Shown here: piece after piece, positions 1 through 52,178 of the stretch
How the letters are laid out: each line of letters starts with the position of its first letter
Numbering within the stretch: the first letter of the stretch is position 1
Assembly (NCBI GenBank): GCA_001600495.1
Contig: BCKE01000053.1
Location: 163,006-215,183, forward strand
Direction: 5' to 3'
DNA: 52,178 nt
Origin: Pilasporangium apinafurcum
Taxonomy: Eukaryota; Oomycota; Peronosporomycetes; Pythiales; Pythiaceae
Made by a program: the position numbers and the translations under genes
The notes under the pieces: generated by a model
What the model was told of the DNA's origin: nothing
Databases searched by the model: none
Seen by the model: the letters and a program-made list of their open reading frames with translations, nothing else

Positions 1-233
1 TGTATATCATATATCTCTAACGTTGGTAAATGATGGGAACTTTGGCAAAATGACTTTCTAGTTGCTGTAATTGCTGCTATTGCATATACTTGCAAGATTT
101 AACCTCCCAATTTTATCCATTTCTTAGAAAAAATAATGAAAAAATTAGGTAACTAGGAGTAATACTGTATTAATTAGGTAAAGTCCAAGCGGTATCGAAC
201 ATAAATTTAGTCATTAAACTTCCTCTTTTATAG

Positions 234-380
234 TATTATGGATATGATTTTGTTGGAAATGATTGTGAAAGCCACGAGTACACAGCTACTCTACAATACG
301 TTCCAGAGAGATGTAAGCCAACCAGCATCGCCATCTTCAACATGGGCGATGGTCATATCTGTACAAATGCCTATATTTAG
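234..380 (+). CDS. possible 3'-terminal exon of an unrecognised Cys-containing protein
   Basis: A polypyrimidine stretch ending in ttttatag (acceptor at 232-233) is followed by an open frame of 48 codons ending in TAG at 378-380. The translation is protein-like, with paired Tyr at the start and Cys residues in CESHEYTATLQYVPERC. The same frame stays open after the TAG for about another 35 codons, so the stop could be a disabling mutation in a longer exon. No upstream exon can be joined in the 230 AT-rich bases available. Family not recognised; this may be a gene relic. Confidence 0.25.
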   Translation, partial: YYGYDFVGNDCESHEYTATLQYVPERCKPTSIAIFNMGDGHICTNAYI

Positions 381-541
381 TGTGATCAATTGATCAAGCA
401 CGCCAGATTCGTCACGGACTACCGAAAAGGAAGCAGAATTCAATATGAAACTCGATTCTCACTCCAACGTATGGGAACGCAGTGCATCAATTCACAAAAA
501 ATGACCCAGAGAAACTAATATCCAGCTTCCCATTGCCTCCA

Positions 542-2272
542 CTACACATGTGTAGATGGTTCCGACGATGGTAAACCTGCTGATGGTGAGGCTCCAGTGT
601 CTTTTGGTGGCAATACATCCGTCATATTTGCTTCTTTCTCTCCTGCTCCATGCTCTTCTGGTATTTCTCCTGGCATCACCGTCACTCGCAAGCGAGTCAT
701 TCCCTTCGTCAACATCTCATCCTTAGTCTCGTATTCGTGATGCGCCTCTTTCTTCGTCTCAAATGCCACGACGTCTTCATTCGGAACCGCCCCAGACGTA
801 CTTATCGGCTCCGGTGCTGACGACCATGGCTCGGTAGAACCTGTCAGCGTTACTTTACGTGATAGCAACAGCTGCAACTCATGCTCCATCGCCATTGGCA
901 TCTCATCGGAGGCGAACCGTTTGTATGGTTGGCCATGACGATCGACGATAAATTTCGTAAAGTCCCCATCAACGTAACTTCCAAACTTGCCACGTAATTT
1001 CGCCTTCAAATACGCAAAAACTGCACGTGCATGCGGTCCATTCACATCATCAACCTTGAAGACCTCAAACTTGTCCAGGTATTTTGATGGCAAATCAATT
1101 TTATCTCCATCATTGGAATTATTAGTGTCTTGACTAACAAATTGTGCCGAAGGAAATAGCAAGATTATCAGTCCTTGGTCATGGTACCTCTTCTCCAGCT
1201 CCATCAGTTCTGGGTAATGTGCGGTCGTGACATCCGTGAACGTCGGAATATTTATCACAATTAGCACCTGACCTCGATAACGTACCATTGAGACTTCTTG
1301 TCCACTCAAATCCACATCCGACAGTTCATAAAACGATTGCACGTGGTCCACGTAGCCATGGAACCCTTCACGGTAGTGTACACCGATCTGCAAGAGCGCT
1401 TGCATTAACGTTTGCTGATTGGCTTTGGTACCGGCATTCAACAGTTCCGCCTTGTCGCCGCCACACACACACACCTTGACCCCCCAATCAAAATGCGAGG
1501 CATCAAAAGCTACACAGGTATGGGAATCACTACGCTCAACGATCGGCGTGTACGCCAAATCTGACTCAAACAAGTACAGCTTCTTGGTTTTGGCGTTCAC
1601 AATGACGTACGTATCCTTACCGCCTTGCGCCAGCACTATTGTCATCACTCCACCTAGGAATCCGCCTTTACGTTTGAGCCATTTCGCGTAGATTGCACCG
1701 TCAACAACGTTCCACACTGATGTGCTCTTGAATTCCGTCACACCTTTTGCTGTTGGCACGAGCAAGTCGTTATCGGCGATAGACACCGGTGCCAAGGACG
1801 CAAGCGGATTCTTCTCCTCTTTGTCCTTGTATGATTTTAGGAACCCACTCAATACCAGCGCTTCGACGATTTGAGTGGCATACGCCCGAACTGCCCCGCA
1901 GTTAACCATACTTGGCGGCTGTTGCTGTTCAACTTCTTCACGAGGAACTGCACGATACTGGGCAGTTGTATCGGCAAATGTGTGGCGTTTATAACCGATT
2001 TCCCCCTGCTCTTGGTCGTGAACATTATGTTCAGCACGCTTTTTTGCGCGTATGTTGAGCCAATTCACGAGCCAATCAACTAACGCATTCCCACGCACAC
2101 CATAGACCGATTTTACAAGCGATGCGTGCTCATAACGAAACACTTCGGCCTTCCGAAGCGTCAAATAATTCTCAGCAGCTTTGGTATCGTGCTGCAGCTC
2201 AGGTGGGAGCTCATGGAATCGCTGGAGCCGCTTGAACACACGGCCTTCCAAGTGGGGCCATGGTGTGGCCAT
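542..2272 (-). CDS. GPX-family protein with N-terminal module, catalytic Cys lost
   Basis: A 576-residue protein. The start is placed at the ATG at 2270-2272 because the paralogues all begin just before LEGRVF; the frame is open 57 codons further upstream. Layout: helical N-terminus (1-100), DEP-like stretch (YATQIVEALVLSGFL), PH-like domain (around GAIYAKWLKRKGGFLGG), then a GPX-like fold from about residue 305 to 480 and a low-complexity acidic/Ser-Pro tail. The usual peroxidatic site NVSSLCG reads NIPTFTD here, the FPCNQF loop reads FPSAQF, and the WNFTKF motif reads GDFTKF, so the Cys and Trp are gone and the Asn is Asp. The Gln of the FPCNQF loop remains. By family knowledge it should not be a thiol peroxidase; a structural or binding role is inferred. 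First of six same-strand members of the cluster. Confidence 0.85.
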   Translation of the reverse strand: MATPWPHLEGRVFKRLQRFHELPPELQHDTKAAENYLTLRKAEVFRYEHASLVKSVYGVRGNALVDWLVNWLNIRAKKRAEHNVHDQEQGEIGYKRHTFADTTAQYRAVPREEVEQQQPPSMVNCGAVRAYATQIVEALVLSGFLKSYKDKEEKNPLASLAPVSIADNDLLVPTAKGVTEFKSTSVWNVVDGAIYAKWLKRKGGFLGGVMTIVLAQGGKDTYVIVNAKTKKLYLFESDLAYTPIVERSDSHTCVAFDASHFDWGVKVCVCGGDKAELLNAGTKANQQTLMQALLQIGVHYREGFHGYVDHVQSFYELSDVDLSGQEVSMVRYRGQVLIVINIPTFTDVTTAHYPELMELEKRYHDQGLIILLFPSAQFVSQDTNNSNDGDKIDLPSKYLDKFEVFKVDDVNGPHARAVFAYLKAKLRGKFGSYVDGDFTKFIVDRHGQPYKRFASDEMPMAMEHELQLLLSRKVTLTGSTEPWSSAPEPISTSGAVPNEDVVAFETKKEAHHEYETKDEMLTKGMTRLRVTVMPGEIPEEHGAGEKEANMTDVLPPKDTGASPSAGLPSSEPSTHV

Positions 2273-2848
2273 TTGTCTACGTCTTGATTGTGCAGACAGT
2301 TTGAGGAATATAAAATGAATCGATTTGTCAAAGGAACCGACTGCAGTCACTTTAGTAAAATAACTAGTGCACCTTTCACAGTATTTGCCAAGAAAGGTGC
2401 CGTCTGAGACGCAATAAAGAAAATAAACTCTAAAACATGCCACCGTTGATGAACTCCCGTCTCAGAGCGTATTTTTTTAAAGCCCAGATGGGGTCTTTCA
2501 CTTTCACATACCGGTTGGAGCTCTCTAATAAGAAGATTCATTGCTTGTTAGGCGATGATGAATACAGATATGAAGTAGCCCCTTGATTGTAATTAGCCAT
2601 CGAACCGTACTAAGGACTAAGTAGATGAATACAATTATGGTAATGAAAACACTCAAAGATGATGCTGTCACGTCCATTCCACGTCTTTACATGCTTTTTT
2701 ATTTGTGTTTATCTTAAATCTACAAAGTATAGCTATTCTATATATGTATCATGATCGTTCACTCTCCAGACAAATTCTTAGATTCGTCTAACTTGAAAGC
2801 GCTTGAAGGGGAATCAGGACGTAATTGTAGCTCCCCCATCCTATCTAT

Positions 2849-4261
2849 CTACGCTTCGCGGTTCAGCAGCTGCTGAACGGCTGCTTCCATTGCATGCGGT
2901 GGCGCCTCCGGTGCAAAATGTGAGACTGGCTGGCCCTGGCGATCGATCAGATACTTAGTAAAGTTCCAATCGACGTATTCTCCAAATACGCTAGGTAACT
3001 TGTGCTTTAAATATGCAAACACTGGTCGTGCATTCGGTCCATTGACGTCTGCTTTCCGGAAAAGCGTGAAATTCTTCTGCACATTATGGGGCAATTCGAC
3101 GATTGTATCATCGATGCTTGGGTTTACATTGTCGAATTGGTCACTGATGAACGCAAGTACAAGCAACCCTTGATCACGGTATTTTTGCTCCATCTCCAAT
3201 AATTCGGGGTAATTCGTCGTGGCTACCACCGAGAGGCTTGGGACATTCACGATAAGCAACACTTTGCCGTGGAACTGTTGCATTTTCACGTTATTCCCAT
3301 TGATATCAACATCACATAGTTCGTAAATCGATTGAACCTGATCGAGATGTGTTTGACTAGCCGCTGACTCACGATAACGAAGCCCAACACTCACCAGCGC
3401 ATGTACGAGTGCGTCCTGTTCGATCTTATTTTGCGCATTGAGCAACTCTTCTGCATACTCTTTGGTATCATCACCGCTGCCACCCGTTATGGTTAATTGA
3501 ACGCCAAACTCGAAATGCCCCGATGTGTCATATTCCACGGAACTATAAGGTGCTGAAAATTCCGCTATACACTCACGCGCCAGATCCGAGTGAAATAGAT
3601 AGACCGCCTTGAGATGGTGATTCGCAACTATATATACGCCTTTTCCCTGAGTTATTTTGCCCAACAGTCCAGCTTTCCGCTTGAGCCATTTGGCGTAAAT
3701 TGCGCCGTCCACGAGGTTCCAAACACATGGTCGTTGCCGATCGGTAGCGTATTTCGCTATTGGAACAAGCAGATCATTGTCGTTGAGCCATTCATCAGCT
3801 GGTTGATGTTGATCTTGTAACTGTTCTTCATGTTCATCATCTTCTTTGTAGAGTGTCAGATAACCATGCAAGACCAACGCCTGTGCGATTTCCTTGGCAT
3901 ACGCTTGAGTATCATTTGTTTTTTTTGAGGGTGACTGCAGCGGTTCTCGCGCTTCTGATCTCGTTGTGGTATCTACTACCACAATTTCAGGCCGTTGTTC
4001 ATCCATTTTATCGCTTTGGTGTTGTTCTTCGTCTTTTTCCTTTTTCTTCTCTACGTTGAGCCATTTATTCAGTGAAACAACCAGGTCTTTGCCTCGAATC
4101 CCCCAGACAGACTTCAATAACTTCGTGTGTTCGAACGTGAACACATCGGTACGAATCGTCAAGTACGTTTCTGCGTCGACTGTGTCCTGACGAAGCTGTT
4201 TAGAAAGCAACGAGAAACGACGCAGTCGGTCAAACACACGACCTTCCAGTTGCTGGGTCAT
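2849..4261 (-). CDS. GPX-family protein with N-terminal module, catalytic Cys lost
   Basis: A 470-residue protein starting MTQQLEGRVFDRL, the start used across the family. It has the N-terminal helical segment, a K/E/Q-rich insert near residues 65-105, a DEP-like stretch (YAKEIAQALVLHGYL), a PH-like domain (GAIYAKWLKRKAGLLGK) and a GPX-like C-terminus from about 310. The peroxidatic Cys position reads NVPSLSV and the FPCNQF loop reads FISDQF, so both usual Cys residues are missing. The Gln of that loop and the WNFTKY motif are retained, making it less eroded than the neighbour at 542-2272. It lacks the C-terminal tail of that neighbour. Predicted to be a pseudoenzyme, inferred from the missing residues. 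Confidence 0.85.
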   Translation of the reverse strand: MTQQLEGRVFDRLRRFSLLSKQLRQDTVDAETYLTIRTDVFTFEHTKLLKSVWGIRGKDLVVSLNKWLNVEKKKEKDEEQHQSDKMDEQRPEIVVVDTTTRSEAREPLQSPSKKTNDTQAYAKEIAQALVLHGYLTLYKEDDEHEEQLQDQHQPADEWLNDNDLLVPIAKYATDRQRPCVWNLVDGAIYAKWLKRKAGLLGKITQGKGVYIVANHHLKAVYLFHSDLARECIAEFSAPYSSVEYDTSGHFEFGVQLTITGGSGDDTKEYAEELLNAQNKIEQDALVHALVSVGLRYRESAASQTHLDQVQSIYELCDVDINGNNVKMQQFHGKVLLIVNVPSLSVVATTNYPELLEMEQKYRDQGLLVLAFISDQFDNVNPSIDDTIVELPHNVQKNFTLFRKADVNGPNARPVFAYLKHKLPSVFGEYVDWNFTKYLIDRQGQPVSHFAPEAPPHAMEAAVQQLLNREA

Positions 4262-4619
4262 GGAGTTATAATTATTAGTAGATTTTGGTTTTCGTGAGCG
4301 TTCTTTGCTGATTGTGGAGTTCGACTCTTCGAGTGTAAGTTTAAGAATGACTTTTCATTGCCTGGGCGATCTTTTCTTCTCAAACAGGTGTGGTACACTA
4401 CTAATTTTCTGAATGAAGCCATTACGCGTCTCGCATGATACTGTCGCAGACGAATGATACTTTGGAACCCATCAACGACAAGGTACGATATGTGACGATT
4501 CCATAGTTTTACACGTTTTGAAGTCGCAAATCGAAGCAGATCAACTTGCTAATTTTTTATCAACACTGTATATTCAATCCATAAACTGCGATTTCTCAAT
4601 CTACTCATGGTGTTCAAAT

Positions 4620-6605
4620 TTACTGCCTCGTCCTCCATAGACCCTGTCTAGATGTAGAATTTGGCAAATGAATTTTCATGCGCGTTGTGATGTGCATTAC
4701 TTTCGCCCATACAGACGCAAACACATTCCTTACATGCGTGGGGAAAATCCGCACCACTCGATTGGTAGCACTGTACAATGACGCAGAGTAATCACTGACT
4801 CGAGTCTTCACGTAATCTTTCGCACAAGCCGCAGAACCACAGATACTGCTTACAACCCTCAAGATGCGATTAGTTAGTGGAGACGCGGTCGTAACAACCG
4901 CATTTTTCTTCTCTAAAGCAAAACGGCACACTTTCGACACTTTTGAGAACACCGTTGGGATGTATGTGCTATCCATTTTCTTCACGACAGGCGTGACAAA
5001 CCGTGCGTCCAAGTCGTGTAGTGTCTGCCCACTGACTGCGCGGAGAACTACATCAGCTGTCGACTCAGTCGCTCGTGCAACAGAGGAAATTACTGGCAAG
5101 CTCGTGGCGTAGTTATAGACGCTCTTGGCTCTGTTGTAGTAGTAGGATGTCCACGTATACCATGGCCGTTCCGTTGGCTGTGTGGTCGTCGGTTGACTGC
5201 TAGTACTGCCACTGATAGAATCTGTTTTTACAGATGGACGTGGAAGGGTGTCGGTCTTGAAAAACACTTGCACTGGACTGATGGGTAAACCTGTTGAAGA
5301 TGTACTAGTCTGGCTGGCCAACTTCCATTCCATATCTTCTAAGGACGCCGGCTCAACGATCTGTGGTGAACGTGGGTCTTCGATCTTCATCGCATCCAGT
5401 CCCACTTCTTCTTTGTATTGCTTCATGAACTCGTTCAGTTCGTCGACATTAGTCTCTGGCGCTTGGTTGTCTAATATTTCCTCTTCTTCGGGTGGTGTCA
5501 CCACCATTCTCAGACCGCTGTCGAGTTTCTTTAAATCAGCCTCACGTTCTTGTTCCTTCATATATTCTTGTAGCTGATTGTTCGACGGCCGTGTATCTTC
5601 ACTATCACTGTCTTCACTCTCTGTTGATTCGTCCGTCAAACGGGGTGGCTGCTGATTGTTCATATCTTCGTCATCATAGTCATCGAACTCTTCACGATAA
5701 CGCATGCCGATGCTGAGTAGCGCATGTAGCAACATCTCCTGCTCTGACGTGTCGGGGGCATTCAAAAGCACTGGCTTCTTTTTCTTCTCACCTTCATTAC
5801 CAATGCTGCTCAATTTCACACCAAAATCAAAATGAGAGGCGTCTAATTCCACCCAAGTCGTATTGCCTCGCCATTCAGACATACAGACACGTGCAAGATC
5901 AGATTTAAACAAGTATGTAGTCTGTGTCTTCGCGTTGACGATGACATAAGTATCTTTTCCCTGCGTGATTTTACTCAACACTCCAGCTTTACGCTTTAAA
6001 CATTTGGCATAGATCGCACCGTCCACGACATCCCAAACGGAAGTACTACTTCGATTCGAGACGCTTTTGGCGATTGGCAAAAGTACTTCATTGTCACTGA
6101 TATACTCGATAGGAAGCGGCGCAAGCAACTTTTTCTCATTGTCCTTGTAGGGCTTTAAAAATCCGTGCAGTACCAGCGCTTCCGCGATCTTCTTGGCGTA
6201 GACACGCAACACCGCAGGGTTCGGTATACCACTTGGATAATATGGCGTTTCTCCACGCACCAAAGCTCGCATCTCGGCGGTGGCATCGGAAAAAGAGAGT
6301 AACTTATCGTCATCTTTGTTGCTTTGCTTGTTCTTCTTTTCGGCTTCTTGCTGTTTCTTTTTCTGGTCACGTTGATATTTCTCGGCTCGAATGGTAAGCC
6401 ATGTAGTTAACGCTTCAATAAGCACTTTGCCTCGCACCCCCCACACCGACTTCACCAGTGACGTGGCTTCAGGTTGAAAAATTTCACCTTTTGCGATCGT
6501 TAAATACGTTTCTGCTGCCTTTGTGTCCTCTTGTAACTCGGCGGAGAGCATCGCAAACTGCATCAGTCGCTCAAATGCTCGACCTTCCAAGTCCGGATTC
6601 TTCAT
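4620..6605 (-). CDS. fusion: GPX-cluster N-terminal module joined to perilipin-like helical domain
   Basis: A 661-residue protein starting MKNPDLEGRAFERLMQF. Residues 1-300 match the N-terminal module of the GPX cluster (helices, DEP-like VYAKKIAEALVLHGFL, PH-like GAIYAKCLKRKAGVLSK). Residues 300-470 are an acidic, Ser/Pro/Thr-rich linker. From about 480 the sequence matches not GPX but the C-terminal domain of the two genes at 29663-30729 and 34165-35336: RPWYTWTSYYY, then a YNYATSLPV motif, then VSGQTLHDLDARFVTPV. That domain resembles perilipin-type lipid-droplet helices (inference). No GPX motif is present anywhere. The frame is intact over 2 kb, so this looks like a real gene made by domain replacement, not an assembly error. 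Confidence 0.85.
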   Translation of the reverse strand: MKNPDLEGRAFERLMQFAMLSAELQEDTKAAETYLTIAKGEIFQPEATSLVKSVWGVRGKVLIEALTTWLTIRAEKYQRDQKKKQQEAEKKNKQSNKDDDKLLSFSDATAEMRALVRGETPYYPSGIPNPAVLRVYAKKIAEALVLHGFLKPYKDNEKKLLAPLPIEYISDNEVLLPIAKSVSNRSSTSVWDVVDGAIYAKCLKRKAGVLSKITQGKDTYVIVNAKTQTTYLFKSDLARVCMSEWRGNTTWVELDASHFDFGVKLSSIGNEGEKKKKPVLLNAPDTSEQEMLLHALLSIGMRYREEFDDYDDEDMNNQQPPRLTDESTESEDSDSEDTRPSNNQLQEYMKEQEREADLKKLDSGLRMVVTPPEEEEILDNQAPETNVDELNEFMKQYKEEVGLDAMKIEDPRSPQIVEPASLEDMEWKLASQTSTSSTGLPISPVQVFFKTDTLPRPSVKTDSISGSTSSQPTTTQPTERPWYTWTSYYYNRAKSVYNYATSLPVISSVARATESTADVVLRAVSGQTLHDLDARFVTPVVKKMDSTYIPTVFSKVSKVCRFALEKKNAVVTTASPLTNRILRVVSSICGSAACAKDYVKTRVSDYSASLYSATNRVVRIFPTHVRNVFASVWAKVMHITTRMKIHLPNSTSRQGLWRTRQ

Positions 6606-7123
6606 ATTGCTTCAACTTCACAAAAACAGGGAATTAGTTTTCTGGTAATCGTTCGCTGTTGTTCGCAACGTTGCAATTTCTTGAATGACCTGGCAAGATT
6701 TGCTTCAAGGTGATATCTGCAACTCGTCGGCAAGTTTTAACAAGGTGCATCCACCAAAATTAACGGCAACTTCCACTGGCAGCCATCATTATCCGTCCGA
6801 TTTTATAAACAAATGACCCTTCAGCAGTCAAGAATTGTCGCGATCGATATGAATTCGAGAGACATTGCCATCACGTCCCACGACGTGTCACTCACGCACG
6901 TAGTCATCTTTGAAACGAGAAAATGAGAAGAAAGCGAATCGCAAATCCTGGAAAAAAGCCTGTCACTCTATGTATTTTAATTCATCACATCTTGGCCACC
7001 TCGGCAGGCTTGTCAGCTTAGTTCAACCCAGACAAATAAAAAAAACAGAATATAAACACGCTGATTCAGTACCTACGGTCAAGTTTCCTTCTCCTTCCCT
7101 TTCCCATTTGATGTTTGCCTTGC

Positions 7124-8389
7124 TTACGGCGCTTCAGCCGGCTTTTGTCCGAGTAGGAATTTGATGTCCTCTTCAAATGAGAACGGCAAATCTTTCGGAG
7201 CAAATCGCTTGTAAGGTTGACCATTCCGATCGATCAAGAACTTGGTAAAGTTCCACTTCACAAAGTTGCCAAACGATCCTGGAAGCTTCGCCTTCAGATA
7301 CGTGAATACTGGACGAGCATCCGCGCCATTGACGTCATGCTTCTCGAAGAATGGAAACGTGCAGTTGTATTTCTTGACAAACTCCATGATTTCTTCATGT
7401 GTACCAGGCTCTTGGCCGTTGAATTGGTTGCATGGGAATGCCAGGATCTGCAGTCCTTGGTCACGGTATTTCTCATCGAGCTTGGCCAGTTTTGGATACG
7501 TAAGTGGCGTAAGCTTGCACAGACTCGAAACATTGACGACTAAAATCACTTTACCCTTATATTTCTCCATCGACACTTCATCACCACTCATATCGTAGTC
7601 CTTTAGTTCGTAGAAACTTTTGACCGACTCCATATCGAGATTAAACACCTCGCGGTAAGTCGCCCCGCCATTGATAATAGCGTTAAGCCACTCGTCTTGT
7701 TTTTCCTTTGAAGCAGCACCGAAGATGGCAAATCCGCTGTCCGTTGACACTTTGATACCAAAGTCAACAGACTTATCGAATTGTACGTGCGCTTCCGACA
7801 ACTCGAATGCCTGTGTTGCCTTCAGTGCATAGTCCGAATCGAAGAGAAAAAATGTCTTCAACTTGTCATTCACCAGCGCATAGACGTCCTTGGTAGATGG
7901 ACCGCTGATGTAACCTTTCATGGATTTCTTAACCATGCCCGCCTGGATTGTGCCATCACGCACTGTCCATACTGACACATCCGTCGCGCGTTCGGTCAGT
8001 CGGATATCCGTCGAAACAAAGAAAGTCGAGGAATTTTCCGCAAACTTTTCAAGTGTCGTCGCACTGGACACGTCGCTTTCTTTGTATAATGCCAAGCGAC
8101 CACTTAACACCAACCCATCGACCAAATGATGGGCGCGCTCTTTCACGCCAGCGGTTGCGTCGTCATTTTCTTTCCCTTTTTGTAAATACGTCTGAACAAA
8201 CTCGACCAATTTGTCGGCTTTAATGCCTGTGACCGTGAGCCACCACGAGAGTTTCTCCGGCTGGAAGGCGTTTGTGATGATCAATTCGGCCTTCAACTGC
8301 TTCACGACCTCTTGGTCTTCCGCAGAGAATGTCTGAAAACGGCGTAAGCGCTCAAACACACGGCCTTCCAACGCGCTGCTGCTGCTCAT
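7124..8389 (-). CDS. glutathione peroxidase-like protein with DEP/PH-like N-terminus
   Basis: A 421-residue protein; start set at MSSSSALEGRVF (ATG 8387-8389). An in-frame ATG at 8480-8482 would add 31 Arg/Ser-rich residues that could act as a mitochondrial presequence, so the start is not settled. The N-terminal module (1-245) is followed by a GPX domain with peroxidatic Cys near residue 290 (NVSSLCKLT), the FPCNQF loop and the WNFTKF motif; these supply the Cys-Gln-Trp-Asn tetrad of the family. Cys replaces selenocysteine, so a thioredoxin-type reductant is likely. The usual CGLT is CKLT here. A second Cys in YNCTFPFF may be the resolving one. Expected role: reduction of lipid or hydrogen peroxides, perhaps membrane-tethered by the PH-like part. 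Confidence 0.88.
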   Translation of the reverse strand: MSSSSALEGRVFERLRRFQTFSAEDQEVVKQLKAELIITNAFQPEKLSWWLTVTGIKADKLVEFVQTYLQKGKENDDATAGVKERAHHLVDGLVLSGRLALYKESDVSSATTLEKFAENSSTFFVSTDIRLTERATDVSVWTVRDGTIQAGMVKKSMKGYISGPSTKDVYALVNDKLKTFFLFDSDYALKATQAFELSEAHVQFDKSVDFGIKVSTDSGFAIFGAASKEKQDEWLNAIINGGATYREVFNLDMESVKSFYELKDYDMSGDEVSMEKYKGKVILVVNVSSLCKLTPLTYPKLAKLDEKYRDQGLQILAFPCNQFNGQEPGTHEEIMEFVKKYNCTFPFFEKHDVNGADARPVFTYLKAKLPGSFGNFVKWNFTKFLIDRNGQPYKRFAPKDLPFSFEEDIKFLLGQKPAEAP

Positions 8390-8702
8390 TCTAATGATGT
8401 GATTGATGGAGAGATAGGCAGAAAATGTGCGACTTTTTTCCGACAGACGGATAACTCGACAAGAGATTCGTGGTGGGACCAAACAACTAATATCACAAAA
8501 ACCAGTACATTATGGCTTTGAAAAGATATTAATGTACATTGAAATAAATAATGTATTGGAGTAAATTATAATAACAACGTGACAATTGCGATTGTGCGTG
8601 ATTGGATAAAACTCGAGCAATGTGCTGTACACTTTTTTCCCCAGGCGTAGTAGAGAAAGCAGAGCTGTAGTGTATGAAGTAGACATTGTTTTATAGTGTT
8701 AG

Positions 8703-9887
8703 TTTCTACTGAGCCTCTCAATAGCGAAGCATATTGAATTCAAGTATTTACCACCTCACGTCCATCTATTGAGTGTCGCTTCAACATCATCCGCCAAAAC
8801 AGAAAGAACCGCAGCTTTGAGAAACAGGATAGTCAAAAAATCAAACCAACTACGAGGCGTCCTTGTTTTTGAACGTTGTGATAAAATAACATCAACGAGC
8901 CACGGTATTGAAGAGAACATCACTAAAAAGCGCAGAGCCCGCCCGGATTTTGCGGAACGGAAAGTTCGACAAAAGCAAAGCGTACACACCACTGTGAAGA
9001 CTGGCTGGAGAAAGTTTTGCAAAGACAAAAGAATAGCAAAAAAGATTGATAAGGCTGTATGAGTTTGTTCAAGAATAGCATGTGAGGCATCTATGCTGGC
9101 ATCCGTCCATGTTCTGCGATTATTGGAAGCTGGCGAAGAACTCCCTTCATTGGATAATAACTTTTTCAATCGATGCACATCTGCAATAGCCAACTCGGCC
9201 GGCAGCGGAGAGGTTCATTCTGATTTGAAGACCAGCCTAGACCTTTACAGGACCCAGCACTCTTCAGTTTATGAACCGACAGAGAAGCAATCCTATATGA
9301 GTCAGATGTTGGTTATGATTGCTCAACAAGCAAGGCAGAATTTTCAAGTCAGCAACCGATTGGCGTTCTACTCCCGGTTGTGTAAGTGGATGCGCTTGCA
9401 GATACGTCTTCACAACAGTGACTATTTCGAAAAGCACCAAGACAAGATAATCAAGAGTGCTGTTTCACTGCTGGTCCGTGCGAGCACCCAAACTCAGTAT
9501 AGCTTATTCGGCCAGATGCTCGCGTATGGAAACGCAAGTTTCACAAGCTCAGCTAAAGACGACATTGCTGTTCCCACAACGACCCTACGGAAGAAAATTG
9601 GTTCCAGGTGTCGTGTTGCTGATGTGGACGAGTTCAGGACGAGCAAGCTGTGTTGTGCTTGTCACAAAGAGATAAAAGGGTATGTGCCTGACGAAGAAAT
9701 TGTCAGTGACGGTCTTTATGGTGTGCGACACTGCAAAAATAATGAATGTCATCACACATTGTGGGACCGTGACATCAACGCCGCAATAAATATTTTGAGA
9801 CTATTCATCGACCAAGTGAAGGAAAAGAAGAGACTCGAGGCGTTCGCGAGGAAAGAGAATGAATTGGTACTCGAAATCAAAAACTGA
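8703..9887 (+). pseudogene. Fanzor1-type RNA-guided nuclease remnant, internally deleted
   Basis: One frame runs from 8703 to the TGA at 9885-9887 with a single in-frame stop (TGA 9060-9062). After that stop the frame continues without a break in register into a Fanzor1-like N-terminal helical part (HVLRLLEAGEELPSL, then YMSQMLVMIAQQARQNF). At about residue 130 after the first ATG (9093) it jumps to the C-terminal half: AYGNASF, then VDEFRTSKLCCACH (alternative Glu plus zinc finger), then WDRDINAAINIL, which holds the RuvC-III Asp. The middle, with the WED-like part and the RuvC-I Asp, is missing. The related copy at 47.3-49.2 kb still has that middle. It cannot cut DNA as it stands. An antisense ORF over 8756-9193 is a by-product. 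It sits between two GPX genes. Confidence 0.75.
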
Positions 9888-9992
9888 GGTGATAAACGAC
9901 CTCACTGGTATGATTCCGGAAACGGATGAGTGTAGCCTTTATTCCCCAGGTTTTCTATACCACGGATGGTACAATGATGTGGGGAATAAAGG
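9885..9992 (+). ncRNA. stem-loops at the 3' end of the Fanzor1 remnant (candidate omega RNA/element end)
   Basis: Two perfect inverted repeats are visible. TGAGGT (9885-9890, overlapping the stop codon) pairs with ACCTCA (9899-9904). CCTTTATTCCCCA (9936-9948) pairs over 13 bp with TGGGGAATAAAGG (9980-9992), and inside its loop TACC (9958-9961) can pair with GGTA (9968-9971). In TnpB and Fanzor systems the guide RNA scaffold overlaps the 3' end of the ORF and runs to the element end, so the position fits. Transcription is not shown, and the long stem could instead be a transposon terminus. Confidence 0.4.
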
Positions 9993-10169
9993 TAACAGTG
10001 ACGTTCTGTTTTGCAATTCATAAAGAGTTTCTTCGATGAGCAATTGGAGGTGATCATATGAACGTGCACTGAAATGCCCGTTGGATCGATATCATTTATG
10101 TTCATGGGAATTAACTAAAAGGAAAAAAAAAGAAAATATATACTCATATGATGCACGTCAACATCTTCC

Positions 10170-11540
10170 TTACGCGACAGCCTCTGCCTTTTCTTCCGTG
10201 GGCTTTGGTGCGTCTTCAGCGGTCTCTGCTGACTTGAGTTCTTCTCCATCTTTTGTTTCCGTCACCGTTTCTTCTTTTGCTTTGGTAGTTTCTGACTGAT
10301 TTTCCTCAGTCGATCCAGGTTTCTGTGCCAAGAGGAACTTGATGTCCTCTTCAAACGATAATGGCAGGTCCTTGGGAGCAAATCGCTTGTAAGGTTGACC
10401 ATTCCGATCGATCAAGAACTTGGTAAAGTTCCACTTCACAAAGTTGCCAAACGATCCTGGAAGCTTCGCCTTGAGATACGTGAATACTGGACGAGCATCC
10501 GCGCCATTGACGTCATGCTTCTCGAAGAACGGGTACGTGGCATTGTATTTCTTGACAAACTCCATGATTTCTTCATGGGTGCCTGGTTCTTGACGCGCAA
10601 ACTGATTGCATGGGAACGCAAGCACCTCAAACCCTTCGTCCTTGTATTTTTCATACAACTGTGTCAGTTCTGGGTAATTCGTTGGTGTCAAGCCGCAAAG
10701 ACTCGAAACATTGACGACTAAGACCACTTTGCCCTTATATTTTTCCATCGAGATTTCGTTGCCTTGCATGTCAAAGTCCTTGAGCTCATAGAACGACTCG
10801 ACAGATTCCACATTGACATTGAAGGCTTCACGGTAGGTAGCACCGGCATTGATAATCGAGTTGAGCCACTCGTCCTGCTTCTCCTTCGTGGCCGTGCCAA
10901 TCACCACTGCAGCGGTCTCGTTCGACACTTTAATACCAAACTGAATCGAATCATCAAACTGTACCGATGCATTCGCAAGCGGAAACTTATCAGAAACGTT
11001 GAGCGCGTGGTCTGAGTCAAAGAAGTAAAGTATTTTATCCTGGTCATTTGCCACCACGTATGCTTCTTTCACCGAAGTACCAAAGAGCGACTTGTGTGCT
11101 TTGTTTAAGGTACCGGCCTGGATCGCGCCCTCACGTACCGACCAGACAGAAACGTCGTTCGGGCGGTTCGCGAGTTTGCTGTCGGTGGGTACAAATAACG
11201 CCTTTGGTCCAGCGAATTGCTCGAGTTTCGTAGCGTTTTCGGTGTCTTTTTCGCGGTAGAGCGCTAGGAAACCGCTCAACACAAGACCATCGACGATAGT
11301 GAGTGCCTGCTCCTGTGTGGCATCGGCATTATTGGCAACGAGGTTCTCATGGACTTTGGCGACGAGCGCATCACTCTTGATGCCGACGACGGACTTGACA
11401 AGGTTGGCGGTTTCAGAACCAAACGCTTTGCTCTCGACGAGTAAATTGCTGATGGTTTTCACTTGCTCCTGGATATCTTCAGGAAGCTTCTTGAATTGCT
11501 GAAACCGTGCAAACACGCGACCTTCTAATGCGCTACTCAT
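10170..11540 (-). CDS. glutathione peroxidase-like protein with acidic C-terminal tail
   Basis: A 456-residue protein starting MSSALEGRVFARFQQF. N-terminal module 1-245, including VVGIKSDALV, DEP-like ALTIVDGLVLSGFLALY and a PH-like domain (GAIQAGTLNK). GPX domain about 246-405 with NVSSLCGLT (Cys near 281), FPCNQF and WNFTKF, so the catalytic tetrad is complete. The region where sister proteins have YNCTFPFF reads YNATYPFF, so the candidate resolving Cys is absent; the CNQF Cys or another thiol would be needed. The last 50 residues are Glu/Lys/Thr-rich and look disordered. Nearest relatives are the genes at 12327 and 16506. Confidence 0.9.
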   Translation of the reverse strand: MSSALEGRVFARFQQFKKLPEDIQEQVKTISNLLVESKAFGSETANLVKSVVGIKSDALVAKVHENLVANNADATQEQALTIVDGLVLSGFLALYREKDTENATKLEQFAGPKALFVPTDSKLANRPNDVSVWSVREGAIQAGTLNKAHKSLFGTSVKEAYVVANDQDKILYFFDSDHALNVSDKFPLANASVQFDDSIQFGIKVSNETAAVVIGTATKEKQDEWLNSIINAGATYREAFNVNVESVESFYELKDFDMQGNEISMEKYKGKVVLVVNVSSLCGLTPTNYPELTQLYEKYKDEGFEVLAFPCNQFARQEPGTHEEIMEFVKKYNATYPFFEKHDVNGADARPVFTYLKAKLPGSFGNFVKWNFTKFLIDRNGQPYKRFAPKDLPLSFEEDIKFLLAQKPGSTEENQSETTKAKEETVTETKDGEELKSAETAEDAPKPTEEKAEAVA

Positions 11541-12128
11541 GATGTCTGGAACCTGAATGGATGTTTCGATCGGTAAAAATTGGAGAATGAGATATTCTTG
11601 TGTGCAAAAAACACAAGAGCAGGTAAGAGGATGGGATTGGTTTTGTCAACAGATCAAGTGATGATCGAGAAAAATCGAAGTCACGCGAAATCGGTGGGAG
11701 GAGCTCTTTGGATCGGTAAACAGAACTGCATGGCGTCAACATTGCGCTGCCATCCGTCCAGTGAAAGAAATATTAATTCAGTACTATTTGTAAAGTATAG
11801 CTCAATTATCATCAAACATATTAACCAAAACAACTGAATTAAGATAAATAATGCAAAGAAAGTGCAGTATTCGGATCAAAGGTGAGCTTATACTGTTCTG
11901 CGAGATTTGTCTGTTTCTTTTCTCTGGGACAAGGGCACATCCATCCATCAACGGCTGCATTGCCACGTTGGCTGAGCATATCGCAATTGCCGCCACCATG
12001 GAAGACCAATGATCAACTTAGATACCTCTGACGTTCGACTGACATCGTCGCATGAGGAAACTGACGCATGTCATTCTTCAATACGTGAAGGTAGCACGTT
12101 TATATTGCAGTGAACCTTTCACGCTTTC

Positions 12129-12267
12129 ACACTGTTGAAGATTTCAAGACTGCCATCGGCAGACAGTGCTGTTACGTCGACAGCATAGAAGCATAACTTA
12201 CACTGGGCTGAGATGCCCGAACATTGTTTTTTAGGACCCCCAAGGCATTTGAAATCTTCAACGGTGT
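12129..12267. repeat. short inverted-repeat element
   Basis: ACACTGTTGAAGATTTCAA (12129-12147) pairs with TTGAAATCTTCAACGGTGT (12249-12267) with one mismatch over 19 bp, and the flanks extend the pairing loosely (CTTTC/GAAAG). The 100-bp interior holds further small stems, for example GCTGT/ACAGC (12169-12185) and CTGCC/GGCAG (12150-12162). It lies just downstream of the GPX gene ending at 12327. It may be a small inverted-repeat transposon relic or a structured RNA; no target-site duplication was identified. Confidence 0.45.
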
Positions 12268-12326
12268 AAGAAAGGCAAGTATATTCATGTAGGCCGTCCG
12301 CTAGCAGTAGTATAGCCTTTCTCTCT

Positions 12327-13547
12327 TTAAAGGGATGATGGTTTCTGCTGAATAAGGATTTTGATGTCTTCTTCAAATGAGAACGGCAAATCTTTCGGAG
12401 CGTACCGCTTGTAAGGTTGACCATTCCGATCGATCAAGAACTTGGTAAAGTTCCACTTCACAAAGTTGCCAAACGATCCTGGAAGCTTCGCCTTCAGATA
12501 CGTGAATACTGGACGAGCATCCGCGCCATTGACGTCATGCTTCTCGAAGAATGGAAACGTGCATTTGTACTGCTTCACAAACTCCATGATTTCTTCATGT
12601 GTGCCAGGCTCTTGGTTATTGAATTGGTTGCATGGGAATGCCAGGATCTGCAGTCCTTGGTCACGGTATTTCTCATCGAGTTGCGTCAGTTCTGGATAAT
12701 TTGTCGGGGTCAATCCGCACAAGCTCGAGACGTTCACGACCAAAATCACTTTACCCTTGTACTTTTCCATCGATACTTCGTTACCTTGCATATCGTAGTC
12801 CTTTAGCTCGTAAAACGACTTGATCTTTTCGATATCGAGATTAAATGCCTCGCGATAAGTTGCACCAGCATTAATAATTGAATTGAGCCATTCGTTTTGC
12901 TTGTCCTTGGACGATGCTCCGACTACAACCGCTTTTAGAGCAGATGCAACCTTGATACCGTGCTGAATCGAGTCATCAAATTCCACGGACGCATTTGACA
13001 GTTTCACTTCCTCCGACATATTAAGGGCATAATCAGAATCGAAGAAATAAAGCGTCTTGAGCTTATCGTTTGCGATCACATATGAATCATGGGTCGATGT
13101 ACCAAATAATGACTTGGATACCTTCTTTAAGACGCCTGCCTGAATTGCTCCATCCATAACCGACCAGACTGAAACATCTCCAGTACGGCCAGCGAGCTTG
13201 CTATCTGTAGGAACAAATAACGCTTTTGGAGTGGCAAAGTTTCCCAATTTCATCGCATTCTCAACGGCACTTTCATGGTATGGTGCCAAGAAACCACTCA
13301 ACACCAATCCATCGGCGAGTGTCTCGGCGCTTGCGTTGGGGTTTCTTGCGTGTTGGCGGATGGAGTCGAGTAGTTTTTCGCTCTGGATACCGACGACTGA
13401 CTTGAGCAATGACACTGATTCCGGTCCAAACGCCTTGCTTGCCACTAGTGAATCAGTGAGTGCCGCAACCTGCGCTTGTACATCAGAAGGAAGCTTTTGA
13501 TATTGGCGGAGACGATCGAATACGCGGCCTTGGAGTGGAGAACTCAT
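12327..13547 (-). CDS. glutathione peroxidase-like protein with DEP/PH-like N-terminus
   Basis: A 406-residue protein. Start taken at MSSPLQGRVFDRL (ATG 13545-13547); an ATG 16 codons upstream is in frame. N-terminal module 1-240 (VVGIQSEKLL, a DGLVLSGFLAPY stretch, PH-like GAIQAGVLKK), then GPX with NVSSLCGLT (Cys near 276), FPCNQF, WNFTKF and a second Cys in YKCTFPFF. It ends soon after the fold (ILIQQKPSSL), without the tails of its relatives. The stretch 12361-12821 is identical to 17253-17713 in the opposite-strand paralogue, so the C-terminal domain was recently copied from one gene to the other. Confidence 0.9.
   Translation of the reverse strand: MSSPLQGRVFDRLRQYQKLPSDVQAQVAALTDSLVASKAFGPESVSLLKSVVGIQSEKLLDSIRQHARNPNASAETLADGLVLSGFLAPYHESAVENAMKLGNFATPKALFVPTDSKLAGRTGDVSVWSVMDGAIQAGVLKKVSKSLFGTSTHDSYVIANDKLKTLYFFDSDYALNMSEEVKLSNASVEFDDSIQHGIKVASALKAVVVGASSKDKQNEWLNSIINAGATYREAFNLDIEKIKSFYELKDYDMQGNEVSMEKYKGKVILVVNVSSLCGLTPTNYPELTQLDEKYRDQGLQILAFPCNQFNNQEPGTHEEIMEFVKQYKCTFPFFEKHDVNGADARPVFTYLKAKLPGSFGNFVKWNFTKFLIDRNGQPYKRYAPKDLPFSFEEDIKILIQQKPSSL
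12361..12821. repeat. 461-bp gene-conversion tract, copy A (inverted to copy B)
   Basis: Reading the reverse complement of this interval against 17253-17713 I find no difference. Divergence begins abruptly on both sides: at one edge ATCAAAATCCTT in this copy against ATCAAGAAACTC in the other, at the other edge AAGATCAAGTCG against TCTGTGAAGTCG. Both edges lie inside coding sequence, and third codon positions are identical too, which points to recent conversion, not selection on the protein. Confidence 0.9.
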
Positions 13548-14625
13548 GGGATGGCGATCAAGCGAATGGGCGCATTTGTAAAAGATATCGCTCAAAATTA
13601 TTAGTACTATATAAAATCAGTACATTTTAATTGAGACTCCTAATTGCAAAAAAAACTCCGTATTTAGAGTTTTATATACTGAAGTAGTAACTTAAGTAAT
13701 GATATTTGATAATATAGACAAATGTACACGATTGGTTGATAATACTGAAATATATAAAATAACGTGACATAATTGGTAATAAAAAATATTTTACTGATAT
13801 ACCGATCCGAATTCTATTTGGCCAATCCGATATGAAGGAAGGACATGGTGTACTCGCTCATGATAGAAATCGTGTGTAATTGTGAGATTAGTACCGCCAA
13901 CAGATATACACAGTGTCGTGTGTGTCTGTATGTCCGCTTTGAACAAAAAAGACCGCACTTGAGTGTGATGAGAGTCTAAATAAACAACAAAAAAAGAAGC
14001 TTGCTGCTCAAGGCTCCATTTGCATTTGGGGTTTGCGTCAAAAATCCACTTACAGCCGTAATCAAGTCTAGATCCTTCACAAATACTCATGAAATGTGCA
14101 CTGGAAATGGGTTGGGAAGATGCCCAGATTCAAAGACACCATCAACAGTAGTCACCTACGGTATCTGCTTTCCCTCATGCTATAAATCGTATTGTCGAAG
14201 GATATCTGATTCCATAAACTGGCCATTCCTCCCCTCCCCTAACCTAATATTATCCAATAATAAATTATTTTAATGTTATTTTTCACCAATCAAAAGCTAC
14301 AATACCTAAAGCCCATCTGGCAAACGTGTTACTTGAGGAAGTGCACGGTTGAATTTCCGCGAAAGAGAACCGACATCACCACCCGTTCCATCTCTCACTC
14401 TCTTGCGCGAGCAGATCATTCTTATCTGCCACTAGATCAGCGTTACGAACAAATTGGACCTTCCACACAGCCATTTCAGGTCGCGACATAGGCATTTTCG
14501 TATAGTCAGTCCTCCCTCTTTCGCCCATGCATGTGACAGTTGGCATAAGAGAAGGAAGAGTGAATAGGCGACCATCGCGGCTACTATTAATAAGTCGCTC
14601 ATCTGTGGCGACTCTTTGGGTTTGG
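13548..14625. other. AT-rich intergenic stretch
   Basis: About 1.1 kb between the minus-strand GPX gene and the plus-strand FN3/FYVE-like gene. 13590-13800 and 14230-14280 are strongly AT-rich. No coding sequence, tRNA or clear repeat was recognised. It probably holds the divergent promoters of both genes. Confidence 0.5.
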
Positions 14626-16048
14626 ATGGCTACGCTGTTGAGCACGACGACGAGTGTCGATGCACTCGCTGTACCCTCATTAGGTGAGTGTATGCATGCT
14701 CATTGATGATTATCACACGCTGAGAGTGTAATACCCACACTAATGAAACGTCCCTTTTCATCTTTCTTTAATGATTATAGGTGGCTTGACAAAAACAGCG
14801 TGGACGTGGTTGACATGGTCGTCCTGGGAAGATGAAGACAAGTCTTTGAATGCCAAGGCCGACTTTGTGCCGATGCCGCTTGCTTTAGAAGGGGAAGAAT
14901 TCGTGCGAACGTGTGCGTAGCTGCTCGCTTCAGAGGTGGTGTTCAGAGATGCCAGTTATTAACCAAGTTATTTTTTTATCCCTTGTCGATTAGATCCATC
15001 ATATCCACATTCTCCAGTGCTTGTCGCAGCGGCAACGTGTCAGAACGTCGTGCTTCGCTGGAAAAGTTTTGAAGACAATGCCTGGCCAATTGATCAATAC
15101 TTAATCCAGCGTTTTCCAGATTACAATCATCACAAACAATGGTCAACTATCTTGGAGTCAAACACGTCCGACGTCGTCGACTCAAGCGTGACCATGGGGA
15201 ACGCTTACAGCTACCGCATTCAGGCGTTCAGTCACAACGTCTCGAGTGCCTACGCGTACTATTCCGTGAATCTCAACCACCCATTTTGTGAAGGCTCGTT
15301 TTTCCCAGCCATTCCAGATCTCAGCCATGATGCGATCCGCACGTTGTGCCTCATTTGCTCCTGCTTCCTCACAGTCTACGGACTTATGCGTGCAAACGTC
15401 ACGCGCGTCCAAGGCACTCGTTCACGCAGCCACCGGCTGAAAAAGATCCGGAAATCAGCTTCTGAAGGTGCAGAAGTGTCGTTCTCCTCGAAACGAACGT
15501 CACGCTCGTCGTCAGCTGCGTCGGGAAGTTCACCGCCGCCATCTATCGTGGCTGATCAACCGTATCAGGACAGTAGCGTGTTTGATTCCAGCAGTACTAA
15601 TCGTGAAAGCATTCTGTCACGTGATGGCTACCAACCTCGCCGATCCAGTTACGCTGGGACGGCACCATCGACAGCTCAGGAGAAAGCAGTGAGCTGCCAG
15701 AACTGCCAAAAGAAGTTCGGGATCTTCCGTCGACGGCATATATGCGATGTCTGCCACGCTGTCACATTGTGTCGAAAATGTGGTTTTCAGACTCCTGTGG
15801 ATGGAGAAGGCGGACTGGCTGATGCAACTTCTCCAACTGCACCATCTCCTGCTGTAGCAATGGAGAGTCGAATGTCAACCGTAGTATCCACGCCACACAC
15901 CAGTCACAGCAGGCGCCGCAGTCACAGTTCGGGCACGATGCATCGCAAGGTGAAGATCCGTACGATTTGCCGTGGCTGCTGTGACGAAGTGTATCGATAT
16001 TCTACGGCGCCGGGCGTGCGGCCGTCGTACATCCCGTCGCATAATTAG
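14626..16048 (+). CDS. fibronectin III / FYVE-like zinc-finger membrane protein, three exons
   Basis: Exons 14626-14683, 14781-14912 and 14994-16048 join in frame to 414 residues; introns are 97 and 81 bp with GT-AG ends. Residues about 60-165 resemble a fibronectin type III domain (VLVAAATCQNVVLRWKSF ... YSYRIQAF). A hydrophobic segment follows (IRTLCLICSCFLTVYGLM), then a Ser/Arg-rich linker and a FYVE-like zinc cluster: CQNCQKKFG, RRRHICDVCHAVTLCRKC, and a final IRTICRGCC after a long Ser-rich insert. The eight-Cys order fits FYVE-type fingers, which bind PI3P, but the basic core (RRRHICDVC) is only similar to the consensus R(R/K)HHCRxCG. Likely a membrane-anchored endosomal protein (inference). 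Confidence 0.8.
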
Positions 16049-16505
16049 CTCACACTTTCTGTGTGTATGTAACGATATGGAAAAAAAAAAATGAAGAAAA
16101 ACAAAAATGAAAGCGTGTACTAACAGCATGAATGGCGATGACAACTAGCACTGGCGTGAAGAAAAAAAGGAAAACGAATCAATTTCTCGGCGGCACATCG
16201 GCATGGCGACGAGTTAAAGGGAGTTTTTGTATGAAAAAAGCTATCGTGGGTGATCTCGTAGAGAAGAGATGACTGGGTGAATGGATAAATAAAAAAAATC
16301 AAACTATTTTCCACACAGATCGTAGCCACATTTAGGTTACAACAACTTTCGTCTACACCCCATATTTATACTAGAGTTTGTATGCTTAACATTCACACAC
16401 ATTAACATCCGTTTGTAAGTTACTTCAACTTGTGTCTCTTCGAAAGATCGTTATTCTTCAAGCGGACGACCCAAACACAAAGCAGAAGAAAAGCAAATTT
16501 GTTCC
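16049..16505. other. intergenic, nothing recognised
   Basis: A 457-bp gap between two plus-strand genes with short A-runs after the upstream stop. The last 100 bases presumably carry the promoter and leader of the GPX gene that starts at 16506. No coding sequence or repeat seen. Confidence 0.4.
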
Positions 16506-17909
16506 ATGACTGCGTGCGCAGGACGTGTGTTTGACCGCTGGAGGCAATTCGAGACACTTCCAGAGGATGTGAAGACTACTGTGACGAGTATAAAAGAATA
16601 TCTGGCGACGAAAGACGTTCAAACCGAAGTGTTCACAACAAAACGAGGTACGAACAAAGTGAAACCAATCACGACTGCGCCGGGCAGTGCAGTGCTAGCT
16701 GCTATTAAGAAGAAATTGGAGGAAAGTGGTACGAGTGACACGTCGCCAGAGAATGTGAAGAAAGTGGCCGATGGGCTGGTGCTGAGTGGCGTGTTGACAC
16801 CACAAAACGACGTTACGGTGCTAGAGGGGTTTGCATTTGAGACAACCACTTTCATCGCTGTGGACCCGCTGCTGACAGGAGATGCGACAGCAAAATCGGT
16901 ATGGAGTATGCGTGAAGGAGCGATCCAGGCGGGGATGCTGAAGCGTAAACGTTCGGGTTTCTTCGCGAAATTGACGGCCAAACCCCAGGTGTATGTAGTG
17001 TGCCATGAACCTACCAAATCTGTATACATATATGAGTCAGAGGTCAGCCGATTCCCACTTAATACGGTGGATGTGTCATCCGGGACAGTGGAGTTTGATG
17101 GATCCGTGCAACATGGAATTAAGCTCTCGAATTCAAGTGTGACAGAAGTTTTTACTGCTGTGTCAAAGGAAAAACAGGAAGAGTGGCTCAATTCGTTCAT
17201 TAATACCGGTGCCAAATACCGCGAGGCGTTCAACTTGGCCTCAGAGTCTGTGAAGTCGTTTTACGAGCTAAAGGACTACGATATGCAAGGTAACGAAGTA
17301 TCGATGGAAAAGTACAAGGGTAAAGTGATTTTGGTCGTGAACGTCTCGAGCTTGTGCGGATTGACCCCGACAAATTATCCAGAACTGACGCAACTCGATG
17401 AGAAATACCGTGACCAAGGACTGCAGATCCTGGCATTCCCATGCAACCAATTCAATAACCAAGAGCCTGGCACACATGAAGAAATCATGGAGTTTGTGAA
17501 GCAGTACAAATGCACGTTTCCATTCTTCGAGAAGCATGACGTCAATGGCGCGGATGCTCGTCCAGTATTCACGTATCTGAAGGCGAAGCTTCCAGGATCG
17601 TTTGGCAACTTTGTGAAGTGGAACTTTACCAAGTTCTTGATCGATCGGAATGGTCAACCTTACAAGCGGTACGCTCCGAAAGATTTGCCGTTCTCATTTG
17701 AAGAAGACATCAAGAAACTCATTGAGCAACCAGTGACATCCAGTGAGCCCACAATAGCGGCAGCCACAGAAGCTCCGGTTTCTGCGGAGAAAGTACATGT
17801 AGATGTGGCAGCTACCGAGCAAGTTGACTCAAAAGCTGAAGAAAAAGAAGCTGTTGCTGTATCTGAAAATGAAACCACAGCGGCTTCACAGGATAATGCT
17901 GGCGACTGA
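16506..17909 (+). CDS. glutathione peroxidase-like protein with acidic Ala-rich tail
   Basis: A 467-residue protein starting MTACAGRVFDRW, and the only plus-strand member of the cluster. The N-terminal module (1-240) is the most divergent among the active copies, yet the DEP-like (VADGLVLSGVLTP) and PH-like (GAIQAGMLKRKRSGFF) parts are clear. GPX domain with NVSSLCGLT (Cys near 282), FPCNQF, WNFTKF and YKCTFPFF. The tail after residue 405 is rich in Ala, Glu and Thr. The catalytic exon segment 17253-17713 is identical to that of 12327-13547 while the N-terminal halves differ strongly, so the two halves of the gene have different histories. Confidence 0.9.
   Translation: MTACAGRVFDRWRQFETLPEDVKTTVTSIKEYLATKDVQTEVFTTKRGTNKVKPITTAPGSAVLAAIKKKLEESGTSDTSPENVKKVADGLVLSGVLTPQNDVTVLEGFAFETTTFIAVDPLLTGDATAKSVWSMREGAIQAGMLKRKRSGFFAKLTAKPQVYVVCHEPTKSVYIYESEVSRFPLNTVDVSSGTVEFDGSVQHGIKLSNSSVTEVFTAVSKEKQEEWLNSFINTGAKYREAFNLASESVKSFYELKDYDMQGNEVSMEKYKGKVILVVNVSSLCGLTPTNYPELTQLDEKYRDQGLQILAFPCNQFNNQEPGTHEEIMEFVKQYKCTFPFFEKHDVNGADARPVFTYLKAKLPGSFGNFVKWNFTKFLIDRNGQPYKRYAPKDLPFSFEEDIKKLIEQPVTSSEPTIAAATEAPVSAEKVHVDVAATEQVDSKAEEKEAVAVSENETTAASQDNAGD
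17253..17713. repeat. 461-bp gene-conversion tract, copy B
   Basis: Base-for-base identical to the reverse complement of 12361-12821. It covers the whole catalytic GPX core, from the Phe-Tyr-Glu-Leu strand to the Phe-Glu-Glu-Asp-Ile helix. The two copies are 4.4 kb apart in opposite orientation. Confidence 0.9.
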
Positions 17910-18163
17910 GTTGCGTTAGCTTGAGCGGAAAATGACGAAAGTAACGAAACAGTCCTTGTAAGCTACATTCTATCCACGATGGACAAACGCATCATGACGG
18001 TTTCCGCTTTTATGTATACGTGCAATTCAATAATATGAATAGTGAATTTTTTCTTCATATCCAGCTCCTGAGCTAAACCATAATAGGACGTTTACTTCTC
18101 GAACTGGCTCACACTTGGTCATTAATAAATCGCTTCGACACCAACAGCATTTCAATGAATACA

Positions 18164-18694
18164 TCATGAACTCGTAAAGTCATTTTCTTTCTTCTCTTCC
18201 GCTCTGATGTTCTGCGCGAACAACGGCTTTGGACACTCAATGCGTTGCAAAGAAGCATCGATACATTGTGATGTGTAAAAATTGCAATAGCCGAAATAGA
18301 CATTCCCATCCGAGCCACACAAGTAAATGCCGACTTCGCTACATCCAATTTTCTTCTTGCATGTATTTGGACAATAGTAACCATTCCAGGTGGTTACTTG
18401 CGTGAGTGTACTGTTATGACACTGTGCATTCGCAAACAGACACTCGTTGAAGTAAATTTTTCCATCAGACCCACAAACGTTGGTGTCGTCAGGATCAATG
18501 GGACAATTTTGGAGACAGTCTGCTGCAGTCAAGCCCGTTGTCATTGTTTCTTCTTGTACCACTTGAGTGCGTTCATAGCCTCCATATAATGGCTGAGTAT
18601 CTTCACCCTGGAGAAACACAAGAACGGTCGTGCAAAATGCACATATTACAGCAATCGTGATGACCTGTCCGCTAGATTGACGCAGATCTCTCAT
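18164..18694 (-). CDS. Kazal-like protein with two Kazal domains and an N-terminal hydrophobic segment
   Basis: At least 176 residues from the ATG at 18692-18694. The frame is open 13 codons further, to a likely splice acceptor (TTGATTGCAG on the minus strand), so a short first exon may be missing from this model. Residues 9-27 (VITIAVICAFCTTVLVFL) form a signal peptide or signal anchor. Two Kazal-type cores follow: VCGSDGKIYFNECLFANAQC and LCGSDGNVYFGYCNFYTSQC, each with flanking Cys residues. Kazal domains inhibit serine proteases, and secreted versions are common in oomycetes; an inhibitory role here is inferred. A polar tail ends the protein. Divergent from the acyltransferase gene at 19005. 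Confidence 0.8.
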   Translation of the reverse strand: MRDLRQSSGQVITIAVICAFCTTVLVFLQGEDTQPLYGGYERTQVVQEETMTTGLTAADCLQNCPIDPDDTNVCGSDGKIYFNECLFANAQCHNSTLTQVTTWNGYYCPNTCKKKIGCSEVGIYLCGSDGNVYFGYCNFYTSQCIDASLQRIECPKPLFAQNIRAEEKKENDFTSS

Positions 18695-18864
18695 CGCCTT
18701 CCACTCTGATACTACTTCTTCCGTGCGCTGCAATCAAGCGATAGATGGAAGATGACCAAGTTCTTGTGTGAATGTGTACATCTGATTATTCTCCAATTAT
18801 CTTAAATAGTATCATTGTATTTATTTATTTAGTATAATCATACATTTGGTATCCTCTGATATAT

Positions 18865-18878
18865 ACCGGTCTACCGGT
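18865..18878. promoter_or_regulatory. ACCGGT-type palindromic motif in a divergent promoter
   Basis: ACCGGTCTACCGGT lies in the 310-bp gap between the Kazal gene and the acyltransferase gene. Similar sites occur at 44688-44733 in another divergent gap. A transcription-factor site is possible but unproven. Confidence 0.25.
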
Positions 18879-19004
18879 TCTGTATCCATCTCCCATCTCA
18901 AATCCATGAAGAAAGTGCATTGGACTTGAGCATTCGCATACGTAGCTCTCATCCGTCGCTGCTGTTTATAGATTCGCTGTTCACTTCAGTCACTTGGTGT
19001 TATT

Positions 19005-20591
19005 ATGAGCAGAGGGTCTGCTGGAGGAGTGAATGCACCGCTGACGGCTGGTTCCCCTCGGCATCATCGCTACGAGGCCGTCGCTACTACTAGCACCACT
19101 GCAACGATGGCATCGAAGACCATTCCTTCCTCCCATAATCCATTTCTCTATCGCTCGCCGATGGACACGTATGAGAAAATCAAGATCGTCTTTATGTGTC
19201 TCTTGGGCATCCCGCTACTCCGTGTGGTAGTGATTCTCATTCTAGGATTGCTGCTTGTGCTGATCGCAAATATTGCTTTGCTCGGTTACCGTCCTGATAG
19301 AGGATCAATCCGACAGTCGCTGCCAAAATGGCGGAAAATATTCCTGACCCCTGTGCCATTTCTGATTCGAGCCATTTTATTTGTACTGGGATACTACTGG
19401 ATCTCGGTAAAAACACCGAAAAGTGGAGTGAAGTGGAAACATTTACCACGTATTATCGTGAGTAACCATATCTCGTTTGTCGATGGACCGTTCTTTTTCG
19501 CCTATTTGAGTCCAAGTATCGCCATGAAAGCCGAGCTCGCGGATATTCCATTGATTGGGAAAGTGATTTTGGCGACGCAACCGATTCTGATCGATCGGAA
19601 AACCTCGGAAGGACGGAAACACGCGATGGAAGAAATCGCGAACCACATCGCGTCACCAAACCTGCCGCCACTGCTCATCTTTCCCGAGGGTACGACTTCA
19701 GATCAGGACTATTTGACCAAATTCAAAGTTGGGTCGTTCACGTCCGGTTTGCCATGTCAGCCTGTGGCGATTCGCTACCCGTTCAACCATTTCGATGTGA
19801 GTTGGACCGTAAATGTCTCGGCCCTGTATCTCTTTCTCAGAATGCTTTGCCAAGTGTACAACAATATGGAAGTTGAGTTTTTGCCGCCGTATTTCCCCAG
19901 TGAAGAGGAAAAGCAGCACCCGGAGCTTTACGCAGAAGGCGTTCGTCAGCAAATGGCCGCAAAACTCGGCGTTATCTGCACAAACCACGCGTTTGAAGAT
20001 GTAGCGCTGCTCTTACAGGTTGGTGAATACGCACAACAACATGTTGTACCACTCACCGATATGAGTGAAGTGATGAGTTTGACGGCACTGCGTGGCGCCA
20101 ACGCGGAAAGTCTGGTAAAATATTTTGTCAAGCATGACGTGGACAAGAACGGTCGGATCTCGAAGGAGGAACTTACATGTCTCTTTCCTTTGGATGACCC
20201 GAAATTGATAACACAGCTCTTTGAGCTTGTGGATACTGATGGAAACGGAGAGATCGATTTTCGAGAGCTGTGTATGGGGCTGCGTGTGCTAAATCCGAAG
20301 TATAATCACACCGAAGACTTGTCCAAATTTGCGTTTCGCTTGTATGATTTAGACAACAACGGTGTGATTGATGCTGAGGAAGTGAAGCATTTGCTTGAGT
20401 TTTGCCATTCCTTCTATGGCGCTGGCGCAACTGGCGAGGAACCACATCATTTGGCGGAAGAGGTGAAGCGTAGCAGCGTAGATGGTCAGATTACGTACGA
20501 AGTATTTCAGCAACTCATCAGTAATCATCCAGAGATGCTGACCCATGCACGCGAGAAATTAGAGATTTTGCGTGGTTCGCTTCGGGAATGA
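19005..20591 (+). CDS. LPCAT-like lysophospholipid acyltransferase with EF-hands
   Basis: A 528-residue single-exon protein. After a polar N-terminus there are two hydrophobic segments (near 75-95 and 120-140). Acyltransferase motifs follow: NHISFVDG (catalytic NHx4D), IDRK, LIFPEGTTS (acceptor-binding FPEGT) and PVAIRYPF. The C-terminal third carries three EF-hand loops: DVDKNGRISKEE, DTDGNGEIDFRE and DLDNNGVIDAEE. This is the layout of animal LPCAT1/2-type enzymes, which re-acylate lysophosphatidylcholine in ER or lipid-droplet membranes, with calcium control through the EF-hands. No C-terminal KKXX or KDEL signal is seen. Confidence 0.92.
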   Translation: MSRGSAGGVNAPLTAGSPRHHRYEAVATTSTTATMASKTIPSSHNPFLYRSPMDTYEKIKIVFMCLLGIPLLRVVVILILGLLLVLIANIALLGYRPDRGSIRQSLPKWRKIFLTPVPFLIRAILFVLGYYWISVKTPKSGVKWKHLPRIIVSNHISFVDGPFFFAYLSPSIAMKAELADIPLIGKVILATQPILIDRKTSEGRKHAMEEIANHIASPNLPPLLIFPEGTTSDQDYLTKFKVGSFTSGLPCQPVAIRYPFNHFDVSWTVNVSALYLFLRMLCQVYNNMEVEFLPPYFPSEEEKQHPELYAEGVRQQMAAKLGVICTNHAFEDVALLLQVGEYAQQHVVPLTDMSEVMSLTALRGANAESLVKYFVKHDVDKNGRISKEELTCLFPLDDPKLITQLFELVDTDGNGEIDFRELCMGLRVLNPKYNHTEDLSKFAFRLYDLDNNGVIDAEEVKHLLEFCHSFYGAGATGEEPHHLAEEVKRSSVDGQITYEVFQQLISNHPEMLTHAREKLEILRGSLRE

Positions 20592-21472
20592 TCAGATTGT
20601 CTATTGAAGCTAGAAGAACGTTTGAAGTGAGATAATATCGTGCAAAATCATGTGTTTGAGATTGCGGCTATGTCGTTATAGCACAAAGTCTTGCTCTCTG
20701 TTAGGGCACTTGTTGCATCAAAAGATCAATTTGATCGAAACGTTCAGCTGTTGATTCTCTGAAGTTTATGGACACATTTGTAAAGTTCTCGGTAGGATGT
20801 ATTTCCTATTTTGGAGCAATCTTCTTTTTTAGATGACAGAAGATTTCAAGTTCATGACAGTATTCAAAGTAAAGAAAACAAAGTGGAAGAGAAGCAAAGA
20901 AATCGAGAAAGATACCTTTGAAAATGGTGATGGAATCGCACATAATAGTGCCTTGAGTCGATAATTCGAATGTCGTACGTTCTCGCACTGTATCGCGTGT
21001 CCAATTCTCCCAATCAGAATTTCAAATCCGACTGTCCGCCTTCGTTGAGGGCATGTCGTCTATGCACGAGTCCTGCGATTTGGACCATTTACATGCATGA
21101 AACCCTAACAAGTGCGACTGGGATTCTATGGAAGAAATGATCCGTTATTTCCTGTTGGACGCAGTTGGAAGAGAAAAATGGAGAAGAACGCTACATAAGC
21201 AAATAGATTCGCTCGTGCGTGCATATTTCTTTGTGGTCTATAGACTTTACGCGGTAAAACAAGCAATATTCCGACTTGTTCGAATTGTCGCTGTCAGATC
21301 CAAGAAAATGCAGATATGGGTACAGCTTCTGATTTTTGGGTAATTTTCAATTCATATTTTCGGTCTTGCTTCATTCTTTGTCGGATCTTTTCTCAAAAAA
21401 AATCTGAACTGAACACAAGCACATTAGAAAAAAGCTGAACGAAGAGAAGGTGAAGATCTAAACACTGATACG
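20592..21472. other. intergenic, nothing recognised
   Basis: About 880 bp between the acyltransferase and the first glutamine-synthetase-like gene. A 71-codon frame at 21128-21343 is open but shows no recognisable domain. The final 100 bp precede the next start. Confidence 0.4.
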
Positions 21473-22792
21473 ATGCCGTCGCATGTTGCAGCACTCTGGG
21501 CTGACAACGCCAATCTCGTGCGATGTCGTGTCGTTCCACATGCACAGTTCTCTCAGCCCGAATTTCATGTGCAGCTAACCAACGCCATTCAGAGCATGCC
21601 GTCAATGTATGATACTCCATTCGAGAGTGCAGTCGGCAAAGTCTCCATGCGTCCAAACAACGCTAAATTATATAATGTCCACGCATGGATAGACGACACA
21701 GCCGTCTGGTTTGGTGATATGCAGAAAAATAACGAAGACTGGTCGCATTGTCCTCGGACATTTCTCCGTCGGCAAGAAGAAAAACTTCGTTCGGAATACA
21801 AAATCCAACCTACAGTCGGCTTTGAACTTGAATTCCAACTACTTGAGCGGAATGTACATGGAGATTACGTACCGGTAGATAGCACATTGTATTGTGAAGC
21901 AAGAGCATTCCACAGCACCAGCAAGGCGTGGCAAGTGGTGAAAAAGATTGTTGAATGTTTGCAGAAAGATCTTGGGATCAACGTAAACCAATATCATCCC
22001 GAATCAGCGAGTGGGCAGTTTGAGATTAGCATTGGCCCGTTTTGTACGAATGGCGATCACGTGACCAGCCTAGTTGAGGCGATCGATCTCCTTGTCCTGA
22101 CGAGACAGTGTATCTATGGAATTGCCGCCAATTTTGGTCTTCACGCCACATTTATCCCTAAATTCCGTGCTAATGAAGCAGGTAATGCCGCTCATATACA
22201 TATTGGTTTATTGGATCTCACTGATCCAAAGAAAAGTAATTTGTTTACCAGCCAATTGACCAAAGCTGAAGCGTTTGTCGCGGGGGTATTGCAAGAGTTA
22301 CCAGCAATGGTGCTATTGCTCGCACCGTCAATCAATTCCTATGACCGGCTTCGACCAAAATGTTGGGCAGGTGCTTTCCATTGTTATGGTTACGAGAACC
22401 GCGAAGCACCGATCCGACTCATTAGCTCGAAGACTAACGACTTAACTCAAGTCGAACGTTTTGAAGTCAAGACACTCGACGCAACCGCTAATCCTTATGC
22501 AGCACTAGCAGCACTACTAGCTGCTGGAATGCAAGGACTAAAACATGACAGCAAACTTCCGCCTGCATGTAATCAGGATCCAATGACGCTGCCTGAAGAT
22601 CAAACGCCGAATTTGCTACCTCAATCGCTTAGTGAAGCAATTGAAGCGTTTCGTGGTCGAGCGACAGTGTGGGAAGAAATCCTGTCGAATTCCTACTTCA
22701 AGATACTAGTTGAATTACGAGAAGAAGAAAATCGATATTATGGTGGATTAGTGCAAGCGGAAGCCATTCATCAGTTGATTATGAGATACTAA
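21473..22792 (+). CDS. type I glutamine-synthetase-like protein (copy 1)
   Basis: A 439-residue, single-exon protein. An N-terminal beta-grasp-like part (ALWADNANLVRCRVVP) is followed by the catalytic barrel: GFELEFQLL (metal-binding ExE), SASGQFEISIGP, AAHIHIGL, NSYDRLRPKCWAG, ENREAPIRL and DATANPYAALAALLAAG. These are hallmarks of the GS-I/FluG/lengsin/gamma-glutamyl-polyamine synthetase superfamily. Length is near the family norm of about 450. The substrate need not be ammonia; similar eukaryotic proteins may use polyamines or have lost activity. It forms a tandem pair with 23532-25004. Confidence 0.9.
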   Translation: MPSHVAALWADNANLVRCRVVPHAQFSQPEFHVQLTNAIQSMPSMYDTPFESAVGKVSMRPNNAKLYNVHAWIDDTAVWFGDMQKNNEDWSHCPRTFLRRQEEKLRSEYKIQPTVGFELEFQLLERNVHGDYVPVDSTLYCEARAFHSTSKAWQVVKKIVECLQKDLGINVNQYHPESASGQFEISIGPFCTNGDHVTSLVEAIDLLVLTRQCIYGIAANFGLHATFIPKFRANEAGNAAHIHIGLLDLTDPKKSNLFTSQLTKAEAFVAGVLQELPAMVLLLAPSINSYDRLRPKCWAGAFHCYGYENREAPIRLISSKTNDLTQVERFEVKTLDATANPYAALAALLAAGMQGLKHDSKLPPACNQDPMTLPEDQTPNLLPQSLSEAIEAFRGRATVWEEILSNSYFKILVELREEENRYYGGLVQAEAIHQLIMRY

Positions 22793-23531
22793 AAAGTGGA
22801 GAAAAAGCAGACTTGATAAGAAAAAGAAACTCAGATTGGAAAGAGTATTTGGTGTTATAGCAAGTCGTGGATGAGCATGATTGGGTGGTGTAAACAAATT
22901 CGTATGGTTTTAATTGAATATGACTTTGACGACATCTTGCGTGGCATCCAGTCTAGTCAAGCATATGTAACCTAGGCTTGGCTACACTACATTATAGATG
23001 AACCCTAATGATTACCATCAACGCAAAACCACAATTTTGCGAGCCATTAATTATTATAGTTTGAGGAGCTTTAGGCTAAATGTGAACAGTTGCGAATCCG
23101 AAGTGATGCGAAGATCTTCATGAGTTTTCCTTCGCATCTTTCTGATTGTTCAGAGGAGCCAAGCAGTTTGAACCTATCATCAATGTCACTTCCAGCCAAT
23201 TGACATCGACACCGATGTCGTTTCCAAAAACAGATGTTACTGAACTGCTGTTAGTCCACTTGTGACCCCCAACCTGTGTAGCCATCGCTAACCTATATCC
23301 AATATCGTAATCATGCTACGGATATTTAACTTGCAATGACCAAGTATCACAGATATGCATGCAAAAGGCGCAATCCCAAACGGCTTTCTATCATATCGTA
23401 AATGTCCAAAGGTATTATCTCCCGCCAGTCTTCTCAAATACAAAATCCAAGAACAATGGCTTTCCTCACAATCATTTCGAAATTTGCTACCAAGTAACGA
23501 AGTTCAATCAACTCGCGAACAACCACCAACC
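22793..23531. other. spacer between tandem GS-like genes
   Basis: About 740 bp. The part from 23355 is in frame with the downstream gene and could encode an N-terminal extension of it (59 codons from ATG 23355), possibly a targeting peptide. The rest shows nothing recognisable. Confidence 0.4.
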
Positions 23532-25004
23532 ATGAGGCCATCTCCGTCACCCGCCAATAATAACAAATTTAACTACACCGTCATCGAAGAACAAGAACAT
23601 CAAGCAAACTCTGCATCAAAAGCAGTTACCTCTCCTCGTGCGCATATAATGGTGATGTGGGTTGACAACGCCAGTCTTGTACGCTGTCGCGTCGTACCAC
23701 GCCGTCGATTCCAAGAGCATAACTTCCATGTGCCCATTGTACCCGCTGTGCAGAGTTTGCCGATGATGTATGACGTGGCAGTAGAGAAACCAGTGGGGGA
23801 AGTATGGATGGTTCCAACAAAAGACACGGAACTTTTCGATATTAGTACCTGGATGGACGACACGAGCGTCTGGTTTGCTGATATGGCCAAGCCGTCAACA
23901 CAAGGCAAAAATAACCCAGGCCAAGACCATGATTGGGCATATTGTCCCCGTTCTTTTCTACGTCGACAAGAGCAATTGCTACTAGAGAAACACCGAATTC
24001 GCGCGACATTGGGCTTTGAGCTTGAATTTCAACTGCTTATTCCACATGGTCATGCTCCTAACGGCAAATTGCCATCGCCAGTGGACACCACATTATACTG
24101 TGAAGCACGTGCGTTCCATGGAAACAACGGTTTTAAATCCCCCTGGAAAGTCGTCAAGCGGATTGTCGAGTGTTTGGAGGCTGAACTCCATATCCCCGTT
24201 AACCAGTACCACCCAGAAGCTGCAAGCGGCCAATTCGAGATCAGCATCGGTCCGTTCGGTATTGACAATGAAATGACAGTCTGTGAGGGCGTAGATCGGC
24301 TTGTTCTAGCCAGACAATGTGTCTATGGAATCGCGGCGAAGTATGGTTTCCAAGCGACATTCCTCCCAAAATTGAGCCAATACGAAGCGGGGAGCGCCGC
24401 TCATACACACCTCGGTCTGGTGGAATTGAACAGCGAAAAACCGTCCAACTTGTTTGCAAGCAAGACAAAGAAAGCAGAGGCGTTTGTCGCAGGAATACTC
24501 GAGGAACTACCACCAATGGCAATGCTCTTGGCACCATCGGTCAATTCTTATGACCGACTTCAGCCGAGTTGTTGGGCTGGTGCTTTTCAATGCTATGGTT
24601 ACGAAAATAAAGAAGCGCCGATTCGGCTGATTTGTGCGGATGAGGAGAACGACTTTGCTACTGTCCAACGGCTAGAGGTCAAAACAGTAGACGCGACGGC
24701 GAATCCTTACGTGGCAGTAGGTGCACTCCTTGCTGCTGGTATGCTAGGATTGGACCGACAAAGTGAATTACCTCCAGCATGTAATGACAATCCTGCTTCA
24801 TTGTCTGAAGAAAAGCGACCTCCACGTCTACCTAGTTCACTTACTGAAGCCATTCAAGCGCTTCGTGAGCACTCGAGTACGTGGGAAGCGATTCTGTCGC
24901 CTTCATACTTTGACTTGCTGGTCAGGCTTCGCGAACAAGAGAACAAATATTACGGCGAGCTGAATGTAGACGAGAGATTGCGTCAGTTACTAAAGCGGTT
25001 TTGA
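23532..25004 (+). CDS. type I glutamine-synthetase-like protein (copy 2)
   Basis: 490 residues from the ATG at 23532 (MRPSPSPANNN), or 549 if the upstream in-frame ATG at 23355 is used. A 50-residue Asn/Ser-rich leader precedes the beta-grasp part (VMWVDNASLVRCRVVP). Catalytic motifs match copy 1: GFELEFQLL, EAASGQFEISIGP, AAHTHLGL, NSYDRLQPSCWAG, ENKEAPIRL, DATANPYVAVGALLAAG. One difference is HTH in place of HIH, which keeps both His. Protein similarity to copy 1 is high along the whole length, so a tandem duplication followed by divergence is likely. Confidence 0.9.
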   Translation: MRPSPSPANNNKFNYTVIEEQEHQANSASKAVTSPRAHIMVMWVDNASLVRCRVVPRRRFQEHNFHVPIVPAVQSLPMMYDVAVEKPVGEVWMVPTKDTELFDISTWMDDTSVWFADMAKPSTQGKNNPGQDHDWAYCPRSFLRRQEQLLLEKHRIRATLGFELEFQLLIPHGHAPNGKLPSPVDTTLYCEARAFHGNNGFKSPWKVVKRIVECLEAELHIPVNQYHPEAASGQFEISIGPFGIDNEMTVCEGVDRLVLARQCVYGIAAKYGFQATFLPKLSQYEAGSAAHTHLGLVELNSEKPSNLFASKTKKAEAFVAGILEELPPMAMLLAPSVNSYDRLQPSCWAGAFQCYGYENKEAPIRLICADEENDFATVQRLEVKTVDATANPYVAVGALLAAGMLGLDRQSELPPACNDNPASLSEEKRPPRLPSSLTEAIQALREHSSTWEAILSPSYFDLLVRLREQENKYYGELNVDERLRQLLKRF

Positions 25005-26069
25005 ACATAGACGCACAGAGAAAACAACAAGATGAAGGCAGCTGAAAGTGATGGAACTCGAATGAACGACAAGATGTAGGAAGCCGAATACGATGGGATT
25101 CGATTGATTCACATTCAAGAGAGGAAGTTTGGCCTCAAGTGATCAGCCAGCCCTTGTCAAGATGTATGCTTTGTTTTATTTTTGGATTTGCTTCATTATC
25201 CACATAAGCAGTTGGCAGCGATCAGAAATGTATTGGTGACAAGAACAAAAGCCAAAAATGGGATGCATATATCTGTGTTCTCTTTGTTTTTCCTTGTGAA
25301 CTATCATCCACGCTTTCTCCCAAGTACACGAGCCAAAAACCGTCGCGTTTTATTTCGCTAGAACAGACACAAACACAACGGCTCGAAACACGAACCCCCT
25401 GCGCATAAGCATAGTACTCAAATCTCTTATGCAATGGTTTCCTGATCTCGAGTATAAAAGAGTAGCCATGTACTATTATTGGGACGACTGTTTAACAAAG
25501 AACGCAGTGTCTGTTTTCCCCACCGGGCAATCTGAGACAATGTGTGTTTGCAGTTAGTTACGGACACTCGACTCTCTCTCTTCCTGTTGTTACGTTCTCG
25601 AAATTCACCACGGAAGAATGAGAGAAGATTGGATGGAAACGGAGACGTGCTGATAGGATTCTTCTAACTTCAAATCCTTCCAATCATCGGGGTGACAGGC
25701 GATGCGCAATGAAATAATTTGAATTCTTGGTTGTGTACAATTTGATGAATTGATCCATCTGTTCTATGGTATGGTGATGTTGAAGTTGCATTTAAAAAAA
25801 GTATCCAATTTATCATGATGCAGCATTTGCATAGAAATTGGCAGGCGCGAGTTCTTCAGCTCATCCAATTGGGTTGCGCTCATAATTGTTTCTCTCTCTC
25901 TTTCAAACGAGTGACGTCAATGAATGCTGCATGGCTGCAACCGCACGCAACTTTACGGAAGAATTTGAGGCACAGCAAAACATGTTTATTGTCACCGGAC
26001 AAGTCGTAATCAATTCGACTTTATGTCGCAATGTGTTGAACTCATCATCACGAGGCTGAATCGAGATAA
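25005..26069. other. intergenic, nothing recognised
   Basis: About 1.07 kb with no gene that can be supported. Short open frames show no protein-like pattern. It contains no evident tandem or inverted repeat. Confidence 0.4.
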
Positions 26070-26408
26070 AGCAGCCCCTACCCTGTCGAGTCTCTAGAAA
26101 CGGTAGCTAGATTTCTCATGGCATGCTCCGGCTCTGATGCTCTATGGAACGATTACAAAACGCGGAAAACATGCGATGTTACCGTCCTTTCATTAAAAAA
26201 TGATGCTTTTTGATCAACTTGGTTTTTTGCGGTGGATCACCCACAATTTCAGTGGGGTAACTGGCGAAATACTAGCACTGAACCGAATGCTTTAGCGTTT
26301 TTTTTAGATAGTTTCCCGATACACTTTCGACCAGAATGGTCGGTTCCTCAGGACATGTCTATTGCTATCGCTAATGTAGGTTCAATATCGGAAGTGCACA
26401 CAGATTAG
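26070..26408 (+). pseudogene. degraded coding fragment of unknown family
   Basis: One frame runs from 26070 to the TAG at 26406-26408 with a single internal TGA at 26211-26213. Both sides of the stop look like protein: LETVARFLMACSGSDALW before it, WFFAVDHPQFQWGNWRN and then FPIHFRPEW after it, rich in Trp and aromatic residues in a way random frames are not. The first part recalls an F-box-type helix, but this is too weak to name. Probably a relic, or two exons with a short intron over the stop. Confidence 0.35.
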
Positions 26409-26857
26409 ATCACAGTGAACGCTATGGATTCCTTTGTTTACTTGATTTAAGAAAAGATTCAAGGGCAGAGTCGTTGGAACAGGTTCAAGTTCTTGAAGTG
26501 TAGGGCTACCGCTATTATTCTACAGTCCATCCGCTCATGAAACTATCCGTGACAAACAAAAAGAAAAGAAACGAAAAAGAAGAATCGAGAGAAAATGCGG
26601 TTTGACGTACTTAAAATAGCTGCATCAGGTCACCTCGTACTAGCAGACAGTAGTAATATATGGCATGCGGGTACTACAATTTACTATTGAGGATCCGTCA
26701 TCTAGTGCTAGTCTGGATGTCTTGCTGGATCTCCTGATGGTTTTATTTGTCACAATCCAATTCACTCTCTTGAGAGTCTCTCCTTCCCATCTCGATCGAG
26801 GAAATACCGACAACGATGGTGTCCCAGCCATTGCAAACCGATGCGATCTTCTCTATC

Positions 26858-27857
26858 ATGCCCACTAACCCCAAGCAAAAACTCTCTCCAGAGCACAAAG
26901 GTAGGGCGAACAGCTGATCATTCATTACTTCCAACGTTGATAGTTGTTTAACTAATGATCTCTTCGTGGTTGTTTACAGTGATCACACTCGGCGCAAGCG
27001 GTGTTGGTAAAACTCGACTCATTCGTCGTATGGCAACGGGTGTGGACTGCCACGACATTTCGTCTAGTGACTTTGGCGGTGATTTCTTAATCAAAATGGC
27101 CCAGATAGACCAGCGCGTTGTGAAGCTTCAGCTCTGGGATACCGCGGGTCAGGAACGATTTGGTGTGTCGATGCTGCCGCGTTCCTATTTCAGATATGCG
27201 CAGGGCGCATTTCTCGTCTATGACGTCATGAATCGTCGCAGCTTTCAAGAGATGCTGACATGGATTACGCTTCTTCATAGCTACCATAATAACAGCAACT
27301 TTACGGTGGTTCTCATTGCGCACAAATGTGATGTAGCACCCCATGAGCGCCAAGTCTCCACCCAAGAAGGTCAAAGACTGGCCAAATACCTCCATGCTGA
27401 CTACTTTGAATGCTCATCGCGGGAGGCTACCAATGTCGAGACATGCTTTGAAACAATTGCCAAAAATATCACAACTATTGAATCCAACTGGTCTGTGGAC
27501 CTTAATCAAATTGCCAGCGCAATCAAGGAGCCTTGTCAATTCAGTAGCCCAGTAACACAACTAGCCGAGACTCCGAAGAAAACTCCAATGGCTGTGGTGA
27601 CACCAGCTCTGACCGTGCAGGTGCCTCTACCATCTCTGAGCTCCAATATTTCCAAGCACCATGTTACCAGTCCGACAGTTTATGCACTATATCAAGATTC
27701 CTCATCTTCCTGGTCCACACTCTTCAGCATTCACAGCATCAGACGCATGATGCTGGTTGGCACGTTCACGGTGTTGATGGCGTCACCATTATATCTACAG
27801 TGCACAGTGGATCATGCCTTGGCTTCCGGAGTTGACTTCGGAATGATAGAAGCATAG
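26858..27857 (+). CDS. atypical Rab-like small GTPase, two exons
   Basis: Exon 26858-26900 joins 26980-27857 across a 79-bp GT-AG intron, giving 306 residues. G-box motifs: GASGVGKT (P-loop), WDTAGQERFG (G3, with the switch II Gln), AHKCD in place of NKxD (G4, Asn to His) and ECSSR for G5. In switch I the conserved Thr before GxDF is not present (SSDFGGDF). The C-terminus has no prenylation Cys pair; instead a 100-residue extension ends with a hydrophobic stretch (MMLVGTFTVLMASPLYL). It may be anchored by that segment. The changed G2 and G4 boxes suggest altered nucleotide handling (inference). Confidence 0.85.
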
Positions 27858-28010
27858 GTGACGCTCCATTTCCCACTTGTCTTTTTGCGCCATAGTTTGT
27901 ATTTTTTGGCTGAATTTTTCAAACCTTGCAGTGGTTTACTTTGCAGCACTTTGTAGCAGTTTTGTTGGTATTTATCCTAATCCTAAGTCGCATTGGATCA
28001 CTTCTGTTCA

Positions 28011-28184
28011 CCTCAAGGGCCATATGAGATACAAAAGTATCTCAGAGCGGACCTCCTGTTGTTTCATCTGGGTTCGACTCAACTAGCAAAAGCAGACTAG
28101 ACAACTGCTGAGTAGTCATCTCGTCTTATACCTAGACTCGCTGAATCCAGGAGAGTAGGTGCTTATTCTTGAGAAAAATATTTC
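28011..28184 (+). repeat. left terminal inverted repeat
   Basis: Matches the reverse complement of 28603-28781 over about 174 bp with scattered substitutions and a few small indels. It starts near cctcaagggcc and ends at aatatttc. TGAGATAC (28025-28032) and GTATCTCA (28037-28044) form a hairpin with an AAAA loop. Its inner end overlaps the final codons of the nuclease fragment. Confidence 0.85.
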
Positions 28185-28345
28185 TAGTAGCATTGCCATC
28201 TCTATCAAGGACAAGCTTACAGTGACGACACTCAGATTTTTTGGTACTTCATTGCGTGGTTGATTCTCCCACATTGAGAACAAGTCTTTGTTGTATAGTG
28301 TTCCTGACCGTCAACTTTGCGTAGTCGTAAGCAATGCATTAAGCT
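28150..28345 (-). pseudogene. Fanzor2/TnpB-like C-terminal fragment (RuvC-II, zinc ribbon, RuvC-III)
   Basis: On the minus strand the translation reads VDGQEHYTTKTCSQCGRIN, then after a one-base shift at an A6 run (28237-28242) SECRHCKLVLDRDGNATRN. This is the TnpB-type order: catalytic Glu just before the first CxxC, the second CxxC, then the RuvC-III Asp in DRDGNATRNIF. It matches ERYTSISCSRCG and FKCKKC in the gene at 51239-52178. The RuvC-I part and N-terminus are absent, so it is inactive. It ends inside the left inverted repeat. Confidence 0.75.
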
Positions 28346-28602
28346 CTATCTCTCATTTCTCCTACCTCTAGGATATACTTTGGCCTGTTTTTGAAGTGAA
28401 CAGATCCACATCGATAGAAGCAGAAGCTTGCTTCCAATTCTCTGCAATAAGCTCTTTTCAACGCCATTCTTCTTTTCAAGAACGGATGCGATGCGATGAC
28501 AGTGCATACCCAAGGAGATCCAGCTGACGACTAAGTCAAAGCGATTGTCTGGAAGGTGTGGCGCGGTAGTATCGATGCAAAAGAAAGACAAACATCATAG
28601 CT

Positions 28603-28781
28603 GAAATATCTTTCTCAAGAATGAGTACCTACTCTCCTGGATTCAGCGAGTCTAGGTATAAGAGGAGATAACTACTCCGCAGTTGTCTAGTATTAGCTTT
28701 TGCTAGTTGAGTCGAACCCAGATGAAAAAATAGGAGGTTCTCTCTGAGATACTTTTGTATCTCATATGATCCCTGAAGCGA
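28603..28781 (-). repeat. right terminal inverted repeat
   Basis: Inverted partner of 28011-28184. The hairpin GAGATAC/GTATCTC and the B-box-like sequence (as GAGTCGAACC at 28709-28718) are both conserved, while neighbouring positions have diverged. Confidence 0.85.
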
Positions 28782-29662
28782 GGCGATGTATATTCACAGG
28801 TTGGTCTAGAGTATAGCCATCTCTGTAATCTGTTGTCCATGTTCTAATGATTTATTTTGCGGCATCGAACGCAAGCCCAAGTAGATGATTGTGGCTTCTT
28901 GCAAGCACGTTGTTGCGCACATCAAGCCTAAATTGATAAATAGGATCATCGTGAGTCGCTGTTGGCATAGAACATATGCATCGGAAATTGCGCGAACCCG
29001 AACAGCCTCAACATGTTGGTGTACGCTGCCGATAATGGTTTCACCCAACAAGCGCAAAGCGAACAAAAAGTCAGGTAGAGAGGGGCAACATGGCAATAAC
29101 AATAAGTTAATAGCACTATGAACCAAATGAATCTAGAAAACCATACCACTGACAAAAAAAACTTTTTTTCTTTGTGTAAATTATTGGAGCGATTAGCGAA
29201 GCATATCTAAGTGGATGATTGGCCTTCCCCCATGGATATCCGTCTCCTATTCCCTTTTATTCACACGCAAAAAGGGGGTTTGGCCGAATTTTTACTTCGA
29301 GTCTTCCTTCGATTCGACTTCATCCACAAGCACATATATAGACACTGACGAGAAAGAAACGGATATTGTCATACAGGCTCTGTCCGCTCATCCTCAAAAA
29401 CACACTCGCGCGTTGTTCCTCCATTCACCAACTTTTCTCCTTTTCTTCAAACACCACACACGTCGCTATCGCCCTCAACTTCTGAGGCCAACAGCGCCAA
29501 AAAAAATATAAAAAAACTCCCAAATGCTTGGGGGGAGCACTGCGTGCTCTTGTTATTCATGTCTTCATCACACTCTCTTCACTTCTCCATACTTCACGCT
29601 TTTCACATGCTCTTTCATTCATCCTTCCGCGTGGTTTATCAGGCTGTGCTTGTGCGTTGTTT
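28782..29662. other. intergenic; one unassigned frame
   Basis: About 880 bp right of the TIR element. A minus-strand 106-codon frame (28806-29126) is hydrophobic in parts but matches no family I recognise. From 29200 the sequence is C/T-rich. No gene can be supported. Confidence 0.35.
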
Positions 29663-30729
29663 TTAAGCAGCAACGAGCTTCGGGCCGACAACTGGTACGT
29701 GACTGAGGACATAGACAGTCGCGCCACTCACTTTGCCGTAGGTCGAGGATGAAGCATTCACGACTTGGGTGGTAGCATATCCGGTCACATTAGACACTGT
29801 GCCATACACCGAGGACGTAGCGCCAGCCACAGCACCATACACCGACGAAGAAGCGTTGACAACCTTGGTTTGTGTGTAGTCCTTGACCTTAACCACTCCA
29901 CCGTACGTGGTACCCACCACACCCGTAATGGTTTCCGTGGATTTCTTCACAACCGTCGACGCCTTGTCAACCACAACATCCTTGGTTTGGAGTACGTACT
30001 GCTGTCCTTCACCCAACTTGGTGATGACTGTCGAGAGCGTCGCATCGACCTTGTTATCGATCGTATCGAGGACCGGCACAAGCAAATCCTGGTCAAGATC
30101 GTGGAGCGTTTTGCCGCTCACCTTGTGCAGGACGGCATTTGTCGTGTTCTCACCGAAACGCGCGACCTTGTTGACTACTGGGAAGCTCGTCGTATAGGTG
30201 TAGACGCGCTTGGTCGTGTCGTAGTAGTACGAGATGCGCGTGAACCACGGGCGGTGGGTATCATAGGTCAACGCCGACGGTGTTGGTTTCCACTCGGAGC
30301 TGAGGTACACGTGGACTGTCGTGGGCGAGAGCTTTGGGCCGCTTGTGAGCGTGATCTTGCGCTCAGAAAGCTCTTCGTGGAGGAATCCCTTCAATCCCAA
30401 TTTATTGGCTACAAGGGGTTTCTTGCTATTTTCGGCGTTAACTTCAATGAAAATTGGGATGTCTTCTTCCACGCTCTTCAGTTCACTATTATGAGGAAAC
30501 AAGAAGAGCAATATTGTAATAAGTATTGGTCTCTATGCTTAAAGAGATGGAGGGATGGAACTTACAAGTGGAGTGTCTGTTCGTAGACCTGTTCATGGGA
30601 GCGATACTTGGTGCGGTGGTCGTGTGGACCGATGGCGAACTTGACGCAGTGGGTCGTGCTCTTGTACACATCATCGGGCGCCGTGATCTCGATCTTGTGG
30701 ACCTTGATGGACAGCTGACCGGAGACCAT
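29663..30729 (-). CDS. C2-like plus perilipin-like helical protein, two exons
   Basis: Exon 30566-30729 joins 29663-30485 across an 80-bp GT-AG intron (phase 2) to 328 residues beginning MVSGQLSIKVHKIEITAP. The first 120 residues are beta-rich and C2-like (CVKFAIGPHDHRTKYRS ... VYLSSEWKP). Then come RPWFTRISYYYDTTK, TSFPVVNKVARFGENT and SGKTLHDLDQDLLVPVL, followed by about 110 residues of Val/Ala/Ser/Thr-rich amphipathic repeat with a period near 11 (VVNASSSVYGAVAGATSSVY). This recalls perilipins and other lipid-droplet coat helices. Lipid-surface binding is an inference. Paralogue at 34165; related domain in the fusion at 4620. Confidence 0.75.
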
Positions 30730-33700
30730 TTTCTTCTTCAATATAAACTAAATGACTTGAGTAGCACGGAGCTAATTCAGAAATGGAGGGCTGGGAAGGG
30801 ACAGCTTTGTATATGAAAGAATGAATGAAGACGCGATTTCTCTACCTAACGGAATTATGGAAGCCTTCAAGAAGAACGGCGAGCTTCCATTTTCTTCTCC
30901 GATTCTCCCCACCAGGGGTCGTGCGAGCCGCTCGTCACTTTTCTTTTCGATGGTCACATGAATTTAGCCAATCAAAACTGCGTGAGCAGATCGAGTCGAT
31001 ATCGTCACGCTTAACATTCTTTATCAACAGTGGGAGAGAAGATTTATGGAACTATTTGCAAAATACGAATAATTATGGTACAACTGTCAGATGACATAAA
31101 TATCCGAAAATAAGAAAAAGATATTATGCTTTCGTATACTACTTCATGTTTAAAACAGTTTAGAATACTATAATACAGTATAATATACACTATTTTACTG
31201 ATAAACATAAGTCATTTATATATGACATTCATAACTGAAACAGGAGAAAGTACATAAATAAATCATTATATTTGACTTACTTTTGACTGTCCGAGTTAAA
31301 GTGGATTTGGTGAGCCTATGAATCCGGCCGTCAGAAGAGGAGCATATCCTTGACATACAAAGAAGGATGGCGACATGAGTGGACTATAATGCTCAAGAAT
31401 CATAACCACACTACTCTCATGGCTCCATTTAGTACTGTCAAATGTGGAAGCGATAAATCCTTTGTGTGGCAACAGGATAAGATCGTGTTTGAGACCATGT
31501 GAAGCCAAGTGTCGATCCAGACGCGCTCTTGTCACAGGGTCTGTCTACGAAGATTAAACACCACGCGCTTGGTCATAGTACTACTCTCTTGAGTTTTAAA
31601 ATACACGCCGACAGGTTCATTTGTGGTGTTGGTACTTATGGTGCCGCATTTTTGTCAGGTCTCACGCCATATTTTATGATGCATGTCTGTTTCTATGTTG
31701 GCAGAGAAAGACCAGAGACTGAATCTTTTTCTTTTCTCTTCTGGGAAATAAGTATGAAGCGCAGAACGAATGCTAATGCGCAGGTGCAACACTGGCCACA
31801 TCCTTTCGTTGACAAGACCTATGCGCACCTGCCACACTTCTGTGACTGCTCGGATCTGTAATTATAGCCAATAAAAGATTTTATAGAAAAATAAAAAATA
31901 TTATTGGTGAAAAAAAAAGAGTAAGGTTTAAGCGGTTAAAATTATGTGTCATACACTAATAACCTCGGTTAATTTAACCACGATGCTTTGTAATAGTACA
32001 TACGGGAGTATAAATATAAAATTTGCGGTAATATCCCTGAAATAACTAAAAAGAACAAAAGAATATTAATCATTTTGGTTATTATACATGATTTATTGTT
32101 AAATCCCAAGCATTTGGTGTGTTTTGCTCAAAATTTTAGACATCTAGGGTTAATTTGATGAAAATTAGCGTGTCTGACACCAAAATCGCCAATTCAGATC
32201 ATTCCGATGCAAAACTTCAGACATCTAGTTTAGAGAGTGTGCAAAATGAGCTTGCACAAGATACGATCCAAGACACGTAAATGCATAGAGGAAGCACAAC
32301 GATATACTGTATTAGTGGGTAATATCGCTGATTAGATGGCTGATGAAGCGTGATAATGTTCTCGAAGGAATACCAGAATTCGTTGGAAGGATCGAAACGT
32401 GGAAAGAACGACACAGCCCTGGAGGCAAAACTGAGTGGTGGATGCACCTAACGAGTGAGAATCTCCCTGCTCAGCTGAGCCTTGATACATTTGTACCGTG
32501 TATGTGAAGAGATCAGCTGCGACGAGCTGTGATCTTCCGATGCTTGTGTCATGCTAGTAGTGACAACTGCACAAGTGTAGTACTGGATGGTCCACCTACC
32601 AGCCAGCTACCTGATGAATCTATAGGAAGACTCAATACATATCGGAACCAAAGTAGTACAACTAGCGAGCAGAAAGAACAGTACATACACTCGTCGGACT
32701 TTGCGCACCCACCACTTGATTTTTTTCGAGTATGACATGGAGAAAATGGAAGGTATTTGTTCATCAAGCATCTTCGATATTTCTGTCATCTACTATGAAG
32801 CAGGTACCCATTATTGGCTGTTGCGGAAGAAAAACTAACGAAGGGGGTGGACCATGCTAGTCACAAAGTTGGTGTGAGAAAAAATGAATGTGTACATGTC
32901 TCCGACTCAAAGTGTTGGATCAAGGGGGAGTGAGTAGGTGCAGGTGACGAAGCGGTCTCGTTTTTAAAAAGATGTCTCTGTCACACGATCTCAAGGCATC
33001 TGCGCTCTATGTGCAATCGTCAACTACCGAATAAACGAGTCCACCTCTAAAAATGTCTTTCCTTTGCTGTTTACTTAAATGAGTGGTTACAAAGGCACTG
33101 CTAGACAGGCTGCAAGCAAATGCAAGCAGTCATCACGTTTTACGTTTCAAGTGGTATCTGCTCCTCCACAAAGTTCCGTAGAAGATGTGTTGGCAAAAGC
33201 AGCCGCGACGAAACCGCGCCCATCCGGCACTCTTCTTCATCATCATACAGCAGATCCAAATTTTTATGTGCTGGACCTAAAGCATAGGATCTTATGTGTG
33301 ACGACGCTGGACGCAGAGATTGGATTGAAACCGGAATATGAGCCCATGTAGACAGCTCGGTTCCTGAAACTTGCAACCCATGAAAATGATAAAAGAGGAA
33401 GTTGCGTATCTTGACTTTTTTCATAATGGATTTCTTATTGCCAGAGAAGAAGAAGGGAGGAAAGAAGGAGAAGAAGAGGCTGAGAAATCACCATTCTCGT
33501 ATACTGGTATATGATGATGTCCTCTTCATATCCATGAATGAGTGCAGAACATGGGTCATGTATTATTTTCAGCATCTTGTGGCTTCATCACTTTGCCTGG
33601 CTCCATGAAACCGTCAGCTTATTTCTCACTTATGTCGCGTCTGGCCCTTTTCTATACTGATCTCAAATGAAAAAATCTTTGGCTACTTGTATGAGAGGGT

Positions 33701-34164
33701 TATTCAGTTCGGTGAGAAAGATACTGATCTACAAGTGGCCGTTGTGACACCTACGACGTCATCTTAGCACATCCCAACTTTTTTTAGGACAGTTTTTTGT
33801 TCTCTCTGCCCCTCACGCGTTCATGTCAATGCAGACAGCCAGAAAGATTCGCGCTATACTAAGTTTCATAGTACATCGTTGTCCGCCTGAGGTTTTTTTA
33901 CGTTCCGCCAGTTGGTGAGGTTATAAATTTCTGCTGCTGCAAACAGGGGGAGCGACGTTGAAGTGGGGGGATGTCTCCACAGAGGCGGTTACTGTATTGG
34001 GTGTGGGCAGTTGCCGCTTTGGCAACTCTCAGAAGTGATGGTCACAAGGAAAATGAACTACAGCCAAGAGCTCGTTTTCTTTTCCGCCACCAAGTTCCTA
34101 TTCATTCCCCAATTTGCCACCAAGTGCAGAGGACGGTAATCACCAACAACCAAGAACGACGAAG
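30730..34164. other. 3.4-kb gene-poor, partly AT-rich region
   Basis: Lies between the divergently transcribed C2/perilipin-like paralogues. 31060-31260 and 31860-32160 are strongly AT-rich. Coding-like but unassigned pieces occur: minus strand 31296-31837 (two frames), plus strand 32529-32735, and a plus-strand 90-codon frame at 33079-33351 (starts MSGYKGTARQA) that could be a small gene. They may be worn-out transposon sequence; none shows a motif I can name. The 33.8-34.16 kb part is probably promoter and leader of the next gene. Confidence 0.4.
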
Positions 34165-35336
34165 ATGGCGGTCTCGGGCAGGTTAACTATCAAAGGTGAG
34201 CGCACACACCAACCAAGATTCGTCCACATCAAGAAACTCCTTGTGTGTGTGAGAGAGAGATACTAAACGTCTCTGTTATTTGTTGTGTAGTGCATCGCAT
34301 TGAGGTGGTGGCGAAGACCGAGAACGAGCAGAAGCCCGTGCGTCACTGCGTTAAGTTCACTATCGGTCAGCACGAGCAACGTACCAAGTACAAAACTCCT
34401 GTCGAACCGGTGCAACACTTGCTTCGATTGTACGTTTCATGCTGTTACAAGGATTTGTCAATTCGTGGAGTTGATTTGCCTAACAAATGTGGCTGTTGGT
34501 TTGTCTATTGTAGTGATTTGAGAGATATCGAACCAAATGAGCAAGTGCAGATTGAGGTTGAGTCGGAGGCCAAGCATCAATTAGCAACCAATCAGTTAGT
34601 ACTGACCGGTTTCTTGCAAGGTCTGGTGGAACGACAAATCAAACTCACGAGTGGCTCTATGGCTTCTCCAACTACAGTGATTATCTCACTGAGCTCTGAG
34701 TGGAAGCCATTTGAGTCGACGAAGGTCCAGAGCCCCAGTGCAGTCCAGAAAGAGGCTGTACTGGCAACCAAAGAGACCCATCGTCCATGGTTCACGAGAA
34801 TGTCATTCTACTACGATAAGACCAAGGATGTCTACAATTATACCACTAGCTTTCCAGTCGTGCGTACGTTCGCACGGTTAGGTGAGTCTAGTGCCAACGT
34901 GGTGCTTCGTACTGTAAGCGGCAAGACCTTGCACGATTTAGATCAACGCCTGGTGGCGCCAGTTTTGCAGACGTTAGACAACAAGGTTGATTCGACTATT
35001 TCAACAGTATTTACCAAGTTGTTTGAAGGCCAGCAACTCGCCTTGAAGACAAAGGATGCTGCCGTTAATACGGCGTCGTCCGTGACCAAGAAGTCAACTT
35101 CAGCGATTTCAAGCGCCGCAAGCACCACTGTTGGTGGTGTGGTGATGGCGAAAGACTTCACCAAGAACACCGTTGTGAATGCTGCTTCGTCGGTGTACAA
35201 CACTGCGAGCAGTGTCACCAACTACACGACTACACATGTGGCAAATGTGTCCTCGTCCACATATGGCAAGGTCACAGGTGCTGCTTCGTATGTTGTGCGC
35301 CATATACCGTACCTAGGGTCCAAAATACGGGCTTAA
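34165..35336 (+). CDS. C2-like plus perilipin-like helical protein, three exons
   Basis: Exons 34165-34195, 34291-34429 and 34514-35336 give 330 residues (MAVSGRLTIK, then VHRIEVVAKTENEQ). The introns are 95 and 84 bp; reading through the second one adds spurious residues, since it has no in-frame stop. The layout equals that of 29663-30729: beta-rich domain, RPWFTRMSFYYDKTK, TSFPVVRTFARLGESS, SGKTLHDLDQRLVAPVL, then a Ser/Thr/Val/Ala repeat tail (VVNAASSVYNTASSVTNY). The last exon is 823 bp in both genes, and the phase-2 intron before it is shared. The first intron is unique to this copy. Confidence 0.75.
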
Positions 35337-36252
35337 GGTGAGGGACCGATGGTAGGCGACTCACCTGTAACGGGACGATTTTCAGCTCCAGAACTTCTTC
35401 GCACATATGTTGATTTATTATAAACGATGTGTACAGCCACTTGTATTCATTCGTGTGGATTTTGGCGATGGATTCTGTTGAAGCACAAGAGCAATATTCA
35501 AATAATTGCCTCAATGTGGTCGAGCAAGTAGAAAGTAACCAGAGTGAATCCCGGATGGCAGGATGGATTTAAGTATGATCACTCAGTAATAAAGGTTATA
35601 TTTTGCTTGTGGTATTCATGTGTATGGATGAACATTTGCGCTTCTTGTAACTTTGCTTTGTCTGATAGTTGGTTTGGAAGCTATGATTACAACAGGTTGA
35701 TGCAACTAGAACCGTGCAACGGCTTGTTCTGGAGGAAGTTGATGGTAAGTAACCAAGTGGAATACAAGCAATGGAATAGTGTTGGCGCGTTTGTGCGGGT
35801 GATCGCTGCTGTGTACTGCGACTAGGGACGGTAAGGGCTGTTGCAACAAAAGGCTGTCCATTTCGCTACAGAAGCAAGCAGTTTGACCAAGGTTCAACAG
35901 GTCGAAATCAGCAAAAATGAGAGTATAGACGAGCTCGTCATCCACACTCATGTAGACTGAATTGTCTTCCTGCTAGCAGTTTGTTGCAATATTTGCTTGG
36001 AGTGGAGAAGATGGCAACAATGCCAGTTCCAAGCGACCTGGAACAACCACTACTCTCAATCAATTACAAACAGACAGTCGATGGTTTGATTGCCATCATA
36101 GTCACCATGTGTCCCAAAAAAAGAAATGAACGGCTTCGATGTTGCCAGTTAACCGCTTAGATTCAATCGAATTGGCGGATGAAACGGATCTAAGAAAGTG
36201 AGTGTGATTGATTGCTCTAACAGTAAGCAGTGGTACAGCAAATAATTGGTAG
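35337..36252. other. intergenic with weak coding-like traces
   Basis: About 920 bp. Short protein-like runs occur in shifting plus-strand frames between 35700 and 36150 (for example ATMPVPSDLEQPLLSI), which may be an eroded gene. No family recognised. Confidence 0.3.
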
Positions 36253-37875
36253 ATGGATATGTCCTCTCAAACACAATTGCTTGCAACTGCGCTCGAAGAA
36301 ATCCAAGCGAATATTCATGACCTTCAATCTGTGTACACGTGCGTGGTGCGCATGTACGACATCTTACAAGACGATTCACAACCGCAACGAATGGTTGACA
36401 CAGTGTTGGCACCATTGTCGAGAGTCAATTTGCTTCAAGAGCTCATCCATCTCTATCTGCAAGAAGAAGAACTCCAGTGGTATCTCTGTCGGATTCTGGT
36501 AAGTGCTTGCAATGCATCGAAGCGTTTTCAATGTCAAGTGGGGAAACTAGAGTTGTGGAACGAGCTGTTTCAAATTCGATCCACACACCCCGATTCGGAA
36601 CGAGTGATCGAGATATCGCTGGATGGGTATGTGGCTTTTTTGGATGCAAATGAAGTTCATTTAATTCAAGCTCAGACAACGCAAAGAATGATTCAAGAGC
36701 TATTGGATATTCTGGAACGATTTCTTGGTATTCGGCGACATCCTGTGATAATTGTGAAAGCATTGCACACGTTATTAGCCATCTACGCTTCTCCACGTGT
36801 TGTGAAGTTGATGGAAAAGAAAAACGAAGAATTCACGAGGCGCATCATACATGAGATGCTAAAGAGCATTGAGGTATTTATGGAAAAGGAGTCATCCATG
36901 CAAACATGGCTGCAAATGTGCAGAGCACTACTTCAATGCCACCCTGATATTGCTCCAGAACTATTTATTGATTCGTCAACAGACAAGGAACACGCAAACA
37001 GACCGTGGTTTCTTCGCGTGCTTGATAAATGGAGTGACAATGTTAGCGTTATGTATGCATATGCAGCCATTTTCACGCTTATGTTCGCTTTGCCTACTGG
37101 AGCAAGACGAAATTACGATAGAGAGTATGTGCTTCTTCGATCGTTGATCCAAGTCCATCAATTATTGGACGCGTTTTGTCGCATTTTTGGGAGATTTCAC
37201 GATCAAATACGAGAAAAAAGTGATGAAACAGAGACACAGACGAAAGCAAACACCGAGAGAGCAAGAGTGACCCTTTTGGAAGTGATTCGTCTTATGAGTC
37301 AATGGAGCGCGATCGAACAAGTAACACCACTTTTCGAGGAAGTGACGATGGTGAAAACAATTTTGATCCCTTCACTCACTACACTTCTTCATGAAATCGT
37401 CATAACTCGGCAATTAGCCAAAGCCTCAAAAAATTCAACTAGTCATCAACTTGTACTGGAAATTCTTCTTACTTTGAGGCGGTTAGCGACGGTGACGAAT
37501 CTCCATTCGCAACTGGTCGCGTCTAGTGCATTGAAAGCCACTATGAAACAGCTCCTAAAGGATACTTCGGAAGTTGTAGCAGCGAAAGACGTGCAGGGCA
37601 GCACTGACAAAGATTTGGACGCGCTAATAGCAAATGAGTTTAAAAAATTCATGGCGCTTGTGTTCCCAACAATGGCTTCATCCTCCTTCAAACGTCAGCA
37701 AGTCATTCAACTGAAGCAATCCAGTAGTTCCATCCACATAGCCCATACAAGCATTGCTAACAGAGCTCGGCCAGTAAAACCTGACACCATAAGCATTTAC
37801 ACACAGCATCCATCCTGCAAAACCACGCTGTCTGCTTACGCATATTCACCAAAATCCAAGAGATCTAGTTATTGA
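36253..37875 (+). CDS. all-helical (ARM/HEAT-like) protein of unknown function
   Basis: 540 residues in one exon, starting MDMSSQTQLLATALEE. Nearly the whole chain consists of amphipathic helices separated by short loops, with Leu-rich pairs such as LIHLYLQEEELQWYLCRIL, KALHTLLAIY and VLEILLTLRRLATV, the pattern of an alpha-solenoid. The last 60 residues are Ser/Lys-rich and disordered. No catalytic motif or signal peptide. It converges on the next gene with only 11 bp between the stop codons, so the transcripts must overlap. The family could not be named. Confidence 0.75.
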   Translation: MDMSSQTQLLATALEEIQANIHDLQSVYTCVVRMYDILQDDSQPQRMVDTVLAPLSRVNLLQELIHLYLQEEELQWYLCRILVSACNASKRFQCQVGKLELWNELFQIRSTHPDSERVIEISLDGYVAFLDANEVHLIQAQTTQRMIQELLDILERFLGIRRHPVIIVKALHTLLAIYASPRVVKLMEKKNEEFTRRIIHEMLKSIEVFMEKESSMQTWLQMCRALLQCHPDIAPELFIDSSTDKEHANRPWFLRVLDKWSDNVSVMYAYAAIFTLMFALPTGARRNYDREYVLLRSLIQVHQLLDAFCRIFGRFHDQIREKSDETETQTKANTERARVTLLEVIRLMSQWSAIEQVTPLFEEVTMVKTILIPSLTTLLHEIVITRQLAKASKNSTSHQLVLEILLTLRRLATVTNLHSQLVASSALKATMKQLLKDTSEVVAAKDVQGSTDKDLDALIANEFKKFMALVFPTMASSSFKRQQVIQLKQSSSSIHIAHTSIANRARPVKPDTISIYTQHPSCKTTLSAYAYSPKSKRSSY

Positions 37876-37886
37876 TCAATTAATTA

Positions 37887-39059
37887 TTAACGCCGAGGCA
37901 CAACTCGAAGACGCAAGTCGGTGTGAAACTGATCATTATACTGTCGGGAGTGCACCTGAATTTCTCGCTCGGTTTGCTTGCGCAACAAAGGCACTACCAG
38001 TGTGAGGAAACCATCACGTACTTCTGGCAACAATCGTGGCAATTCAATGCCCAGTGGGAAATCCTTCGGTAAAGGACCCCGTGTGACGACTACTTGTGTG
38101 AACCACATCCGCAGATAGTTTAACTTTGTCATGTTCGTCGACCAATTGTGCAGCAAATATTGGACTTCGGGGGAATGTAAATCAAAATGTGGTGTTGGAT
38201 GACGCACAAGCTCTTCCTGCCAGCTTTGATCTGTAATGTAGCCACTACCGTAATCACTATGTACTTGGCATTCATCTTCTTCACCATCTCCGTCGATACT
38301 GAGCGACCGATTCATTTCTTCGTGTAGTTCATCCTGTTCACTTCGTCGGTGTTCCTCAAGCTGATTTTTCAAATCAGCGTATTTATTCATAAGATCCTCC
38401 AGTTGATCCGCTTTTTCATTGAGTTCCACTCGCAACTCGTACACTTCTCGCTCCTGTTCACGTATGACAGCCATACGTTCTTCTTGTTCCACACTGTTTT
38501 GCTCCTGCAACTTCCGCAACCGCCACTGGAGTTCTGCCACTTGCACACTCCATTCTTCTTCGGATTGTCTCGATTCGACATCCTCTTTCTCCGCTCTCTC
38601 ATCCTGTGGTCCAGCTTTTTCGTCTTTATTGTGCTTCTCTTGGTGTTGTTGGGTCAATGCAATCGTCAGCCGCTCCACCTCACGCAACGCTGCGAGTTTC
38701 TCAGCCTTCAGATGGCAAATCGTTTCCTCGGCATCCAAAAACTGCATCTCCAGCTGTGCGATCCGCTCTTCAGCGTTCTTGAGTTGAAGTTCAGCAGAGA
38801 AACCCTCGTGATTGTGCTGATTACTGCGCTTTGGATGGAGTCGAATGTTTCGATTCTGTTCCACGCCATCATCTTCATCGTCCTCTCTATCGTCAAGTTC
38901 TTCTTCATTTCTTGCCGTTTTCCGGTGCAAGTCGCTATTGAGTTGCAGCTGCTCAACTAGAGATCGTAAGACTGCGTTTTCCGAGCGCTCCTGCTGCAGA
39001 GCTTGCTGCATTTGCTCTAGATTCACGTCCTTCCACTCTCCCGCCATTGCTGTCATCAC
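37887..39059 (-). CDS. coiled-coil protein
   Basis: 390 residues. The start could be MMTAMAGEWKDV (used here) or the internal Met at residue 5. Residues 12-45 and about 95-245 are long coiled coil (EQMQQALQQERSENAV; LEDLMNKYADLKNQLEEHR), interrupted by an acidic Asp/Glu run near 55-66. A compact C-terminal part (about 285-385) has conserved-looking aromatic and Leu positions (VQYLLHNWSTNMTKLNYLR; PLPKDFPLGIELPRLLPEV) and may be a folding domain of its own. A golgin-like or tethering role is possible but not shown. Confidence 0.75.
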   Translation of the reverse strand: MMTAMAGEWKDVNLEQMQQALQQERSENAVLRSLVEQLQLNSDLHRKTARNEEELDDREDDEDDGVEQNRNIRLHPKRSNQHNHEGFSAELQLKNAEERIAQLEMQFLDAEETICHLKAEKLAALREVERLTIALTQQHQEKHNKDEKAGPQDERAEKEDVESRQSEEEWSVQVAELQWRLRKLQEQNSVEQEERMAVIREQEREVYELRVELNEKADQLEDLMNKYADLKNQLEEHRRSEQDELHEEMNRSLSIDGDGEEDECQVHSDYGSGYITDQSWQEELVRHPTPHFDLHSPEVQYLLHNWSTNMTKLNYLRMWFTQVVVTRGPLPKDFPLGIELPRLLPEVRDGFLTLVVPLLRKQTEREIQVHSRQYNDQFHTDLRLRVVPRR

Positions 39060-39481
39060 TTTAGACCTCTTTGCTTTGTTTCTAAACCCATATGATCAGC
39101 GCAGTCACTAAATAGGGGTTTTACTGAAAAGCATATGCTGTTTCGAAGGTCCTGCGCAACTGCATGTTTTTGTAAATGCTACACGGATACGTTGCCTCGG
39201 CTGCATAGGAACGATTTGCCCTAAAAAGAAACGTACTTAAGATCAGCAATCCCAGACCACCAAACCGTACTTAACATTCACTCTTCAGAACTTAACGCTT
39301 TCTCAACCGGATTTACGGTTACATATCGAACTTAATACGCACTTAAGACACCTGGGAAAGTACCTATAATCTTCCTGTGACAGCAAATCAAATCGTGTTT
39401 GTAGCTCTTCATTTGCACACATCAAGATTTGCGTGCAAGAGTACAGACCCCACACGTTCTTGTCTCTACTCAACTCAAGAG
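39060..39481. other. divergent promoter region
   Basis: About 420 bp between the divergently transcribed coiled-coil gene and the CPOX gene. Direct near-repeats of the form acttaa(g/c)a occur at 39230-39370. No gene seen. Confidence 0.35.
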
Positions 39482-40852
39482 ATGCATCGCGCGTTCCTCA
39501 AACCTGCTTCCTCCCGTCTGTGGGTCGCGGTGGCCGCAGTCCCCGCTGCTATGGGTGTCTACAGTCAAACGTCTGCTTCGGAATGCAAGGAGCGCAAGGT
39601 CATCTCGCCCACACACTTCATGTACAAGCCGCTCTCATCCGATCCAACGCCGAAAGACAGTATTGAATTCGATACGAGCGCGCCAATGCGCGAGCGCATG
39701 GAAGCTATGATCCTTCGTGTGCAGGATCAGATCTGCGCAGGGATTGAAGCGGTCGACGGCAAGAAATTCCGTACGGACGAGTGGGAGCGCGAGGGTCATG
39801 GAGGTGGTGGCCGCAGCCGCATCTTGCAGGTAATAGCCGACCCCTATTTTGGATAAGTGTATTACGAATAAGATATTCATGTGGTTGCTTATAATGGTTA
39901 GGACGGGAATGTGTTTGAGAAGGCGGGTGTCGGTGTCTCGATCGTCCATGGTATATTACCCCCCGCGGCGTTGGTGCAAATGAAGCAGCGCGGCAAAGAC
40001 TTGGTCTCGGATAAATCACTACCATTCTACGCCTGTGGTGTGAGTCTTGTGATGCACCCACGGAACCCTATGGCACCAACGATTCATTTGAACTACCGCT
40101 ATTTTGAGATCGAGACGGGCAAACTGGATGAACATGGGAACAAGAAAACACTCTCGTGGTTCGGTGGCGGGGCCGACCTCACGCCAAGTTACTTGTTCGA
40201 GGAAGACGCGCGTCATTTCCACGCAGTTTACAAGACCATCCTGGATGAAACGGATCCAGCGCTGTATCCAAAGATGAAGGAGGCATGCGACAAGTACTTT
40301 TACATTCCTCATCGCCAAGAAGGGCGTGGTGTTGGTGGTTTTTTCTTTGATGATTTGGAGGACAACAAAGAAGAAACGTTCATGATGATCCGCAAGTGCG
40401 CCAACGCCATGCTGGATTCGTACGTACCCATTTTGGAGCGCCGCAAGGACCTGCCGTTTACCCAGCAGCAGAAGGACTGGCAGCAGATTCGTCGTGGTCG
40501 GTACGTTGAGTTTAATGTCATGTACGACCGTGGCACGAAATTCGGACTCGCCACGCCCGGATCGCGGATTGAATCGATCCTTATGTCGCTTCCGCTGACG
40601 GCGCGATGGGAATACATGCATTCGGTAAGTACGGAATTTTTTCAAGTATTTATTGTTTGTGATATCATGCCTGATTTCTGTTCTCATGTGTTATCATGAT
40701 GTAATCAATAGCCTACAAAGGGCACGTGGGAGGATAAGACGCTGCAGGTACTGAAGAAACCCGTGAACTGGCTGGATGTCGAGGAAGTGAACCTCGAAAC
40801 GCTTTCGACCGCCGAACTCTTGCAAGAAATCGCACGACGGAGCGAAAAGTAA
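39482..40852 (+). CDS. CPOX: oxygen-dependent coproporphyrinogen III oxidase, three exons
   Basis: Exons 39482-39829, 39902-40624 and 40712-40852 (introns 72 and 87 bp, phase 0) give 403 residues. The enzyme decarboxylates coproporphyrinogen III to protoporphyrinogen IX in haem synthesis. Family signatures are present: [35 protein letters not shown], and the PROSITE-type run [23 protein letters not shown] 39482 is chosen because it opens a hydrophobic, presequence-like N-terminus ([20 protein letters not shown]), which suggests mitochondrial targeting. The C-terminus ends [10 protein letters not shown]. Confidence 0.96.
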
Positions 40853-41098
40853 ACAACGCTGAACGGTCGGCAGATGATAATCAACGCAAGAAGTGAGATG
40901 GATGTTGGCCTTTTCAGAAAGAAAAAACAGAAACGACAAATACTAGTACAAAGTCATTGTATTTCAGAGCTCACAGCGATCCAAGGGAATGACAACATAC
41001 ACAAAAATATATAGCCATAGATAGTCACATGATATTCTACGAGGATTTTTTTTATGGTTACTTTTTCGGCTCAAAATTGTCTTTTGCTCGTGTTCTGT

Positions 41099-42328
41099 TT
41101 AATAGACGTACTCATACTCCACTAAGGGTTCTTCCAAGGGTGATTCCTGCTTGGTGCGCTTGTATTTGATCTCCACGACCTTCTTCTCAATTGCAGCAAT
41201 GCGTGCAGCTTCCGAGATAATCGTCGCCATTCGTGCAGCATTCCAATGGACACGCGGGTAGGCTTTGCCCTGAATCACATCAATGAAATGATTCATTTCA
41301 TGTAAATATGCTTCACGAAACCGCTCCGGGAATGAATGCTTCAGGGTATCACTTGTCAAGCCATTACTCAACGCACGCACAAGCGTCGTTTTATGGGGAT
41401 TTTGCACCTGCAACATACCGAATTCTCCTGCGACTTCAATACGTTGGTCATATCCATATACAGCGCTTCGGCTGAGATCCATCGTGCACACCACACCTGT
41501 TCGTTCAAACTCGAGCCACACACTCGCCTTATCCATAACGTTCACAGCGCGTAATTCTGGTGCGAGGCTCGTCCCTGAGGCATACACGCGCGTCGGGTAC
41601 TCGTTGACAAGCGTGCAGACATAGTCGATGTCATGAACAGCCAAGTCATGAAACGGATCACCACCAAGTTTTAAAAACTCAATTGGTGGACACGGGTGGT
41701 CGCGAAACACCGTGTGAATGGATTGCAAATTCCCGATTGCGGCCTGATCAACACACTCACGACGCAAGGCCTCATAACTCGGATCGAATCGGCGCTGGAA
41801 CGAACAGACGAGCTTCACTTTGTGTTTGCCACATAGGCGGTAGGCAGCATCGATCTCTTCCAACGTCCCTCCAACAGGTTTCTCAATACCAATCGCTTGC
41901 AGGTTTTGACTGATCTGCGCACTGACCAATGTATCTTCGATGAGTTGCAAGTGCGTTGGTGTGGGGGTGGCGATCCAGAGCCCATCAATCGTCTTATTTT
42001 GCTGACGAAAGGCTTCATTGGCTTCCGCAATATCGCTGAAGAACTGTGTATTGTACTGCTCTTCTAATTGATGACGAATGGGTATAGCGGTGGCTGAATC
42101 GATGATGCCAGCGATGACAACGCGCGGATCACGTTGCATTCCCGTTAAACGGATCTGCCCCATGCGACCAGTGCCGACCACCACCATGTTGAACTTCTTT
42201 GTTGGGGAAGTGGTAGATGATGAAAACGCAACCGATCGACACAGCAGATGGTTCGCTGTAGCGCGTGCGCCACGATTGCTCATGCTCTGGAGACGTGAGA
42301 GGGTGGTGTTGCGCAGAAAGATCGCCAT
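41099..42328 (-). CDS. Gfo/Idh/MocA oxidoreductase, myo-inositol 2-dehydrogenase-like
   Basis: 409 residues from the ATG at 42326-42328; a Met 20 codons upstream is in frame, but the chosen start gives a better targeting sequence (MAIFLRNTTLSRLQSMSNRG), Arg/Ser-rich and without acids. The Rossmann motif follows at about 48 (VVVGTGRMGQIRL), then EKPVGG with the conserved Lys, and the HDIDYVCTLV helix that carries the catalytic Asp/His pattern of inositol dehydrogenases. Expected reaction: NAD-dependent oxidation of inositol or a related polyol. Mitochondrial location is inferred from the N-terminus. Oomycetes commonly have such bacterial-like inositol enzymes. Confidence 0.85.
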   Translation of the reverse strand: MAIFLRNTTLSRLQSMSNRGARATANHLLCRSVAFSSSTTSPTKKFNMVVVGTGRMGQIRLTGMQRDPRVVIAGIIDSATAIPIRHQLEEQYNTQFFSDIAEANEAFRQQNKTIDGLWIATPTPTHLQLIEDTLVSAQISQNLQAIGIEKPVGGTLEEIDAAYRLCGKHKVKLVCSFQRRFDPSYEALRRECVDQAAIGNLQSIHTVFRDHPCPPIEFLKLGGDPFHDLAVHDIDYVCTLVNEYPTRVYASGTSLAPELRAVNVMDKASVWLEFERTGVVCTMDLSRSAVYGYDQRIEVAGEFGMLQVQNPHKTTLVRALSNGLTSDTLKHSFPERFREAYLHEMNHFIDVIQGKAYPRVHWNAARMATIISEAARIAAIEKKVVEIKYKRTKQESPLEEPLVEYEYVY

Positions 42329-42889
42329 TGTGTATGTCAGGTTGGCTGCTTTTTCGATAGTGATTAAACTTTCTTTTTTTTTTGACAACCGACTCTACAC
42401 TATTTGATGAGTATTTAATACTTGCAATTTCGTGTGATAATTATCTCTTCATATAAGAACAATTTAGGAGCTTTGCTATTTGTATCACACTCAATTCTAT
42501 GACAATGCAATTGACTTTATTAGTGTAGACATGGAAATGCAAAAATGTGCTTTTATAGAAAATGACTAAAGAGAGGGTTGAGTGTCAATAGGTGATGAGC
42601 TCCAGTTCAAAACTGGAACCACAAATCCATGGCGACAAGCCTATTTATCACTTCATAGGACAAGAACAACTCTGTTCCATGCGCTAAAACCAGGACGATG
42701 GTAGCATTCGCTATTGGCCTGCTTTCATTGTTGCACAGCTTCAAGGAAGGTGATGAATTAATGCTATATTTAAAGAAAGTATCGCGAGATGCAACAAAAG
42801 ATGGTTGAAATAGTGCAATTAAGAATGAAACTCTAGTAAAAATGTGAAGCAATATTTCAATACAATCCTGTGTGTTGGTACATGCTCTT
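42329..42889. other. intergenic, nothing recognised
   Basis: 560 bp between two minus-strand genes; AT-rich at 42410-42560. It contains the promoter of the dehydrogenase and the 3' region of the ABCF gene. No further feature seen. Confidence 0.4.
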
Positions 42890-44641
42890 CTATTTCTTCT
42901 TTTCCTTCTCGTACTCGGAGTAGTTGCCGTCAAAGAACACCACCTTCCCATTGTCCTCAAACGAGATGATGTGCGTACAAATACGATCCAAGAACCATCG
43001 GTCATGGGAAATCACCATTGACACGCCGTTGAACTCTGTCAGTGCCGCTTCAAGCGACCGCAGCGTATCCACATCCAAATCGTTCGTTGGTTCATCAAGC
43101 ATGATCACATTGTGGCCGCCGAGCAGCATCTTGGCTAAATGCACGCGGTTTCGTTCACCTCCACTCAAACTCACCACTTTCTTCTCCTGCATTGGACCTC
43201 TCAAATTGAAACTCGCAATATATGCGCGTGTGTTGATGCGATCATTACCGACTTCCACGAATTCGTTATCATTTGAGATTTCTTCATACACGGTTTTCCT
43301 GGAACTCAACTCGTCACGACTTTGACTGACAAATCCTAACGTCACGGTCTTGCCCAGCTCCACACTACCCTCGTCCGGTGACTCCACACCTGAGATGATC
43401 TTAAACAACGTACTCTTTCCCGTGCCATTCCCGCCGACAATGCCGACAATTGCATGCGGCGGAATCTCAAATGATAAATTAGAGAACAACACACGGCCAT
43501 CGTCCAGCACCTTCTTGAGATTGTTAACCTTGATCACTTTGTTCCCGAGCCGTGGACCAGCGGGGATCACGATCTGCCCTTCCTCCACGCGAGCAGACGC
43601 GCGAGAGCCGCTACTCTCCAGCTCCTGCAGTTTCTTCAGTCGTGCTTTGTTCGCCTTCTTACTGCCTTGATGAGTCTGCGACCATTCCAACTCCGAAGCG
43701 ATCTGTTTCGCGCGAATGGCGTCACTCTTGCGTTGCATGTTTAATCGGTTGCGGCGTTGCTGCAGCCACTTTGTGTAGTTGCCTTCGTACGCGTACGTCT
43801 CACCACGATCCAATTCGAGCACCCATCCGGCGACATTATCCAAGAAATACCGATCGTGTGTAATCGACAGCACTGTGCCTTTGTAATTCCGCAAGAACTC
43901 CTCCATCCATGCAACCGATTCTGCGTCCAAGTGGTTTGTCGGTTCATCCAGCAGCAGCATATCCGGTTTCTCCAGCAATAGTCGACATAATGCCACACGA
44001 CGTCGCTCACCACCAGAGAGGACCGTTACATCAGCATCTCGTGGTGGTACACGCAATGCTGCCATAGCCTTCTCGACCTCGTGCGACAAATCCCAACAGC
44101 CTAATTGTTCGATTCGGTCCTGTAACTCCGCTTGTTGCGCTAGTAACGTGTCAAAATCAGCATCTGGCTCGCCCATAGCCATGGATATTTCGTCGAATTT
44201 CTGTAGCAGTTCCTGGCTTTCCTTCAAACCATCCATAATGTTTTCGTACACTGTTTTTTCTGGGTCCAGGTACGGTTCCTGCTGCAAGTAGCCGATCTTT
44301 AAACCATCTTTGACCCACCGCTCGCCATCAAACTCCTTTGAGGCTCCAGCGATGACTTTCATCAGCGTGGATTTACCACTACCATTGGATCCCAATACAC
44401 CGATCTTAGCGCCACGCAAGAATCCGAGACTCACATGTGCAAAGAGTTTCTTGCCGCCTTGGATGGTCACGCCAACATCCTTCAAGTGGCAGACGAAATC
44501 GCCCGGTACACCGCCACCCGCGTTGGAACCGGTATTGCTGTTAGCGGCTGGTGCAGCAAAATGCCGCGTAAGGTGATGAGGAATACGGCGGTGGGAGTGC
44601 CATGCAACAGAACGAAGTGGCAGCGTAGCTCTTCGCATCAT
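42890..44641 (-). CDS. EttA-like ABCF ATPase with presequence
   Basis: 583 residues from the MM pair at 44636-44641. Two ABC cassettes with no membrane segments: Walker A GSNGSGKST and GGNGTGKST; signatures LSGGERRRVAL and LSGGERNRVHL; Walker B LLLDEPTNHLD and IMLDEPTNDLD. The inter-domain linker (RKSDAIRAKQIASELEW) and the end after FDGNYSEYEKEK match bacterial EttA, which gates the first translocation step on ribosomes under low energy. The N-terminal 35 residues (MMRRATLPLRSVAWHSHRR) are basic and without acids, pointing to mitochondria (inference), where it would act on bacterial-type ribosomes. Confidence 0.92.
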   Translation of the reverse strand: MMRRATLPLRSVAWHSHRRIPHHLTRHFAAPAANSNTGSNAGGGVPGDFVCHLKDVGVTIQGGKKLFAHVSLGFLRGAKIGVLGSNGSGKSTLMKVIAGASKEFDGERWVKDGLKIGYLQQEPYLDPEKTVYENIMDGLKESQELLQKFDEISMAMGEPDADFDTLLAQQAELQDRIEQLGCWDLSHEVEKAMAALRVPPRDADVTVLSGGERRRVALCRLLLEKPDMLLLDEPTNHLDAESVAWMEEFLRNYKGTVLSITHDRYFLDNVAGWVLELDRGETYAYEGNYTKWLQQRRNRLNMQRKSDAIRAKQIASELEWSQTHQGSKKANKARLKKLQELESSGSRASARVEEGQIVIPAGPRLGNKVIKVNNLKKVLDDGRVLFSNLSFEIPPHAIVGIVGGNGTGKSTLFKIISGVESPDEGSVELGKTVTLGFVSQSRDELSSRKTVYEEISNDNEFVEVGNDRINTRAYIASFNLRGPMQEKKVVSLSGGERNRVHLAKMLLGGHNVIMLDEPTNDLDVDTLRSLEAALTEFNGVSMVISHDRWFLDRICTHIISFEDNGKVVFFDGNYSEYEKEKKK

Positions 44642-44687
44642 GTTTCTTGATCTTGGTTGGTCAGAATGACAACCAACACAGCACAAT

Positions 44688-44733
44688 ACCGGTATACCGT
44701 TACTTCAGTTATATATGTACCGGTATAATACCG
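44688..44733. promoter_or_regulatory. two ACCGGTATA-type motifs upstream of the ABCF gene
   Basis: ACCGGTATACCG (44688-44699) and ACCGGTATAATACCG (44719-44733) lie 47-92 bp before the ABCF start in a divergent gap of 430 bp. They resemble the site at 18865-18878. Confidence 0.3.
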
Positions 44734-45070
44734 ATTAATTAATTATTGATGAAGATCGCGATGCCACCCAATTGACGAAGTGACTGGAGTGAACTGACTG
44801 CGGAAATGGTCACATTGTATATGGATCGTTTGAAGCGAATGGGTCCTGCTCACTACCACCTAGCGCCTCCAATCCACTCTGCCTGTCCCTGCATATTAGA
44901 CGCGAAGAAATTTCGAACATTCTTCAGCGAGTAGCACACGAAAAACTGACTACCTTTTGGAGTTGGAGAGGAGCGCATTTCACTATCGGGAAGAGGGACC
45001 AGAAGAGCATCTAGTTCTTTTCGAACCAGAAAAGCGCTTGAGTAAGGTATATAGTGGGCGACAAAATAGC

Positions 45071-46015
45071 ATGCCGGAGTCAGCAGCGCGGAGGAACGCA
45101 GTATGGCCGCGCAATTCCAATTCTGCAATTCTTCTTCTAGCGGTGTTTCTGTGGTCTTCAGTCTTGTATGCAGGTGTTCACCCCGTCACAGCGTTAGCAA
45201 GTGATAACAGTGAGACTTTGTGCAGTGTCAAGGAGTGTTTGATGTTGAACGGTACGACCTGCGACCGTACTTCGAATGCGGACTGCCCTGTATGCTTGCG
45301 GTACCAGAATAACCTCGATCTCTACTACTGCACGATTGTCACTCGGAGCACAAAGGAATGCCCGGCCAATTACACGTCATGTAGTAGTGAGAGCGCTTCC
45401 GCCTCAGAAGTAGAATCAGATGGCGAGATTGCTTCAGAAGCCACGACACCGCCAACTAGTTCCAGTACTTCGACGCCTAACACTGCAACGGAAGTGCTTT
45501 CTACTGGTGGGACATCGTCGACATCTTCCGACACAACAAACCGTGGAGGCATGTCACTGTGGACTATCATCACGATCGCAACTGTTGGTGGGGCAGCTTT
45601 GGGTTTCATCGGTGCGGTGATCTCGAACCGCGTGCAACGCACGCGCAACAGATCTCGACGAGCAAAATCGTCACAATCGGACTTCGATTCACCCGTCGCA
45701 ATGCTCGCTACTCCAGATGCTAGTATTCATGTATACAAACCAGATATGGGGCGTGCAGTAGGTGGAGGTGGCGGCGTCAAGGCTAATTATCATCAACAAC
45801 ATCGAAGAGACTCGACTGGGACTAATCGATCCAAAAGCGGTAATGCAGGCTCGTTCCTGAATACTAACAACTGCACATCGACCGTTGGAACAAATGATCC
45901 AACGCTGCTGAATACAATGCTGGTCATAAAAGCAGAACAGGAACGGAGTGAAGAGAGTGAGCTCTCGACGCAGCAGCTCGTCAAGTGGAAGAAAAATTTC
46001 ATCCTCGAGCTATGA
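45071..46015 (+). CDS. type I membrane protein with Cys-rich ectodomain
   Basis: 314 residues from the ATG at 45071; an upstream in-frame ATG at 44957 would add 38 charged residues and spoil the signal peptide. A signal peptide (hydrophobic core AILLLAVFLWSSVLYAGV) is followed by an ectodomain with eight Cys in about 75 residues (CSVKECLMLNGTTCDRTSN, CPVCLRYQNN), a Ser/Thr-rich stalk likely to be O-glycosylated, one membrane span (LWTIITIATVGGAALGFIGA) and a 110-residue basic, Ser/Asn-rich cytoplasmic tail. A cell-surface role is likely. Family not recognised. Confidence 0.75.
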   Translation: MPESAARRNAVWPRNSNSAILLLAVFLWSSVLYAGVHPVTALASDNSETLCSVKECLMLNGTTCDRTSNADCPVCLRYQNNLDLYYCTIVTRSTKECPANYTSCSSESASASEVESDGEIASEATTPPTSSSTSTPNTATEVLSTGGTSSTSSDTTNRGGMSLWTIITIATVGGAALGFIGAVISNRVQRTRNRSRRAKSSQSDFDSPVAMLATPDASIHVYKPDMGRAVGGGGGVKANYHQQHRRDSTGTNRSKSGNAGSFLNTNNCTSTVGTNDPTLLNTMLVIKAEQERSEESELSTQQLVKWKKNFILEL

Positions 46016-46090
46016 GAGAAAGTTGTCTATATTTGTTCTGGATGTGTGACAAGTTCTTTTGAAATAAATAAGAAGAATGGAGACCCACCT

Positions 46091-46849
46091 CTAGGACCCT
46101 CTGACCGATATAAAATGCCATCCCCTTGTTCCTAGACTACTATTAATGATAGGTAGCAAACTCTTCTTCTTGGACGCGCAGAAAGAACACAAAGGTGAAG
46201 AAAAGCACCACATAGAATATACATTGAAGGGATGACCAATGAATACGGCACCAGTGCTGCCATTGGTGAAATTGGACGGCATGACGACGACATGGGTAAA
46301 TGCAGCACCTATGTAAATGGGTAGAACGCATGAGCGGTACATCCTCATCCATACTAACTGGACAGAAATACTATACCGTTTCACTCTGGTATGAAGTACT
46401 GTAATTACTTGCATTATCTGCATTCGCATCGTTCGTCTTGCTTCTTGTCTCGGCCAAGTTGCTTCGACCGTGTCATTATCAGTGCTGGGATCATGATGAA
46501 CAGATATCCGTATTTCGTGCTCGGACGATGGTACTAATGCTTCCACCGCAGTATATTTTCCACTATCTGGTTGACAATCCTTAGTATTAGCAGCAGTAGT
46601 AGTAGTAGTAGTAGTGGTAGTGCGGAGCGAGTCTGGTAGCTGTAGCAGCAGTTCTTCTAGCGCTCGATTCCTTGTCATAGTGTATCTGCCCGTCAGCAAT
46701 GGTTCCCGACACATGGGGCAGGCATCTGCCTTTGCCAGCGCTGCGTCGAGACATGCTACACAGAAGCTTTGCCCACAGCATGTCGTCAGCATAGGGCGCG
46801 TCAGCCTATCCAGGCAAATCGGGCATTGCCACACGAGACTTGCCTCCAT
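46091..46849 (-). CDS. RING-finger protein
   Basis: 252 residues from MEASLVWQCPICLDRL (an ATG 14 codons upstream is in frame). A C3HC4-type RING lies at residues 9-50: CPICL, CCGQSFCVACL and CPMCREPL, so an E3 ubiquitin ligase is likely. A Thr run near residue 80 is coded by an (AGT/ACT)n microsatellite at 46590-46620. After residue 150 the frame is less convincing (hydrophobic, Cys- and Met-rich), and another frame is also open at 46143-46352; an intron or a different C-terminus is possible. Confidence 0.65.
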   Translation of the reverse strand: MEASLVWQCPICLDRLTRPMLTTCCGQSFCVACLDAALAKADACPMCREPLLTGRYTMTRNRALEELLLQLPDSLRTTTTTTTTTAANTKDCQPDSGKYTAVEALVPSSEHEIRISVHHDPSTDNDTVEATWPRQEARRTMRMQIMQVITVLHTRVKRYSISVQLVWMRMYRSCVLPIYIGAAFTHVVVMPSNFTNGSTGAVFIGHPFNVYSMWCFSSPLCSFCASKKKSLLPIINSSLGTRGWHFISVRGS

Positions 46850-47324
46850 GTATGCAGCCAATCGCCAGGAAAAATCAAGAAGAAGCGTCAAAAAGGTCCA
46901 AGCCCAGCAATTGGAGAATCAGATGTTTCTCAGATCTAATATGACAACCTAATCGAATGGGTCAAATCGCAATGTAAATAAAACCCAAAAAATTACCAAC
47001 TTGTTGTGTTTTTCTGGTATTGTTCTGTGTACTCGAAATTGTGACAGAGAACGAGCGGTGCCATTGTCTATTGCCTTTTCAATGCTGCTGTCGATTACCA
47101 GCATACGAACTAACTGTGTGGACGCGTTTGAGAGACTCGTAGAGTCTCCTGCTGCTCACGCATACTCCTACACTCTATTATCCTCGTCATTCACCTCACA
47201 AGAACAAGTCGTGCATCGGCCACACACACTAGATCGATGAACCAGGAACGCAAGCGCGACGAGCAGGAAGGCTGATGCAACAGAAGATGCATTCAAGTGC
47301 TCAATCGTCACCATGAAGTAGTTG
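46850..47324. other. intergenic, nothing recognised
   Basis: About 475 bp between the RING gene and the Fanzor1 pseudogene. The left end of the Fanzor element may lie here, but no terminal repeat was identified. Confidence 0.3.
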
Positions 47325-49151
47325 ACACTCTGCCACAATCCCGTCATCCAGCAAGAAGTAAATGAGCGAGTACTGACGGTGAAGTAAGTCCAGATCGAAG
47401 CCTGGCACGTCGCGAACCTATATGTGTTTCGCTGTTTCCAGGACAACATCCCGTTGCCGGAACTCATCATGACGCTTTTTACAGATGCTATACTGGGGTA
47501 CTTTTACAACCAAATAGCAAACCAGCAAAAGCGTGCAGCAATAAAGATAAAGATCTTAACGACACACTTCTGATTTACTGAGCGCAGCGACAGTTATTTG
47601 CGGACGAGTACTCGGCTCCACAAATGTCCAATGTCTCTCACACTCTCATTGAATCGGCAAGCACTATGTTTGTGAACGTGACAAACCACATTGTACTAAA
47701 CTTTGACCGACGACTCCATTATTATATCAAGTTTCGCTATGGAAAGAATGGCGCAGAAGTGGAAGCATTAATATCAAGCTGTTTTCGCAAAGATGGAGAG
47801 TTTCCGAGTGAAGAGACTGAGCTTCGCGGGTGGCTGGAAGTGTATCTACCATCTCAATTGACGATAAAAGCGAATCTTTCTCACTTTCTGAGCAAGACGT
47901 ACGAAATGCTGCAGTACAGGGAGTTTGGAACGTTGGAGGAACCAAAGTTGGCGGGGTGCCATGTATTCTCGTTACTGTCAATGTCGACATCCTTCGTCCC
48001 AGCGCACATCAAGATCAGTATGAGTGTCCTACATGAGACGAGTGTGCGCATCCCGCGAACACGAAAGATCAATGTCTTCTCTGTTACTTCAAGCGACAAG
48101 AACAAGTCTCATCCAATAAACAAAGAGTTTCGAGTCATGTGGGACAAGCTTTGGAACAAGGGATTTCACATTCGCAAATTCGCGTACCAGATCACGACCA
48201 ATGGCTACAGCGCGTCTTTACTCCAGCAGCATTCCGCGAAAGAGAAAGACATGACGGTATCACTTGACAATTACGTTCCCGATACTGTCGTTGGGATCGA
48301 CTCTGGCATGCGATTGCTTTGCATTGTCATTCATGTGCGAGAAGTTGATGTGAAGAAGGAGAAAGCCAAGTGCAAAAAAAGGGAAAGCAAGCAAAATAAA
48401 ATGAACGAGTCGAAGAAGAACAGCGAAAGGAGCGGAAGAAGAAAGGAATAAGGGACGCAAGCAAGCCAGCAACCAGTGGTATGATATTCAACAGATATCT
48501 ACGCGGGAGTGCAGGCATCTCACTGGGATGAACAAGTATACGTTCTGTCACGAGAGTTTGAAACAGAAGGAACACGAGTACGCTAGGATCGTTTGGGAGA
48601 CGGCTTTGTTCAAGATGGCGTCGTACGACCAGTATACAACAAGCGTCAAGTATGTCCGGAGATATCTCGATTTCATGGTGAACTTTTGCGCATTGCATCC
48701 ATTTCGTGAATGGCGTTTCCTTCAGTTCAGATTTAGTCCGAAGACGTTGGCACATTTGACAAAGCAGTTGGTACCCACATCGAGTCCTCAGATTTCCATT
48801 GCCGTCGGTGACTGAAGTCGACAGAACTTCATCAAGTGTCATGCGGACGGACCCGTGAAGCGCTTCACACATGATCTGGCAAGGCACGCGACCGTGCTGT
48901 AGGTCGCTGAATACCGCACGAGTCGGCGGTGCTCTGAGTGATATCAGCAGCTTGAAAATATGGCATTCCTGATAAGGAAAGCTGATGGAAGTGCAGACGT
49001 CAAGCTCTCCCATCAGGTTCTCCGCTGCAACAACAGCGAGTGCAGAATCACATGGGAGCGAGATGTCAATGCATCGAAAAACATTCTTACACTCGCCATG
49101 TGTCTCCTACGTAGACTTTCAAGACCACTCGAGTTACGACGAGAAGTATAG
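47325..49151 (+). pseudogene. full-length Fanzor1-type nuclease gene, broken by stops and frameshifts
   Basis: The N-terminal part is read in one frame (IEAWHVANLYVFRCFQDNIP, resembling the copy at 9.1 kb) with stops at 47385 and 47571. The frame then shifts: 47591-48451 encodes the middle (MFVNVTNHIVLNFDRRLHYY) up to RuvC-I, VVGIDSGMRLLCIVIHV, with the first catalytic Asp. After another shift near 48450 the rest reads YARIVWETALFKMASYDQY, then RuvC-II/III: AEYRTSRRC, LRCNNSEC and WERDVNASKNIL, with stops at 48813, 48900 and 48939. The total of about 600 codons fits Fanzor1 length. The first zinc-finger CxxC is damaged. It is a dead but complete element gene. A minus-strand frame over 47168-47470 is a shadow. 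Confidence 0.75.
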
Positions 49152-49181
49152 AGTGTAGTAAGAGTATCCATAGACAGCGGG

Positions 49182-49216
49182 AGAGATTAAATCTCTTAAA
49201 CGTGTCCACACGGTTT
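49182..49216 (+). ncRNA. tandem stem-loops after the Fanzor1 pseudogene
   Basis: AGAGAT-TAA-ATCTCT (49182-49196) and, directly after it, TAAACGTGT-CC-ACACGGTTTA (about 49196-49216, one bulge) can fold 30 bases past the stop. The position equals that of the hairpins behind the copy at 9.9 kb. This may be a decayed omega-RNA scaffold or an element end; expression is unknown. Confidence 0.35.
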
Positions 49217-49811
49217 AGTCCGTATTCTGGCAACTGTCAGAACTGTGGACCATCTAAAAGGACCAATCACTTGGATGCAAATAGGAGTTATGAAACTCTA
49301 GTGCAGAACTTTCTCAACATATATTATCCGCAAAAGTCCCATGTAACGACTATGGTGGAATAAAAAATAGCTTTTTGTCTACCGCATTTCTATCACATGT
49401 GAGCAGTGGTTATGACTGCCAGCGCTCATGAAAGTGAGTGATCACAATATTCGTCGAAGACTCGCAGATCTTTTAAGTGTAGTGGGTTGCTTTCATCTTT
49501 TCACTTGCGTTTTGACATTCATACATTATTCACCCTACGGTCAGTAAGCTGGACAAAGAGAGAGAGAAAAAACATCAAACCAAGCGTGGTGACGAATTCT
49601 TGTGTTGGCTTCCCTACCAGCCTGTTGGTCCATGCAGTGGAGGTACATTTTACAAGCTCAGTCGATCCGTCCCACCTGTCTGGAGTGAATGTAAGTTGAA
49701 TGCACAACACGATTAATGTGGATACATTCATCTGATTTACAACTGATATGTATCATATTGATCTTTCAATGCTGTCCATACGAAACAGTCCATTCTTGTT
49801 TTGATCACCAA
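49217..49811. other. intergenic
   Basis: About 600 bp before the zinc-finger repeat gene. No coding sequence recognised. It should include the right boundary of the Fanzor1 element and the promoter of the downstream gene. Confidence 0.35.
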
Positions 49812-51009
49812 ATGACCGTTCATGACATGGTAAAGACGATAAACAGCACTGAAGAGCAGGATGAAAAGCAAAAACAACAACCGCGTCCACGCCGAGCACG
49901 GACCGCAGCAAGACGATGTGATTTCCCGTCCTGCCCAAAAACAGCGAAAAGCGGTGGATTTTGTATCGCACATGGTGGCGGCAAGAAATGTGCGGTTGAA
50001 GGCTGCACTACTAGTGTCGTGAGTCGAGGGTATTGCGTTATGCATGGCGGTGGGAAACGCTGCCAACGGGAAGGATGTCCGAAAAGCGCTCAGACTGGTG
50101 GGTTTTGTTGGATCCACGGTGGCGGAAAGAAATGTGACCATGCAGGCTGCACCAAGCGTGCACAGAGCGGTGGTGCATGCTTCGTTCATGGTGGGTGAAT
50201 TAGTTGGTTTTGTGGCGTTTACTGTCTCTTCTGGAATGTGTTATAATGATACTTCATTATTTGCCTTTACCTCAGGTGGTGGTAAGCGCTGCCGCATTGA
50301 AGACTGTAACAAGTTGGTTCAGTATGATGGACTCTGTGTCTCACACGGTGGATATCGCAAGTGCCTCTCTATTCGTTGCAACAGCAAAGCACTCGCGAAT
50401 CGATATTGTCACGCACATGGAGGAAATGCCCAATGTCTTCGAAACAACTGTAATCGTAAGCCTGTCAGTGGGGGTTACTGTAGCAACCACAGATCTGCAC
50501 CATCACTAGTAGTTGCTGACGCTATACCCCGCATTTCCAGTCCTATGACGTCTGCACAATACCAAAAAACAAATGCACGCCTGCGACCTGATCCTCACAA
50601 GCCGTTCATGATTGCGCCTTCAAACTTTACCACAATCAAGAGAGCTTTTGCTACCAAAGATGCTGACTACCTACCTGCAGAGCCAACTTGGAGAGTTGGA
50701 TTTGGTTATCGAAGAACCCAAAGTGATAGCATCGCAGACACGCACCACGGCAATCGCATCCGTTTACCTCCTCTGAAATCATTCACCGCGTCTACACGAG
50801 ACTGGAGCCCAAGCGGAGTGATGATGAGTCTATCACCACAAAGAACGATGTTCCAGTCACCATTGCGACTTCAGGAACATATCAGTTTAGAAGCGACTGG
50901 GTCGCCACCTATGCAAAGAAAATGTAAAGTATTACCATGTCATCGGTTTGCCAAGAGGAATGACAAATGTTTATTCCATAATATCATCACAACAAGCGAG
51001 TCATTATAG
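49812..51009 (+). CDS. WRKY19-like zinc-finger repeat protein, two exons
   Basis: Exons 49812-50190 and 50276-51009 (85-bp GT-AG intron, phase 1) give 370 residues. After a basic leader come seven tandem units of the pattern C-x4-C-x8-C-x2-H, linked by GGGKRC-like joints: CDFPSC, CAVEGC, CQREGC, CDHAGC, CRIEDC, CLSIRC, CLRNNC. The intron splits the joint between units four and five, and the reading frame is kept exactly (VHGGGKRC). A lone, degenerate unit (CKVLPCHRFAKRNDKCLFH) closes the protein. This repeat is typical of oomycete and plant WRKY19-like proteins, probably DNA- or RNA-binding nuclear regulators. The middle 150 residues are disordered. Confidence 0.88.
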
Positions 51010-51129
51010 CACAGATGCACTCCATTTACTATCTTTAAATATATAATTATCCACGTTTGAGTGGACATGTGCCTTGGATCGATCATGATAAGGATGTGTT
51101 GCATTCCTGCGCCTAAGGAAATCCTCATA

Positions 51130-51238
51130 GATGCCAAAGATACCAAAGTACCGGACACCTACTCCCTCTTGGGCCTATAACACCAGTAAANCTGGCAGGA
51201 CTCCTCGAAGAAGGCGACTTCGATATTTTTTTGNTTTA
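51130..51238 (-). ncRNA. 3' region of the Fanzor2-like gene with small stems (candidate omega RNA)
   Basis: Directly behind the stop of the gene at 51239, TCGAAG (51205-51210) pairs with CTTCGA (51218-51223) and CCAG (51183-51186) with CTGG (51192-51195). Two ambiguous bases (51191, 51234) fall in this stretch. By analogy with TnpB/Fanzor2 loci the guide scaffold should lie here. The evidence is position plus weak structure only. Confidence 0.3.
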
Positions 51239-52178
51239 TCAGGCGAAGTGTTCGNGCAAGATAGATCCGCCGATATTCTTGTGGAAGATGTTCTTTGCGG
51301 CACTTACATCACGATCGTGATCAAACGTACACTTCTTGCATTTGAATGTCTCGCTTTCACTGAGTCTCTTGTTGATCTTCCCGCAGCGTGAGCACGAGAT
51401 GGACGTGTATCTCTCACAGACTTCTTCCAAGTGTCCGCCTGTGCGCTCCATCTTCTGTGTTAGGAGCATTCTAAAGTGATAATGTGACTGAGCCAACATC
51501 ATCCGCGTCGTCGGACTTGAAATCTTGCGCTTGCGTCCACGTACTGTCAGCATCTCCTCTGGCTCCCATAAGTGTCTTGGTGTTGCATCTTCAACTTCCT
51601 CAAGTACATATCTTGCAGCCATTTTTTTTGTCTGAAACGTTGGTAACAGTACCTCATGATAATTGTCGCTCAGCCACCGCGAGAGCTTCTGGTGCATATC
51701 ATTGACCATCCGTGACACCTTTCTCAACAGAAACCGAATCTTGCGTCGCAGACGATAACGCTGACGTTTGCTCGTGCGTATTCTTTGTCGTGCTTGCTTC
51801 TTCGCAGTCCGTGTCCGTGTCTTACAAAAGCTCTTGCAATTACAGACGGACTTCTTGCATGTAGTTGACTCAATCGCGTTCTCCATTAACGACAACTCTC
51901 TCTTATACGTGTTAATGAGTTGAAAGCGCCGCACGAGCTCTTTGTTCGGATCACCCACACATAACNCCCTGCCGTCGGGGTCNTATAGCGTGATGAACTT
52001 GCGTACTCCTGGATCAAGCGCGCATGATCGGTTTGAGGTTGATATTGGGAATGCCTTGTNTCGAGGGATGCATAAATGATATTCACCTTCACGAGAGCGC
52101 CGCACCCGAACTGAATAGTTGAGTTCGGGAAGCTTCTCGCGCACCTCGATTCCTTCGTCTTTCTTGAAACCAAAAAAA
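51239..52178 (-). CDS. Fanzor2/TnpB-like RNA-guided nuclease, N-terminus beyond the window
   Basis: The frame is open from the right edge to TGA at 51239-51241, at least 312 residues of an expected 400 or more. All RuvC parts are present: ALDPGVRKFITL (Asp I), VCERYTSISCSRCGKIN (Glu II, directly before the first CxxC), FKCKKCTF (second CxxC) and DHDRDVSAAKNIF (Asp III). Upstream, VRVRRSREGEYHLCIP resembles the end of the TnpB WED region. A long Arg/Lys-rich helix between RuvC-I and II (RTSKRQRYRLRRKIRF) could contact RNA. Four N bases give unknown residues but no stop. TnpB and Fanzor2 proteins cut DNA guided by an omega RNA from the 3' end of their own locus. This is the only potentially intact copy here. 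Confidence 0.82.
   Translation of the reverse strand, partial: FFGFKKDEGIEVREKLPELNYSVRVRRSREGEYHLCIPRXKAFPISTSNRSCALDPGVRKFITLXDPDGRXLCVGDPNKELVRRFQLINTYKRELSLMENAIESTTCKKSVCNCKSFCKTRTRTAKKQARQRIRTSKRQRYRLRRKIRFLLRKVSRMVNDMHQKLSRWLSDNYHEVLLPTFQTKKMAARYVLEEVEDATPRHLWEPEEMLTVRGRKRKISSPTTRMMLAQSHYHFRMLLTQKMERTGGHLEEVCERYTSISCSRCGKINKRLSESETFKCKKCTFDHDRDVSAAKNIFHKNIGGSILXEHFA

Follow-up and report, generated by a model that had tools for sequence, protein, structure and literature searches.

At the right-hand end of the window (the whole 52,178-nt stretch analysed here) lies an open minus-strand frame of 312 codons plus a stop, which we identified as the C-terminal part of a Fanzor2 protein (Table 1). 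Searching its translation against Pfam yielded PF07282 (OrfB_Zn_ribbon/TNB) at 66.7 bits (E 2.1e-18, cut-off 26.3) and OrfB_IS605 at 32.5 bits (cut-off 30.5), and since both Pfam cut-offs were passed the resemblance is beyond chance. A longer copy of the gene from the same genome (P0002) additionally carries HTH_OrfB_IS605 in its N-terminal half (39 bits, cut-off 21) and matches NCBIfam guided_TnpB (109.6 bits, cut-off 100). The best PDB match of the window protein was mimivirus L79 (PDB name: TnpB-like protein L79), a characterised Fanzor2. At window 51641-51643 (-), which we take to be the canonical RuvC-II glutamate position, the window copy has a proline (LLPTF), and the glutamate is found instead in CERYTS, opposite which the glutamate of L79 (NVNEYLTT) was aligned. 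The protein thus combines a RuvC-I DPG motif, a signature typical of Fanzors (PMC10711439), with a rearranged RuvC-II glutamate and an OrfB_Zn_ribbon/TNB domain with an RD motif. A preliminary description made from the sequence alone had proposed a Fanzor2-like nuclease gene with the RuvC triad and both CxxC pairs in order in one open frame, and had suggested TnpB/Fanzor profiles as a check; profiles and motif coordinates both bear this out for the visible half. It had also allowed that the ambiguous bases might resolve into stops. The last kilobase of the window contains six single Ns and four codons of the frame contain an N; family copy L013, 97.5% identical to the window copy in DNA, reads H, Y, V and R at these codons, 0 of 4 being stops.

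Table 1. Features of the focal transposon and of related sequences in the window, with the evidence for each.
Feature	Window position	Strand	Evidence
Fanzor2 protein, C-terminal 312 codons and stop	51239..52177	-	Frame, Pfam, PDB match, motif coordinates
RuvC-I Asp, DPG motif (ALDPG)	52013..52015	-	Motif coordinates
Rearranged (alternative) RuvC-II Glu (CERYTS)	51413..51415	-	Motif coordinates and mimivirus L79 alignment
TNB zinc ribbon (CxxC...CxxC) and RuvC-III DRD motif	51308..51394	-	PF07282 match
Cys codons, two CxxC pairs	51392-51394, 51383-51385, 51338-51340, 51329-51331	-	
DRD motif	around 51308	-	
Non-coding right end of transposon (129 bp), putative reRNA/omegaRNA scaffold to element end	51110..51238	-	Inter-copy homology stops
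Right copy of shared CG dinucleotide (proposed crossover core)	51110..51111	-	Empty sites
Right flank, predicted guide segment of reRNA (length guessed)	51085..51109	-	Analogy with TnpB/Fanzor architecture
Left end of second focal-element copy, which continues beyond the window start	1..192	-	C53:163006-163197, 96%; junction A-CCG
Broken relic, sister IS607-TnpA-associated Fanzor2 family	28129..28321	-	tblastn, E 7e-19
Weaker second relic piece, sister Fanzor2 family	28584..28697	+	tblastn, E 3.5e-4

The gene was described as exceeding the window edge, and its N-terminus is indeed missing, but beyond the edge lies no sequence: from the first base after the window, contig C53 (in an assembly of 36.47 Mb and 136 contigs) is all N for at least 7.7 kb. 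An apparent open frame of 8140 aa was rejected as being this N run. The run fits a collapsed repeat, and since both window ends adjoin the same repeat, both look like assembly breaks at it. As to the three further Fanzor loci reported for the window, tblastn supported one clear broken relic, and the remainder were weaker, namely the second piece in Table 1 and matches at 9612-9797 (E 0.004), 48987-49088 (E 0.07) and 6018-6107 (E 0.17). Rfam at gathering thresholds gave no match across the whole window, and a tRNA search of the window found none. Other genes in the window are one for a WRKY19 zinc finger protein, two for glutamine synthetases (21473-25004) and, distributed over both strands, six glutathione peroxidase-like frames (542-17909; 422-633 aa). 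A repeat family that is abundant, with about 37 places or more among the matches listed, is represented at 49099-49220.

We then delimited the element from its copies. The window gene forms the right half of a transposon of about 2.5-2.65 kb, as judged from copy lengths between end coordinates. Using a Fanzor query (P0001) and grouping the resulting rows, we found at least 34 Fanzor-bearing places including the window, at 89% identity or more; a left-end query gave 42 rows, corresponding to at least 40 distinct places, and a right-end query returned the best 40 of 61 candidates. Each of these counts is a minimum, and gaps interrupt many of the copies. On the right, homology stops at query base 1067-1074, mostly 1069 (window 51110), in 29 of 29 other loci, which amount to 26 distinct copies (L028, L029 and L034 repeat L023, L022 and L021), and the 20 bases beyond differ in every copy listed. 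On the left, the copies are bounded by CCG. The 3-5 bases inside this CCG vary among copies (CTTG, TACG, TATTG, CAA, CCGG; e.g., L047, L049, L051), and there is also variation at a few positions some 14-20 nt away from the right end. Two loci first taken for a different element sharing the same ends (L063, L064) were rejected as such, both being gap-interrupted copies of the focal element.

The sole long frame in L013 is the Fanzor itself (648 codons without a stop); no second long frame was found there, the other frames on either strand reaching at most 106 aa, so that the TnpA of its own that an IS607-type element would carry was not detected in this copy. The frame runs uninterrupted across the HTH and RuvC parts in two longer copies, L011 and L013. 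No in-frame ATG precedes the SWF motif in L013, and one is present further upstream in L011; by eye, the protein in L014 starts MKRRGRPP, a stretch missing from L013 and L030. A length of 648 aa or more exceeds that of compact Fanzor2 and is Fanzor1-like. That the protein is a Fanzor1, or else that the sequence is bacterial contamination, is nevertheless very improbable: a PDB profile search with E up to 10 gave mimivirus L79, TnpB and Cas12 chains and no chain named Fanzor (Fanzor1 chains may be absent from that PDB set), the long copy has HTH_OrfB_IS605, and the window holds eukaryote-type genes. Elicitins mark oomycetes, and the elicitin family PF00964 has 50 matches in this genome, against 0 in 14 controls, all prokaryotes. 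The host of the focal element is probably an oomycete.

The family is young. In the right part, 27 copies differ from their consensus by 0.82% on average and the window copy by 0.95%. Over the whole frame (156 distinct changes) dN/dS was 0.83 (p 0.29), and over the last 930 bases 0.72 (p 0.16); a cruder estimate for the last 930 bases, with no transition weighting and with shared changes counted repeatedly, was 0.58. Variable sites numbered 56, 42 and 55 at the three codon positions. The copies hence evolve near neutrality, so that the open frame is a mark of recent origin and does not prove activity. We found nothing in support of a domesticated host gene, a reading that deserves hardly any credence, since the sequence recurs almost unchanged at 34 or more places, bounded by defined transposon ends, and synonymous changes are not in significant excess.

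It is a serious possibility, although one we would not favour, that the window copy is a dead relic that makes nothing, with its 5' half deleted or broken, which would be compatible with the explanation favoured below. A dN/dS near 1 and the divergence of the window copy, slightly above the mean, point this way, as does the frame being unbroken in only two (L011 and L013, both with some ambiguous codons, and the latter lacking an ATG ahead of the SWF motif) of the eight gap-free copies (L011, L013, L014, L015, L021, L025, L027, L035). Against it stand the youth of the family and the visible half of the window copy, which has neither stop nor frameshift; moreover, several of the frameshifts in other copies fall within runs of A, where the assembly may have erred. 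L021, L022, L023, L030 and L031 all lack one base from the same A-run near residue 520, a deletion that may be real or a consensus error.

To characterize the target site, we parsed the left junctions by seeking a CCG near the end; of 32 left ends tried, two remained unparsed (on C73 and on C7, the latter reading G-CCG by eye). A purine precedes the left CCG in 30 of 30 parsed junctions (23 A, 7 G), with a T ahead of it in 17, and the CCG is exact in 27, the exceptions being CTG, CTG and TCG. Of 33 right-end rows, one was spurious and was dropped; the remaining 32 read GCG (29 cases) or GTG (3). Duplications of TA or longer targets were rejected, none being seen at the compared junctions. We then searched for paralogous empty sites of three insertions and found them for two (C6 and C77); the joined-flank search for the C12 insertion found none. 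With the C6 flanks joined by CCG, a paralog on C34 matches through the junction at 66% identity and reads ACCGGTAACCTT, with a single CCG; the alignment scores 194 with CCG and 185 without, and a gap of 9 bases is required immediately beyond the base to the left of the CCG. On C77, the insertion is situated at a repeat edge: of the best 40 rows among 138 candidates, 38 are elsewhere. Among the 12 C77 paralogs (all rows starting at or before query base 160), NCG is present in 11 and CCG in 4 with no gap needed at the CCG, the left-flank match spanning just 1 to 32 bases. The repeat concerned belongs to the family also found at window 49099-49220. The target of the element is (T)R-CCG, which holds a single CCG when empty, and CG alone is common to both ends.

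A CG dinucleotide that matches between the two ends and the target, with no clear terminal inverted repeat (TIR) or longer target-site duplication (TSD), is the arrangement of IS607-type elements, although a 2-bp CG duplication made by another transposase could look identical in sequence. One such alternative is a Fanzor2*, i.e., a Fanzor2 that has been taken up by a DDE (cut-and-paste) transposon of eukaryotes, with CG as the 2-bp TSD generated on insertion. Elements of this kind exist (PMC10711439), the CG at both ends with one CG in the empty site also fits such a duplication, and the ends show weak inverted similarity by eye (CGC-TTGG versus CGCCTAAGG). Those described in Chloropicon and molluscs are, like the focal element, eukaryotic Fanzor2 without an IS607 TnpA (PMC10711439), but they have TIRs and TSDs, neither of which is clear in the focal copies compared, where CG alone is shared and the sequence immediately within the left CCG is variable. 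Together with the IS607 TnpA that accompanies related Fanzor2s in the same genome, this makes capture by a DDE transposon unlikely.

These related Fanzor2s form a divergent sister family, 38% identical to the long focal copy, with an IS607-type TnpA upstream (PF00239 at three places) that by eye comprises MerR-like and serine recombinase parts. Its ends are TTAACC...GGTTAA, with variants; the TnpA family seen thus has TTAA ends, unlike the CCG...GCG of the focal element. A TnpA query gave at least 150 matches (the best 150 of 243 candidates), many of them broken, and none of these 150 fell within a focal copy. Of 20 fetched TnpA loci (L067-L086), nine match TnpA residues 37-132 only, the pattern that a spreading non-autonomous derivative would leave; for L081 an alignment begins at residue 7, and two pairs of loci look duplicated. 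The sister Fanzor2 frame carries an LWLP...SWF motif resembling the focal N-terminus, and shares about 248 nt, read in a different frame, with the TnpA catalytic domain (L040 reverse 1643-1890, with equivalents in L041 and L042). Within this overlap, the least variable codon position is the one at which changes are non-synonymous in each of the two frames, but the effect is weak (19 copies; p between 0.05 and 0.57 according to the cut).

Taken jointly, these observations are best explained by a young Fanzor2-only transposon moved in trans by an IS607-type TnpA, with a CCG TAM and a right-flank guide, and we consider this explanation likely. An IS607-type serine recombinase would act in trans and cross over at CG, modelled on IS607 elements, which cross at GG. 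By analogy with known systems, the Fanzor2 would bind an RNA made from the right end of the element, taking its guide from the right flank and recognising CCG as its TAM, and would cut the empty allele left by excision, after which repair from the sister copy would restore the element. The CCG is predicted as TAM because a CG core is preceded by C. In the fold of the 132 nt between the stop codon and the element end of L013, CGCCU pairs with the terminal AGGCG, so that the CG would also belong to the scaffold; against shuffled sequences this fold was not significant (z -1.16; 23 of 200 as good), and the right ends vary too little among copies for covariation. The AlphaFold model of the protein was poor (mean pLDDT 50). 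For the window copy, one of dozens of near-identical copies, the scheme would hold, and the protein may be active, only if the unseen N-terminal half is intact.

Parts of this scheme have close parallels. IS607-type Fanzor2 elements (e.g., ISvMimi, ACa; PMC3627910) share with the focal element the DPG motif, the rearranged glutamate, HTH_OrfB_IS605, TNB and the lack of TIRs or longer TSDs, whereas the focal element differs in having no TnpA, a protein of at least 648 aa and dozens of young copies. Crossover in IS607 elements takes place at matching dinucleotides, and GGG is depleted by wild-type ISXfa1 (PMC10711439); in ISXfa1 the dinucleotide stands at both ends and belongs partly to the TAM and to the RNA scaffold, being GG as against the CG proposed here, and this bacterial element encodes its own TnpA, which the focal element does not. 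The measured TAM of NlovFz2 is 5'-CCG (PMC10432273), the trinucleotide preceding the focal element. Oomycete Fanzor2 are on record in Phytophthora sojae, capsici and ramorum, with one family each (Bao and Jurka 2013, PMC3627910, Table 1). A literature search on Fanzor and IS607 in oomycetes, by titles and abstract starts and mostly within papers outside subscription, returned no report of such an expansion. With less assurance, at a little short of even, we propose that this oomycete nucleus has seen recent IS607-type transposition at scale, a TnpA-less Fanzor2 having moved in trans into about 40 R-CCG places alongside a sister IS607 family for which at least 150 TnpA matches were counted and whose tnpA and fanzor2 may overlap by about 248 nt.

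Judged from its sequence, the focal protein falls within an already known class of RNA-guided enzymes; what is new is the readable DNA insertion site. A single window gene would by itself matter little, but young copies with readable empty sites allow the TAM, guide and crossover dinucleotide of a eukaryotic Fanzor2 to be predicted from one genome, and these predictions are directly testable. Were serine-recombinase transposition in trans true, this would be a eukaryotic system in which to test what Fanzor is for, namely to keep the donor site filled.

Further relatives were sought with additional queries. Against viral contigs, one of two queries returned one ordinary TnpB and the other none, and one alignment query found no relative in prokaryotic genome contigs. 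Within the genome, contig C135 carries a 3'-truncated relative that is closer, at 45% identity, and resembles the focal element in its left end. The same contig holds (L005, C135:16683-18401) a member of another Fanzor/TnpB family, with IDPG, a glutamate at the canonical RuvC-II position (FLEKF) and an open frame of 572 aa.
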